Of a stretch of DNA of 64,000 bases, positions 1 to 64,000 are shown in pieces. Position numbers and translations under genes: made by a program. How positions within the stretch are numbered: the stretch's first letter is position 1; every line of letters starts with the position of its first letter. The stretch is from Mactra quadrangularis (Eukaryota > Mollusca > Bivalvia > Venerida > Mactridae), in assembly GCA_025267735.1 (NCBI GenBank), contig CM046311.1, positions 30,733,399 to 30,797,398 of the forward strand, in the 5' to 3' direction. Under the pieces are notes generated by a model. The model made no database searches. It was not told the DNA's origin and saw only the letters and a list, made by a program, of their open reading frames with translations.

Positions 1-2100
1 TATACCGGAAATAGAAAGTGTGACATGGTCTTTATTTCTTTATTGAGAGTGCATGGATACCTCAGTTGTCGTGATTTTTAATATTGAAGAGTATGTATGC
101 CATTGACAATGCTTTTCCTATGAATGTATGCAATAGTCTAATGGATATGGTTTGTTTAGTCGCGAAAACTGGTTAAAAAGGGAGATGACTCAGTACGGCT
201 TGTAACAAGTTAAAAACCAGGACATTTTCAGGGTAGGAACTTTCAATCGAAATTTATTTTCTTGAAAGTAACGTAACTTCTTTTCTAATACTGATCATTT
301 TGAGGGGAAAAGGTAGATCTTTCAGCAGCCTGTATATGGTTTGGGGTAGATCTATCTTACACACGTGGGTCATAGTGTTATTTGTCATTGAAAATGAGAC
401 TGTTTATATACAACAAAGAAGGATTTTATTAAGTGGTACGTAACATGTAGGGTACGAAAGTAGGTCTAAGAATTGGGTTTGACAGTATGTGGGAGGCTGC
501 ACTGCTCCTGTTGAATGTTTTAAACATACATTTTCTCCTATACTCCTATACTGGACAGAATTCAGACCATTTAATGTTTAATGAATGAGAACTGAAAAAA
601 GTGCGCTGCGGCCGTTTTGACCTCTCAGAATGGTAATTACACAAATTATCCCCCTTTATTAAAATAAAGTGAGTTTGCACATTTTCCACTAATTGGACAC
701 ATTTGAAATTGTAATACATTTTTATTTCCAAACGTTATTTACCGTCTAATGATTAAGGTAATTTATTTTGAATTCTAAACTTTTGCAATCTATTTGTAAT
801 TGCATTTAAAAATGTGTTTGTAGCATTGAGTTACACCTACTTTATAGAGATTATGAATTACTTCCCTTTTTCAGAATTAGCGAGTTAGACCTTCCGGATT
901 GGTAATAAATTGTTCCGTAAAATAGACAAGCCCATGATTAGAAAATGCGTTATAGCTTCATCTGATTAGCAGAGGTTTAATGTCTGTTCGTGGAGACGGA
1001 TGGACTCGAATATAGTCTTGGATCTACTAGTTAAATGCCAATGATTTTCTGGTACAGCTGGACGTGTGCACATAAAACATTATTCTGCAGAGGACGAACT
1101 AAATTCAGTGGAGTTGGACATTCTACTTATCATCACAAAACACTTTACTACGTTATCATGCGCTATGAGTAACACATTTTGAACTAAATGAAGTTATAAA
1201 AATGTTGCTTACGACATTAAACAATCGGTCCCGTATGCATTATGGTGCATGGTATTGAATCATTTTTACAGTAGGTACAGTCTAAAAGATTGTTTTTACC
1301 TTTCGGAATATATTTGGTTGCAAATATTGGTCTCGATTTGAAGAAAAAACATTTCTTTACAAAAACGTCTGTTCAAAAACTTTACATCTAAAACGGTAAT
1401 CATGAAATTAATCGTTAAGCGGTTGAGATACACTCCTCACTTCTGGTTTAATCATGACGCGTTAAACGGCGTAAACTGATTGGTTGATAAGCTCCTCAAG
1501 ACTTCTCCCGTACATTGTCAATGAAGCGCGCCAAATATGAACTCTATCGGAACGCACCGCCTAGGTAAACATTAACGTGTCCAAAGTTCTTGAAATAGCA
1601 TAATTATATACGTAGTAATATAAGTCAAGAGAACCAGGTTAAGTTAAAACGGAGGTCAGTAGTGTCGTTGAATCGTTGCAATCTAGTGATGGTAAAATAG
1701 ATATAACTTTTAAGAAAACGCTATTCGATACAATTTTGTAACTTTGCATGATGGTAGAGGAATGTTAAATCTTTAAATTTAGACCGATATTTTCTTCCAA
1801 ATATAAGTCAAATAGAAGAAAAACTGTTAGGGCCGTACGCACTATAGAAAACGCTCAATACCATGTTTATTACATATGTATGCACTGGGAAGTACATGCT
1901 GTAGAGACGTTTGCATTATCTTATAATAATAAGACATGGATTCTGGTGCCAGTAGAAGGCAACTATGACGTAGTCATGTTAAGACTAGGCTGGCGTGACA
2001 CCTACGTGACTCAAACTCACTATTGCAACCTCATTCGGAACACATCAGTCATTCACTTTAGATAGCCTCAGGTATAATTATTTTAGTATTAATATAGAAT
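1..2100. other. Upstream region without recognised gene
   Basis: I see no convincing exon, RNA gene or structured repeat here. The sequence is AT-rich with short open stretches only. The longest on the plus strand (1880-2065) has no recognisable domain and no clear splice context. Confidence 0.5.
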
Positions 2101-2109
2101 TTAAGTGTT

Positions 2110-2290
2110 AAACTTAAGTATTATTACGGGAACATATAATGTTCGGACGTACAAGAAATAGTGACGTCAGACAACGTCAAAAACGTCACAGAACGTTACG
2201 CGTCACTAGCCTAGCTACGGGCGGAAGTCATTACATAGTTACATAGAGATACAAACGTCAGTTCGAATTACAGAATATTTCTAAATAAAA
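2110..2290 (+). promoter_or_regulatory. Putative promoter with CRE/ATF-like ACGT cluster
   Basis: A perfect palindromic CRE, TGACGTCA, lies at 2162-2169. It is followed within 40 bases by further ACGTCA/ACGTCAC cores near 2174 and 2183 and by GCGTCAC near 2200. The cluster ends about 85 bases before the ATG at 2291, which fits a promoter and 5' UTR for the small gene that follows. The motifs are seen directly; promoter function is inferred. Confidence 0.5.
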
Positions 2291-3809
2291 ATGTCCCATC
2301 CAGACTACCCAGAAGACTGGTCGTCATTACCAGGTGAGTAACATTTAAAAGTGTTGTGTTTTTTGTTTTTCAGGATACTATATAGTACCGGTGGTGTCAA
2401 ATGATACGCACATCAATTGGTGCATTGATGATTTCGTATTTCAAGAAATTTGAGTTTGTCTTTTGAATTTAATTTAGATGTATGTATTATTTCAATCGTG
2501 CCTTCGCCGATGACTATAATCACCAATAACAGTATACGTTTATGTATAACATACTGATGGATAAATTCAAGCACTTCCTACGGATTTTTTTTCTTTTACC
2601 ATGTTAGCCGGAGTTTTACTTGACTTATTTTCATCAATTCCTCTCAATATTATATAAACGGAAATATGCATGCACACGGGTCATGTTAAGAATAAATACG
2701 ATATTCACGTATTTCAATATCAGTATGGAATTAATTATATTAAAAATGTGAGGCAGATCGTATGAAAACTTCTTGATAATCTCTTTGGTCGATATATTAC
2801 ATGTTGTAAACAGTACCCCTCATTTTTTTTCTGAAAATACATGTCAGCCAGCCTCGGGGAATTTGTTTCTTACTTATAAGCTTTGACAGCATAGTTTCTA
2901 ATTCAGATTCGGGCTAATGAAACTATTGATGTAATATCAGTGCTGCGATCTCATTTAGAAATTCATTTCAACGTATTTTATTTTTCAGAGCACTACGATT
3001 ATGTGAACTACTGTAAAATTCGACAGTTTGTAGAAGAAAGATCAATGATATGTATTAGATCTAGCCTACATCAGTGGAATTTTCCAATCTTACGGAAATT
3101 CATGGTGCCATGGGCATCAGAGCCGTTGGAGAGTATGCCTAAGGACTGGGAGTATCCTCAGTACAATAAAGAGTTCACTCAAAGTACTGAGGTACTCCCA
3201 GACAGAATCACTACTGTCCTCAAAGCAAGATACGTCCTAACGACGTACGAATTCGTCAATAACCAAAAGGGTAATTATATAGAAATGGTAATAAAATCAA
3301 TAGATCAATTTTGTCGTAGTCGCCATGTATATGTATAATATTACAGATGTAATTCGATACAAGATTGAGTGAAGTCGAAGTTTATTCATTATCATTAAGT
3401 ATTTTAACATTATTCGATCTATGGGCCGTACATTTCCAATGCGACATCATTTAGAAGTATATCTTGACATAATTTATCTGTGCTTACCTTTCACTAACTA
3501 CATTCATATAACCACGTAATATCTTTGACTGTGTTACCTTATTTGATTATATCAGTTCCCTGTTATCATGCGTGTTTTCTAATACAGACTATGATGCAGA
3601 TGATGCCTGGGAAAGCGGCGAATGACCTGATCGATTGGGAGGATGACGGTGGAATCAGCGCGTTTGATGATTTGTTAGACGAGGATGATGATGGAGATTC
3701 TGATGTGGCTGCTGCCAATGATTATGTTGTTGATGATGATGGTGATAGTGATGACGACGACGACGACTTTTATGGGGGTGCACTTGGGGTGTATGCCCGA
3801 AACCATTAA
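2291..3809 (+). CDS. Small three-exon gene of unknown function with acidic C-terminus
   Basis: Proposed exons are 2291-2333, 2989-3287 and 3588-3809. The ATG follows the CRE cluster. Exon 1 ends in phase 1 at a gtgagt donor and joins a tttttcag acceptor at 2988, restoring a Glu codon. Exon 2 encodes about 100 residues rich in aromatic and charged amino acids (for example FMVPWASEPLESMPKDWEYP), with no family I recognise. Exon 3 encodes a strongly acidic tail of GAT/GAC runs. Predicted length is 187 aa with no signal peptide or membrane helix. An alternative donor at 3271 (phase 1) would read exon 3 in another frame and stop after 12 codons near 3625, giving about 120 aa. Aspartate codons in the tail alternate between GAT and GAC, which mildly favours the longer frame. 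Confidence 0.45.
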
Positions 3810-3892
3810 ATTTTTTCTATATGTATAAAAAATTAAATCACAAGATATATTAGTTATTTATTGGATTTTATTTTTCTAATAATCACATTTTT

Positions 3893-3975
3893 TGTTGGCT
3901 TCAACGTCGTGGCAAAAACTCTACCGGCCAATCAACCTACTCATCGTTGCCAGAAAGGCTTATCTCTGTATTTAG
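3893..3975 (-). mobile_element. Fragment of SINE family A
   Basis: A short inverted fragment resembles the 3' body of the SINE copies at 11455-11741 and 46131-46402, including the reverse complement of the cctttccaggaac...aggttgactgac region. It is diverged and partial. Confidence 0.45.
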
Positions 3976-4199
3976 ATGTTACCTTTACTGGGCGCATTCT
4001 TTTGTCAGTTACAGACAACTGCTCAATATGAGTCAGACTCAGTGGAAGGTGGTAGAATAGTTGTTGAAATATTTTCATTGCCAATCTTCACGAAAGCATG
4101 CTCCGTCCCAGAAACGAACCCGAAACGCCTGCATCAGTATACTAGTGTGTTAGTGACTGTGCTAGCACTTATCATAAATGTATTCATCTGCATACTATA

Positions 4200-4895
4200 A
4201 TATTTTCCACTCCATTGTTCCAACACTTTAGTTCAGTGCATATTGCTGTGCACGGGATTCTTGTGCTTGCAACTCTTTTTATTCTACCATTTAAACAATA
4301 TGTCATGAACGTAAATGTTTAAACAGTTTAAAATAGTAACGCAGACTGGAACACAATCAGATTACAACGTGTGTAAGATGATAGAAAAACGCACGTGATA
4401 TTGGTGCATGATTATAGCAAGACAGTGTCTGGAAAAAAGGTTCTTTGGCCTTCCATAATACGAGGGTCAGTCAAGCAAATAAAATTGTTTTCCGGAATAG
4501 CTAAACCTCTGGATTTCATGTCTAGGAAACAGTGGTAGGAGCAAGAATATCCGTAGAAATCGATGATCAATAGACTGGTGCGCTACTTACAGAGCTCGCC
4601 GGATGGCTTTAATCCGAGAGTCTGATCCTCGATAAGTGTACAGATGCGCTCTGAAAGTCCGATCAATCTGAGAAAGAGGACGCACATAGCTCTCAAAACT
4701 GCACGAAAAGTTAAACACAGAAGAACATACTCACAGCTCAGAACGGTGTACATTACTGCACTGTGCATTGTGTGAACCCACACAGTCAAATGCACAAGCC
4801 TTAATCGTTGAAAAACATGCTTGAAGGACAAACGTAATCCACAATACATTGTACACTGCAATTAAATTTCAAGAACATCAAATTTAAGTTCATTT
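4200..4895. other. Intergenic stretch, nothing recognised
   Basis: AT-rich sequence between the small gene and the minisatellite. A minus-strand open frame at 4583-4861 has no recognisable domain and no gene context, so it is not called. Confidence 0.5.
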
Positions 4896-4898
4896 CTC

Positions 4899-5556
4899 AG
4901 TAATACCGACTGTAACCTCGGACAGTCGGCCTAATACTGACAGTGACGTTTGGCAGAATAATCTTGCGGTGACATCAGACAGTAACTCTGACAGAGATAT
5001 AAGGCAGTAATACTGACAGTAACCACTGATGGTAAAACTGAGAATATCATCAGACAGTAATACTGACAGTAACACCAGACAGTTTCACGGACAGTGACAT
5101 CAGGCAGTTACACTGAAAGTGACATCTGACAGTTATACTGACTGTTTTATTTGCCGGTAATACTGACAGTGACACCAAACAGTATTGCTGACAATCAAAT
5201 CAGAAGTAATACTGACAGTGACACCAGACGGTATTACTGACAATCAAATCAGACAGTAAAACTGACAGTGACACCAGACAGTAATACCGACATTGACATC
5301 TAATAGTGTAATACTGACATTGGCATCAGACAGTAATACTGACAGTGACACCAGACAGTAATACCGACAGTGACATCTAATAGTGTAATACTGACATTGG
5401 CATCAGACAGTAATACTGACAGTGACACCAGACAGTATTACTGACATTTAAATCAGACAGTAATACTGACAGTGACACCGGGCAGTATTACTGACAATGA
5501 CTTTAGACAGTAATACTGACAGTGACATCAGACAGTAATACATACAGTGAACCTAT
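4899..5556. repeat. 25-bp minisatellite, locus 1
   Basis: About 26 degenerate tandem copies of a roughly 25-bp unit with core cagtaatactgacagtgac. Copies vary at gacatcag/gacaccag and at the length of the linking segment. The same unit in the same orientation forms a second array at 30243-30993. The array abuts the Tc1-like transposase remnant. Confidence 0.9.
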
Positions 5557-5569
5557 ATCGTCGTCTTGC

Positions 5570-6400
5570 ATGTGCGTAATCGGCGCTTTACTGCCTTTGA
5601 AAGTGCACTTCATGTTTGTGGAAATCATTGGCGTTCTATAAGTTCAAAACAGTAAGGATTCTATTACAAGAAGTTGGTGTAAGAGCACCACGCCCATACA
5701 TAGGTCTACACCTTAACCCTGCTATACGTCAGATTCGTATGGCCTGGGTCGCTGCACATGCTTCACGACGATTAACACTAAAGCAGTGGAGACAAGTGTT
5801 CTTTACGGACGAGTCTCGATTCTGCCTTTATCGATCTTTCGATCGTCAACGTGTCTACCGACGTCGTGGCGAAAGTTTTACGGAATTTTGCTTTGTATAG
5901 GGATATATGTTTGGGGGCGGTTCAGTAATGGCGTGGGGAGGAATATCACACGGGTTAAAATCACAATTGGTTGTTATTGATTGCAGTTTTACAGCAGCTT
6001 AGTATAGAGATGAGATCCTTCAACCCCATGTTATCCCTTTCTTACAGCAGCATATTCTACCCCCTCCCCCAGCAGCAGGTTAATCTAGGCCCTTCGTACT
6101 GCAAGGATTTGCCAAGTCTTTCTGGGAAATAACAACATTCAACTACTAGATTAGCCGCCATATAGCCCTGATTTGTCCCCGATTAAGTATCTTTTGGACC
6201 AGTTGGATAGCGGGTTCGAAAGCGCTAGTCACCCCTTGCTACTTGAGAGTAGTTGACCAGAGCTCTGATTGAAGAGTGGGACAACATCCCCATAAGACGG
6301 ATAAACGCTCCGATGAACTCATGGCCAAAAGAATACGGGCCGTGACCACAGCAAACGGCTGACACACAAGACATTGATGACTCAGATCAATATCAAATCC
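5570..6400 (+). pseudogene. Tc1/mariner-superfamily transposase remnant
   Basis: Translated pieces match the catalytic half of a Tc1-type DDE transposase in order. At 5660-5900 there is a segment including VFFTDESRFCLY, which carries the first catalytic Asp. After a frame change near 5880 comes GGGSVMAWGGIS (about 5908-5960), then YRDEILQPHVIPF (about 6003). Remnants of the SPDLSPIE-like region follow near 6170 and EEWDNIP at about 6272. Several frameshifts and stop codons break the frame, and no intact terminal inverted repeats were found. It is a dead copy that no longer encodes a functional enzyme. Confidence 0.88.
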
Positions 6401-6479
6401 TATGAGTCCACTCAATTTAATCGTCAGTTCAACTAAACCAATTGTCAGATGCAACATATAGACTTTCGAAATTTTTAAG

Positions 6480-7560
6480 CATTCATTTATCTGTAAGTAT
6501 TCAAAATTTCGTTTTAAATGAAGCCCGATATCATATTTCTGCTTTAAATTCCACCCTGTGTATATTTATCCTTTCAGTATATTAAGTTGTAATGTAATAA
6601 GCAAAAACTCATTTTTTACCCAAATGTAAATTTGTACATATTTGAATTAAGAGAACAATGTATTATCAACACTTTGTCAAAAGATATGTGATAAAAAATA
6701 TAATTTACCAGATTACCAAACCTTAACATTCTAAATACTTATTAGAAAAATATCCCCTTCTTATAGAATAAACACATAGAATCCAACGCATCAAATAGCT
6801 TTACTTCTAAACTCGCCCCCCCCCCCAAAAAAAAAACACAAAAAAAATATTTAAAAAAAACGGAAACGATATGATATTATTCACACTTTTGTTGCGAGAT
6901 AGTTGATGCAAACAAATATAACAAAGTATAGAAATATGTCTGATACTTATCTGTCCTTTGTCACGCAAGAATTCGATGGCAGTTTTTTTCTAACACATGT
7001 TTTTGATTGAAGGATATTACACGTATAAATGTGATTATGCAATTATATCCAAAGTTTGGATTAAAGTGGAATCATTATCACACAATATTTTGTTTTGTTA
7101 AGAATTAAAACGTTTTTACTTTTTCCAAATTTATGGAAATATAACGCAGGTAGGTTTTTTTCTTTGTGTTGTAATACATTGTATTGCAGATTCACTTTTA
7201 AAAAGTTTTGATAGCAGAAACCAATGTAATTGTGCTTAGTAATATTAATAATTTGGAAAGCAAAGTTTTGAAAATCCTTATTATAAAGTTTGTTTAACAA
7301 CTTGATATAAATAACGTAAATTACGATCCAATCGCATGGAAAAAGAAATTAAGATTTGTCTCGTGCAAGTTGTTTTGTTCATAACCTTCATGCAATTCTT
7401 AAACAATCTGGAAGATACACCATACTTTCTTGTCTTGCAACGGTTTTGATACTAAACCAGAAAAAAAGGGACTAGGAAGCCGACAATATTGTTATTAAAG
7501 CAAATCCACTAAATTAAGTTGATAGTCTTATTCATTGAACATTATTCATGTTCTTAGGCC
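6480..7560. other. AT-rich intergenic sequence
   Basis: No exon or RNA gene seen. It contains a C-run followed by an A-run near 6810-6850 and otherwise low-complexity AT-rich DNA. Confidence 0.5.
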
Positions 7561-7570
7561 ATATATAGCA

Positions 7571-7803
7571 GCCGTGACCGTGGCGTAGTGGTTAACATGT
7601 CTGACTTCGAATCCGAAGATCGCGGGTTCGAGCGCGGTCGCGGTAGGTCATACTCTATACATGTGATGTCGGCCTCGTGTAAGGGTAAGTTAGTACTGGA
7701 CCGGTGATAGAAAAAATGTCCAGGAAACTAATAGTAGGAAGAGCTGGCCGTCATATATACGAGCTAAATATGTCACAGTGTTGAATACCACGTTAAAAAA
7801 GGA
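7571..7803 (+). mobile_element. tRNA-derived SINE (Arg-like head)
   Basis: The head at about 7576-7650 has an A-box-like tggcgtagtggtta and a B-box-like ggttcgagc. Its ends can pair as a 7-bp acceptor stem (GACCGTG with CGCGGTC, one wobble). The anticodon loop would read TCG. About 150 bases of non-tRNA body follow, ending in a short A-rich tail (gttaaaaaagg). The poor T-stem and the body argue for a SINE rather than a functional tRNA gene. Confidence 0.7.
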
Positions 7804-8056
7804 TAAATCTGCTGTACCTCATTACTTTGCGATCACTAAATTTCGATCATTTCCCATTATTTTAACAAACCAATTAAAAGGACAATTTTAAATTATAATA
7901 CAATTACCTATGACTTTCAGATTGTTGATAATACGCCCAAATCTTAAGATTGTTAAAATCTATTGCTATGAACATTTTGAAATGTTTTAAATCACAAGGC
8001 CTTGTGCTTACAAAAAATAATGAAGTGACTTAGATATTTCAGACAAACATCTAATT

Positions 8057-8264
8057 ATGTCAGTTAATATTGATCATCAACAAGACATGCAGCAGCATTT
8101 AAATGACAATAAAACAAACAGAGCATCACCTAAGTCAGATAATGTAGATCAAAGTCGAGGTAACTGGTCAAAGAAGCTGGAATTTACCATGTCTTGTCTC
8201 AGTTATGCTGTTGGTCTAAGTTGTGTGTGGAGATTTCCATATATATGTTATAGAAATGGCGGAG
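8057..8264 (+). CDS. SLC6 exon 1: cytosolic N-terminus and TM1
   Basis: Encodes residues 1-69 plus one base of codon 70. A polar N-terminus is followed by GNWSKKLEF and TM1 (about 41-66). The usual GLGNVW is GLSCVW here. The donor is gtatgt. Confidence 0.93.
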
Positions 8265-11200
8265 GTATGTAATAAACGTTATTATGTTTTTTTAACTCGA
8301 CCATCCATACAACATTTTAGAAATGCTTTTATCGTTAATTTGAATAGGAAATTCAAGATATGACACATCTTTGCGTTGTATGTAAAACTTTTACCTAATA
8401 AAGAGTGAATTGTAACTACATATTTTTGTTTTGACCAAATGTTAAACACCAGCTGTATTCGCCAATTTATAGCAACGTTAAATTTCGTGTACACTTAATG
8501 CTCATGACCATATGCATTGTATTTCTTCGATTTATTTTACCAAATCTCTGATATTCAATCAGTTTACCATACTTTTTCTCTAATCTATGTTGCCAGGTAC
8601 ACTTGTGGTACATACGTGAATATGAATGTTGATTTCTTTATTCTATTTCGAACTGTACTTTCAGGTGCCTTTCTATTACCATTTATCATCATGGTAACTG
8701 TGATTGGAATTCCATTGGTATTTTTAGAATTATCCTTTGGACAATATGGCAGATCAGGTGTTGTATCCATTTGGAAAGCATCACCAATATTTGAAGGTAA
8801 GACAGATATTGACTTGAATTGTTTTAATTCATTATTAAAACTTTTTTCGTTTTGCTTCTAGCCCTCTCTCTACCCAGCCAACATTCTATATCGGCCCGAC
8901 ATCAAACCTATATGGTTTTCTATGACGGCCCGACGTCAGATTTAATCTCGGCTGCAAATAGGAATGATGTCGACCCGACATCGGTAGTACAATATCGGGC
9001 CGATGTCCACACAATATCGGCCCGATATTTCTTGCCTACATCGGGCCGACATCAAAACAATAGCGGTGTGATGTCAGTCAACAGTAGAAATTATTTTATA
9101 TCGGTCCGACAGCAAACCTATATGGTTTTCTATGACGGCCCAACGTCGGATTTAACCTCGGCTGCAAATAGGAATGATGTCGACCCGACATCGGTTGTAC
9201 AATATCGGGCCGATGTCTAAACAATATCGGCCCGATATTTCTTGCCTACATCGGGCTAACATCAAAACAATAGCGGTGTACATGTACATTAATAAACCGT
9301 GGAGTGAAAATAAACAGCCAGTATGCAAAAACAAACGGATTTGTTACAAAAAAGATTATAAAAGCAAATATTTAGTATATATTCTAACTATAAAGAGCAA
9401 ATGATAAATACGGCCTTGTTAAAGCATGTCGCGAAATTATGTTACAAATATTTTCAGCCATAATTATACTTTAAAATAAAACAAACAGATAAATTTTGTA
9501 TTTTTCAATCGCTCAAATGGTTAAAATGAAGTAATTAACAGTGTTTACACATTTGTTAAATCATCATTAGATCTACTTTTAAAAGAAAATAAACTTCACC
9601 TTCATCACATTCCTTTGACTTTTAGTTTTTTTGGTTGAAAGAAGGAATGCAGTGAATATTTGCCAGTTCTTCATTTAAAATAATATTATTATATAAGAGT
9701 GGTTTTTATGTACTTAAAAAATATTGATTTCAATTACAAACAACATTTCATTTCAAATCACAGCCAAAATTATTTTAAAATTCATACCAAAATGTACAAT
9801 TATTTGCTGCATGGTAATCAAGAAAACGCAATATCGTACCGTTGTCAATCCGATATACAAAATAGTTGCGTTTATTACCATGTAGGCCCGACGCAGACCC
9901 AATATACCTTTTTTGACGTTACATGAAATAGGGTTTGTGTGATTCTAGAAATTGAAATCATACACAGGACTATTTATTAACATAATTAAGTGAACAATAC
10001 AATTGCAGTTAGCATTTATCAAAATATTAAGTATGTCGGCATTGCAGCGGTCCGATGTCGGTCCCAAAATAGGCACATTTTGCTGGCACGACAGTACGTA
10101 AATATAATAAGTAGATAACAGAGGTGTTTCATTAGAATTAATTTATTTCATAATATTTTAACGATTTAACAATATATGGAGGTGTAGCTGAAAATGCACT
10201 ATCGTACTGATGTCAATCCGATGTACAAAATAGTTACATTAATTGATCATGTTGGCCCGACACAGACCCGATATACTTTTTTGATGTAACATGAAATTGG
10301 GTTAGTGTGCTTCTAGTAATTAAAATCATACACAGGACTATTTATTAACATAATTAAGGAAGCAATTCAATTGCATTTATAATTTTTCAAAATATTGAGT
10401 ATGTCAGCACTGCAGCGGTCCGATGTCGGCCTCAAGTCGGCACATTTTCCGACATGCCGACATTAATTGTATATCGGCCCGATATGGTCATGCTGGCTGG
10501 GTAGTGTTCTATTACAATCGAAAGAAAATTTTGTTTTTGATATCAATGTTTCGGGTTAGTTGATATAGATCTTGTTTTATTCCATGAATTGTTCTATTTT
10601 CTCTGAAATGTGTTGTTTGGGTTCCATTTTATAGATAAACAATTGAAATGCTTAGATAGTTCGGTCTACCGACAAGGAACCAGTGATCAAAAATAATGTA
10701 AAGAACTGCCCTATCAATGCTACCGAACAAGTGTGCATCGTATAAATTATACGAGTTTTGGTTAAAGAAATGTTCAAACTGAATGAACCAATTAATCATG
10801 CACTGACCATGGTTCCGAGTGGTATCGAAATCAACCTCAAAATTCACTTAAATAATAATATTTGCATTTGCACGTAAGCCAAACTGTTACAGAATGGACC
10901 ATTTAGTAACGAAAATATATCTGCACAAATAAATACTTGAAAACAAGTAAGTAAAATGATACATGTATAAAGTTTTTTGATAACTGATATATGCTACCTT
11001 TTATATTTCGTAGGAGTTGGTTGGGCCATGTTTTTGTCATCAGTATTTATTTCCATATACCTCAATATGATCATCGCTTACTCTTTCTATTACCTGTTTG
11101 CATCATTTTCGTCGATATTACCATGGCAGGAGTGTGGAGAGTGGAGTTCAGAAGGTAATCGTTTTGCCTGGTGTTTGCTGTCAATTAATTAATCATTCTA

Positions 11201-14200
11201 ATCGTCGCATGCGGTCCAAACAAGTTTTAATTGTATTGTATTTTATCCGAAATGTCAGTTATTTGCACTCGTTTCTTGGTTTCGCAAATAAATCGTCGAA
11301 ACTGTTAATAAAACACTAACTGAACGAATTTATAAACTGTGTAAACTTGTAATACATGAGCCAACTAGTACATTGTTATGAAAACAAGCCTGAACATTTT
11401 CATGACATTAAAGTGTACATGTATGTTTACCGGTATAGTTAGAGAAAAATAGTAGCCGCCCAGCTAGCTCAGTTGGTCGAGGGGTCGATTTATGGGCGGG
11501 GCATACTTTCGTGAAGCTTGGTCATGAAATTATTTCTACAGGGCCATTCTCCCTCCTACCAATGATTCCTAAATATGTAGGGCATTTGTCAGTCACTGAC
11601 GAAAGTATGTGCTTAGTAGTTGGTTAACAGCTAGATCTAGAGATTTAACCTTTCCAGGAACTGTGAATAGGTTGACTGACCCCTGTTGTATGACCTTTAC
11701 AGCGTGTTGCTACGGTGTTAAACCCAACAAAACAAACGAAAAATAGTATTGATGTATTAAAAATCAAAGCACTGAAAGAACTTCTGGGGAGATTTATCTT
11801 AAAACAATGTAACAGTTACAATGTTTATCCTCAAGATAATGTCATTGTTTTTGGCATATATACATAGCTTTGTCATACAACATTTGAATGACAAATTGTA
11901 CTAAAATACTTACATGTTTTACAAAAAGATTAAACCGAGACAACCAATGTTTAATTAATATACTCGGGCAGGATTCAGAAACATTCTAAATGTGTGGCAC
12001 ATTTTATATCATTCTATATAAACTCAACTTTCTAAATACACTGAACTAATGCACTATAATTTCCCATGATCAACTGTGTGTATTAAAAACACAGAGGCAT
12101 ATTCAATAGAAGTTCTTTATTTGTGATAATACGAATGAGACCAATACCGATTAAAAAACTTTTAATACTACATGTATTGTAAAATAATATTTTACATTTA
12201 GGCCTATTACACATATCAAGGCAAGTTTATAACCTAAATTGATGTCCCTCAAAGCTTTTCTTGTTTGTTAATCTAATGCAAATCCCAGGCTGCCGGCAAA
12301 AAAGTCCCCACAAAAGATATAGTTTACACATATATATGTGTTTATACAATATTTTTTGTGGGGACTGTTTTATGGCGGCAGCCTGTGATGCAAATGTAAG
12401 TGTCTTCTTACAGCTTGTTCAAATTCAAAAACAGAAAAAATCAAGAATTGTACTGATAACGGTGGAGTGTTTTGTTTCGACAAATGTTTCTATCAGGATA
12501 AAGTTTCATCAAACACATGGAATAATGTATCACAATGCCCTAGTGGTAATCTTATATTACCAAGTGATGACTACTTTCAGTAAGTAAGATTAGATTTTTT
12601 TATTATTACTGGACACTAATGTTACATCCAGGGGTATGGTATACAAGTAAAAAATTGCTGCGAAATGCAGCAATGTGATTGTCACGGCAAACAAAAAAAA
12701 CACTTAAGTATAATCTTAAGGTAACTCAAAATAGCGTTGTGTTGAATTGTCATGTTAACTGTTAAGGATTTTCAATATTTTAAAGTAACTTGTTATAAAA
12801 CGTATTCCTGTTTATACGTAAAGGAAACTAAGAATTTTGCTCATAACAATGAGACATGAATTCTGAACGAAGTTTAAAGTTGTGGTAAACACTACGGACC
12901 AAATTAACAGAGAAATACTTTGCCTTTAAATATATATGCTGTAACATGTTTGACAGAAGTTTCTTCTATTGATTTATATAAGCATTTTCAGTTCTAATTA
13001 TCTTTATATCAAAAGTGCTCAACAGTGCTTAAATATCAAAATGACAAATATCGGTTTTAAGTTCTTTTATTCTTCTTTAGTAAATATATAGGTAAACTTT
13101 CACTTGTATTTATTGATATAAGATTAACACTTGGTTGTTGTTGGTGTTCCGGTGGCATCACTTAAAACTCACTATTTTTTAAAAACACTATGTACACAGT
13201 TCATATTAAAAAAAGCAACACTCTAGTTTAAAATTATATACAAGTCTTTCTAAAATGAACACTCTATAAAGTTAACTTGTTCATGACTTACATAATTGGG
13301 TTAGAGAAGTTATTGGTAGCTTAAACATATTGGTCGAAATTTATCAGGTCCCCCAGTCCAAATTTGTTAATGCGGTTTTTAAAGGAATTGAGAGAGGGAG
13401 CATTAACAATTGATTGTGGTAGATTATACCAAGGATCTGCAACCCTCTGGCTATAAGAGTGTTTTCTAATTTCATTTTGACAACGGGTTTTGAAGATTTT
13501 GAATGAATTGCCTCTTGTGTTCATTCAATTTTAATCTTCAATTAAATAAATTGCTTACATCATGATGATAAATCTACAACGGTCATTCATTCAGCCATTC
13601 ATTGACACCTGGCCATGGCACTACGTTCTCACAGTTAACTCCAGCTGTGAATATCGTCTTCTAAGTAGTATATATTATATACAAGCGTGTGGCAGATAAT
13701 ATTGCGCAATAATACAAATAACTTTTCTCCGTACACAGAATGAATAATGTTTGATTAATGTAAAGAAACATTAAATACAATGTATCATAATTTTAGGTAT
13801 TTCTTTTAATTATTTTTTTCCAATTCATCTTCGTTTGATAGTATTCATATTTTTCTACTGCACTATTTTTTGTGGCGCATTTACTCATTGTTAGGTGTTG
13901 TTCGTTTTTTCCGCAGAGCGCTGACATAGAAAGGATTTTTCTTAAATCCTTCCAAAAATATGCGGACCATTACGCTAATGAAAAGACATGTCCTTAAATG
14001 TTATCTTTTGATTAAACTATCCCCCTTACCCTGGTTTATAGTTAATAAGAGTATTAAGTATTAAATACACCAAATTACTTATAATGCATTGAATTTCTCA
14101 ATTAAAAAAGTGAACGTTTTTGACAAGTTTGACCGTCCAAATCACTTGTACAGTACTTTGCAGGATAGAAACAATTTTAGTACAGGAAAACCCTGCATGT

Positions 14201-17200
14201 ACCTTGCATTATCATAATTATTTTAAATCTAATGTCTTGTTAGAAATCTTTCTATTTTTACTTTTGTCCTATTGTAGTAAGTCCGTGTTAAAAATAACGG
14301 ATGGTATAAACAAAATGGGATCAATCAATTGGGAACTGGCTTCGTGTTTATTGTTGGCTTGGGTAATTGTATGTATCTGTCTTGCTAAAGGAATAAAATC
14401 AAGTGGTAAAGTAAGTAAAGTATTAAATCAAAGAATCTTCCTACTACAGCTTTTATAATATAGTAACGTCATGTATGTATCTATTTTATATTGTGCATTT
14501 GTATTTTGAAACTGAAATGTGCAAGGCAGTAGTAGTAAGGAAATTCACCAAATTAAAACAAATCATTATCTTTGACCTCACTGAGATAGAGCAGTGTTTG
14601 TTTTGAGAGACCATTAAATTTACTATAATTCTGTCATCAAAATATGTATCAGTATTTAAGTACATAAAATCAAAATTGACGGTAAATAAAACAAGAGCTC
14701 CGCTGGGCGGGGCATTATACGCCCGTGTGCAGTCCATGCTGTGTTCTATCTCATATAAAGTCCCTGTGACCTTGACCAATGACCCCAGGATCTCAGAATA
14801 GGTCCCATTCTTAACAGGAGGGCTATCCAAAGCAAAGATTTTGAGAACCTAGGTACAGCCATGGTTGATTTATCACCGACACAAAGTTTTCCCATACAAA
14901 CTTCCAGTGACTTTGACCCTGGGGCCTCAGAACCAAAAGTTCTCGCCCTTGACCCAAAGAGTATTGATACATAAAATTTGGTGATCTTAGGTAAAGTTGG
15001 TTGTTGGACAAGGTTTTTCCTCATGATTTTTCTTTTGACTTTAACCTTTAACACAGGGACCTAAAACCAAAGGGGCATATGCTAGACATTAAGGCTACCC
15101 TTAAATAAGATTTGGAAAACCTACAATGTAGGTACAATTATTATTGAGTTACTGTCCGGAAAATGTTTCAATATGAATTAAGTCCCTGTGACCTTGACTT
15201 TTGTCCCTGGGGTTTCCAAATCAAAAGAGAACATCAAATACCAAAGAGCTATCAACACATTACATCTTGACAAATGGGCTGATCCACATAAAATTTGGTT
15301 AACCTAGGTACAATCATTGTTTAGTTATTGTCCGAACAAGGATTGTCCATATGATGCCCCTGTGACCTAGATCTTTGACCCAGTTTTGACCCAAAACCAA
15401 TTGGGAACATCCTTAACACATGGGCTACCCTCACATAAAATTTGGTGAACTAAATTCATTTTACTTATTAAATATAGCATTATTTCCATGGTCTGCCATT
15501 TTGACTTTGTTAACATATTGATTGAACATTTGAAGTCTCTGCTTGGTAATTTGATATCTTCTGGATGATGGTTTAAACTTGACCCAGGGGCCCCAAAATC
15601 AATAGGGAACATCCTTGACACATGGGCTACTCTCACATGAAATTTGGTGAACTTAAGTGCAGTCATTGTTGATTTACTACACATACAATGTTTTTCAATA
15701 TGATGCTCCTGTGACCTTGACCTTTGACCCAGGGGCCCTAAAACCAATAGGACATAACCATGACACATGGGCTACTCTCCTAAAACAATTTAGTGAACCT
15801 AGGTACATTGGTTGTTCAGTTATTGTCTGGACAAGGTTTTTCCATATGATGCGTCTGTGACCTTGACCTTTGGGTCTGGGGCCCCAAAACCTATTGGGAA
15901 CATCCTTAACACAAGGGCTACATTCACATAAAATTTTATGAACCTAGGTACAGTCCTTGTTGAGTTATTGTCCAAACAAGGTTTTTCAATATGATGCCTC
16001 TGTGACCTTGACCTTTGACCCAGGAGCCCCAAAACCAAAAGGGCATATCCTTGACACAAGGGCTACCCTCACATAGACTTTAATGAACCTAGGTAAATTG
16101 GTGGTTCAGTTATTGCCTGGACAAAAGTTTCATTGTTTGCCATTTTGACTTTATAAACATATTGATAGAACATATGAAGTCACTGCTTGGTAATTTGATA
16201 TCTTCTGGTTGAAGGTTTATACTTGAACCTGTTTCCCCAAAACTGATAAGGCACATCCTTGACACATGGTCTACTGTCACATGAAATTAGGTGAACTTAG
16301 GTACAGTCATTGTTGAGTAATTACCCAGACAATGTTTTTCAATGTGATGCCCCTGTGACCTTGACCTTTGACAAAGGCGCCCCAAAACCAATAGGGCATA
16401 ACCTTGACACATGGGCTACTTTCATATAAAATTTAGTGAACCTAGGTACATTGGTTGTTCAGTTATTGTCTGGACAAGGTTTATCCATATGATGCCTCCG
16501 TGACCTTGACCTTTGGGTCTGGGGCCCAAAAACCTATTGGGAACATCCTTGACAAAAGGGCTACCTTCACATAAAATTTTGTGAATCCAGGTACAGTAAT
16601 TGATGAGTTATTGCCCAAACAAGGATTTTCAATATGATGCCCCTGTGACCTTGACCTTTGACCCAGGAGCCCCAAAACCAATAGGGCAAAACCTTTACCC
16701 AAGGGCTACCCTCACATAAAATTTGGAGAACCAAGGTACATTGGTGGTTCAGTTATTGTCTGGACAAGTGTTTCATTGTTTGCCGTTTTGACTTTATAAA
16801 CATATTGATAGAACATTTGAAGTCACAGCTTGGTAATTTGATATCTTCTGGTTTAAGATTTAAACTTAACCCTGTTTTCCCAAAACTGATAAGGTACATC
16901 CTTGACACATGGGCTACTCTCACATGAAATTTGGTGAACTTTGGTACAATCATTGTTGAGTAATTATCCAGACAATGTTTTTCAATATGATGCCCCTGTG
17001 ACCTTGACCTTTGACCCAGGGGCCCCAAAACCAATAGGGCATAACCTTGACACATGGGCTACTTTCACGCCAAATTTAGTGAACCTAGGTACATTGGTTG
17101 TTCAGTTATTGTCTGGACAAGGTTTTTCCATATGATCCCTCTGTGACCTTGACCTTTGGGTCTGGGGCCCAAAAACCTATTGGGAACATCCTTGACACAA

Positions 17201-20200
17201 GGGCTACCTTCACATAAAATTTTGTGAACCTAGGTACAGTAGTTGATGAGTTATTGTCCAAACAAGGATTTTCAATATGATGCCTCTGTGACCTTGACCT
17301 TTGACCCAGGAACCCCAAAACCAATAGGGCATAACCTTTACCCAAGGGCTACCCTCACATAAAATTTGGAGAACCTAGGTACATTGGTGGTTCAGTTATT
17401 GTCCGGACAAGTGTTTCATTGTTTGCCGTTTTGACTTTATAAACATATTGATAGAACATTTTGAAGTCACAGCTTGGTAATTTGATATCTTCTGGTTTAA
17501 GATTTAAACTTAACCCTGTTTTCCCAAAACTGATAAGGTACATCCTTGACACATGGGCTACTCTCACATGAAATTTGGTGAACCTAGGTACAGTCATTAG
17601 TGAGTTATTACCCGGACAATGTTTTTCAATTTGATGCCACTGTGACCTTGACCTTTGACCCAGGGGCCCCAAAATCAATAGTGCATATCCTTGACACATG
17701 GGCTACTCTCACATGAAATTTGGTGAACCTAGGTACATTGGTGTTTCATTTATTGTCCGGACAAAGTTTTTCCATATAATGCCCCTGTGACCTTGACCTT
17801 TGAACCTGGGGCCCCATAAACCTATAGGGCGCATCTTTGACACATGGGCTACTCTTACATAAAATTTGGTGAACCTAGGTACAGGCGTTGTTGAGTTATG
17901 GTCCGGACAAGGTTTTTCAATTTGATGTCCCTGTGACCTTGACCTTTGACCCAGGGGCCCCAAAACCGATTGGGAACATCCTTGACACATGGGCTTCTCT
18001 CACATAAAATTTGGTGATCCTAGGTAGATTGGTTGTTAAGTTATTGTCAGGACAAGTTTTTTTCCCATATGATGCCACTGTGACCTTGACCTTTGACGCA
18101 GGGGCCCCAAAACCGATAGGGAACATCTTTGACACATGGGCTACTCTTACATTAAATTTGGTGAACTTAGGTACATTGGTGGTTCAGATATTGTCCGGAC
18201 AAGTTTTACCTATTTTAAGTCCCAGTGACCTTGACCTTTAACCCTGGGGTCTCAAAATCAATAGGGAACCTCCTCCACCCAAGGGCTATCAACACATAAA
18301 ATTTGAGGAACCTAGGTTCATCCTTTCTTGAGTTATCATCCGGACAAGCAATTGTCCACGGACGGACAGACGGACAGACGGACAGACAGACAGACGGACA
18401 GACGGACAGACGGACAACAGCATAACATAATACGACCGTTTTTTCAAAACGGGCGTATAAAAAATCTTATAATAATCTGATTTTTTGCATGATAATAAAA
18501 TTTGTTAAAGTTGATACCTTCCAAAGTAATCTGGTTTAGTACAGTCATTAAATTTGATAGGTTCAAAGAACAAGGTTGTTAGGTTTCATTATTTTTAGTT
18601 GCATATTTTGTTTTTGATTTTCTGTTTAAACGTCTGGTAAATTATTGAAAATTTCACTCTGGTAAGATAGCCAGTGAGACAGAGCTTCGGTTAGTTGAGA
18701 GTTAGAGATGAATTATTAGGTTTTAGATTCAGTATGATTTCTCTAAATTGTGTTTAAATTTAATTTTCATTTTGATTATAATAAACTAACCACTATACTA
18801 TTATATAATGTTTATGTGTTTTATTACACTGAACGAGTATACGTAAATTCTCCTTCATTTAGATAAAGAAATTAAGCGACTTATGGTATGAAGGATATAT
18901 ACGTGTAATTCGTTTCATTAGTGACTACATTTCATATCTATATGATGTTAATGTTATCTGTTACAGGCTGCGTACTTCACTACTATTTTCCCATATTTGG
19001 TACTGAGTATTTTAGCAGTACGAGGCTTAACTTTAAAAGGTTCTACTGATGGGATTGTTTATCTTTTCAAGCCACAATGGCATAAACTACTAGAGGCAAG
19101 GGTAAGTGCGTATATTTTTCAAATTTCTGTAAAATTCTTCTGTATTTGTTCGTTGTGAACTGCGTAAATGAACGAACCATTTCTTGTATGACAATTCATT
19201 TAAGAAATAGTTGGGATTAACAACGAAAGTAGTTCAAAATACATGTACTTCAAGTCTATTGAAAGAATGTATTTTGACAGAAAATTTAAGAATTGCAAAC
19301 TTATCGTTTTGTTACTGCGCAGTTTAAATTGCTAGAGCTATAATAATACAAGAACTGTAAATTTAGCTTGTGAAAGAATTTCAATACTGTTTATGCTGCT
19401 CAATAAAACAGTTTTATGCCAACTTTCCTTTAAATAATCTATTGTTTTCAAACATAAATATTTTCGCTTTTGACATCCCAATTCATAAGTTGCAAACACA
19501 AGTTGTCGTGTCGTTCTTAGGAATTATTAACTATATTTAATATTCACATTTTTACACAGACGTCGTATCAGATGCATTAAGTTGATCAGCTGAAAAATCA
19601 AATGTTGTTAATGAATAGTCAAAATAGGCAATAACCATGACATATGAAGTGAAATGTGTTTCAATCATTCTTATGTTGTGTATATACAAGTAATGGTTTC
19701 TATACAGGTTTGGAGTGATGCGTCAGTCCAAGTAATTTATTCACTGTCACCATGCTTTGGAGGACTCATAACTTTGTCCAGTTACAATAAATTCAACAAT
19801 AACTGTTTCAAGTATGTTATTTACATATTAAATGTTATGATTTGGGTGTTCATATATATAACTGATATATCTACTTAATCATCGCAAAGAGTCACGTTTT
19901 TCTTAGCGTCGACAACTAGATTTTTATCAATTAGATTAAATAAGATGACTGTCAACCATAATTTTATCATTGCATCAGTAAATGACACTTTTGCATGAAC
20001 AGTCAATATATGTAATATATTCGATATAATGTGACTCATTTGATGGTTTGGTTAAGTTTTTTAAACGATATTGACACGATTTGCTATCCGGTGAAGTGGG
20101 TTTCATTTTTTGTTGTATATACGTCCTCATAAATCTCACATATTCTTACACGATCGCTTAAACGATCATACACGGAATTGAGATTCGTGCAAGTTTTACA

Positions 20201-23200
20201 ATGTTTTAAAAACCATACTCGACTTTCACGAATACACTCGAATGTCCAGATAACAACTCGGATCAAAACAAGGCTGGTTCGATTGTATGAACGGTTTACA
20301 CGGATGGCCAATAGGGCTGCAACGATTCGATTCGATACATCGAAACTCGACTGCGAGGGCGGCGATTCGATTTCGATTCGGGACCCACGAATTTCGATTC
20401 GATACTGACTTTTAAACGTATCTACATAAGTTATAAGCATAAAAGCAAAAGGGCACCTAAAAGACACTAACTCCCCGCAACGGTTATTTCCCTTTATTAA
20501 ATCAAGTAGCAAGGCGTTATCTGCAGTATATTAAGAGCTGCATTTTCTGAAACAATTTATGTTTCATGTTGTATATATAGATACGTTTTAGTTGATATTA
20601 CATTAATGATACATTTTTGCGACCTTTATATTCGTACCCAGTCCATTTCGTACTAAAAGAAGCAATCTTAATTTAGCAGATTTTCGGGTTTCATGTGAAT
20701 TTAATTTGAGTAACACTTTTATTTTATCAATAATAAATAGTTTTTATCTCAAATAAATGTATAAATGCATATTTGGAGTAAATAATTCTAATAGATGAAT
20801 CGAATCGAAAAAAATCGAATCAAAAGAAAAAATATCGAATCGCATCAAATCGACTTTCCGGTGAATCGTTGCAGCTCTAGTGGCCAACTGTATAAGCCAT
20901 GTGTTCTGTGTGAGACAGGCTTAAGAGCTTTCTGATCATATTTTTTTTATTTCTATTGATTGTTTTGTTATCTCTTAACCTGACTATTAATATTATAACA
21001 TATCACCACAACTTGTATCACGTGTTCTCTGTATCATAGGGACGCTGTTGTTATTTCTTTAATGGTGTGTTTGACCTCTGTATTTTCTGGTATGGTGATA
21101 TTTAGTATTATAGGGTATATGGCTACAGAGTTAAACCAACCTATAAGTGAGGTAGTACAACCAGGAGTAGGGTTAGCGTTTATTGTATATCCTGATGTTG
21201 TAACGAAGCTTCCGATATCTCAACTCTGGTCTGTACTATTTTTCACTATGATAATAACTTTTGGATTAGGATCTCTGGTGGGTTTATTGATTTTTTACAT
21301 TAGTTTTCCTCAAAATAATTGCGCATTTTACGACTACCTATATAGAGACTGCTAATACCAAATATTAACAATAGCGGATTTGGTTCTCTAGTGTGTATAG
21401 TTTAGTCCCTGATTCACAAGGTGCAATCAGTACATGAAGAATAGAGTTGGTAACAACTCAAAATATGTTTATGTTATTTAATAGTGGTTCATGATCGGTA
21501 TTTTTTAACAGTCTTACTTTGTATAAGTTCCTATACCAATATTGTAATAGAGTAATGTCAAGATTTAATACAATACTTCTTCGACATTCGAACCAACATA
21601 TATTTTCAAAAACTTCTAGTTCTTATTTTGCAATCCTAGAGCTAACTTCCAAATGTTAAATGTCCATCGCTCAACAGTCAAACTTGTGTCAAATGCAAGT
21701 TTATGCACTTAAAATATGAAACATGATTAATTATAAAGTCTGGTATCGCCCATCATGCGACAGTGTTTTGTTACGTTTGTGTAATTCTAGTATTTATCTA
21801 TAATGAAATACAAAATATAAAAAGTGCGTAAAAATTGACCCCGACCTGACCTTTATGCAAGAATATTCATTACATTGAATACGAGTGTAGTATTAAAGCT
21901 CGATTACACCGTGGCCGTGAGGATTATGTGTATAAACATACTTCTATAATTTTACAATCGCCGCCAAAGTGTAGAATAGGCGTGGTTCTGTAGCGTGTTC
22001 AATTACACAAAACGTTACAAAACGTTGCATAACGATACATTCGGAACTCCTCGGCCATTCACTGCGAATATCCTAATCTAATACACAAATATGAGATCGT
22101 TGAGGCAATGAGTGATGTTTCAAAATTTACGGACTAAAAACGAAACATCACTCAATGCCTAAACGATCATATATTTGTTTACTTTAACACCGGTAGTTTC
22201 AAAATAGCGTCTAAATATGTCCGAGGTTATTCGAAACGAATGGCCGAGGTGTTCCGAATGTATCGTTATGGAACGTTTTGTAACGTTCGCGGTAACTGAA
22301 CGCAGGGCAGATTTTCGTCGGGATATGTGTAGATAATTATTAGATGCAAATGTGACAGGTCAGGTCGGGGTCAATATTTACGCACTATACATTTTTTATA
22401 TATGATAGAGGGTTTTATTTCATTATACACACATAAATACACAATGTCTGACATTTTGCAAACCGCAATTAGTCACAAAAAGATGAAGTAAAATACACTG
22501 TACTACCTTTTGTCAAATACCCAAATATATCCTTTTCTCAATCGTCTGTTTAAAGAAATTTGCTTTCTTGATTACGTGTTGGCATTAAGATGGGTATACG
22601 ATTCAAAGTAACAACCAATTTTACACCAAACATGTAACTAGGAGAGTGTGAATTTATTTGTTAAACAAAATACCGTTGTAAATTTCTATTGGTCCATGTA
22701 GCTATCATCATAACTTTTTCAGACATCTATTGTGAACACAGTACATACAACTCTTCTGGATAGATTTCCAAAACTGTTTCATAAAACTCATAAGCGAAAA
22801 AGTTTGTTACTTTTTGGAATATCATGTTTCTGTTACTTTATTGGGTTACCATTTACCTTTCAGGTAAATGAAATATATTATTTATATCATTATAGCAACA
22901 TGACTGTCTTGTTAATAACTTTTTAGAGCATTAATTGGATGAAGTGTTTCACGAGCACATCATTGGTTGTAAATATAGGCATTTAAGTAAACATATTTAA
23001 TTTTTTCAACGTGTAAATTTATTGTTCAACAACTGCTTCTTTGCTTTGACTGTATCTATTACTCTATTGACACATCGAATGTGCGAACAATATGCATAGC
23101 ATTACAATATTTGCGAACAATATGCATAGTATTATAATATTTGCGAACAATAAGCATAGTATTACAATATCTGCGAACAATAAGCATAGTATTACAATAT

Positions 23201-26200
23201 CTGCGAACAATACGCATAGTATTACAATATTTGCGAACAATACGCATAGTATTACAATATCTGCGAACAATACGCATAGTATTACAATATTTGCGAACAA
23301 TACGCATAGTATTACAATATTTGCGAACAATACGCATAGTATTACAATATCTGCGAACAATAAGCATAGTATTATAATATTTGCGAACATTACGCATAGT
23401 ATTACAATATCTGCGAACAATACGCATAGTATTACAATATTTGCGAACAATACGCATAGTATTACAATATTTGCGAACAATACGCATAGTATTACAATAT
23501 TTGCGAACAATATGCATAGTATTACAATATTTGCGAACAATTTGCATAGTATTACAATATCTGCGAACAATAAGCATAGTATTACAATATCTGCGAACAA
23601 TACGCATAGTATTACAATATCTGCGAACAATAAGCATAGTATTACAATATCTGCGAACAATTTGCATAGTATTACAATATTTGCGAACAATACGCATAGT
23701 ATTACAATATCTGCGAACACAACGCATAGTATTACAATATCTGCGAACAATACGTATAGTATTACAATATCTGCGAATAATACGCATAGTATTACAATAT
23801 TTGCGAACAATACGCATAGTATTACAATATTTGCGAACAATACGCATAGTATTACAATATTTGCGAACAATACGCATAGTATTACAATATTTGCGAACAA
23901 TACGCATAGTATTACAATATTTGCGAACAATACGCATAGTATTACAATATTTGCGAACAATACGCATAGTATTACAATATTTGCGAACAATACGCATGCC
24001 TGTCACGCTAATTTTTATGTTTTCATCATCATGTAATTTGTGTTTTTATGTTGTCGATATCAAGATTAATTCATAATTAATATCATTAAATTTTCATTTT
24101 AATGTTTGTCATATATTTATTTCAAAGAGATCATCTGATATACATGTAATTTCTTATTTGGTTTAACAATGTTGTTGCATTTTATAAAGGGTGGAATATA
24201 TGTCATTCAACTATTTGATAATTATGCAGCAGCATATTCTGTGTTAGTGATAGGAGTTATGGAGTCTGTGGCTGTGTCGTGGGTGTATGGTAAGTGAACA
24301 TTGCTAAATAATGTACTTTAATTTCAAGAAATATGTATTATCTGTAAACAAACTGATTCCATTAAATTTATGCATTTAGGTTAAACAATAGTTTTACACA
24401 GTTAAATTGCTTTTGAATGAAAATACAGAACAGTACAAAAGGCATGCAGTACAGAAGAAACATTGAAACGAAAAGTGTCAGTAGTTTGGTTGAAAAAGTA
24501 TATAACACCTCCGTACCAAGATTCAAAATCACATTTTGTTCCATAAATTTCACAGAAAGGAAATATTATAGAATTATCAACAAAACGCAATTTTTGATGC
24601 AGGATCACTATGAATAATGTATGGCTACGAGTATTTTCTAATTGAGAATTCTATTAATTAATTATTTAAATTGTACAGGTGGAGATCGATTCTTGAATAA
24701 TCTAGAAGCAATGCTGGGATACAGACCAAGTTATATATGGGTGTGGTGTTGGAGAATAGTTATCCCAGTTGGCCTATTAGTAAGTCCTTCTTGTAGTTGG
24801 CCTATTAGTAAGTCCTTCTTGTAGTTGGCCTATTAGTAAGTCCTTCTTGTAGTTGGCCTATTAGTAAGTCCTTCTTGTAGTTGGCCTATTAGTAAGTCCT
24901 TCTTGTAGTTGGCCTATTAGTAAGTCCTTCTTGTAGTTGGCCTATTAGTAAGTCCTTTTTGTAGTTGGCCTATTAGTAAGTCCTTCTTGTAGTTGGCCTA
25001 TTAGTAAGTCCTTCTTGTAGTTGGCCTATTAGTAAGTCCTTCTTGTAGTTGGCCTATTAGTAAGTCCTTCTTGTAGTTGGCCTATTAGTAAGTCCTTCTT
25101 GTAGTTGGCCTATTAGTAAGTCCTTGTAGTTGGCTTATTAGTAAGTCCTTCTTGTAGTTGGCCTATTAGTAAGTCCTTTTTGTAGTTGGCCTATTAGTAA
25201 GTCCTTTTTGTAGTTGGCCTATTAGTAAGTCCTTTTTGTAGTTGGCCTATTAGTAAGTCCTTTTTGTAGTTGGCCTATTAGTAAGTCCTTTTTGTAGTTG
25301 GCCTATTAGTAAGTCCTTCTTGTAGTTGGCCTATTAGTAAGTCCTTCTTGCAGTTGGCCTATTAGTAAGTCCTTCTTGCAGTTGGCCTATTAGTAAGTCC
25401 TTCTTGTAGTTGGCCTATTAGTAAGTCCTTCTTGTAGTTGGCCTATTAGTAAGTCCTTCTTGTAGTTGGCCTATTAGTAAGTCCTTCTTGTAGTTGGCCT
25501 ATTAGTAAGTCCTTCTTGTAGTTGGCCTATTAGTAAGTCCTTGTAGTTGGCCTATTAGTAAGTCCTTCTTGTAGTTGGCCTATTAGTAAGTCCTTCTTGT
25601 AGTTGGCCTATTAGTAAGTCCTTCTTGTAGTTGGCCTATTAGTAAGTCCTTCTAGTTCTTATAATGAAACTGTAGCTCAATAGATGAATACTTTTCTTTT
25701 TCGAAATGAGTATTCATCATTCATGTGTATATTAGCTGAAGAAATATCATTTTGAAGGTTCGTGATTTTAGGGTTTCATATAATTGATTAAACTTTCAGC
25801 ACTCATTTCAGAACATTTAATCCGTTCATTTGTAATTTATTATCATGTGTTAATACAAATTTTAAAACATTCAAGAGTATGTATTTTATTTTATGTAAGA
25901 CTAAACCAATTAATGATATAATTGATATAATATATGATATATAATATAAATGATATAATCTTTTTCTACACAGACAATTTTGGTATCTACATTGATTGAT
26001 TTTACACCAACTGAATACTATACATTTGTATTTCCTGCCTGGGCTGATGGGATTGGTTGGATGATTTCAATGACTTCGATTATGGCTATACCATTTGTTA
26101 TGATCTTCAAAGTTATCAAACACAAGTATAATAGCGGTTGCAGCATTATGAAAGTACATATATGAATTTTTATTGTTTATTTGTTTTAAATCCACACTTT

Positions 26201-26972
26201 CGTGTCGTATGTATTTGTGCCTGGGGACGTGATAAACAATGTTTAAGGTTAATTGTGTCACGACCCTATAAAAAATAAGTATATTTTGCTACCGGTGTTT
26301 ATAGCTACTGGACAGTACATTAAAACATGGATGATAAGTATATTATGTAGAACCAATTTTAGACATCAATCATGAATAGCACTTTGTAATAATACAAATT
26401 TAATAGATAAAATACTCATATCTTGAATCAAAATTATGTATAATACATTGAGTATGTCTTTTCTACTAGCAACAGTGAATAAATTAATGTCAAAACAATG
26501 AGCTTGGCGATGAGCCACTTGTAGATAAATTACAAGTTTCGTACCAAAGTTTGTGGTTGTTTCCTAATTATAATTATCTTTTCTTTGCATACACTCTTCT
26601 AAAACATTAAACATATTTTTAAATTAATATATATTGAAGACATTTAAATATGTTTATCCAACATAAATAAATGACCATGCTTAATGGGAATTAGTTACGT
26701 TTCTTGCTCAACATGGCACGACTAAAGTATTGTAGAGCAAGGCAAGCAACACTTTCTATAAATCAAACATTTTTTCACACATGTATTTGCAGAGTGTTAT
26801 GTTTTTGTGCAAGGCCGATGCAGAATGGGACGCAATAAAGGAAATTCATGTAGGTAAACGTGATGAGTTAGACCTAGTGACAATAGTAGGTCGTAATTCG
26901 TCTTGGTCTTTATCAAGTATTGAAGTTGGTTCTACTAGAGAGATAGGTAATACAGTACAGACGAGAATGTAG
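8057..26972 (+). CDS. SLC6 family Na+/Cl- dependent transporter (complete, 13 exons)
   Basis: Coding exons: 8057-8264, 8665-8796, 11014-11154, 12414-12579, 14278-14410, 18967-19101, 19708-19811, 21040-21277, 22723-22863, 24190-24289, 24679-24779, 25974-26153 and 26793-26972. All use GT-AG sites, phases match at every junction, and the sum is 1959 nt (652 aa plus stop), a normal SLC6 length. SLC6 signatures appear in order: TM1 [16 protein letters not shown]2 [13 protein letters not shown], a Cys- and N-glycosite-bearing EL2, TM6 [22 protein letters not shown], and TM10 [26 protein letters not shown]. The family consists of plasma-membrane symporters for amino acids and neurotransmitters. The TM2-TM3 region looks most like glycine/amino-acid members, but the substrate is unknown. 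Position 98 of SERT is Gly here, as in amino-acid rather than monoamine carriers. Unusual residues are Cys56, Val349 and Gly417 at sodium ligand positions. A cag acceptor just before the ATG (8042) suggests a 5' UTR exon upstream. Confidence 0.93.
8665..8796 (+). CDS. SLC6 exon 2: TM2
   Basis: Joins in phase 1 to complete NGGGAF. Encodes TM2 and the GQYGRSG loop; the Tyr corresponds to the chloride-binding Tyr121 of SERT. Acceptor is actttcag, donor is gtaaga. Confidence 0.93.
8871..10503. mobile_element. 1.6-kb TIR element rich in TCGGCCCGA motifs
   Basis: The ends are inverted: tacccagccaacat at 8871 and tgctggctgggta ending at 10503, possibly with a TA target duplication. The interior is full of atcggcccgacatc and atatcgggccgat palindromic words. 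Two long internal direct repeats are visible: about 8885-9055 against 9100-9275, and about 9825-10070 against 10190-10435. No transposase is seen, so it is non-autonomous. It starts 75 bases after SLC6 exon 2. Confidence 0.8.
11014..11154 (+). CDS. SLC6 exon 3: TM3 and start of EL2
   Basis: Joins as E-GVGWAMF. Encodes TM3 and ends in [12 protein letters not shown], the start of the large extracellular loop with its first cysteine. Acceptor is tttcgtag, donor is gtaatc. Confidence 0.92.
11455..11741 (+). mobile_element. SINE family A copy
   Basis: The head gccgcccagctagctcagtt has an A-box-like sequence, though the tRNA region is shortened. The body runs through ggcatactttcgtgaagctt and ctccctcctaccaatgattc to cggtgttaaacccaacaaaa. 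Related copies lie near 44915, 46131, 52160, 52443, 59655 and 60970. It sits in SLC6 intron 3. Confidence 0.8.
12286..12385. repeat. 100-bp imperfect hairpin / micro-MITE flanked by ATGCAAAT
   Basis: The arms begin with CAGGCTGCCG at 12286 and end with CGGCAGCCTG at 12385. A second block (AGTCCCCACAAAA against TTTTGTGGGGACT) also pairs. The tip is an AT-rich palindrome around acatatatatgt. An 8-bp direct repeat, ATGCAAAT, flanks it (about 12277-12284 and 12388-12395), as expected for a hAT-type target duplication. It ends 28 bases before SLC6 exon 4. Confidence 0.8.
12414..12579 (+). CDS. SLC6 exon 4: extracellular loop 2
   Basis: Joins as E-A to begin [18 protein letters not shown]. Encodes a Cys-rich EL2 with N-glycosylation sequons (NCT and NVS) and ends in LPSDDYF, the usual entry to TM4. 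The donor is gtaagtaag, in phase 2. Confidence 0.9.
13321..13524 (-). pseudogene. Non-LTR retrotransposon reverse transcriptase C-terminal fragment
   Basis: The minus strand encodes about 67 residues including [31 protein letters not shown] and [11 protein letters not shown]. These match the C-terminal tail typical of animal LINE-type polyproteins. The frame ends at a stop, and nothing of the RT core or endonuclease is nearby, so it is a 5'-truncated copy inside SLC6 intron 4. Confidence 0.75.
14278..14410 (+). CDS. SLC6 exon 5: TM4
   Basis: Joins as [19 protein letters not shown], followed by TM4 and AKGIKSSGK, the standard link to TM5. The donor is gtaagt, in phase 0. Confidence 0.93.
15485..18300. 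repeat. Higher-order tandem repeat (about 643 bp) of 146-bp monomers
   Basis: Monomers of about 146 bp each carry tgaccttgacctttgaccc followed by ggggccccaaaacc. A divergent segment starting tttgccattttgactttata recurs at about 15495, 16137, 16780 and 17423, so three monomers plus a roughly 205-bp spacer form a 640-645 bp higher-order unit present about four times. Open frames on both strands here reflect the repeat and are not genes. Confidence 0.85.
18355..18417. repeat. GGAC/GACA microsatellite
   Basis: A run of acggacagacggacag-type 4- and 8-base units, the simple-repeat tail of the surrounding element. A similar tail occurs at about 53812-53860 in another element. Confidence 0.9.
18967..19101 (+). 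CDS. SLC6 exon 6: TM5
   Basis: Encodes [13 protein letters not shown], then [20 protein letters not shown], the conserved TM5-EL3 segment. The acceptor is tgttacag and the donor gtaagt, phase 0 at both ends. Confidence 0.94.
19708..19811 (+). CDS. SLC6 exon 7: TM6
   Basis: Encodes [20 protein letters not shown] and [10 protein letters not shown]. It keeps the Gln and Ser corresponding to SERT Gln332 and Ser336 of the chloride site. The donor is gtatgt, in phase 2. Confidence 0.94.
20312..20879. mobile_element. hAT-type MITE with GATTCGAT-rich ends
   Basis: The inverted ends tagggctgcaacgattc (20312) and gaatcgttgcagctcta (ending 20879) match except one base. The flanks atggccaa (20304-20311) and gtggccaa (20880-20887) are a 7-of-8 target duplication typical of hAT elements. 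Subterminal regions are rich in tcgattcgat words. No transposase is present. It lies in SLC6 intron 7. Confidence 0.85.
21040..21277 (+). CDS. SLC6 exon 8: TM7 to TM8
   Basis: Joins as [14 protein letters not shown] (TM7) and runs through EL4 to FGLGSL in TM8. Two sodium/chloride ligand positions differ from the family norm: Val349 in place of Asn and Gly417 in place of Asp. The donor gtgggt is weaker than the others in this gene. Confidence 0.94.
21823..22386. repeat. 564-bp foldback element (near-palindrome)
   Basis: The outer arms are agtgcgtaaa...ttgaccccgacctgacc at 21823 and the inverse ending cgcact at 22386. Middle arms pair aacgttacaaaacgtt and cattcggaac...ctcggccattc with their inverses near 22225-22290. 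The innermost arm pairs ggcaatgagtgatgtttc with gaaacatcactcaatgcc around 22115-22160. It is non-coding and lies in SLC6 intron 8. Confidence 0.85.
22723..22863 (+). CDS. SLC6 exon 9: end of TM8 to TM9
   Basis: Encodes [19 protein letters not shown] and then TM9 ([20 protein letters not shown]). Acceptor is tttttcag, donor is gtaaat, in phase 0. Confidence 0.93.
23090..23998. repeat. 30-bp minisatellite, about 30 copies
   Basis: The unit contains gcgaacaatacgcatagt and attacaatat. Copies differ by scattered substitutions but hardly ever by length. Because 30 is divisible by three and the unit lacks stops in most frames, frames of over 300 codons stay open on both strands. This is a repeat effect, not a gene. 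It lies in SLC6 intron 9. Confidence 0.95.
24190..24289 (+). CDS. SLC6 exon 10: TM10
   Basis: Encodes [20 protein letters not shown] and then [10 protein letters not shown], the TM10 signature. The donor is gtaagt, in phase 1. Confidence 0.94.
24679..24779 (+). CDS. SLC6 exon 11: TM10-TM11
   Basis: Encodes [20 protein letters not shown] and TM11 up to VGLL. The exon end ttggcctatta and its gtaagt donor are the first unit of the following tandem array. Only the first donor (24780) keeps the correct reading frame. Confidence 0.94.
24769..25654 (+). repeat. 28-bp minisatellite built from the exon 11 splice donor, about 31 copies
   Basis: The unit is 11 bases of exon end (ttggcctatta) followed by 17 bases of intron start (gtaagtccttcttgtag). 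Copies are nearly identical; a few have cttttt or a 3-base deletion. Each unit recreates a consensus-like 5' splice site (gtaagt), and its ccttcttgtag also resembles a 3' splice site. The array starts at the coding sequence itself. Confidence 0.95.
25974..26153 (+). CDS. SLC6 exon 12: TM11-TM12
   Basis: Encodes [20 protein letters not shown], then [19 protein letters not shown] (TM12) and the start of the cytosolic tail. Acceptor is ctacacag, donor is gtacat, in phase 0. Confidence 0.93.
26793..26972 (+). CDS. SLC6 exon 13: cytosolic C-terminus and stop
   Basis: Encodes [19 protein letters not shown] and a polar tail ending QTRM-stop. It follows a tttgcag acceptor in phase 0. Ser/Thr density is high in the last 35 residues. 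Confidence 0.88.
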   Translation, partial: SVMFLCKADAEWDAIKEIHVGKRDELDLVTIVGRNSSWSLSSIEVGSTREIGNTVQTRM

Positions 26973-27014
26973 TGACTAGTGGAGATGATCATACTAGTAA
27001 TAAGAAATTATATA

Positions 27015-27390
27015 CAGTACCCACCAAAAGTTTGGAGACAAAAGAAATGTACTACTATTCTTGAACCTAGGTGACTAAGTTTGCTGAATCATTATATTTA
27101 ATACATTTAAGTATAGTTTGTGATAAAAAGAAAACAAATTTTCGGAATGCAACCCCTTTATTTAGATTCAGCATATGACATCCTAAAGCCTCCAAAACCA
27201 TGTTTATTGTAGTTATATTCCATAACATAGTTTTTATGCTTTTTTGTAGTCTCAGTTATAATTATGAAAATGTCCCAAAATTAATGCAAAACAACAAAGC
27301 ATTTCAAAATAAACAATAACCAAATTTTAGATAAATACTATTTAGTAGGCCTACAATCTAAAAGTGTCTCCAAACTTTTGGTGGGTACTG
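27015..27390. mobile_element. 376-bp Tc1-like MITE
   Basis: Inverted ends of about 24 bases start cagtacccaccaaaagtttg and end with its inverse. TA dinucleotides flank both sides (27013-14 and 27391-92). The interior is AT-rich and non-coding. It lies 42 bases after the SLC6 stop codon, so probably within the 3' UTR. A matching single end occurs near 50048-50076. Confidence 0.9.
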
Positions 27391-27585
27391 TATAATGTAA
27401 AGTTTGTACAGCAATAAGGACTTATGTGAATGTGGACAATATTAAACTATCTACATTTCTGAATGCAAGTAGATTCAGTATATGCAGTCACCATTCTGAC
27501 AGGTGAATGGGTTTATTTACTGTACATGTGAAATATTATTGAATAATTTTAACTTAAATCCCGCTAAAAATGAACGCGAATGTAA

Positions 27586-27591
27586 AATAAA
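27586..27591 (+). terminator. Candidate poly(A) signal for the SLC6 gene
   Basis: An AATAAA hexamer lies about 610 bases after the stop codon. Another lies inside the MITE at 27308-27313. Which one is used cannot be told from sequence alone. Confidence 0.3.
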
Positions 27592-28336
27592 TGGCTCATA
27601 ATGTGCAAAAAAACTAGTTATTTGTATATTTACACAGATCTGTATATTTCAGATTAACCACTCATATTGTTAACAGTTTATTTTTGCGTTATAAAACTAA
27701 TTGTAAAAATATTTTTAAGGAACGCTTTCATTTATCAAAATTATTTTTTATAAACAATAATGTACATTTGCATTCACCAAATAAATTATTCATTTAAACA
27801 CAAATTTTAACCATGTAAAAGTTGGTTGATTGCTTAGAAAATCACTTTTTAATACATATCAAGTTTTAAAACTCTACGCTAAGGACGAGGCGACTTGATT
27901 GAGGTACTGTTTTAACTCCTCTAGCGCTTTTCTCTCCGAAGTACAATAGAGCGACGCAGAGCAGGTACCCTCAGCGCACTCTGAACACCCCTGTGTAAAA
28001 GCAGGGAATTGTAGATTTTTTAAGCATGTAAATATTTGTGTATCGATGGAAATTATTAGTACGTTTAAACAGAAACTATCCAGAAGGAAAAGAAAAATAA
28101 TTTCAAATGGATAAAAGAAGTGATGTGTCGTTAAAGAAATTTCATCAAACAGCTATAGAATTGAAGATCTTAAGATTTTTGTTGCAAATTCGACACATCA
28201 GATTAGTTTGTTGGCTGATATTTTGCATGGCCTTGCAGTATGTTGAATTTCATGTATCTAAAAATTCACTAGCGTTTGTATGCTGATTTGCGTTATTACT
28301 TTTATTCGATCCCTATGCACGATTTTGAGTCAACAC

Positions 28337-30152
28337 CCCTGGCGAAATTAACATGATCAGAACATGTTCAGATATGTTTTAAACATGTTTGAACATATTA
28401 TTAGAACATGTCTGACTGCGTTTTAATCATGTTATGAACATATTCAAACATGTTAGAGCATGTGCGTTAAATGGCACCATGGTCAAACATGATCAAATGT
28501 GATCATGAATGGCCATGATAGTAACCATGTTAGAACATATTTAAAACATGTTTCTTTATCATGATCAGAACATGTTTAGACAAATTATAACATTATTGTC
28601 CATTATCTTAAGAGTATTTTTTTCAACATATAGAACATGTTTGAACATATTTAAAACATGTTTTTGCTTCATGATTGGAACATGTTCAGTCATGTTTGTC
28701 CTTGTTCTGAACCACTGTCAACATGACCAAATAATAACTGCAGGCCATTTCGAAATTATTTTTTGAAAAATAAGTAAAACTGATTTGTTTTCCTTCATAC
28801 ATGATCTTGATTACATAATTCATTATAAACTGATATATTGCAGTCATGTGTGATGAATTGAGTTTCACTGGTATTCCACTTTGAATGATATTTTGTCTAG
28901 TTTAAAAAAATTCTAATATTTCTGATATCAATTTTTCTGCTCTTGATTTCAAGTAATGCAAAATGAAAATAAAAAAGCTACCACTGTTACTATTGAAAAT
29001 TCAAAAGACATACAAAGTCAAACATCCCATCATAAGTACAGTTTTTAAAAGCAATATGGTTATCCAAAAATTGTTATCCGAAAATATGTACACTTATACT
29101 TACTTGTTTTTATCAATTGTGTCATGCTTCAAATTTTTTAAATCAAATAAAAGATTTCCATATTGTCTTTGCATCTTTTATAAGTTGATGATGACTAATA
29201 ACAATTCAACTTTTAGTAAAAAAATCTTCTTTTTTGAAATTGGCGGTAAAGTACTTTCAGCCATCTTTAAATTTTAAACTTAATACACAGTAGTCTCCCC
29301 TGAATTTAGGAAAAATGAAACTTTAGGCCTCTAAGTATTTTTGTTCAAGGATCATACTACTACTTGACAATGGATAGATTATCCTGCTGTTTTTTTGTTT
29401 TTGTTTTTTGTTTTGGTTTAAAGCCGTAGCAATATTCCATTATATGCTGGTAATTAAGTGTCTCTTCCAGTGATATTTTTCATAGTTTTAGTGGAATTCC
29501 AAATACCAATGCCACCTGTACTGGCATTTAAATTCTAATGGAATTCCAACTGTACTGGTATTTTACAAATCAAATTCCATTGGAATTCAACTTGTACTGA
29601 TATTTTAACATTTCAGTTCCAGTTGTATTTTTGGTAATTCCACTGGTATTCCAGTAACACAGCAGATTCCAATGGAATTTAGGTAGCATTCCACTGGAAT
29701 TCCATCGATATTATCTCTAGAGTAGATTTTTGCTATAACTTATATTTTGCTATAACAATAAAAAGCATAAACTAGTCTATCGTTTTAATTTGCATGATCA
29801 GAACAATATATTTGGCATTAAGAACAGAACATGACCATAACACAGTCATACATAACATGATCATAACACATTCATACATGATCATGCAAAACATGATCAT
29901 AACACAGTCAAACATGACCTCAATTTAGGATTCAGATTATTTAGTCCACACTTCTTGTAACTGTTGAGAATACACGTCAACACATTGCAATGACAAATTT
30001 AGGATAAGCTTAAGTTTAAAATATTAGCAGTAAGACTGAACATGTTTTGGTAGTCAAACATGTTTTCACAACAAGATCGAAAGAAAGTCAAACATGTTCA
30101 AACATGTTTGAACATATTCAGTCATGATATCATGATCAGGATTTCGCTAGGG
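28337..30152. mobile_element. 1.8-kb TIR element packed with CATG palindromes
   Basis: The ends ccctggcgaaat (28337) and atttcgctaggg (ending 30152) are inverted with one mismatch, and both are followed inward by catgatca words. The flanks (28345-28730 and 29800-30130) carry many RRRCATGYYY palindromes such as gaacatgttc and aaacatgttt. The centre contains a cluster of tggaattcca palindromes. No transposase is seen and the target duplication is unclear. Confidence 0.65.
29491..29703. repeat. Cluster of tggaattcca palindromes
   Basis: About seven diverged copies of a 30-35 bp segment centred on ggaattcc/ttccattggaatt. They are nested within the CATG-palindrome element. Confidence 0.7.
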
Positions 30153-30242
30153 ACCTACGTTCCGGCCCATGAACTGTCTGTTAAGTTTCATACGACTGAC
30201 CTTTGTATCCTTCCATGACTACAATGACCAGACAACTTTGTC

Positions 30243-30993
30243 ATACTGACAGTGACAACAGACAGTAATACTGACAGTGACAACAGACAGTAATACTGAC
30301 AGTGACATCAGACAGTAATACTGACAGTGACATCAGACAGTAATACTGACAGTGACATCAGACAGTTATACTGACAGTGACATCAGACAGTTATACTGAC
30401 AGTGACATCAGACAGTTATACTGACAGTGACATCAGACAGTAATACTGACAGTGACAACAGACAGTAATACTGACAGTGACATCAGACAGTTATACTGAC
30501 AGTGACATCAGACAGTAATTCTGACATTGACATCAGACAGTAATACTGACAGTGACATCAGACAGTAATACTGACAGTGACATCAGACAGTAATACTGAC
30601 AGAGACATCAGGCAGAATTACTTACAGTGACATCAGACAGTTATACTGACATTGACATCAGACAGAAATACAGCCTGGGTGTCAGACAGTATTACCAACA
30701 GTGACATCAGACAGTTATACCAACAGTGACATCAGGCAGTAATACTAACATTGACATCAGACATTAATACTGACAGTGACTTCAGACAGTAATACTGACA
30801 GTTAAACTGACAGTGACTTCAGACAGTAATACTGACAGGGACATCAGACGGTAATACTGACCATCAAATCAGACAGTTATACTGACAGTGACATCAGACA
30901 GTAATACTGACATTGACATAAAACAGTAATACTGACATTGACATCAAACAGTAATACTGACAATCAAATCAGACAGTTATACTGACAGTGACC
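30243..30993. repeat. 25-bp minisatellite, locus 2
   Basis: About 30 tandem copies of the same unit as at 4899-5556 (core cagtaatactgacagtgac), in the same orientation. They are more homogeneous than at locus 1, especially in the first half. Confidence 0.93.
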
Positions 30994-31457
30994 TTTTACT
31001 TAACACAAAGCCTTTTATACGTCTTTGGAGTTTCAAATATCAAGATGCTTTGGATACCATATTATGCACCTGTTGATATGAATTCAATAAAACAAACAAA
31101 TCTGGTAATTTGCTCTGGACATTAATTTTGTCTCCTGTCTGTCTGTCTATTGGTCCTTCACTTCTTTCGTTCTTTCATTGTTCCATTGTCTAATGTATTC
31201 TTATTACCTAGTCCAATATTTGGTACAGCGCTATATAGTCCAAGAGCAAAACCAAAGTGCTAATAAGTTACATAAAAACAACACAAGTAGTTATCATTCA
31301 TTCATTTAATGCATTTTTAAACAAAATGACAACATGCAAAAACATGAGAAATCAAGAAATACATTAAAACATTATTTTGTCTATGAATGATTTAATGTGT
31401 AATATATAAACAGTATAATGTTTGTAATGAATGTTTTAACTATCAATTAATAAACAA

Positions 31458-31795
31458 TTAAAAGGTACTCTCCCAAAGTTAAAAGAAGAAATTAAAGGTA
31501 CTTTCCAAAATTTTAAGAAAGAAGAAGTAAAGGTACACTCCCAAAGTTTAAGAAAGATAAAATTAAAGATACTAACAAATGTTTCTTTTAAAAGCTAGTA
31601 AAGCAATTGAAGGTATTTCCTAAAAGTTTAGACAAGAAATTATCAATTAAAGGTACTCTTCAAAATTAAAGACAAAAAATTAACTGGTATATGTAACAAC
31701 CTTGAACTAAATATAGTCAATTACCTTGAACTTCATATGGATAATGACCTTGAACTTTATATAGTAAACGTCCTTGACATTCATATAGTAACAAG
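31458..31795. repeat. Degenerate short tandem repeats
   Basis: About five diverged copies of a 35-40 bp unit (aaaggtactctcccaaagtt) to about 31672. They are followed by about four copies of a 30-bp accttgaacttcatatag unit. Confidence 0.7.
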
Positions 31796-33649
31796 TTAAA
31801 ACAAAAGTCTGAGGAGATAACCTTTAAAACTTGGCTACCCATAAAACTAAATCTATATTTGTTCCTGATGCTAACTGACATAAATAGAGTAAAATTCTTA
31901 ACAAGGATAATAATTTGTTTATCTAAAACCTGGGTTTGAAACAAACTTTAAACAGCACTTTAACACACCCTCAGTAGATAAAAATAGCTTATTTCAATCT
32001 ATAAACAATCATTGTTGAAAAGTATTACCTTATTTTCATATATGTGTTTGTTCAAGAGTTTATGGAAATTTACTTTTACCTTATAAATAATAGATGTTTC
32101 AGACTTTAATAAGCATCTGAACTACATTGATGCAATCGTAACTTATCTATAAACGCTTATCATATACTCAACAACAAAATAGTCAAGATACTAAAATAAT
32201 TGATAAATCTTTAACCCTGCCATTGTAAAAAGAATAAATGTGTTTTTTTGTTCAACACATTACCAAGTCTAACTAGGAAACGTTTTTGTAACTTAGAACA
32301 AATTTTTATCATAAATTTTAACAGTACATTCTTTGAAACCGTATAATAATAAATCTAGATCAAATGTCAAATAACAATATATTTATTTTTTATACAATAC
32401 ATCTAAATAGTTTTTTTGTCAAAAATTCCTCAAACTTAAAACAAAAGTACAATTAATACTGACGACTGTATAGAGGATGTCCCTGCTTATATTAGCAAAT
32501 GCACAAAAATTAAAACTTAAAATAACTGTGTCATTAAATAAATTCCTTAAAAAAGCAACAATATGCATGTAAACACATCCCTGATGTTACAAACACCATA
32601 TTTACTAGAATAAAAACAACAATGATTACATTATTTATACATACTATAGATTACACAATGATCTGTAGTCACATACAGGTACTTATGTAGACAGGGCTAC
32701 ATTTGAAAATCTGTAAAAAACTGTCAAATATCGATTGTTTTTGCTATTATCAACATTGTTTATTTGCTAATCTAAAAATGTTAATTTTAAGTTTCCAAAT
32801 GTTCATTTTAATTTTAAATCTTCACTGCAATTGTTATGTTATAGTTAATATTCATAATTATTGTAAATTCACCCTTATAAACCCATGTAAGACTACAGTC
32901 CATAGTTATACCATAAATGTTTTATCATTATTATAATACTACAGTTTCTAAGTCAACATGACCTTTTCAAATTGACCTTGACACAATTATACAAAGGTCA
33001 AATATCAAATTTAGTATAAAATCCAGTACAAGTATGGGAAAACCTAGCTTTCAATTATGAAAAGAATTATATATCAGAACTCAAGCCTTAACATCCACTA
33101 GTGGTACGTTTATTACAAACAAATCAATCAAGTTTTAAGTCTGAATGTAAGCACTGCTTAAACTGATATAAATTTCACTTATAATTAATTTTCACAATCT
33201 AATTTTGATCTAATGCTGCTACAGGCAATCCAGATCAGATGGAGCTCAAACACAGTCTCACAAGCACAAAACATCCTAAAAGTACATACTTATTTGACTT
33301 TAATATCATGACAATATAGGCTACAAAAAATATCAAGATGGTATTTTTTATCATACCCCAAAAAACCAATTCAAGGTACAGAGTACAATAGAAATTAATG
33401 AAAATGTTCATAGTTAATAATTATGTTAAAGGAGCAATTTTTAACCGGGATTGATTCTCACATGATCTATTAGAAAAATAACATCTAAAACATTAAATAC
33501 AGCAAAAATATGACATAATCATAAATACTGGCCAATTATTTGTTGATCATGCATATTAGTAACGATGGCAAATAAAATTATTACAAAATCACAAGCATTC
33601 TGATTTTACAATGGTTTAAAATGAGTCTCCTGAACTGTAATGAAATTAA

Positions 33650-33755
33650 CCAATGAAAAGGCAGCTAGTATCTAAATTAACCAATGGCAAAGTACCATGA
33701 TCTAAAAATTGACCAATGGCAAGGCAGCTGATATTTAAATTCACCAATGAGAAGC
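33650..33755. repeat. Degenerate repeat containing CCAAT boxes
   Basis: Four copies of a unit of about 35 bp with accaatggcaa...ggcagct. A comparable ccaatcaga series occurs at 39700-39845. Confidence 0.65.
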
Positions 33756-35186
33756 ATGAATTAATAAATTTAAATTCAAATTTTGAGGTTTTTAAAATTT
33801 TGTATAAATTTCTAGTGCAAAAACATTTATTAAATACATTTTGTGAAGAGAAAACAATATCCCAGAAATTTTCTGCTCAATATAAACTTGTAATTAAACA
33901 TTACATTCATATTTTTCTAGACAAATTCAAGTATACTAAAATATGATAGATCTACAATCATTTTTTCACTAATTTCTTGGATGTAACATACAAAATGTAC
34001 AAATAGTATTCTAAAATTAGAATAGAATCCCCCTAGCATGTATGGTGTTATTCCCTGTCAAGTGATGCTACCTTTGGCAATTTAAAATGAGCTCAATTAA
34101 TTTGTACTAATCAACATGACTTTGACCTCAGTAGTACCTGAATGTTCTGATTTGCCAAACATTGGGCAACATCATGTCAAGAGAAATAGGGGAAAGTTAC
34201 CAGAATATGTTTGTCATATGCTCTAGAATTGTAGACAAAAAGATGTAGGGATGTGCTTCAAGATTTTAGATTTTGTTGTTGTACAAAGCTAGATTCATGA
34301 AAGAACTTGATTGTCAATGCATTTTATTAGATTTGTACAAACATTTGAGAGAGTTTAACATTCATTTATATAGACACATACACAATAAAACTAAAATCTT
34401 AAATTCTCAACTTATTGAACTTAACAGAATCGTGCAAAAAAGCAGAATTGAAATATCAATACTATTTGAATAATAGTAATAATGTAATTATTTTTTTCTT
34501 CTTTTACTTAAATGTTTTAATTTATAAATAGAATGGCTCCTCAGTCTTAAACTAATTTTCCTGGAAAATATTTCAACCAGTGCTAACTTGCATTTCCAAA
34601 TATATCAAGCCATTTGGGCATATTGCTCTTAGATAGATTTCATGACAGGGTATGAACCGTTATGAGGAGTAATCAAAACCCAGGGGCTGGATTTAACGAG
34701 TACTAAGCACTGGACCACAGCCAAAGAATTTCATTAATCTCACAGACATTCTCATTATAAAAGACATCCTGAGCAACTTTCTAACCCAGGTGAGCAAAGC
34801 ATTTACATGCGAGTTAATCAAAATCTAAACTTCTTACAGCAAAAATCCCCATTCAACATTTCATTTTTTGTATAACCAAACTGCAGTAACACTTTGCATA
34901 AGAAATTTATTTCAAAATCATTTTTTTTCCTGAGTGAATAAAAATTACAACAAAGTTTCTTTTAAAATGGAAAAATAAAATTTAAATCACTATCCAATAA
35001 GCAAATAAAAAATGTATTCCAAAGCACTTTAAGAAATAAAAAATGGGCGGTCAGCTTTAACTTTGAAAGCAGACGTCAAAGACATTACCATATATAGTCA
35101 TGTGATCTACAACAACAACTAGCATTGACTTCAAAGGATCAACACATGCTCTTTTTTCTTAAATTTTTCCATTTAAAATGGAAACA

Positions 35187-35470
35187 AGAAATGTAATGTG
35201 GAAACCACATTAAAGCCTGATTTTAAAACTTTAATGCAAAAATTACAAAGGGAAATAATCCTGGTAGAGTTGTGGTTCCTTTCTAATTCTGTTCATGGCA
35301 TGGTATGTTATCATTGTATGAAGTTTCATATAGATCTGACAATAAATGGCAGAAATATATGGTAAAGAAAAACTTTAACACAGTTGATAACAACACCTGA
35401 CCGCCCGACCATCTGCCTGGGTTTTGCCAAACTATTAGTTCTTGTCCGCTAACAGCTTAGTTTTCATGAT
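35187..35470 (+). mobile_element. Dispersed element starting with aatgtggaaaccacatt hairpin
   Basis: Begins acaagaaatgtaatgtggaa with a 7-bp stem hairpin. It continues to a region with gaccgcccgaccatctgcc and then ggcaaaactatta-like sequence. Related copies lie at 42894-44235 (split by an insertion) and about 54693-54975. The class is uncertain and no coding capacity is seen. Confidence 0.65.
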
Positions 35471-35904
35471 TTCTAGCAATTTTTAAGCAGTTTTAGTTTA
35501 CCAGCTAACTTTTACCTGTTTGGGAGAAACTCAACAAGTCTAAAATTTTATGGAAGTGTTTGACTTTTGGCACCCAAAAATAGAACTGAAGTGTATTTAT
35601 GTTGACCAAGAGGCCAAATATTATTTTCATGAAAGTTTTTGACTTTTGTGATCAAGATTTGAATTTTAAGAAGGAGACTTCAAAGAAATTATTATAAACC
35701 ACATGATTATCAAAGATGGAATTGTAGCACTTTTTAAAAAAGAGTCAAAAATAAATTCTACAACAATTTTACAACATCTTAATGCCAAGGTAATCCTGAT
35801 ATTTGAAGAGGAAAAATAAGTTAGAAAACATATTGATACTATTGAAGAATGTTTTTTAAAAAATCAAAAAATGAAATTTTAATGAAACACATCCCATATT
35901 AAAC

Positions 35905-36025
35905 CTCCAAGTTACAAAATGGCCGACTCAAAATATCCAGCTAACAAAATTGGCTGACTCAAATTACCCAGCTTACAAAATGACCGACTCAAAATATCCA
36001 GCTAACAAAATGGCCGCCAAATGAA
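35905..36025. repeat. Short tandem repeat with aaaatggccgactcaaa
   Basis: Four diverged copies of about 34 bp, each carrying acaaaatggccgactcaaa and tatccagcta. Confidence 0.75.
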
Positions 36026-36389
36026 ATATTTGACTTACAAATTTAATATAAATGACTTATATATAATCTAAACTTATATTTAATGTTACTTTTGAAGATT
36101 CATGAAATATATGATTATTTAAATAGATACTGACATAAGTACCTAGGCATGATTTACCCACACAACTCAATGAAATATTCCATTTTTCAGATGAATGATT
36201 TTAATAAACGTGAACCCCCCTATACTAGAAATAGCATCTACCATTTTAAGTTTTAAAGAATAATGTTTCCAATGGTGATAAAAACATCCAATTTAACAAA
36301 GCATGGTAAAAAAGATTCCAAATCCAGATTATAAGAAACTTCACATCAAACTATCAATGATGAGCTGTTACTTTCATTTAATCAAGTCA

Positions 36390-36580
36390 AGGAGTGAGCA
36401 TGGCAGAGAGGTTATGACATTGGACAGGAAGTAAATAATTGGATAGTGGGCTTGGCTTGAATCACATCCAAAACCTACCTTAATCTTTTCTTTGAGCGAG
36501 AAACCTTACCCTTTGGCTCTGTACTGGAAGACCAGACCAGGAAGCAGATTAGAAAGTGATTAAGTTGCGAGAACTTCTTT
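36390..36580 (+). mobile_element. SINE-like copy
   Basis: The head ggagtgagcatggcagagag and the internal ggcttgaatcacatccaaaa, which resembles a B-box, match diverged inverted copies at about 42395-42570 and 48700-48870. Confidence 0.5.
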
Positions 36581-37949
36581 AAAAATGGAGATAATATAAT
36601 TTTGTACAATTATAATTTAATAAATTCAAGGACTATAAAACTAGCGTTCTCAGGTAGATTGGTCTGAAGGTCTAACTTGATTCTGTAGACGAACATTCTG
36701 ACCAGGTTTGATAGATTTGATGGAAGCAATCTGACAAATAGAATCTAATACCACGTATGTCTCAAAGTCGAGCCAGCTACTATGGCTGTACAAATTGTAT
36801 GACTCACCTTAATTAGATGTAAAACAGTATGCCAAACTTTCCTTAAAAAAATGTCAAAGACCTACCAATAGACTCGGAGATGCAACAAAATTTCAATTTT
36901 TCAATTTTTTCAGTTTTTTTTCCAAAAATTCTATTTCCAGTATAACAGGGGTCACCATGAAAACAGTTTACAATAAAATGTCATTTAAATCATGTTTAAA
37001 TAGATAAAAACATGTGAAACATTATCTTTGATGTAAAAAAAACAAACTACAGACGTTCAAAACATGTATCGTAGCATCAAGATATTTACAATGTCTAAAA
37101 ATTGAACAAATAAATAAAAAATGAGGTAGGAACACAAGAAATAAAAACAAACACAAAAATAAACAACACAAAAACCCGAGACATTGGGTTTCAACAAAAA
37201 ACATGGAAGAAAACCAAGTGGGAACTAAAAAATATTAAATACTTAAAATAACAGTAACTAGAGAAAAAGTCAAAACTTGTTTAAAAATCAGATCAAATTA
37301 TGTACCAGTATTTTCATATGTAAATATAATAAAAGAAAAGGGGGTGGGTGGGGTATTTTAAATAGAAAAATATATATATCTGCCCTTGTTTTTTTATAAT
37401 TTAAGTTAAATGCCTTTTATTAACAAAGCAATAAATAGTTTAACTTGATAAAAAACAATAGTTTTAGGGGAAAACAAAATTAATACAGAAAGGTAATTAA
37501 CAGCAAAAAAATTAACAAAAAAATAAATTATTTTCCAGATAGATTCAACTTTGAGTACACTGAATATTTTAAACCCATTTATAACATGAAAAATAAAATA
37601 AGCATAAAATAGAAATCTAAGTTCTTTTTGAAAAAAAATGACTATGACTATTGAGACAGACCAAAATTTCAAAATGGCTGCCACTGATTTCTTAATTTAT
37701 TTTGTGTGTATTAACCCAATAGAGGAAAAGGAAATTGCCATCACTTTTTACTCACAACCATAATAAGAATAAATATAAACAACCAGAAAAAGTACATAAA
37801 TCATAATTTCAATACTAAAATGTTAATTATAACAACTTTAACTTGTTATTAAGGAAGTAAAAAACCCAAGGAAATAGTTTTCAAGGTCAAAACATCAGAC
37901 ATACATGTATACAGATAAAGAAAAAATGTTTTACATTGATGCTATATAT

Positions 37950-38185
37950 AGTAACATGACACTATAAATAGTCACATAAAACTAAATTTAGTAACATGAT
38001 ACTATAAATAGAATTATGAAACTAAATTTAGTAACATGACACTATAAATAGTAACATGACACTAAATTTAGTAACATTACACTATAAATAGTAGCATGAA
38101 ACTAAATTTAGTAACATGACACTATAAATAGTAACATGACACTAAATTTAGTAACATGATGCTATAAATAGTAACATGGTACTAA
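37950..38185. repeat. Tandem repeat of taaatttagtaacatgacac
   Basis: About 11 short units of 20 bases alternate ctataaatagtaacatgaca and ctaaatttagtaacatgaca. Similar ctaaatatagtaacatg units recur at about 38820-39060 and at 41975-42065, the last inside the final betaglycan intron. Confidence 0.85.
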
Positions 38186-41100
38186 GAACATATAGTTTAA
38201 CAACACCGATAATTAATATGTCCAGTCAATATTCATTAATAGGCTTAGTAAAACATTTTCAAATGTATTCACCAACTAGATTAAACCCCCCTCCCCTCCT
38301 GTTGGGTATTTTCAGTAGGATATAGTTTTGTTGTAAAATATCTCAAGGCATACTTTAACTCATAAAATAAAAAATCCATATTTTTAAGAAGAAAATTTAA
38401 TTTTATCAAAATTCATGTAAAAGGGATTGCTATAAAGAAGAAACTACATTTTGAATGAAAATAAAACCAATGACCATGGCACTGACAACAAGATATTGCA
38501 AATATCTTAAAATTAGATAAAATGTTCAAATGGAAGTAGGTCACTAAAAAGATGGAAGGTTTGTACATTGACAGCATGTGAACTTTAATAAATACTTATA
38601 ACATACATAAGTTGTACACACATTAATTTCAAAATCTGTTTTAAGCATGTTGTCCAGACAATAACTTAGGAACCATTTTCTTGAAACATTCAAAATTTAA
38701 AAATATTTTCTTTTTTTTAAACCAATGCTAAAATACTCCATTATCAATATGGACTTCTTAAAAAAATCTGAAGATTTACCCTACCCAAATAAATGAATAC
38801 TGACTGCATGATACAATAATAAAAACTGCTAAATATAATAACATGGAAGAATGATGCTAAATATAGTATCATGATGCTAAAAATAGTAACATTACAAATA
38901 ATAGCAACACTAATCATCTAATGATGTTAAATATAGTAACATGTTACTAAAAATAACAACATAATACTAAATATAGTAACATTGTTATGATAATGGTGCT
39001 AAATATAGCAACATAGGAAAATGATGCTAAATATAGTAACATGGAAGATGATATAATGAGTTATAAATAGAACTGATGTTTTCAGGATAACCCGTATTAC
39101 CTGAGGATTTAAGATAGCAGACACTTAAATAAAAACATCATGGCATAAAATAATTCACACATATAAACTTGTCACTGGCTTTTAAATCAACCATATTTCA
39201 ATATAATGCTCAGTTCATTCTTTCACTTGTTTCATTCCCAGTACAAACCTAGGTAACCACTGATATGAGAGTAAACTCTATCAATCTAGGGTTTACATGT
39301 CTGTTGACCTTCTTTTGTCATTATTTTATGTTTTCATGTTGAAGTCTAACACATCTATAGTTATATTTGATCAAGATTATGATTAATATGCTCACTCAAG
39401 AAAAACTTTTTAATTAAATTATTTAAATCAAACTTTTTTTTTACCAAATTAGTCCTTGACATTAATATGACCAAGACGATAAAAAGTCATTTCCCATGCC
39501 AGTGGTTCCCAACAAACAATCAATGCAAGGTACCAACTTAAACAAGATTAGAGAGAAAACTTTCACAATCTGTTCCTTACCAATGCATATACAAACTAAA
39601 ACAAGCTTTAAACATACACAGTAACAATCCAGTACTTCAATTACTCAATTTAAACATATATAATATCATAAACACAAACATTCTATCAAGTCATTGTGAA
39701 CATTTTCAAACCAATCAGATTACAGATCACTATTCACTTAATCATTGTTCAACCAATCAGAAATTATGTCACAATTACAATAGATATTTCAACCAATCAA
39801 GTGTCATGTTACACATAAAGTCAAAATTGTTGACCAATCAAATTCATTTTGATAAAATATCTGAATATTAATTCAGTTTATTAGAAATAGTAGTTACAGC
39901 TACAAAATGTAAAATTTCATTTTCAACTTGTGAACAAATAAGAATTTTTGTAAATAAAAATATTTAAATAATCTTGCAAAAAATCATAACCAATGAATAT
40001 TCAAATTTAACAAAACAAAAAAGTAACAAAAATAATGCCTAGGAATTAAATGCTCTAAAAATAAAAATAATAGATCATTTACAACATATTTTCATTCCAT
40101 GCTTAACCATGACAACATTTATGACATCATCAGTGACATCATCCAAACTGAATTGGTCATCAATGAAATATTCAAATCTACCCGTCAACGATTTCCTTTT
40201 CTTTTATCAGTCACAACTTCACCGGGATTTCTTAAAAGAAAAGGAGCCTACACTAACTTCAAAACAAAATCTTCAATCTAAACCCAACAACTCACAAGTT
40301 CACATTACAGCACAACTTTACTGAGTCAAGTTTCAGTCTTCTCTGATCCATTTCTTTGTATTGATTAAATCATCAATAATTTTACATCAAATTCAAATCC
40401 ATTATTCCTTTATCTTTACTGTTTGATTCTTGTATATATAAATCCACAGTTTCATACGATATAAATATCCCACATTACACAGTCAAGTGTGAACTTTGAC
40501 CTCTATTCTACACCCGTACTAGAGGTCATACAATTGTAGGTCACGCCCATAAGTTTTCACAACACACCATCACCAACATACAAGTTGTCAAATAAGTTCA
40601 ATCACTATTTTGCACAAGTGTTTAAATAAACGTCTTAATAATTCTTACATCTCCAAGAAACAGATATCCTTCATTTTGGTTTGCCGTCCTGACAACCAAA
40701 CGACCTTGACCCTCAACATAAAATCAGATCTCTTAAATTTCACAAAATTAAATAACTTGAAATGTTTTTTCCTGAGAAAGTTATAACTTAAAATTTTCAG
40801 ACACACTGAAAGTCAACAAATTTACATGAAGTAATTTCAGTCATATAAATGTTTTAAGGTCATGTGTCCTCCATTCAAGGTCACATTTTGATCTGACCTT
40901 CACATGATGTCTTGTGACATCATATACACTATAAACCCATTTTGAGGTAAAATTCTTTCCATTTAACAGAAAGATAAGAACTGTTCACATGAGATTTAAT
41001 ATTCTCATAATCTTGTGACCTTTCTTCAAGGTCATGTGACTTTCCATCTAGGTCACATGACCAAAGTCACATTATGTGCTTAGATTGTTCACATGAGATT

Positions 41101-41854
41101 TATATAAAAGCTAAAAAACTGGCCATAATTACTGCAAATAGTTCTAGAGTTGTTGTTTTTTTCAAAATAATATTTATTTATGCAAATTTATGCACAAAGC
41201 ACAGAAATGAGGTATGGTGGTGAGGAGAATGCTGAGCCAATCAAATTGTCTGAAGGCAATCATGTGACACAGAGAAAATTTACATAAAATAACATATTTT
41301 TTTAATAACACTAATCCCTGTGATAAAATGTTTTCTCCCTGTATCGGTGAAAATCAATCTGTTGGCAGACATAAGTGAAATATTATCTCCTGAGATAAGA
41401 TGTCTACATGAATGTAGGTCCACGTTGATACGATAAAACCCGAATTAACTTTTCCACGCACCATGGACCATTCTACTTAATGAAGTTTGTTTTTCAAAAA
41501 ACGCGAAAAAGATGAATGTAATATCAGCACTTTAAGTTATCTCTTCATTTCCTGAACGAAAAATGAAAACTTTTTGAACGATTTTATGATGATTATCTGC
41601 TATGTTTGAATGTAACATGTCGTTACCATGGCGAATGTTGAACAATCTAGGTCAGTAGGTCACAAAAATAACACAATTTTAGCTAAAAGAGGAAAGTTTG
41701 GCAAAAATATCTGAAAAGTTTAACACAGAGCACAAAATGAAAATTTTAAGCATTTTTTTCAGGACATAGACTGTCCACGGTCTTCGAATACTATAGACTC
41801 TTCAATGTGAGGTAGATATAGTTATACTGATCAAAGGGAGGTAATACACGACGA

Positions 41855-41964
41855 CTACGTTGATATCGGTACGGAAGAACCAGGCGTCGTTTCTACATAA
41901 CCAACTTCATGTTCCGGTGTCTCTCTGTTACCAACATTTCTTTTAAAAGGACCTGATGAAAATA
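41855..41964 (-). CDS. TGFBR3-like: Betaglycan-like exon: cytoplasmic tail and stop
   Basis: Encodes FSSGPFKRNVGNRETPEHEV and then VETTPGSSVPIST-stop. The TTPGSS stretch aligns with the Thr-Pro-Ser-rich end of human betaglycan. Residue -2 is Ile, so it does not fit the S/T-X-hydrophobic PDZ ligand rule. Confidence 0.88.
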
Positions 41965-44900
41965 CTGAAAATAGATTAAGGTAAAATATAGTAACAGAAA
42001 TATGATGCTAAAAATAGTAACATGATACTAAATATAGTATCATGATAGTAAATATAGTAACAATATGCAAAATATAGCTTGATGAATAATTACTCAACTA
42101 GTTTTAGGATGAAAAAATCATTTTTTACCAAGACACTTCCCTGTTCAAAGGCTCTTATCCCCTTGTAAATAAGTGGACAGTTAAGAAACTCATTCCAACT
42201 ATGCTAGATACCAACTTTCTGACCAGGTTAGATGAGATCACATAATCTAATGTTTTAAGAAAAGGGACATTACAATGGCAAGCCAAGCCAATCAGTCAGA
42301 TGGTATGTGTTCACAAAATTAAACCCACCAAAGGAGCAGAGGTAAGTATATAGTTACTTTAATACTTATTTAGTTAGGCTTGATTGTGAAACAAATTCTT
42401 ACAACTTAGACTCATAACTTTCAAGACCACTTTCCAGCCCTCCAGTTCTAAACTAGTAGGATAAAGTTTCTTGCTAATGGAAACAACGGTGTAGGTTTTG
42501 GATGGCAATTGAACCAACATGGAGCTGGCTAGATAGCTGCTATCCTACCATTATTAGTCCAATGTTTAAAAACATGAAATCACCAAAACTTCATTTTTGT
42601 ACTTACATTTCACTGAGTGAGTATGAATAAACCACAATGCTCCCATCATCATTGCACCTATAATAAATGCTGCGAACGCTATCCCGACAACGGTTGCCGA
42701 GTCTAGACCTTCTATAACAACGGGATCCTTGTCAGCATCAACATTACCACGCTGACCTGATTTAGATTCATTTGATCCTGTTGTATCAACTGTTGGTATG
42801 TCTATATTTTCTGAAAAATATTTAAATTATGTTGCTTAGCAACAGAGGAAATATGGGTAAAAACAAATACAGTGGTAGGAAACAATGAAATACAAGAAAT
42901 GTAATGTGGAAACCACATTAAAGCCAGATTTAAAATCTTTAACACAAAAATTACGAAGGGAATAATCCATAATAAAGCCAGGTAGAGTTGTGGTTACTTT
43001 CTAATTTTGTTCATCACATGGTATATTATCATTGTAGGAAGTTTCATAAAGATCCCACAATAAATGGCAGAAATACGAGGGTTGTCCCAGAAAAAGTGGG
43101 ATAACTTTTGTGATTCTTGAAATAATTAGCGTACGTTAATACAAATTTAACATGTTATAAAATGAAGTGTTTGCTACACAGTGGTAAAATTTGAAGTATG
43201 TATCTCCAAAATTAACAAAGATATGCAAAAAATTAGCTTACTAGTGAGTGGGGGTCGGAGCACAAAAACGTAACGTTTTTATTTTTAAAATTTATGTTGA
43301 CCCGTAAGTGTCTATTTAAAACTTTTTTCGAAGCTAAAACACGTCTTTTCATCTCATCTTCAGTCAAAAGTCAAAGCACCCATCTCCCACACACACAACT
43401 TATCTGTAGATTTTTCACAATTAAGCGCTGAATAGCCGACTTACTCATTCCTGTCTTTTCTAAAAGTTCACAAACTCATTTCAATTTTCAGCATCTTCGG
43501 CCTTACACTTCTTGGGTTGTCCCCTATTTTCTGCCAAAGGAAGCTCTGACCCTTAAGAAAAATGTTTGTGCCTCTTAAATTCAAGTGTGCGAGACACGCT
43601 CTTGAAGTATTCTGTAGATCCCATTTCTTTTTTTGTTTGTGTTGGTGCCATTCCTTGCTGGACACAGTTTTTTAAGACGGCTTTTTGCGCCGCAGATTTC
43701 GCCGACGTCGCCATTTTAAAAGTAGTTGCTATCAAATATTTAGTAACAACTTTAACATTTATGACGTCAACTACATAAAAACAACAACATTTACGCGCCG
43801 TTCATGCGTTACACGCAGATGTATTTTTTATTCCGATATTTTTGCAATAACCTGGCCGTATATGGCTCAGACAAATGTTGGTCATGTTAAAAAATGGTGT
43901 GCGCCGCCGACCTCTACCGCGCATGCGTATTCATGTAATATTACGTACAAAAAAACATTGTTTTGATATAAAATGTATGTGAAACAGTGTTGAAATGTTG
44001 AAAATACATAATTTGTGATTTTTGTATCGATCAGACGTTGCATTTGCAAGTTATTTAAAAAGTCCCACTTTTTCTGGGACAACCCTCGTATATGGAAAAG
44101 AAAATTTTTAAAGCAATTGTTAACGACACCGGATGCCTGACTGCCCGCCCCTCTGACCACCAGCCCATCCTTGTTTCGCAAAACTATTAGCCGAATTTTT
44201 TGGTTATAAAAATCCGGCTAAAATTACAATTTGCCATAAGGGTATATGTTGGTTATATGGCTTTTGAGTCGACCAACAAATCTATGTTTACTCTGGCATA
44301 AGCAATTTGTGTAAATTATGAATTTATTAGTCGGTTTATGGAAAATATGTTTGAAAGAAGAAAGCCTGAGCTACGCATGCATGCAAATATCAACCTGCCA
44401 AATTACATACTTTATAATGGAGAAACTGGCCACTAATTGAATTTCGGTTAAAGATTTTTTTAGAATAATATACTTTTAATGTACGCATGGCGTTTTGTAC
44501 TTTAAACAGTGCAAATGTACCTACCTTTATTTGTATAAGTATTTTGTGGTAGATATAAACTCTCCACTACTATAATATCATTTTGTATATCTGTGTTACT
44601 ATGGCAACAATGATGGCTACCTACCTTTATTTGTATAAGTATTTTGTGGTAGATATAAACTCTCCACTACTATAATATCATTTTGTATATCTGTGTTACT
44701 ATGGCAACAATGATGGCTACCTACCTTTATTTGTATAAGTATTTTGTGGTAGATATAAACTCTCCACTACTATAATATCATTTTGTATATCTGTGTTACT
44801 ATGGCTACCATGCCTTCTTGGTTCATTATGACAATTAGCATTGCTGTCTTCACACTGTAATAATACAAATAAGCAATCAATGAAACTTCTATAATGTCTC

Positions 44901-47900
44901 TTTTTAGTTTTTGTTGTTGTTGTAGCAACACATTGTATAAGTCATACAACCACTGTCAATCTACCTACTCATCATCCTGGAAAGGCTAACTCTCTGGATC
45001 AAGCTGACCAATCTCCAAAGAAAGTAGAGGTATCAAACCTAAGGCCCCTCCATCAGTAGACTTGTGCTACCAACTGAGCTAGTCAGGCAGCTTGAATTCC
45101 TAACATAAAAGACTCATTACGTTAACCAAAAAGACAGCTTGCCAATACAATCGTACTCGTCTTAAGCCAATCTATGGTTTGCAATCTCAAACATGTTCAC
45201 TTTAAAGTGATCTGCAGTTACAACTAAGTCATTAACAGAAAAATTAACAGAAAAAGGGAAGTAACTCTTTCTTGACTGCAGACAAGGATAATACCCAGCT
45301 TCTTGAAATCCCGAATTTGAGAATTTTTCGAAGAAACAGCATCCCTACTCTGGGAAAAGTTAAAAACACAAAAATTTCTACTTACTAATGGATATATGTG
45401 TCTCCCACATTTTCTGTCTATACAGCAAATACCAACTTCACACATTAATTTAACTACAGGACTGGTACCCTGTTTCAAATAACTTTCTAAATTAAAACTG
45501 ATTCTCTCACTCTGCGGGGAACCATTCTTTAAATAGGAGACACTTCTATCAACAACACAACTGAAAATAAAGAAAACATTTATAATTAGAATTGTTGTAT
45601 TCTTTAATTAAGTTAATTTCATTAGGTTCATTATATTGAGGCTAGCTCACCTAACCTAGCTTTCCTAGACATTTGTCTATAACAAGTACTTGCCTAAATA
45701 CTCAATTTAAGAAGAAAAAGATCCCTGTATAAAGACCACTTCACAATTAAGACTTTTGCTTTTGATGGTAGTAATATTGGAAATTACTACACTCAAAAAG
45801 AATAAATATGCAAAAAATTCTCAATAGGCATTTACATTGCCATAGCAACACATTGTATACCGGTATGTCTTAAAGTTAAAAAAAAGTTAAAGTTCGGTTT
45901 AAAGTCTGCTTCCATATACATGTTCAGCCGACTTTACAATCTTGTACAATAACTCCTGATCACTAAAATCACCCTCAGGCAGGCGATCCCTCACAGTACC
46001 CATTTACACCTGGGTGGAGTGGAACAATTGTAGGTTAATTTCTTGCCCAAGGAAATTAGCAGTGCCCCTAGTGGGGATCGAACCCAGGACCTCTTGATCC
46101 CTAAGTGCACGTCCTACCACTGGACCACTGCTCCTATTAAAGTCTTATCACTGTGGTCAGTCAAACTACTAACAGTTCCTGGAAAGGCTAAATCTCTGGA
46201 TGAAGCTGTACCAGTTTCTATGTTCATACTTCCTTCAGTGTCTTACAACTGACCCTACATTATTAAGAATCAATGGTTAGAGGGAGAATGGCCATAGAAA
46301 TTATTTCATGACCAAACTCCAAGAAAGTACACAACACCCAGGATCTGCCCTTGACCACTCTGACTGAGCTTGTGCCCAAATGACAGAGCTAGCAGGGTGG
46401 CTATTTGAACATATTAGTAAGTTACTAAATTTCTTACCCATTTTCAATCAAGTAATGTCTCTCAGATTCTATAACTTCAAAGTCTGAAGCAAACCAGCAG
46501 TTAACTAATGTAGCTTTAAGTAATGGATCTGAGACACATACAGCTTCTAGATATAACATAGAATATGATACATCTACTTTGATAGGTGATGTATAAGGTG
46601 AACGATATAATATGTTATCAAATAACTGAACCTTGACATCGGGTTTACGCTGGAAATAAAAAAAAAAATTATCATTTGGAAAGAAATATTTGATTAAATA
46701 TATGATTAAAAAACTCATATGAAAAAATTAAAGATATAATGCTTTGATGTCAACATTATTAAACACATTAAAGAGGGAAAATAGAAACCATTATTATATA
46801 AATTTCTAAAAACAATAAAAATTTCATATTTTAACTCTGTCTTCTGCTACATCAACCACTAGTGTCTCAGTTTAAATGTCGTCTGCCCTGATTACAAATA
46901 GTCTCCCAAATATATGTACAAAAGACAGGCAAAATTTACAAGCAGATCATCTGACGATTTGAAACAAAGATGTCAACCTACTTGATACAATTTATGTTTG
47001 CTAAATTTGATGCCTATTGTTTATGTACTAATGTTTTAAATCAAGTTTGTTTGACAAATGTACTACAGGTACACAGAACAGAATGTTCGGCAAATTTTAG
47101 GCCAAACACAACTATAGTCATAATTTAAATGAACATTATAAACTTTACTTATAAGTAAATTATCTCTTGTCCAGTAAGATTTAGTTTAGTTCAGTATTTT
47201 TTTTATCTAGACAGGACCTACTGTTAGACAAAAAATTATGGAATTTTCGAGTGACTGGAAACATAAGAAAACTCAAGTCATACCATTTCAGTTATAGCAC
47301 ACATGAAGTTAGCTTCCATTGGCCTCATAGACAAATCTTCATCATCTAAGTAGACATTATTAGATAGATAGCTGTCAACATCATCATCACCAGAACCACT
47401 GTATGTAACACCATCATCATCATCATCATTATTAAAGTTGTAACGATGACGACCATGACCACTTCCCTCCAACACATCATCATCATCATCATCAATTTGT
47501 ACACTGTTGTCATGTACTACCAACTGTAATGTATAGAAAAATGGTTTATTTATGAAATATAGATAATTCATTTTTACGATCCAGTGGAGCTTTTCACAAT
47601 AATTCTAAAAAAAATTATAGTAGGTCAATTTAATAAATTTTGCTCTCGAAAGTCAGAAGGCTATTAAACATAACTGTGATATGATATTCAAAAGGTAAAC
47701 AATTCAATAATATATAGAAAAAAATGGCTAAAGAAATGACAGTATTATTTAATGTTTCTTTCTCTTGACTTATGATGATTTTTGTCGAAAGAATTTTTAA
47801 GAAAAGAGCAGCAGATCTGGGACAGTGAGTTGGACAATGAAATGTTGCAAGTGTTTGCTACTATCTATCATAATGTTTTAGATAGTACAAATTAGCAAAC

Positions 47901-50900
47901 GTTTCTAGAAAGCTAAATACATTCAAAACAACTCTGTAACTTATGGGGACACTATCTTTGTGTAATTTAAGGGGACTCCATCTTTGTTTGAAAGGTTTAA
48001 GCAAAACTGTTGCAAAGAAGTTAGCTAACAGAAAAATAAACACTTTAAAAGTGCAATATAGTGACTTCCTTGCAACACAGATTCCAAATTAGTGAACATT
48101 TTGTCAAAGACAAGCAGTTTGTGTTTTTGCTGCAACTTTCAGGTCACAATCAATTCATGCAATCCCTATACATAAACTGGGCTTGTCAAACCACTATCAT
48201 GTTTCCAGTTTATATCATGTCTATTTCACTTTGAAAAGTAACAAGAAGTACAATCATTTCTTTTTTATTCTAATTGGCAAATAGTTATAAAAACCAAATT
48301 TACTCCCAAATTAATATACAAATGTACTAAAAAAAAACTAGCAGGTACTATTTTTTATGATAAAAACACTACCGTATTAGAGAGAGCCTCTTCACCGGTC
48401 TGTGTATGAATACGTATAGTTCCACAATGATTGGGTGAACTTCTGATATATACATGTGTTAGATTCTCAGAGGCTGTACAACTTGAATCTAACAATGTTA
48501 ACATATTTCTCTTGATACCAAGTAACTGAAAATATACATAAAATACCAAAGTGTTAAAATGTCATAAAATAAAAAAAAAGTAATTGCATTTTATAGTCCA
48601 AGTTTCATGCTTACGCACGTTTACTGACTTTACAGCTATTACCCATGTTAGTTCATACTAATTTATTTTAGTCTGAAAAACTTCTCACAAATTAGATTAA
48701 ATTCTTTTCAAGTCAGCTTACTGGTCCCCCAGTACTGAGCTAGTAGGATAAAGTTTCTTGCTCAAGGAAACAACAAGGTAAGTTTTGGATGGGATTCAAA
48801 CCAGATGAGGGCTGGCTATCCAATTACCAGTCAAATGTTGTAAAATACTCGGCCATGCCCACTCCTTATCCATTAAAGCCCCACCTAAGAAGAATTATAG
48901 GTCCCGTTTTAAAACTCGACCTATAATTCTTCGGATCTTAAGTCCTTTGCTCATATACTAACTTATCTTACATTTTGTCACGTTCAGCTGACCTTTACCG
49001 TATTATAGCATTAACCTTTATATAACGTAATAATAATAGTATTATAGTATTCATGATGCAACTGGCAACAAATCAACCAATCACAGCACATGAGTTACAC
49101 ACCCTCCAAACACCTTGGAAATCTTGATCTACATGCAAAAACGGAAACTTGGAAATACTGATGCTATTGATTTTGTTTGTCGAAATAAAAGCTATGACTG
49201 GATTTAATTATTTATTTATACTGGGTTTTATGCTGTTTGAACACATTTTGATTATTTCATGGCATCTAGCCTATTTAACCAGGCTTTCCGGGACCCTTGT
49301 CTATAACCAGTACTCACCTACTCTTCCTCAAGGCCAGAAACTTCTACATATACCTCATAAATGGAGGATAATTGTCAAATTTTCATGGAAGGGTACAAAT
49401 GTATAACCTCCCTGGGTTGAATTTGAGCCTGTATTCCCTTTCAGACACTTGATTTAAAATCCTGATGGGCTACCAACTGCTCTACCGACCCAGAATATAT
49501 GAATTGATAGGTCAACAAATTTAACAATATAATAGTTATATAACCTACCTGTAAATCAGATTTTAATAAAGCTACTGTGATAGTAGAAGAGTCACAATGT
49601 GTAGTTAGAGCATTGGTCAATGTATTACGTAATCTATTAGCTTTGATCTCCTTCTTCTCTTCTGTAAATAATATAAACATTTCTTTCATGTTTTATGATG
49701 AAATATCATATTCTAAGATGAAAATAGAGACATTTTCACTTTGTAAGCCTTAATACAAAAATTTATCAAACATTTGATAACCATTTTTTTTTCTGAAATA
49801 CTTGGTAGTTTTGCTTATTTTTGTGTGGAACTATTTGTTGTTGAAACAACCAAATAAGCTTATAATCTAAGTTATAGAAAGAATTAAGTTGATTTTGGTT
49901 TTGCAGGCTTTAGGATACCAGATGCTGAAACTTATATTACAAATGTGATGAATTCAAGAAATTTGTTTTTATTCCATCATAAATCATTATTAAATATATT
50001 GAAAATAATGGTTCTACTAAAAACTATCAATTTTCATTAAATTTTCTTTGTCTCCAAACTTTAGGTGGGTACTGCATATGATGAAAATGTTTTTATTTTA
50101 TTTTATTGTATGTTTTTATTTTACCTTGTGAGCTAAGAAAATTAGATATATGTTTTCTCCTCTACAATAATGCTTAAAAGGTATCACACCAATAAAATTA
50201 AAGTCAGGCAGGCATACTTCCTATAAATTGACAAAAACAGGATGGAATGCAAAAATGGGCATAACACCTATTAATTTATTCATGAAGGCGTAATATATAT
50301 AGAATTTCAAGAAGCAACATTCAGAAAATATTTGAGACTTCAGTTCTGTCATTAAGCTTGTAAACACATTCAGGAAGGAAAAAAATCAGCCATACTGACA
50401 TTCATTTCTAAATATAACGATAGAAATTTCATATTTTCGTGCCGACGTCTGCTGTTTCACCCACTAGTATCTCAATTTAAATGTCGTCTGCTTTGATTAC
50501 AAATAGTCATGTATATCAAATGAGGATACAAAGAACCATACAATATAAATTATATCAACAAAACAGTTGTACATGTATACCTATTTATATCATTTTATAG
50601 TGTTTTGTGTTTTTTGTTACGACAAATTTGCAGGGCGGTAACAGTGAATAAAATTTGATCATCTGGAGTTATTTAAAAGGGCCTAGAAATAGCTTCAAAC
50701 ATTGATATTTTTTGTGGGGTCTCATTTTAGAATGACATGAAATGCTTTATAAGGAAATTCTTTTTTGTCTTTGAGCTTTATTTTCAACTAACAATAAAGC
50801 AATTATGTCAATAAATTCTTCAATGACCTTAACTTCAATTGAATTACATGAGACAAGAATTGCTGCAAAACTCGGTTTTCTTGTCAAGAAACGGAGTTGC

Positions 50901-53900
50901 GAACAAAATGGTATTTCCCTATTTATCACATAAAGGGACATAACTCTTGTAACAAGAGCTGTCAGTAGAGACAGCATGCTCGACTAAGTATTTGTCACAT
51001 GAGATGTGGTCAATGATAAGGAACATACATATTTTAACATTTGAAAATATAACCACCTAAACAAATTTTAAGTAAAAAAAAAATTTTAAAAAAAAAATTA
51101 AGTTCATGGGAGACAATTTTGAAAACAAATGTATAAATTTGGAGTTATGACCCTTGTCACACAAGATGTGGTTGATAATAAGGAACATACATTTAAAGAT
51201 CAAAGTCAATACCTAAAAAAAAATAAAACAGTTTCAGTTAAAAACAAATATTTTTTAAAAGAAAACTAAGTTCAAGAGGAGATAATTCTGATAAATGCAG
51301 ACGCCGACGCTAGGGCGAGTAGGAGAGCTCTCCATTTGATTTGTAAAGTCTGGCTAAAAATAATCATAGGGATATACCTAAACACAGCTTTTACAAGGTG
51401 GGTGGGGGATATACCTGGACACAGCTTTTACAAGGTGGGTGGGGGATATACCTGGACAGGGCGTTTACAAGGTGGGTGGGGGGATATATAACTTAAACAA
51501 ACCTGTTTCTGGGAGTGTTATCTGTACTCTATTACTGTGGTTCATTACAACATACATTTCTATTTTACCATTATAAAACTCTACCCATTTTAAAAGTTCT
51601 AAACCAGATTCTGTAAGCTTTTCATTTTGTACTTGAACCATTTTATCTGATTTTACACCAGAAAATGAAACAAAGGGACTGTTTGCCTGGAAAGAAAATT
51701 CATCTATTAGTACATACAGCACAACATTTCGCAACAGCTCATCTGACAAACTGCAATCTCTTAAATAATCAGTGTCAATTTTGTTCTCAATTTTTATCAC
51801 GAAAAGTAAATTTTTTGAGGTTAGTAAATGGCCCTGACGATTAAAACAGGGTAAAATTCTTACAATGTCCAGTGAGTTATGTTTGTTTGTACTGAATCCT
51901 TGGCACAAAATATATTTGCAAACAACCATGTTTACCACTTGATTCAATATTTGCGTGGAGGATCAAGAGTTGACTATTAAAACACACAAGCCCAATGGGA
52001 ACTTTCGATCGGAGAAAAGAAATAGTAACTGTTATTCTATGACCAAAAAGGTGTCATTTAAATATTTGCAGAGAGGAAAACCAGTGAAAAACAAGGATTT
52101 GTTTAACTGTTAGTTGTTGTAGATCACATGACTATAGACCATGTGATTGTCTGTACATCTAATAGCAGTCATTCAACCAACACACTGTTTCTGCAAAGCC
52201 TTATTCACTGGATTTAGCTGTTAACTAGTAACTACGTGCATACTTCTTCAGTGACTGACAACTGCCCTTTTAAGAATCAGTGGTAGGAGGTAGAATGGCT
52301 GAAGAAAATCTTTTTGTGACCAAACTTTATGACATATGCCCCATCCAGAAATGGATTCCCCACCCAGAAATCAAATCCTCTGTCCCTAGATCAGTTTAAA
52401 AACTAGTAGGAGACAAAAGATCATTGTCTAATGATCTACAACTAGCCGCCCGGCTACTGCCTTCTGATCAAGGGGTCGTGGGTTAGATTTCCCAGACGGG
52501 GCATACTTTTGTGGAGCTTGGTCATGGAATTATTTCTACAGCAATGCTCCCTCCTACCAATGATTCTTAATTATGTAGGGCAGTCGTCAGACACTTACAA
52601 AAGCATGTGCTTAGTAGTTATTTAACAGCTTAATCAGGGTTGCCAGCATCATATGTAAATAAAATTCCCTGACTTTTCACTGACTTTTCCCTGACCAAAC
52701 TTTGTTTTTCACTGACCAAAATTACCAAACTTAATCGGCTTCCACCTCCCCTACAGCTGTCCAGTTCACGCACAGGTTATGTTATCCTTTTATTCTTTTA
52801 ACAGTATGGTATTAATTTTTACAACACAAGCATGCTTTCAGGGCACCAGACAGGTACCCATATGCTCAGAAAGGGTAATTTTGCATTGTTTAAAGACAGT
52901 GTTGGGAATTTTCAGGCAACTCATAAATTTGTTCAGTTTTGACTTACCAGTCACATTCACTCTAAATGATTTGAAAAGCTAGTATAGATTGTCACTGTTG
53001 AATGACAAATAAAAAAACTACCTTAAGTTGTTCTTAAACTTTCTATTCTCTTGGTACCCAAACATGTTTATGAACAAGTAGTATTTACAAACATAGTTTC
53101 AGAAGTCATTTTCACTTTTTTTTAATTCAAGGGGAAACAAGCCAGGGGAAAATACATATATGATTTTGAGAGGGGAATGGGTCCCTGATATTATTCTCCA
53201 AAATATACAAAACAAGTGCCCTGGCTTTTTATAATAGATCTACACAAAGTTTGGTAATTTTAAGTGAGTTGAAAAAAATGAAATTATGCATATTATAAGC
53301 ATGCACATCTTAAATTATAATACTAATAATTCTATCATTATTGATGAACAATGTATGTTTTAGCCACAAATGAGGAATCAAAGTACCACAAAACATAAAT
53401 TTTGCTTGTCAAATTAAACAACAAAAAAGATAGTCTAAACTGAAGGTAAAGTATCTTTTATGGAACAGTAGACTAGAATAATTATTAAATGCCTAGTATA
53501 AGAACTATAACATAAACTGTAAAAGCACCCAACAACATATCTATTTTACAAAAGTAAAACCACTGCTTGGTGTGGAGACTCAAACATGTTCCTTCAACTT
53601 GTAAAAAGAAACGAAAACAAGTAAATCTGTGAGCTAATGCTCACTAGTGATACCCCCGCCAAAATCTAAAAATATGCGACTAACAGGAAGTAGATGAGCA
53701 AGGAGCATGAAATTGCTTTACACCACATGGGACTATGGGATGAAGCAATATGCAAAGTATTGGGCTGCTGCATGTTATAGTTGCTGAGAAAACTGCGACG
53801 GAAATTTTGTAACGGACGGACGGATGGACGGTTGGACGGACAGACGCACGGACAAGGGTAAAACAGTATACCCCCCTCTTCTTCGAAGCGGGGGTATAAT

Positions 53901-56900
53901 AACACACAAAAGAATCTCAAAAACTTAAAATTAAAGGCAACTTGACCCCATAACAAGTCAATAATCATGTTAAAATTAACTATTGCATCTGTAAGTGAAG
54001 CTCATTATCAGGTGTGATCAAATACTAGTCCCTACAAGTCAGTAAAGAAGGTCAGGGGGCAAGGGTTGCAAAGCCTTTCTGTCTTCAAGTATTAAGTAAT
54101 TATATTAGAGTGTTTGTCATAATAGATAAGATTTAAAGTATAAAGAAAAACTAAAAAAAGTAGTTGTTAAAGCAATGTTAAATACAATTTACAATTTTTC
54201 CCTGACTTTTCACTGACTTTTCAGGAATTTAATTTTTCACTGACCAATTTTCAAATTTCCCTGACAATTCCCTGACCTTGAAAAAATATCAAATTTCCCT
54301 GACTTTTCAAGTCCGCTGGCAACCCTGTTAATCCAGAGACTGAAGTTTCTAAACCTTTCCAGGAGTAGCAAGTAGGTTGACTGACCGCCTTTATATAACC
54401 TATACAATAAGTTGCTACAGAGCTAAAACCAACAAAAACTATTAAAAACAAACTAAACAAATATGATCTACAATTAAGAAACCAACTTACCGAAATGTCC
54501 ACTTGAGCCTTTATTTTAGTAGTATATACATGCCAGTGTACTTCAGATTGTGACTTTAATACAAGTTTCAAATTTTTATCAAAATTACGACGTGAAAGAT
54601 TGATTTCAACGTTGATTGAATAATCACTTATATTCGGAGGATCAATGACTTCTATGACATAGATCAACCTGGTAATTGAGAAACATGAAAATACAAGAAA
54701 AGTAATGTAGAAACCACATTAAAGCCAAATTAAAAACTTAAATGCAAAAATTACAAAGGGAAATAATCCATAAACAAGCCAGGTAGTTGTGGTTAGTTTC
54801 TAATTCTGTTCATCATGCGTTATCATTGTATGAAGTTTCATAAAGATGGAACAATAAATGGCAGAAATATATGCTAAATATATGCTAAATTGAAAACTTT
54901 AACACACCAGATTCCTTCCCGCCCGCCCAAATTTTTTCGTTGATAAATCCGGCTAAAAATTTAGACATAAAGTTCAGGTATTAAGGTCAGCATTTGGTTC
55001 AAATAGAAAGTTTGTCTTAACATATATACTCAGTTAGGAAGCCACTCGCCTATAAGACACACCCCCACTTTAAGGCTTGTCACTGGTAGAACTCCCCATG
55101 GATGTGTCCCCTGGCAACCCCTGACAAAGGTTATGCTACTTGTGTGCCACACTTCTCTTTTATAAGATCTATGCACATCTTTAGGTTCAACTCAATAACT
55201 TGAATAATTTTGAACTTATGCTTCGGACAAAAAATGCAACAATGAGCAATAACTTCAAAATAACCAAAATAATAAAGCATAGAGTTATGGTTCTTCTGCA
55301 CTTCTGCTCTATGAGATCTATCCACCTGTGAAGTTTCATTTATATCCAGTTGCAGGGGCGGCGAAATCAACTGTCTGTGTTGTCCTAAGACAAGTATGGA
55401 CAAGTGGATTTTTCAATAATTTTATTTTAAAATTTTCATATGGACAAGTAACTTCACCAGTAGGCAAGAAAGGACAAGTAAACAATTTTAAGATTTCGCT
55501 GGCCCTGTCTGAGCTGTAGTTGTAATTAAACTAAGGATCACAGCTTTTAAAATCCACCGCTGTCATCACTTCAGTCAATACATACTAAGTAAAAAAGTTG
55601 TAAGTACTTACTCATCTAAATCATTATAATTATGCTTCCCTAGACATCCATCCACAGGTTTGATCTCTGAACTAACTCCTTGTACATTTAATGTTGTTTG
55701 TAGACCAGAATTAAGAACACAAGGTGTAGATAATGTTGAACTGGGTGACTTCTTTAATGTCTGAGCTATAAATAGAAAAATAACCTCAAGCTTTAAGACA
55801 CATAAATTCAGGTGACTTTGAACATTAAGACACAGAAATTTAGGTGACCTTGAACAATAAGACACATTAATTATAGTAACCTTGACCTTTAAAGAACAGA
55901 AATTATAGTAACCTTGACCTTTAGAACACAAAAAATCAGATAACCTTGACCTTTGAGACACAAAAATTCAGGTGACCTTGACCTTTGAAACACAAACATT
56001 CAGGTGATCTCGACCTTTGAGACACAAAAATTTAGGTGACCTTGACCTTTGAGACACAAAAATTCAGGTGACCTTGACCTTTGAGATACAAAAATTTATG
56101 TGACCTTGACCTTTGAGACAAAAATTCAGGTGACCTTGACCTTTGAGACACAAAAATTCAGGTGACCTTGACCTTTGAGACACAAAAAATCAGGAGACCT
56201 TTATTCAATATATTTGAACTTGTTTTGAGTAGTTGTTCTGGCATTTAGGTATAGTATCAATCTCCAAAAGAGTACAATCTTTTTGCAGGAGTTTTCCAGT
56301 CTGCCATAGGAATGGAAGAAACAATGTTTGAGGAAAAGATAAGTATAAGAAGTATATCTGAAAACAGGAACGACTACTCTGGTGAGAAAATGACCATTAT
56401 TTCCTGAATGGTTTTACTTCCATTGTCATATATGCAAAGTGCACTACTTTGCTTACAATGTAATGTAATGTTACAAGTCTCTAAGTGACCTAGATCATCA
56501 AACATCAAACCAACCTAGATCATCAAACATCAAACTGACATAGAGCATTAAGCATCAAACTGACCTAGTTTGTTAAGCATCAAAGAGACAATGATTGTCA
56601 AACATCACCGAGCACTACCTTTCTTACAATGCAACGTGACATGACATCAAGTCTCAAAATCTAAATCATCAAACCAAACTAGATCATCAAACTTCAAAGT
56701 GACATAGATCATCAAGCATCAATGTAATCTAGATCATCAAACACCAAAGTGACCTAGATCATCAAGCATCAGTATGACCTAAATCATTCAAGATAAAAAA
56801 TTGGCCATCATGGAAGAAATTAATCTTGGTCTATAAAATAGACATTACTTTTTCCAGACATAAATAGCATTTATGATGTATTAGATAATCAATAATAAAT

Positions 56901-58662
56901 GAAAATACAAGAATCATTAAATAATCACTAATGTCAGTCACTACAGTAAAACCTCTGTAAAATATTCATGTTTATGTTGTTTTATGTCAAATAAGGTGGA
57001 CTCTTGATCCCACCATAGATCGTTTTTTACTGGGTTTCAATGCCATGTCAATACAATTTAGACCATTTACGGCGTCCAGGGCACCTAACCTACCTTTCCT
57101 AGACCCTTTTATATAACCAGCACTCACCTACCCTTCCAAAATGCTGAAAACTTCTCCATATTATCTAGTCAATGGAGAAAAATTGACATTATTGTCAAAT
57201 TCTCATGGAAGGATATAACCTCCCCAGGTGGGATTTGAACCCGTACCCACTTCAGGACACAAGATTCCAAATCCCGGCACGCTAACTGCGCTATCGACCT
57301 GGGTTACCATAGATCTTTAATTGGAACTCTTCAGTCAATCACCTATGACACATTTAGATGCCAAGTTGGAACTACATTTGTATGGGTGAAAGTTTTTCAT
57401 TTTTTATGCTGATTTCAGTATTTTTAGAATAAATTACTATGCATAGTTCAATATGAAATCTGTCTTTTTCAGAACTTTTTCAGTATTTTCATAACTTTCA
57501 CCTAGTTGGATTATCATCCAGACAAGCAATTGTTTAATGACTGACAGAATTGACAATGTAATATGACCTGTATTTCAAACAGGCATATAAAATTAAACAA
57601 GGTTGACAATGAGTCTTTCTATTGGGACTGGGATACACCAGAACCAACATGCATATATCGATATATTCCTAGCAGCTGATATCTTTCTCAGATAAGTTGA
57701 CCTGAATTAACTTATTTTATGGAAGAGTAAGACTTGCTGGGACATATTATCAGAGGAGCAAAAGGGAGGACATAGTTTGTACAGCTTCCAAAGTAAAATC
57801 AGTCATTGCATTAATTGTTTAGTTCATTGCCCAGGGCTAGTAAATAATAGATTCAGGCTGGTGAAAATTCATTCAGGCTAGTGAAAAATTGATTCAGGCT
57901 TGTGAAAGTTACTTATTTCATACATACAAAGTCCGGCTAGGTGATTATTTCTCCAATTAAAATATAATAATACATAAGAACTGTCATTGATTCCAACGAT
58001 ATAGCTGTATCGTCGGTATTTATTTTCCAATCAATATGCATTTTGAAATATTGATAATAAAGCCTATATAGCTAAATGAATAAAAATCACTATTCAGGGT
58101 CAAATTTGTGAGACAAATCTTCTATCGTAAGCAGAAACAGGTGTGCTGCCATAAAATAATCTGATAGGTCTAAAACATTGACTGCACACCAAGTGAGGAA
58201 ATAGCTCTAGTCCATAGAAGGTATAACATTCATGACAAATATACATCTATTATGAGTTTTTGACAACATAAATGGTCTGCATAGCACTGCAGTGAAAGTA
58301 TCGATATAAATCAGTGTATCGTGGATATTTATTACTTGATACATCGATATCGCCGATACGCTTTGAGCCCAATCAATGACAGCTCCATAATACATCAAGC
58401 AAGGGCTATGGAAGTTTTAAGACAATGACTAAAAAAAAACACGATTAATAGGTCAAAGCACATTATAATACAAACCTTTGCCCACAGTGATAGTAAGTGG
58501 ATTACCACCTTGTACAGAGGTAAAGGTCGTTACCACGGAGAACTTCTTAGTTGCCCATGTCATGAGGTCATCAGAATTAAAGGGAAGTAAATCTCGTTTC
58601 TGTATTACAGGACGTGATGTAAGTTTCTTAAAAGCAAACCTTAGACCAGAGCCTTCGGATAC
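41855..58662 (-). CDS. TGFBR3-like: Betaglycan-like TGF-beta type III receptor (C-terminal 12 coding exons)
   Basis: Exons in transcript order: 58662-58476, 55765-55612, 54668-54491, 51686-51503, 49661-49549, 48525-48373, 47523-47284, 46649-46438, 45560-45386, 44854-44725, 42810-42607 and 41964-41855. Phases match throughout and give 679 codons plus stop. The order follows vertebrate betaglycan: orphan-domain segments with DLMTWATKKF and LELLKWVEFY, ZP-N (LTTHCDSSTITV, LTLLDSSC, CGTIRI), an acidic Ser-Gly exon, ZP-C (YLEAVCVSDP through KLMCEVGICC), then EGLDSATVVGIAFAAFIIGA and GALWFIHTHS as transmembrane helix, and a 42-residue tail. The family is a membrane proteoglycan that presents TGF-beta-family ligands, including TGF-beta and inhibin, to signalling receptors. 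The signal peptide and first orphan-domain residues (about 150 in human) are missing and must lie beyond 64000 or be unrecognised. The tail ends PIST, without the class I PDZ ligand of human betaglycan. Confidence 0.9.
42395..42570 (-). mobile_element. SINE-like copy
   Basis: A diverged inverted copy of the family at 36390-36580. It shares ggataaagtttcttgctaa with 48700-48870. Confidence 0.5.
42607..42810 (-). CDS. TGFBR3-like: Betaglycan-like exon: juxtamembrane and transmembrane helix
   Basis: Encodes a polar stalk and then EGLDSATVVGIAFAAFIIGA followed by MMMGALWFIHTHSVK. The segment is almost identical to the vertebrate betaglycan membrane helix, the strongest single piece of evidence for orthology. 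Confidence 0.95.
42894..44235 (+). mobile_element. Dispersed element copy split by a mariner insertion
   Basis: Its left part (42894-43075) and right part (44089-44235) are continuous with the element at 35187-35470. The join ggcagaaata/tatgg matches the uninterrupted copy at about 35350. It lies in the betaglycan-like gene, between the stalk/transmembrane exon and the ZP-C tail exon. Confidence 0.8.
43076..44088 (-). mobile_element. 1-kb mariner-type element, deleted
   Basis: Inverted ends of about 25 bases start cgagggttgtcccagaaaaa and end with the inverse, flanked by TA duplications. The minus strand keeps pieces of a mariner-like N-terminal DNA-binding region: a frame starting MATSAKSAAQ with LKNCVQQGMAPTQTKKEM, and a following frame with GRPKK-like sequence. 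These are interrupted by frameshifts and stops. No DDD catalytic region is visible, so it is inactive. Confidence 0.85.
44521..44804 (-). repeat. 100-bp triplication covering an exon end and its splice donor
   Basis: Copies begin at 44521, 44621 and 44721 with exactly 100-base spacing; the first two are identical and the third matches for its first 84 bases. In transcript orientation each copy carries the last about 80 bases of the ZP-C tail exon, ending acaaataaag, plus the gtaggtag donor. The copy nearest the exon start (44721-44804) is the one in phase. Confidence 0.95.
44725..44854 (-). CDS. TGFBR3-like: Betaglycan-like exon: end of ZP-C and spacer
   Basis: Encodes CEDSNANCHNEPRRHGSHSN, then DIIVVESLYLPQNTYTNK. 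The two cysteines match the ZP-C terminal pattern. The acceptor is ttattacag and the donor gtaggt, in phase 1. Reading past the donor meets a TAG at once. Confidence 0.88.
44915..45100 (-). mobile_element. SINE family A copy (diverged)
   Basis: Inverted copy: gttgtagcaacacattgtat, then cctggaaaggctaactctct, ending near gctagtcaggcagctt. Confidence 0.65.
45386..45560 (-). CDS. TGFBR3-like: Betaglycan-like exon: ZP-C
   Basis: Encodes CVVDRSVSYLKNGSPQSERI, then FNLESYLKQGTSPVVKLMCE and GICCIDRKCGRHIYPL. The C-x-x-D entry and the clustered cysteines are ZP-C features. The donor is gtaagt, in phase 0. Confidence 0.93.
45960..46136 (-). mobile_element. tRNA-derived SINE family C
   Basis: On the minus strand the head ggagcagtggtccagtggta (A-box-like) and gggttcgatcccc (B-box-like) lie at about 46136-46074, followed by a non-tRNA body down to about 45960. 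Confidence 0.7.
46131..46402 (-). mobile_element. SINE family A copy
   Basis: Inverted copy of the 11455-11741 element: cagttcctggaaaggctaaa, tcatgaccaaactccaagaa, ending in a gagctagcagggtggct head. It abuts the family C SINE. Confidence 0.78.
46438..46649 (-). CDS. TGFBR3-like: Betaglycan-like exon: ZP linker and ZP-C start
   Basis: Encodes RKPDVKVQLFDNILYRSPYT, then VDVSYSMLYLEAVCVSDPLL and LVNCWFASDFEVIE. The YLEAVCVSDP...NCW pattern is typical of ZP-C. The donor is gtaaga, in phase 2. Confidence 0.94.
47284..47523 (-). CDS. TGFBR3-like: Betaglycan-like exon: acidic glycosaminoglycan-attachment segment
   Basis: Eighty residues dominated by Asp runs. Two Ser-Gly sites lie in acidic context, VLEGSGHG and TYSGSGDDD. 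Human betaglycan carries its heparan/chondroitin sulfate Ser-Gly sites at the same place between ZP-N and ZP-C. The Asp runs are coded by (GAT)n, a potentially length-variable coding microsatellite. Confidence 0.92.
48373..48525 (-). CDS. TGFBR3-like: Betaglycan-like exon: ZP-N second part
   Basis: Encodes LLGIKRNMLTLLDSSC, a NLT sequon and SSPNHCGTIRIHTQTGEE. TLLD..C and CGT match human betaglycan ZP-N positions. The acceptor is ttttcag and the donor gtagtg, in phase 0. Confidence 0.92.
48700..48870 (-). mobile_element. SINE-like copy
   Basis: Shares aggataaagtttcttgctca and gggctggcta with 42395-42570. Its end near ggccatgcccactcc matches the inverse of the head at 36390. Confidence 0.55.
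49264..49492 (-). mobile_element. SINE family B copy
   Basis: Inverted copy of the tRNA-derived family seen at 57061-57305 and 62595-62853. It keeps the tRNA-like head and the caaattttcatggaagg body. Confidence 0.7.
49549..49661 (-). CDS. TGFBR3-like: Betaglycan-like exon: start of ZP-N
   Basis: Encodes EEKKEIKANRLRNTLTNALT, then THCDSSTITVALLKSDLQ. The C-D-S-x-x-I/M-x-V start of ZP-N is retained. The donor is gtaggt, in phase 0. Confidence 0.9.
50951..51350 (+). mobile_element. Dispersed non-coding element with acaagagct head
   Basis: Begins acaagagctgtcagtagaga and ends near gcgagtaggagagctctcc. Two internal repeats read agatgtggtcaatgataagg and acatac. The head resembles that of the 14691 element. 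Confidence 0.55.
51362..51484 (-). repeat. Three tandem copies of about 47 bp next to a splice donor
   Basis: In transcript orientation the unit reads ccacccaccttgtaaaagct...gtccaggtatatccc and starts about 20 bases after the donor at 51502. Each unit contains AG-gtatat, a donor-like word. Confidence 0.85.
51503..51686 (-). CDS. TGFBR3-like: Betaglycan-like exon: second orphan-domain part
   Basis: Encodes ANSPFVSFSGVKSDKMVQVQ, then LTESGLELLKWVEFYNGKIE and RVQITLPETG. This corresponds to the second GNLVKWA-type segment of vertebrate betaglycan. The donor is gtttgt, in phase 1. Confidence 0.88.
52160..52400 (-). mobile_element. SINE family A copy
   Basis: Inverted copy with acttcttcagtgactgacaa, agaatcagtggtaggaggta and gtgaccaaacttta. 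Its head is lost in diverged sequence. Confidence 0.7.
52635..54327. mobile_element. 1.69-kb TIR element inside the SINE
   Basis: The ends are a perfect 13-bp inverted pair, cagggttgccagc and gctggcaaccctg, flanked by the 5-bp duplication ttaat. Subterminal regions contain repeated ccctgacttttcactgactt words on both sides. No transposase is recognised. A second small element is nested inside at 53650-53897. Confidence 0.88.
53650..53897. mobile_element. 248-bp element with atacccccgc ends
   Basis: A perfect 10-bp inverted pair, atacccccgc and gcgggggtat. Near the right end is a GGAC-type simple repeat (53812-53860) and a terminal hairpin. This is the same architecture as the much larger element at 14691-18460. 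Confidence 0.75.
54491..54668 (-). CDS. TGFBR3-like: Betaglycan-like exon: orphan domain
   Basis: Encodes LIYVIEVIDPPNISDYSINV, then LKLVLKSQSEVHWHVYTTKI. It aligns with the HIIELITP...LILILK..VNWVIKS stretch of human betaglycan. Phase is 2 at the start and 0 at the end. Confidence 0.88.
54693..54975 (+). mobile_element. Dispersed element copy
   Basis: A third, diverged copy of the 35187-35470 element (taatgtagaaaccacattaa ... gcccgcccaaattttttcg). Confidence 0.6.
55612..55765 (-). CDS. TGFBR3-like: Betaglycan-like exon: orphan domain with cysteines
   Basis: Encodes QTLKKSPSSTLSTPCVLNSG, then KPVDGCLGKHNYNDLD. The two cysteines match those of the FPPKCNIG and AEGCVMS positions in vertebrate betaglycan. 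Phase is 1 at the start and 2 at the end. Confidence 0.86.
55790..56205. repeat. Tandem repeat of about 31-34 bp carrying gaccttgacctttgag
   Basis: About 12 copies of a unit with caggtgaccttgacctttga and gacacaaaaatt. Copies closest to the exon (55790-55900) are more diverged. It lies just upstream of the 3' splice site of the 55765-55612 exon. Confidence 0.92.
56480..56790. repeat. Degenerate repeat with gacctagatcatcaaacatc
   Basis: About 11 copies of a 26-27 bp unit, with interruptions near 56590-56640. Confidence 0.8.
57061..57305 (-). mobile_element. tRNA-derived SINE family B
   Basis: On the minus strand the head (57305-57225) has cccaggt...acctggg acceptor-like ends, an A-box-like tagcgcagttagcg and a B-box gggttcaaatccc. 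A body follows down to about 57061. Partial relatives lie at 49264-49492 and 62595-62853. Confidence 0.8.
58476..58662 (-). CDS. TGFBR3-like: Betaglycan-like exon: first orphan-domain part seen
   Basis: Encodes VSEGSGLRFAFKKLTSRPVI, then LLPFNSDDLMTWATKKFSVV and NPLTITVGK. It aligns with LVSEGS...HLLNWARKEYGAVTSFTE of human betaglycan, about residue 150 onward. It begins in phase 0 after a tattttcag acceptor, so more exons must precede it. Confidence 0.9.
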
Positions 58663-59654
58663 CTGAAAATATACAAATAACAAAAATATAACATAAGTTA
58701 GTAATTGCTGCTGTCGTTGGTTGGTTGCCAAGGCAACCCAAACTTCAATTTGGCAACTACTAAATAAATATGGCAACCGGTATGTCAATTTGGAAACCTT
58801 AATTAAGCTACTATTAAACCAGAATGTCAAATACCTCATGAACCAATCCAAATTTTCAATTCGCAACATACCTTAATTTAGCAATGAACAATTAACAATT
58901 ATTGTACAAAAAAACAATAAACCAAACCATGAAATGGCAAATTCTGTCAACAAAACTTAAAAGTCATTGACTGTCAACCATCATGTTAAACCAAAGTCAC
59001 TGTGATAGCCAACAATACATTGAATTGATTTTGCAGTTCAACATCAAGTTTCACAATGGCACCGTTATCAAAATCTTTCAAGTTTCATTTTTTGTTTTAT
59101 CAAATTCACAAGGATCAAAAACCATCATCAATGTGGTCATATAAGCACCCACTGTTGACTAAAATATTTTTTTTATGATTGCTTAAATATTATATGATAC
59201 CAAATCAAAGTAAAAATTATTCAATATCTGATTATTTTCATTTAATCTTTTTGATATTAAATAATTTTAAGCAGATCAAACGATGTACAAAATTGAGTCC
59301 TAAAATCAAAGACAGGGACAAAAACTCTATAATTTCAAGAAGGGATGTTAAATAATTACTTATGATACTGTATCAATGGATCAGAGCAACAACTATTCAA
59401 GTTATATGAAAATGAAGAAGGATATTAACTAGTTTTGCGTTGACCCATGATTAAAGAAGATATTTCTGCAGGATATTTATTGCTGCTAAATATAAGGTTG
59501 GCAGGAAAGTTTATCAGAAATACAATCATTAACATTTAAAATTTGCTGACACAGCGAAAAATTTGTTATCAGAAATATGACAACCAACATTTATCATAAA
59601 TATATGGCAGTTATTAGTACTTAAGACTAATTTTTCTTTCTATTTTTGGTTGGC

Positions 59655-59900
59655 CAATGTATAGGTCATATCATGGTGGTCAGTCAACTTAATCACAGTT
59701 CAGACAAAGGCTAAATTTCCGGACTAAGTTGTTAACTAGCTACTAAATGCATAATTCTGTAATCGACTGAAAACATGATTTAGAATCAGTGGTAGAACAT
59801 GACAGAACTCAACAAATGTACGTCTGCCCCCCCCCCCCTACTCTGACAAGTAGACTAGCATGCTTCAGATTGAGCTAGCTGGGCAGGCATGTCAAGCTTT
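59655..59900 (-). mobile_element. SINE family A copy
   Basis: Inverted copy: gtggtcagtcaacttaatca, caaaggctaaatttccggac, then a gagctagctgggcaggc head. It includes a run of C at about 59827. Confidence 0.75.
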
Positions 59901-60594
59901 CAACCAGTATTAAGCACAAACCTTATACCAATGACTTACAAATGCCACACAATTAGTGCCCAACAAAATTTTCAATTAATATGGTATTTCATAAAAATAC
60001 AATATATGCCATACGATCATACCAACTTTCTAAATCTACAAAAGACTCAGGAATTTAAAATCAATTAACATGTATCATATTGCAAGTTACCGCAAAGTAC
60101 ATCAAACAATATGAATTTTTAATAAATCTGTCAAAAAGCTTTATATAATCCTAGCCTTAATTGTGAATAGTCTGTGTGACAGGGTAAAGTCAATATTTAC
60201 CCACTATGAATTTAGATTCTGTAAGGCAAGAAATAAATATAAAAACCCTCGTATTATTCAACATATTATTTAACATAAAAAAGATTAAAACTCTTCTTTC
60301 TGCTGTCATACAATTCAACATTCCATTAAGTTCATTGAGAGCATGGCAAGATTTTTTTACAAAAACAAATATTGCTAAAAAATAAAAGTTAATTTAACTC
60401 ATCGTTTTTACTTCCCTTTTAACCTACATGTCACATTGTTACACTATAAGATATTTTAAGGCCAAGAGATTTTGTTTTATTTGCTTTTAAGTACTTCTGA
60501 GTCTTAAGCTACATATAGAAACTTAATGAGGAAGAAAAAAGGGCAACATGAGACACTGCTTTGTTTATTTGCATTAGTTTTTTAGCATTGCCCT

Positions 60595-60900
60595 CCGTGC
60601 AAGAAGACTAAGGTGGTATGGACATGTGATGCGCTCTACCGGGTGCATCAACTCTATTTCAAACCTGAGCATCCCATATCCTCTGGTAAACATTGATGAC
60701 CAAGAAAGTCCTAGTTAGAATGTGTGAAAGCAGATTTGAAGACATGTAACCTGCAACATAGTGATCCCCTAGACAGGGTTACATGGAGATCAGATGTAAG
60801 AAGATCTAGCCACCTACTGTCTACCCCAGTCCACCGGCAGCAGTTGACAAATAAACCATATCCTGATTTGATTGATTGATTGATTGATTATTTCTCATTA
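60595..60900 (+). pseudogene. Non-LTR retrotransposon 3' fragment with TGAT tail
   Basis: Translates as ARRLRWYGHVMRSTGC, followed after frame changes by ECVKADLKTCNLQHSDPLDR and VTWRSDVRRSS. This is the familiar C-terminal end of LINE-type polyproteins. It ends in a tgattgattgattgatt microsatellite tail. It is truncated and frameshifted. Confidence 0.8.
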
Positions 60901-60969
60901 CTTAGGAGTTTTTCCATGGGATAGTTAAAGCAATCAAAATTATGGTATGGGTCAACATAAATGGTTTAA

Positions 60970-61165
60970 GTGCCAGTGCTACTACCATTCTACCTTGTTC
61001 CACTGATTCTAATTCATTTAGATCAGTTGTCAGTCACTGATAGAAGTGTGTGCCTAGTTACTGAGGTTAACAGCTTAATCCAGAGGTTTTGCTTTTCCAG
61101 GAACAGTGAGTAGGTTTACTGGCTGTTGTTATATAATGTGTTGCTAGGGCTTTCAACACAACAAA
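60970..61165 (+). mobile_element. SINE family A copy, 3' part
   Basis: Contains ccactgattctaattcattt, ttaacagcttaatccagagg and ttttccaggaacagtgagta, ending in an A-rich tail. It shows the undisrupted aacagcttaatccagag sequence that is the target site of the 52635 insertion. Confidence 0.75.
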
Positions 61166-62594
61166 AAAGAAAGGATGTGACAATGCATTATGCACACTCA
61201 AACATTGTTGCTAAATTGACTGAATCAGCAACTGGGAATGGATAAACAGTAATGCTTTATTTTTTGTTTGTGTTAAGGTACTTCAGAGTCTAGCTACATT
61301 TTTGAGATAGTCAGTGCATAAGTACTCAAACATTGTTTCTGGACTAAATCAGGGCAAGGACAGAATTTTGATTTATCTGTTTTACTGTACTTTGAAGTCT
61401 AGCTACTTAATTAGGATTGTCTGAACATTGTTGCCAAAATTAAGTTATGTTAGGGAAGTCTACATAAATGCATCATTGATTTATTTAGAACTTAAAATTC
61501 AATTACATATTTAGGCTTAAGTCAGTGCATTAAGTTCTCATACATCCTTACTAGGTAAAACCATTAAGGTTAGGGTCAATACTGAAACTTTTCAAGTTTA
61601 ATGCGTAGCCTGACATAGTTATGGTTCTTCTGCACTGAACTTCTGCACTATGAGATAATCTACCAGTGAAGTTTCAAGTAAGCTTTAAAAGAATTGGACT
61701 ATTGCCCCTTGGACAAGAAAATACACAAAGGGCAATAACTCTAAATTATGAAGCACATAGTTATGGTTCTTGAGCACTGCACTTCTGCACTGTAAGATCT
61801 ATCCAACTGTGAAGCAAACAGGGGATGTGGCTGCTGCCAAAAGTAATCTCAATAGGCACAACCACACAATTAAATCTTGATTTGCATTGTTTTACGTACC
61901 TTTAGAGTTAAGCATAACGATTGAAATTGTCAGTGCATTGTGCATTCAACTTTGTTCTTATGTGCAGGTTCATAAAACTAGTACATTAATGAAGCTTTTT
62001 TTTAGCAGGACAAATTCTTCAACTTGAATTTCAAATCAAATTTTTAGGTGATTTCAGCAATATATTGAGAATTGTCTGTGCATAAGCATTCAAACTATAT
62101 AAATATTCATAAATGATGAAACTTTATAGAATAAGAGTTGACATACACTCGGGTTATCATTTTTATTTGTAAGTAGTTCAGCTGAGAACATTTATACTTA
62201 AAATCTATGTTCAGATGACAGAACTTGAACACAATGGTTTCAGAGAACCTAGTTTTCTTGATACATTTATTTAACAATAACATAACATACTTTCCTTTTA
62301 ACTACAGTATTCACCATAAGTTTTATAAGACATGTTTCACTTTGTAGGTCATCTGAATTGCTTGTATTGATCATTTGATAACAGTTTCTTTTAATATGAT
62401 TTTTAGTTCTGTTATACTTTAGTGTAATGATTCTAGATGGAATTATAGCTGAGACAATTAAAGTAGCTTTAAAAACTATGTTATGGAAAAAAATTACAGT
62501 GAACATGGTTTTGGAGGCTTTGTGACATTAGATATTGAATCCTATAAATATGATGCATTCATGAATTTTTTTTTTCATTTTATCATCAAGCCGA

Positions 62595-62853
62595 GATTTC
62601 GAATGATAGTGTCTTGAAGCGGGGATGGGTTTGAATCCAACCCGAGGAGGTTACACCCTTCCATGAAAATTTGACAATAAGGTCAATTTTTCTCCATTAA
62701 TAAGGTATATGGAGTAGTTTCCAGCCTTGTGGAAGGGTAGGTAAGTACTGGTTATGAACAAGGGTCCAGGAAAGCAAGGTTATGTGTGCTGGACACTGTA
62801 AACTGACCAAAACATGTTGACATGGCGTTAAACCCAAATAAAACGAAGTCTCT
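62595..62853 (+). mobile_element. SINE family B copy
   Basis: Partial tRNA-like head (gggtttgaatccaacccgag), then ccttccatgaaaatttgaca and the 3' end ggcgttaaacccaaataaaa. Confidence 0.75.
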
Positions 62854-63130
62854 TAACATTTGGTGAGAACTATACATGTATTTTTTGTTTCTTTTGTCAC
62901 AGTTACACAGATTTAATGAACCTAGAAATCAAAGTTTAACTTTATAAAATTTAGCACAGTTGCAATTAGAGGCTGAAACATGTATACCGTAAATACTCTA
63001 CTAAATGCCCCTGACAGGATTACATTTTCCTAAAAAAAGAGGGGGTGGGGTGTAGCAAAGAGTTTCGGTAAAGGGTGATATTACAGCATTAAATATGTAA
63101 GTATTTTTTTTTACAAAAAAGTGAGGGGAG

Positions 63131-63491
63131 TGTAATGCCTTAGTCCCATAAAATCATGGCTTGTTGTGGACCCGTACATGCAGACAGCCGTATGCCGTGA
63201 GAAACCTTGCGTATTAAGATGATGGTACACACATGGCACAAAACAACACACCCGTACAGAGCCGTAGCTGGAAGATATGCAAGTTTAATCTATATTCAGT
63301 CATGATTTTGTTCACGATTTAACTTAGAAACTGATAAGTGTAATCACAGCTCATCTCACGGACTCTGCTAAAAACGTAACAGTCTGTACGGGTACGCAAG
63401 AGTTCGTACGAGTCCTTGTGGAGCTTGATCTCACGGCGCCCATACAGTGCTCTCACAGCTATTTTTATGTTTATGGGACTGTAGCATTACA
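63131..63491. mobile_element. MITE with tgtaatgc ends
   Basis: The ends tgtaatgccttagtcccata and tatgggactgtagcattaca are inverted with a few mismatches. The interior has further inverted words (cacggcgcc, ccgtac). It is non-coding; target duplication not clear. Confidence 0.7.
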
Positions 63492-64000
63492 TTTTAAATT
63501 AGGATCTCAAATTTTTGAGTAATTGCAGCCAAATAAGGTTTGTTAGTTAACCAGATGCATCCAAACTTTTTTTACATATTATTGCTGAAAAGTAAGCAAC
63601 ACAGATTAAATCTTAATGACCTGTGTACAGGTATTTGTGTTTCAACTTTTTTCCACAAGGGTACATTTGGTTCAAAGTTTTTCAGCTGAAAAAAACCAGT
63701 AGTGTGAGTTGGGAATCAATTTTTTAGGGGGAGGGGCATTTAATAGAGAATCAATGGTTACAATGTTGATTATAAACTAAATTTTCTATCACTTATTTCT
63801 TCCTGGTATGTGACATATAACTCTTATTCCAGACTTTTTTTCCTGATTCTATATTGATACGACAAAGTATTTCAAGTTCTTTTTTCTTTTATCGGCAATC
63901 ATTTTTCCAATGAACCAGAGCTCTAGATACAAGTGGGTGAGAGACATCTAGATTGTCCCCACACGGATCTTTTATATCTTAAATCATAGAAATAAATGTG

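Follow-up and report, generated by a model that had tools for sequence, protein, structure and literature searches.

The minisatellite of human 6-16 / IFI6 is said, in the title of Turri 1995, to contain multiple splice donors. Two of its downstream repeat units act as donors and give rise to three mRNA species and to isoforms, as stated in the portion of PMC4526556 drawn on here. For human ABCA7, the cited parts of De Roeck 2018 (PMC5954066) describe a VNTR in intron 18 with a 25-bp unit, which opens with the two bases of the exon 18 donor, and with about 12 to about 427 units. The donor of the second unit is used there, and one unit retained, at about 2%, a value read from the order of two figures in that paper, and this use is unaffected by array length; in-frame skipping of exon 19 rises and total expression falls with length, and the authors report, in the same parts, no length effect on decay. 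Minisatellites at exon-intron boundaries are also known from human segmentally duplicated genes, where they have 4 repetitions on average and are able to give rise to new introns (PMC2812944, in part), and UBC has been described as a tandem array of dual-specific splice sites, in frame, in which AGGT serves as donor and acceptor (PMC10809524, in part). In the VNTR-splicing association described for miR-137, the donors lie outside the repeat in the part of PMC6692358 considered. Among the literature matches listed, no mollusc donor-bearing minisatellite was found by title or by the start of the abstract, which is a weak negative.

We analyzed a window of 64,000 nt, the whole stretch of Mactra quadrangularis DNA presented here, in which a minisatellite runs across the end of a coding exon and the start of the following intron. 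The main features are as follows.

24767 to 25653, + strand: minisatellite across the exon 11 / intron 11 junction (Tandem Repeats Finder and unit count)
8057 to 26972, + strand: SLC6 glycine-transporter-like gene with 13 exons (homology model)
24679 to 24779, + strand: exon 11, 101 nt, entered in phase 1 and left in phase 0, ending ...P V G L L (gene model and homologues)
25974 to 26153, + strand: exon 12, 180 nt, symmetric, phase 0-0 (gene model)

The host gene encodes 652 aa, in a model built by joining exons on homology and not from RNA, and GT-AG borders are found at 12/12 introns. A preliminary 591-aa model matched Pfam SNF (PF00209) over residues 34–577 with an E value of 3.1e-186, the solved structures of GlyT2 in the PDB at 1.1e-155 and, as the best protein match, a Mactra antiquata protein with 67% identity. 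These three matches bear out the SLC6 family assignment of the initial annotation, and its placing of the end of exon 11 at 24779 is shared by the gene model and the homologues. The Mactra match, from a genus of the bivalve order Venerida, points very likely to a heterodont bivalve. With an E cut-off of 0.001 the homologue set comprised 1750 proteins; the comparisons used the best 120 of them.

The minisatellite has a period of 28 nt, 31.9 copies and 97% matches according to Tandem Repeats Finder, and spans 887 nt in total. A count of its core gave 32 copies, 31 complete and one truncated, of the consensus TTGGCCTATTAGTAAGTCCTTCTTGTAG or near variants. The unit is 28 nt long in 29 cases and 25 nt in two (units 13 and 28), the terminal copy measures 23 nt, and the consensus is reproduced exactly by 20 of the 31 complete units. 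The first of the two short units is listed here.

25105 to 25129, + strand: unit 13, 25 nt by a 3-nt deletion, with the same sequence as unit 28 (25522 to 25546)

The donor hexamer GTAAGT is intact in 32/32 copies and so is the 9-mer TTAGTAAGT. A 17-nt core pattern, with up to three mismatches allowed, occurs 32 times in the window, always within the array, against 0.14 occurrences expected in shuffles. The repeat finder, the core count and the shuffle test thus agree that the tandem donor array first noticed at the end of this coding exon is real. Its copy number had been put at about 31, without interruption; the array itself stands, and the count is amended to 32, with two units of 25 nt and a short last one. 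The 28-nt periodicity sets in at 24767, which places the last 13 coding bases of exon 11 inside the array, instead of the last 11 that had been assigned to the unit. The exact 28-mer unit is present neither in viral contigs (0) nor in prokaryote genome contigs (0), two collections that do not cover animals, so that these zeros carry little weight; Rfam returned no match at gathering thresholds and a tRNA search found none.

Tandem arrays are often misassembled, and one internal pattern bears on the length of this one: a block in which a 25-nt unit comes after five consensus units appears twice, at units 8–13 and 23–28, and could be biological or an error of joining. The variant units are nevertheless placed irregularly (7, 13–19, 21–22 and 28), unlike a simple loop over one read. 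We regard an assembly error in the array length, by collapse or expansion of a junction repeat that is itself real, as unlikely.

The clam array is a donor-bearing tandem array at an exon-intron junction, of the ABCA7 / IFI6 kind: its 28-nt unit, present 32 times, includes the authentic donor, and a donor is found in every unit (32/32). It is distinct from ABCA7 in that the unit carries coding bases, the ABCA7 unit starting at GT whereas the clam unit also takes in the 13 bases of exon 11. Both arrays combine a short unit, tens of copies, an authentic donor inside, a next donor that shifts the frame and a next exon that is in frame when skipped. The ABCA7 VNTR is GC-rich, polymorphic and studied in RNA, whereas the clam array is known here from the DNA of one assembly. 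Minisatellite repeats supply alternative donors in IFI6 as well, but the downstream donors give isoforms there, whereas in the clam array the full frame comes from donor 1 only. The repeats of human duplicated genes resemble it in having units of about 30 bp at an exon-intron boundary and in lying in a gene with several paralogues; they average 4 copies and may make new introns, whereas about 32 copies extend an existing intron in the clam. UBC likewise consists of tandem copies of a unit that bears splice sites, but its units keep the frame and use AGGT, whereas the 28-nt clam unit has no AGGT and loses the frame. To all appearances the clam array is an ordinary minisatellite, and it is its place that is unusual and rare.

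To define which donors are compatible with the protein, all 32 were joined in silico to exon 12. The positions that matter for this enumeration are the following.

24780 to 24785, + strand: donor 1 (GTAAGT), the sole one of the 32 that yields the full open reading frame
24808 to 24813, + strand: donor 2 (GTAAGT), the use of which adds 28 nt and a frameshift
25642 to 25647, + strand: donor 32, the last GTAAGT, 332 nt before exon 12
24822 to 24824, + strand: in-frame TAG, hit by transcripts of donors 3 to 32

The 652-aa frame was obtained from donor 1 only, in agreement with the initial annotation. The latter had also led transcripts of the second donor to the TAG at 24822; this cannot be so, because the exon defined by donor 2 ends at 24807, and its shifted frame stops instead in exon 12, after 550 aa. 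The remaining donors, 3 to 32 (30/32), all stop at the TAG after 547 aa. The stops produced by donors 2 to 32 lie 154–997 nt upstream of the last junction. Nonsense-mediated decay is expected for stops more than about 50 nt before the last junction, and these stops fall in the range where it is expected.

The homologous proteins were compared at the same place. Of the best 120 of 1750 homologues, 0 have an extra residue where exons 11 and 12 meet and 119 have residues on both sides, a count that takes in Mactra models whose residues after the junction are those of exon 13. In an earlier alignment of the best 120 of 1750, the 31 residues around the junction had exactly 31 counterparts in 104 proteins; 11 proteins had 34 there and 5 had fewer. 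Six short peptide patterns, corresponding to read-through or microexon forms, had no match in the best 120 of 1750 homologues.

The unit also contains a possible acceptor, so that the array had at first been read as 11-nt microexons alternating with 17-nt introns. On a small weight matrix made from the gene's own 12 acceptors, those of the 31 units reach 4.1–6.7, within the range of the real acceptors (−1.3 to 9.2, leave-one-out), and three microexons would preserve the frame; of the 862 other AGs across the gene, 76 equal or exceed a typical array acceptor. At 31/31 array acceptors, however, another AG lies 11–14 nt upstream with no A in between, and therefore no branch point obeys AG exclusion. 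The matching interval of the real acceptors contains 4–33 As in 11 of 12 cases, the remaining one (12414) having a single A and an AG 15 nt upstream. A ratchet site for recursive splicing consists of an AG directly followed by GT, and stepwise splicing through the array finds none: AGGT is absent, the unit acceptor AG being followed by TTGG. The pseudo-introns of 17 nt, moreover, are far below the 43–56 nt of the human introns called ultra-short in the cited part of PMC4463651. Because of the failure of AG exclusion and of this intron length, the microexon chain finds no support, and we consider splicing of the array as 11-nt microexons and 17-nt introns, or stepwise through it, extremely improbable.

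The donor of the array had been called strong. Its U1 duplex energy, calculated against the U1 5' end, is −5.6 kcal/mol, which ranks it only 10th among the 12 donors of the gene: the intron side, GTAAGT, is consensus, and the exon side, UUA, pairs poorly with U1. The weakest of the 12 is the donor of exon 12 (−3.0). The array could be conceived as a sink or decoy for U1 snRNP, in which U1 is retained on 32 sites in 0.9 kb, so that splicing is delayed or premature polyadenylation blocked. GT sites at least as good as the array donor do reach a density of 36 per kb inside the array versus 3.5 per kb elsewhere in the gene (64 of 1176 GT sites), and two U1 snRNPs can sit on one pre-mRNA (PMC8724738, in part). 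Against this, the pairing amounts to only −5.6 kcal/mol, and intron 11 has no AATAAA and one ATTAAA, which leaves U1 little to suppress. Surplus U1 is, furthermore, reportedly purged in the passage from complex E to complex A, going by the title of Hodson 2012. Such a sink is in our judgment very unlikely.

We consider it probable that the array is a minisatellite that arose where exon 11 meets intron 11, through slippage or unequal exchange, with the donor caught in it by chance, and that it is nearly neutral because donor 1 is chosen by exon definition. Slippage or unequal exchange would have created the array including the donor. The sequence AGTT is found at the left edge of the array (24767–24770) and again just past its right edge (25654–25657), which agrees, as we infer from the two edges, with an initial slippage event at 4 nt of microhomology.

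Exon 11 would then be recognized by exon definition, favoring the donor nearest to the upstream acceptor, since the surrounding introns are long: intron 10 has 389 nt and intron 11 has 1194 nt, and 332 nt separate the last donor from exon 12, all above 250 nt. The change from intron to exon definition has been placed near 250 nt in the cited part of the work of Carranza and colleagues (PMC9225289). In their five human-cell minigenes, which had 365-nt introns and a pair of identical donors (CAG/guaagu), the upstream donor was used exclusively, and in near-equal human donor pairs between long introns the upstream one was preferred (PMC9225289). The same source reports that weakened identical donors led to exon skipping in larger constructs and that, over all human alternative donor pairs, the downstream one was preferred in about 60% before strength was controlled (PMC9225289). 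If exon definition favors the donor nearest to the acceptor in the clam too, donor 1 would be used almost always, the other 31 would leave with intron 11 and the array would be close to neutral. This choice of donor 1 is suggested by human-cell rules together with the protein comparison. The weakness of the array donor on its exon side (UUA; −5.6 kcal/mol, 10th of 12) counts against the near-neutral reading. Rare use of donors 2 to 32 would give early-stop transcripts, which nonsense-mediated decay should clear. By analogy with human ABCA7, the most plausible side effect would be that, mildly and depending on array length, output is lost or exon 12 is skipped.

Should splicing use donor 1 and none of the 31 identical donors that follow it at a spacing of 28 nt, the locus would be a natural test of proximity in exon definition outside vertebrates, and the competitors would be many more than in the two-donor minigenes (PMC9225289, in part).

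A rival reading is a length-dependent splicing brake, in which a longer array lowers output and increases exon 12 skipping, so that copy number tunes transporter dosage, whether selected or not. ABCA7 offers a precedent in its rise of exon 19 skipping and fall of total expression with length (PMC5954066, in part). Exon 12, symmetric like the in-frame exon of ABCA7 (180 nt, phase 0-0), could be skipped in frame, with 60 residues lost and a 592-aa frame left, and its donor is the weakest of the 12 (−3.0). On the other hand, the clam array of about 890 nt lies close to the lower limit of the 298–10678 bp spanned by ABCA7, and the protein-binding motifs in the unit that the ABCA7 authors suggest as the cause need not exist in the clam unit (both from parts of PMC5954066).

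Models of Mactra proteins appeared to bear on the same question. Among the best 120 of 1750 homologues there are 8 such models, and in three of them (P0008, P0030 and P0054) exon 11 apparently runs straight into exon 13; in the per-exon count over the 120, P0008 was not scored as lacking exon 12, the aligner having put its exon 13 residues there. Of the same 8 models, six are also without exon 9, four without exon 3 and three without exon 6, and these exons are all symmetric. The loss of exon 12 was consequently discounted as evidence of skipping: since several models lack exons 3, 6 and 9 as well, it is probably an annotation error, which explains the exon-12-less models better than a splicing brake does. 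We judge the brake unlikely.

As a separate observation, the paralogue models P0007, P0008, P0027, P0030, P0054, P0059 and P0070 of Mactra antiquata are without symmetric exons 3, 6, 9 or 12 in varying sets, and this variation probably reflects a systematic annotation fault.

Nor do we give much more than a slim chance to a segregating splicing rheostat, in which copy number would set the diversion to donors 2–32 or the skipping of exon 12 and provide a heritable, continuously variable transporter output. If it were true, the 32 identical natural donors would be a direct measuring device for donor choice, and any dependence of output on copy number would make the locus an invertebrate counterpart of the ABCA7 disease VNTR. 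The regulatory reading of the array, as a U1 sink or a copy-number brake, is possible but overall weak.

The near-neutral origin by slippage raises the question of how surprising the position at a junction is. Two other tandem arrays lie in introns of the same gene.

23082 to 23997, + strand: 30-nt minisatellite, 30.5 copies, 916 of the 1326 nt of intron 9 of the SLC6 gene (Tandem Repeats Finder)
15579 to 18348, + strand: arrays with a 145-nt period, within 2770 nt of intron 5 (4556 nt) of the SLC6 gene (Tandem Repeats Finder)

When nine arrays, our own pick from 57 Tandem Repeats Finder rows, were dropped randomly in the window, leaving out of account selection, which should remove most such events, at least one of the 24 splice junctions of the SLC6 gene was covered in 78% of trials. 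With the three arrays of the gene dropped randomly within it, a junction was covered in 98% of trials; both placements treat the 2770-nt stretch of intron 5 as one array, which weighs heavily in the second figure. Random placement thus often covers a junction, so the position of the array is not improbable, and its persistence is the notable part. The variant units represent about 4–6 events, none of them in the 9-nt donor core, with a chance probability of roughly 0.1–0.2 by hand count, which therefore provides no evidence that selection maintains the donors.

RNA structure was considered as a sign of function and rejected. The array with short flanks (24740–25690) folds at z −6.9 relative to 20 dinucleotide shuffles. 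Arrays built from ten copies of a shuffled unit folded at least as well in 86 of 300 cases, and because of this the apparent structure of the array is explained as a result of repetition. The accessibility of the donor 9-mer is 0.025 at donor 1 and higher at 6 of the 31 other donors, so that local accessibility fails to single out donor 1 among the 32.

In the transporter itself, the segment TM1 (within 8057–8264) carries Ser-Cys at residues 55–56, where nearly all homologues have GLGN, and its Gly-Asn pair is therefore absent from the transporter of the window. Residue 56 is Asn in 111, Ser in 7, Thr in 1 and a gap in 1 of the best 120 of 1750 homologues, and it is Ser in 7 of the 8 Mactra models. 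The Asn of TM1 contacts sodium in SLC6 transporters, and on this sequence difference the ion coupling of the subfamily in the window may differ.

Further repeats and frames were observed in the window. The unit of the minisatellite in intron 9 (23082–23997) is a multiple of 3, which opens a 321-aa frame on the + strand that is probably meaningless. In intron 5 (15579–18348), the 145-nt units form successive blocks whose starts are 644–656 nt apart, a higher-order pattern. The arrays at 4932–5550 and 30243–30992, 25 kb apart, consist of one and the same 25-nt repeat (TAATACTGACAGTGACATCAGACAG, up to rotation), as if carried by a dispersed element. Frames at 5601–5897 (+), 13324–13524 (−) and 60578–60715 (+) resemble by eye Tc1/mariner transposase and LINE fragments; none of the three reaches Pfam at 0.01. 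Very acidic, Asp-rich peptides are encoded by the frames 3498–3806 (+) and 47281–47604 (−), neither of which has a Pfam match at 0.01. A frame at 46437–46727 (−) weakly matches the ZP-C domain, with an E value of 0.0033 that does not reach the curated cut-off, and is perhaps an exon of another gene. The 40-nt repeat at 37942–38185 has an unusually self-complementary unit: 0 of 300 shuffled-unit arrays fold as well.
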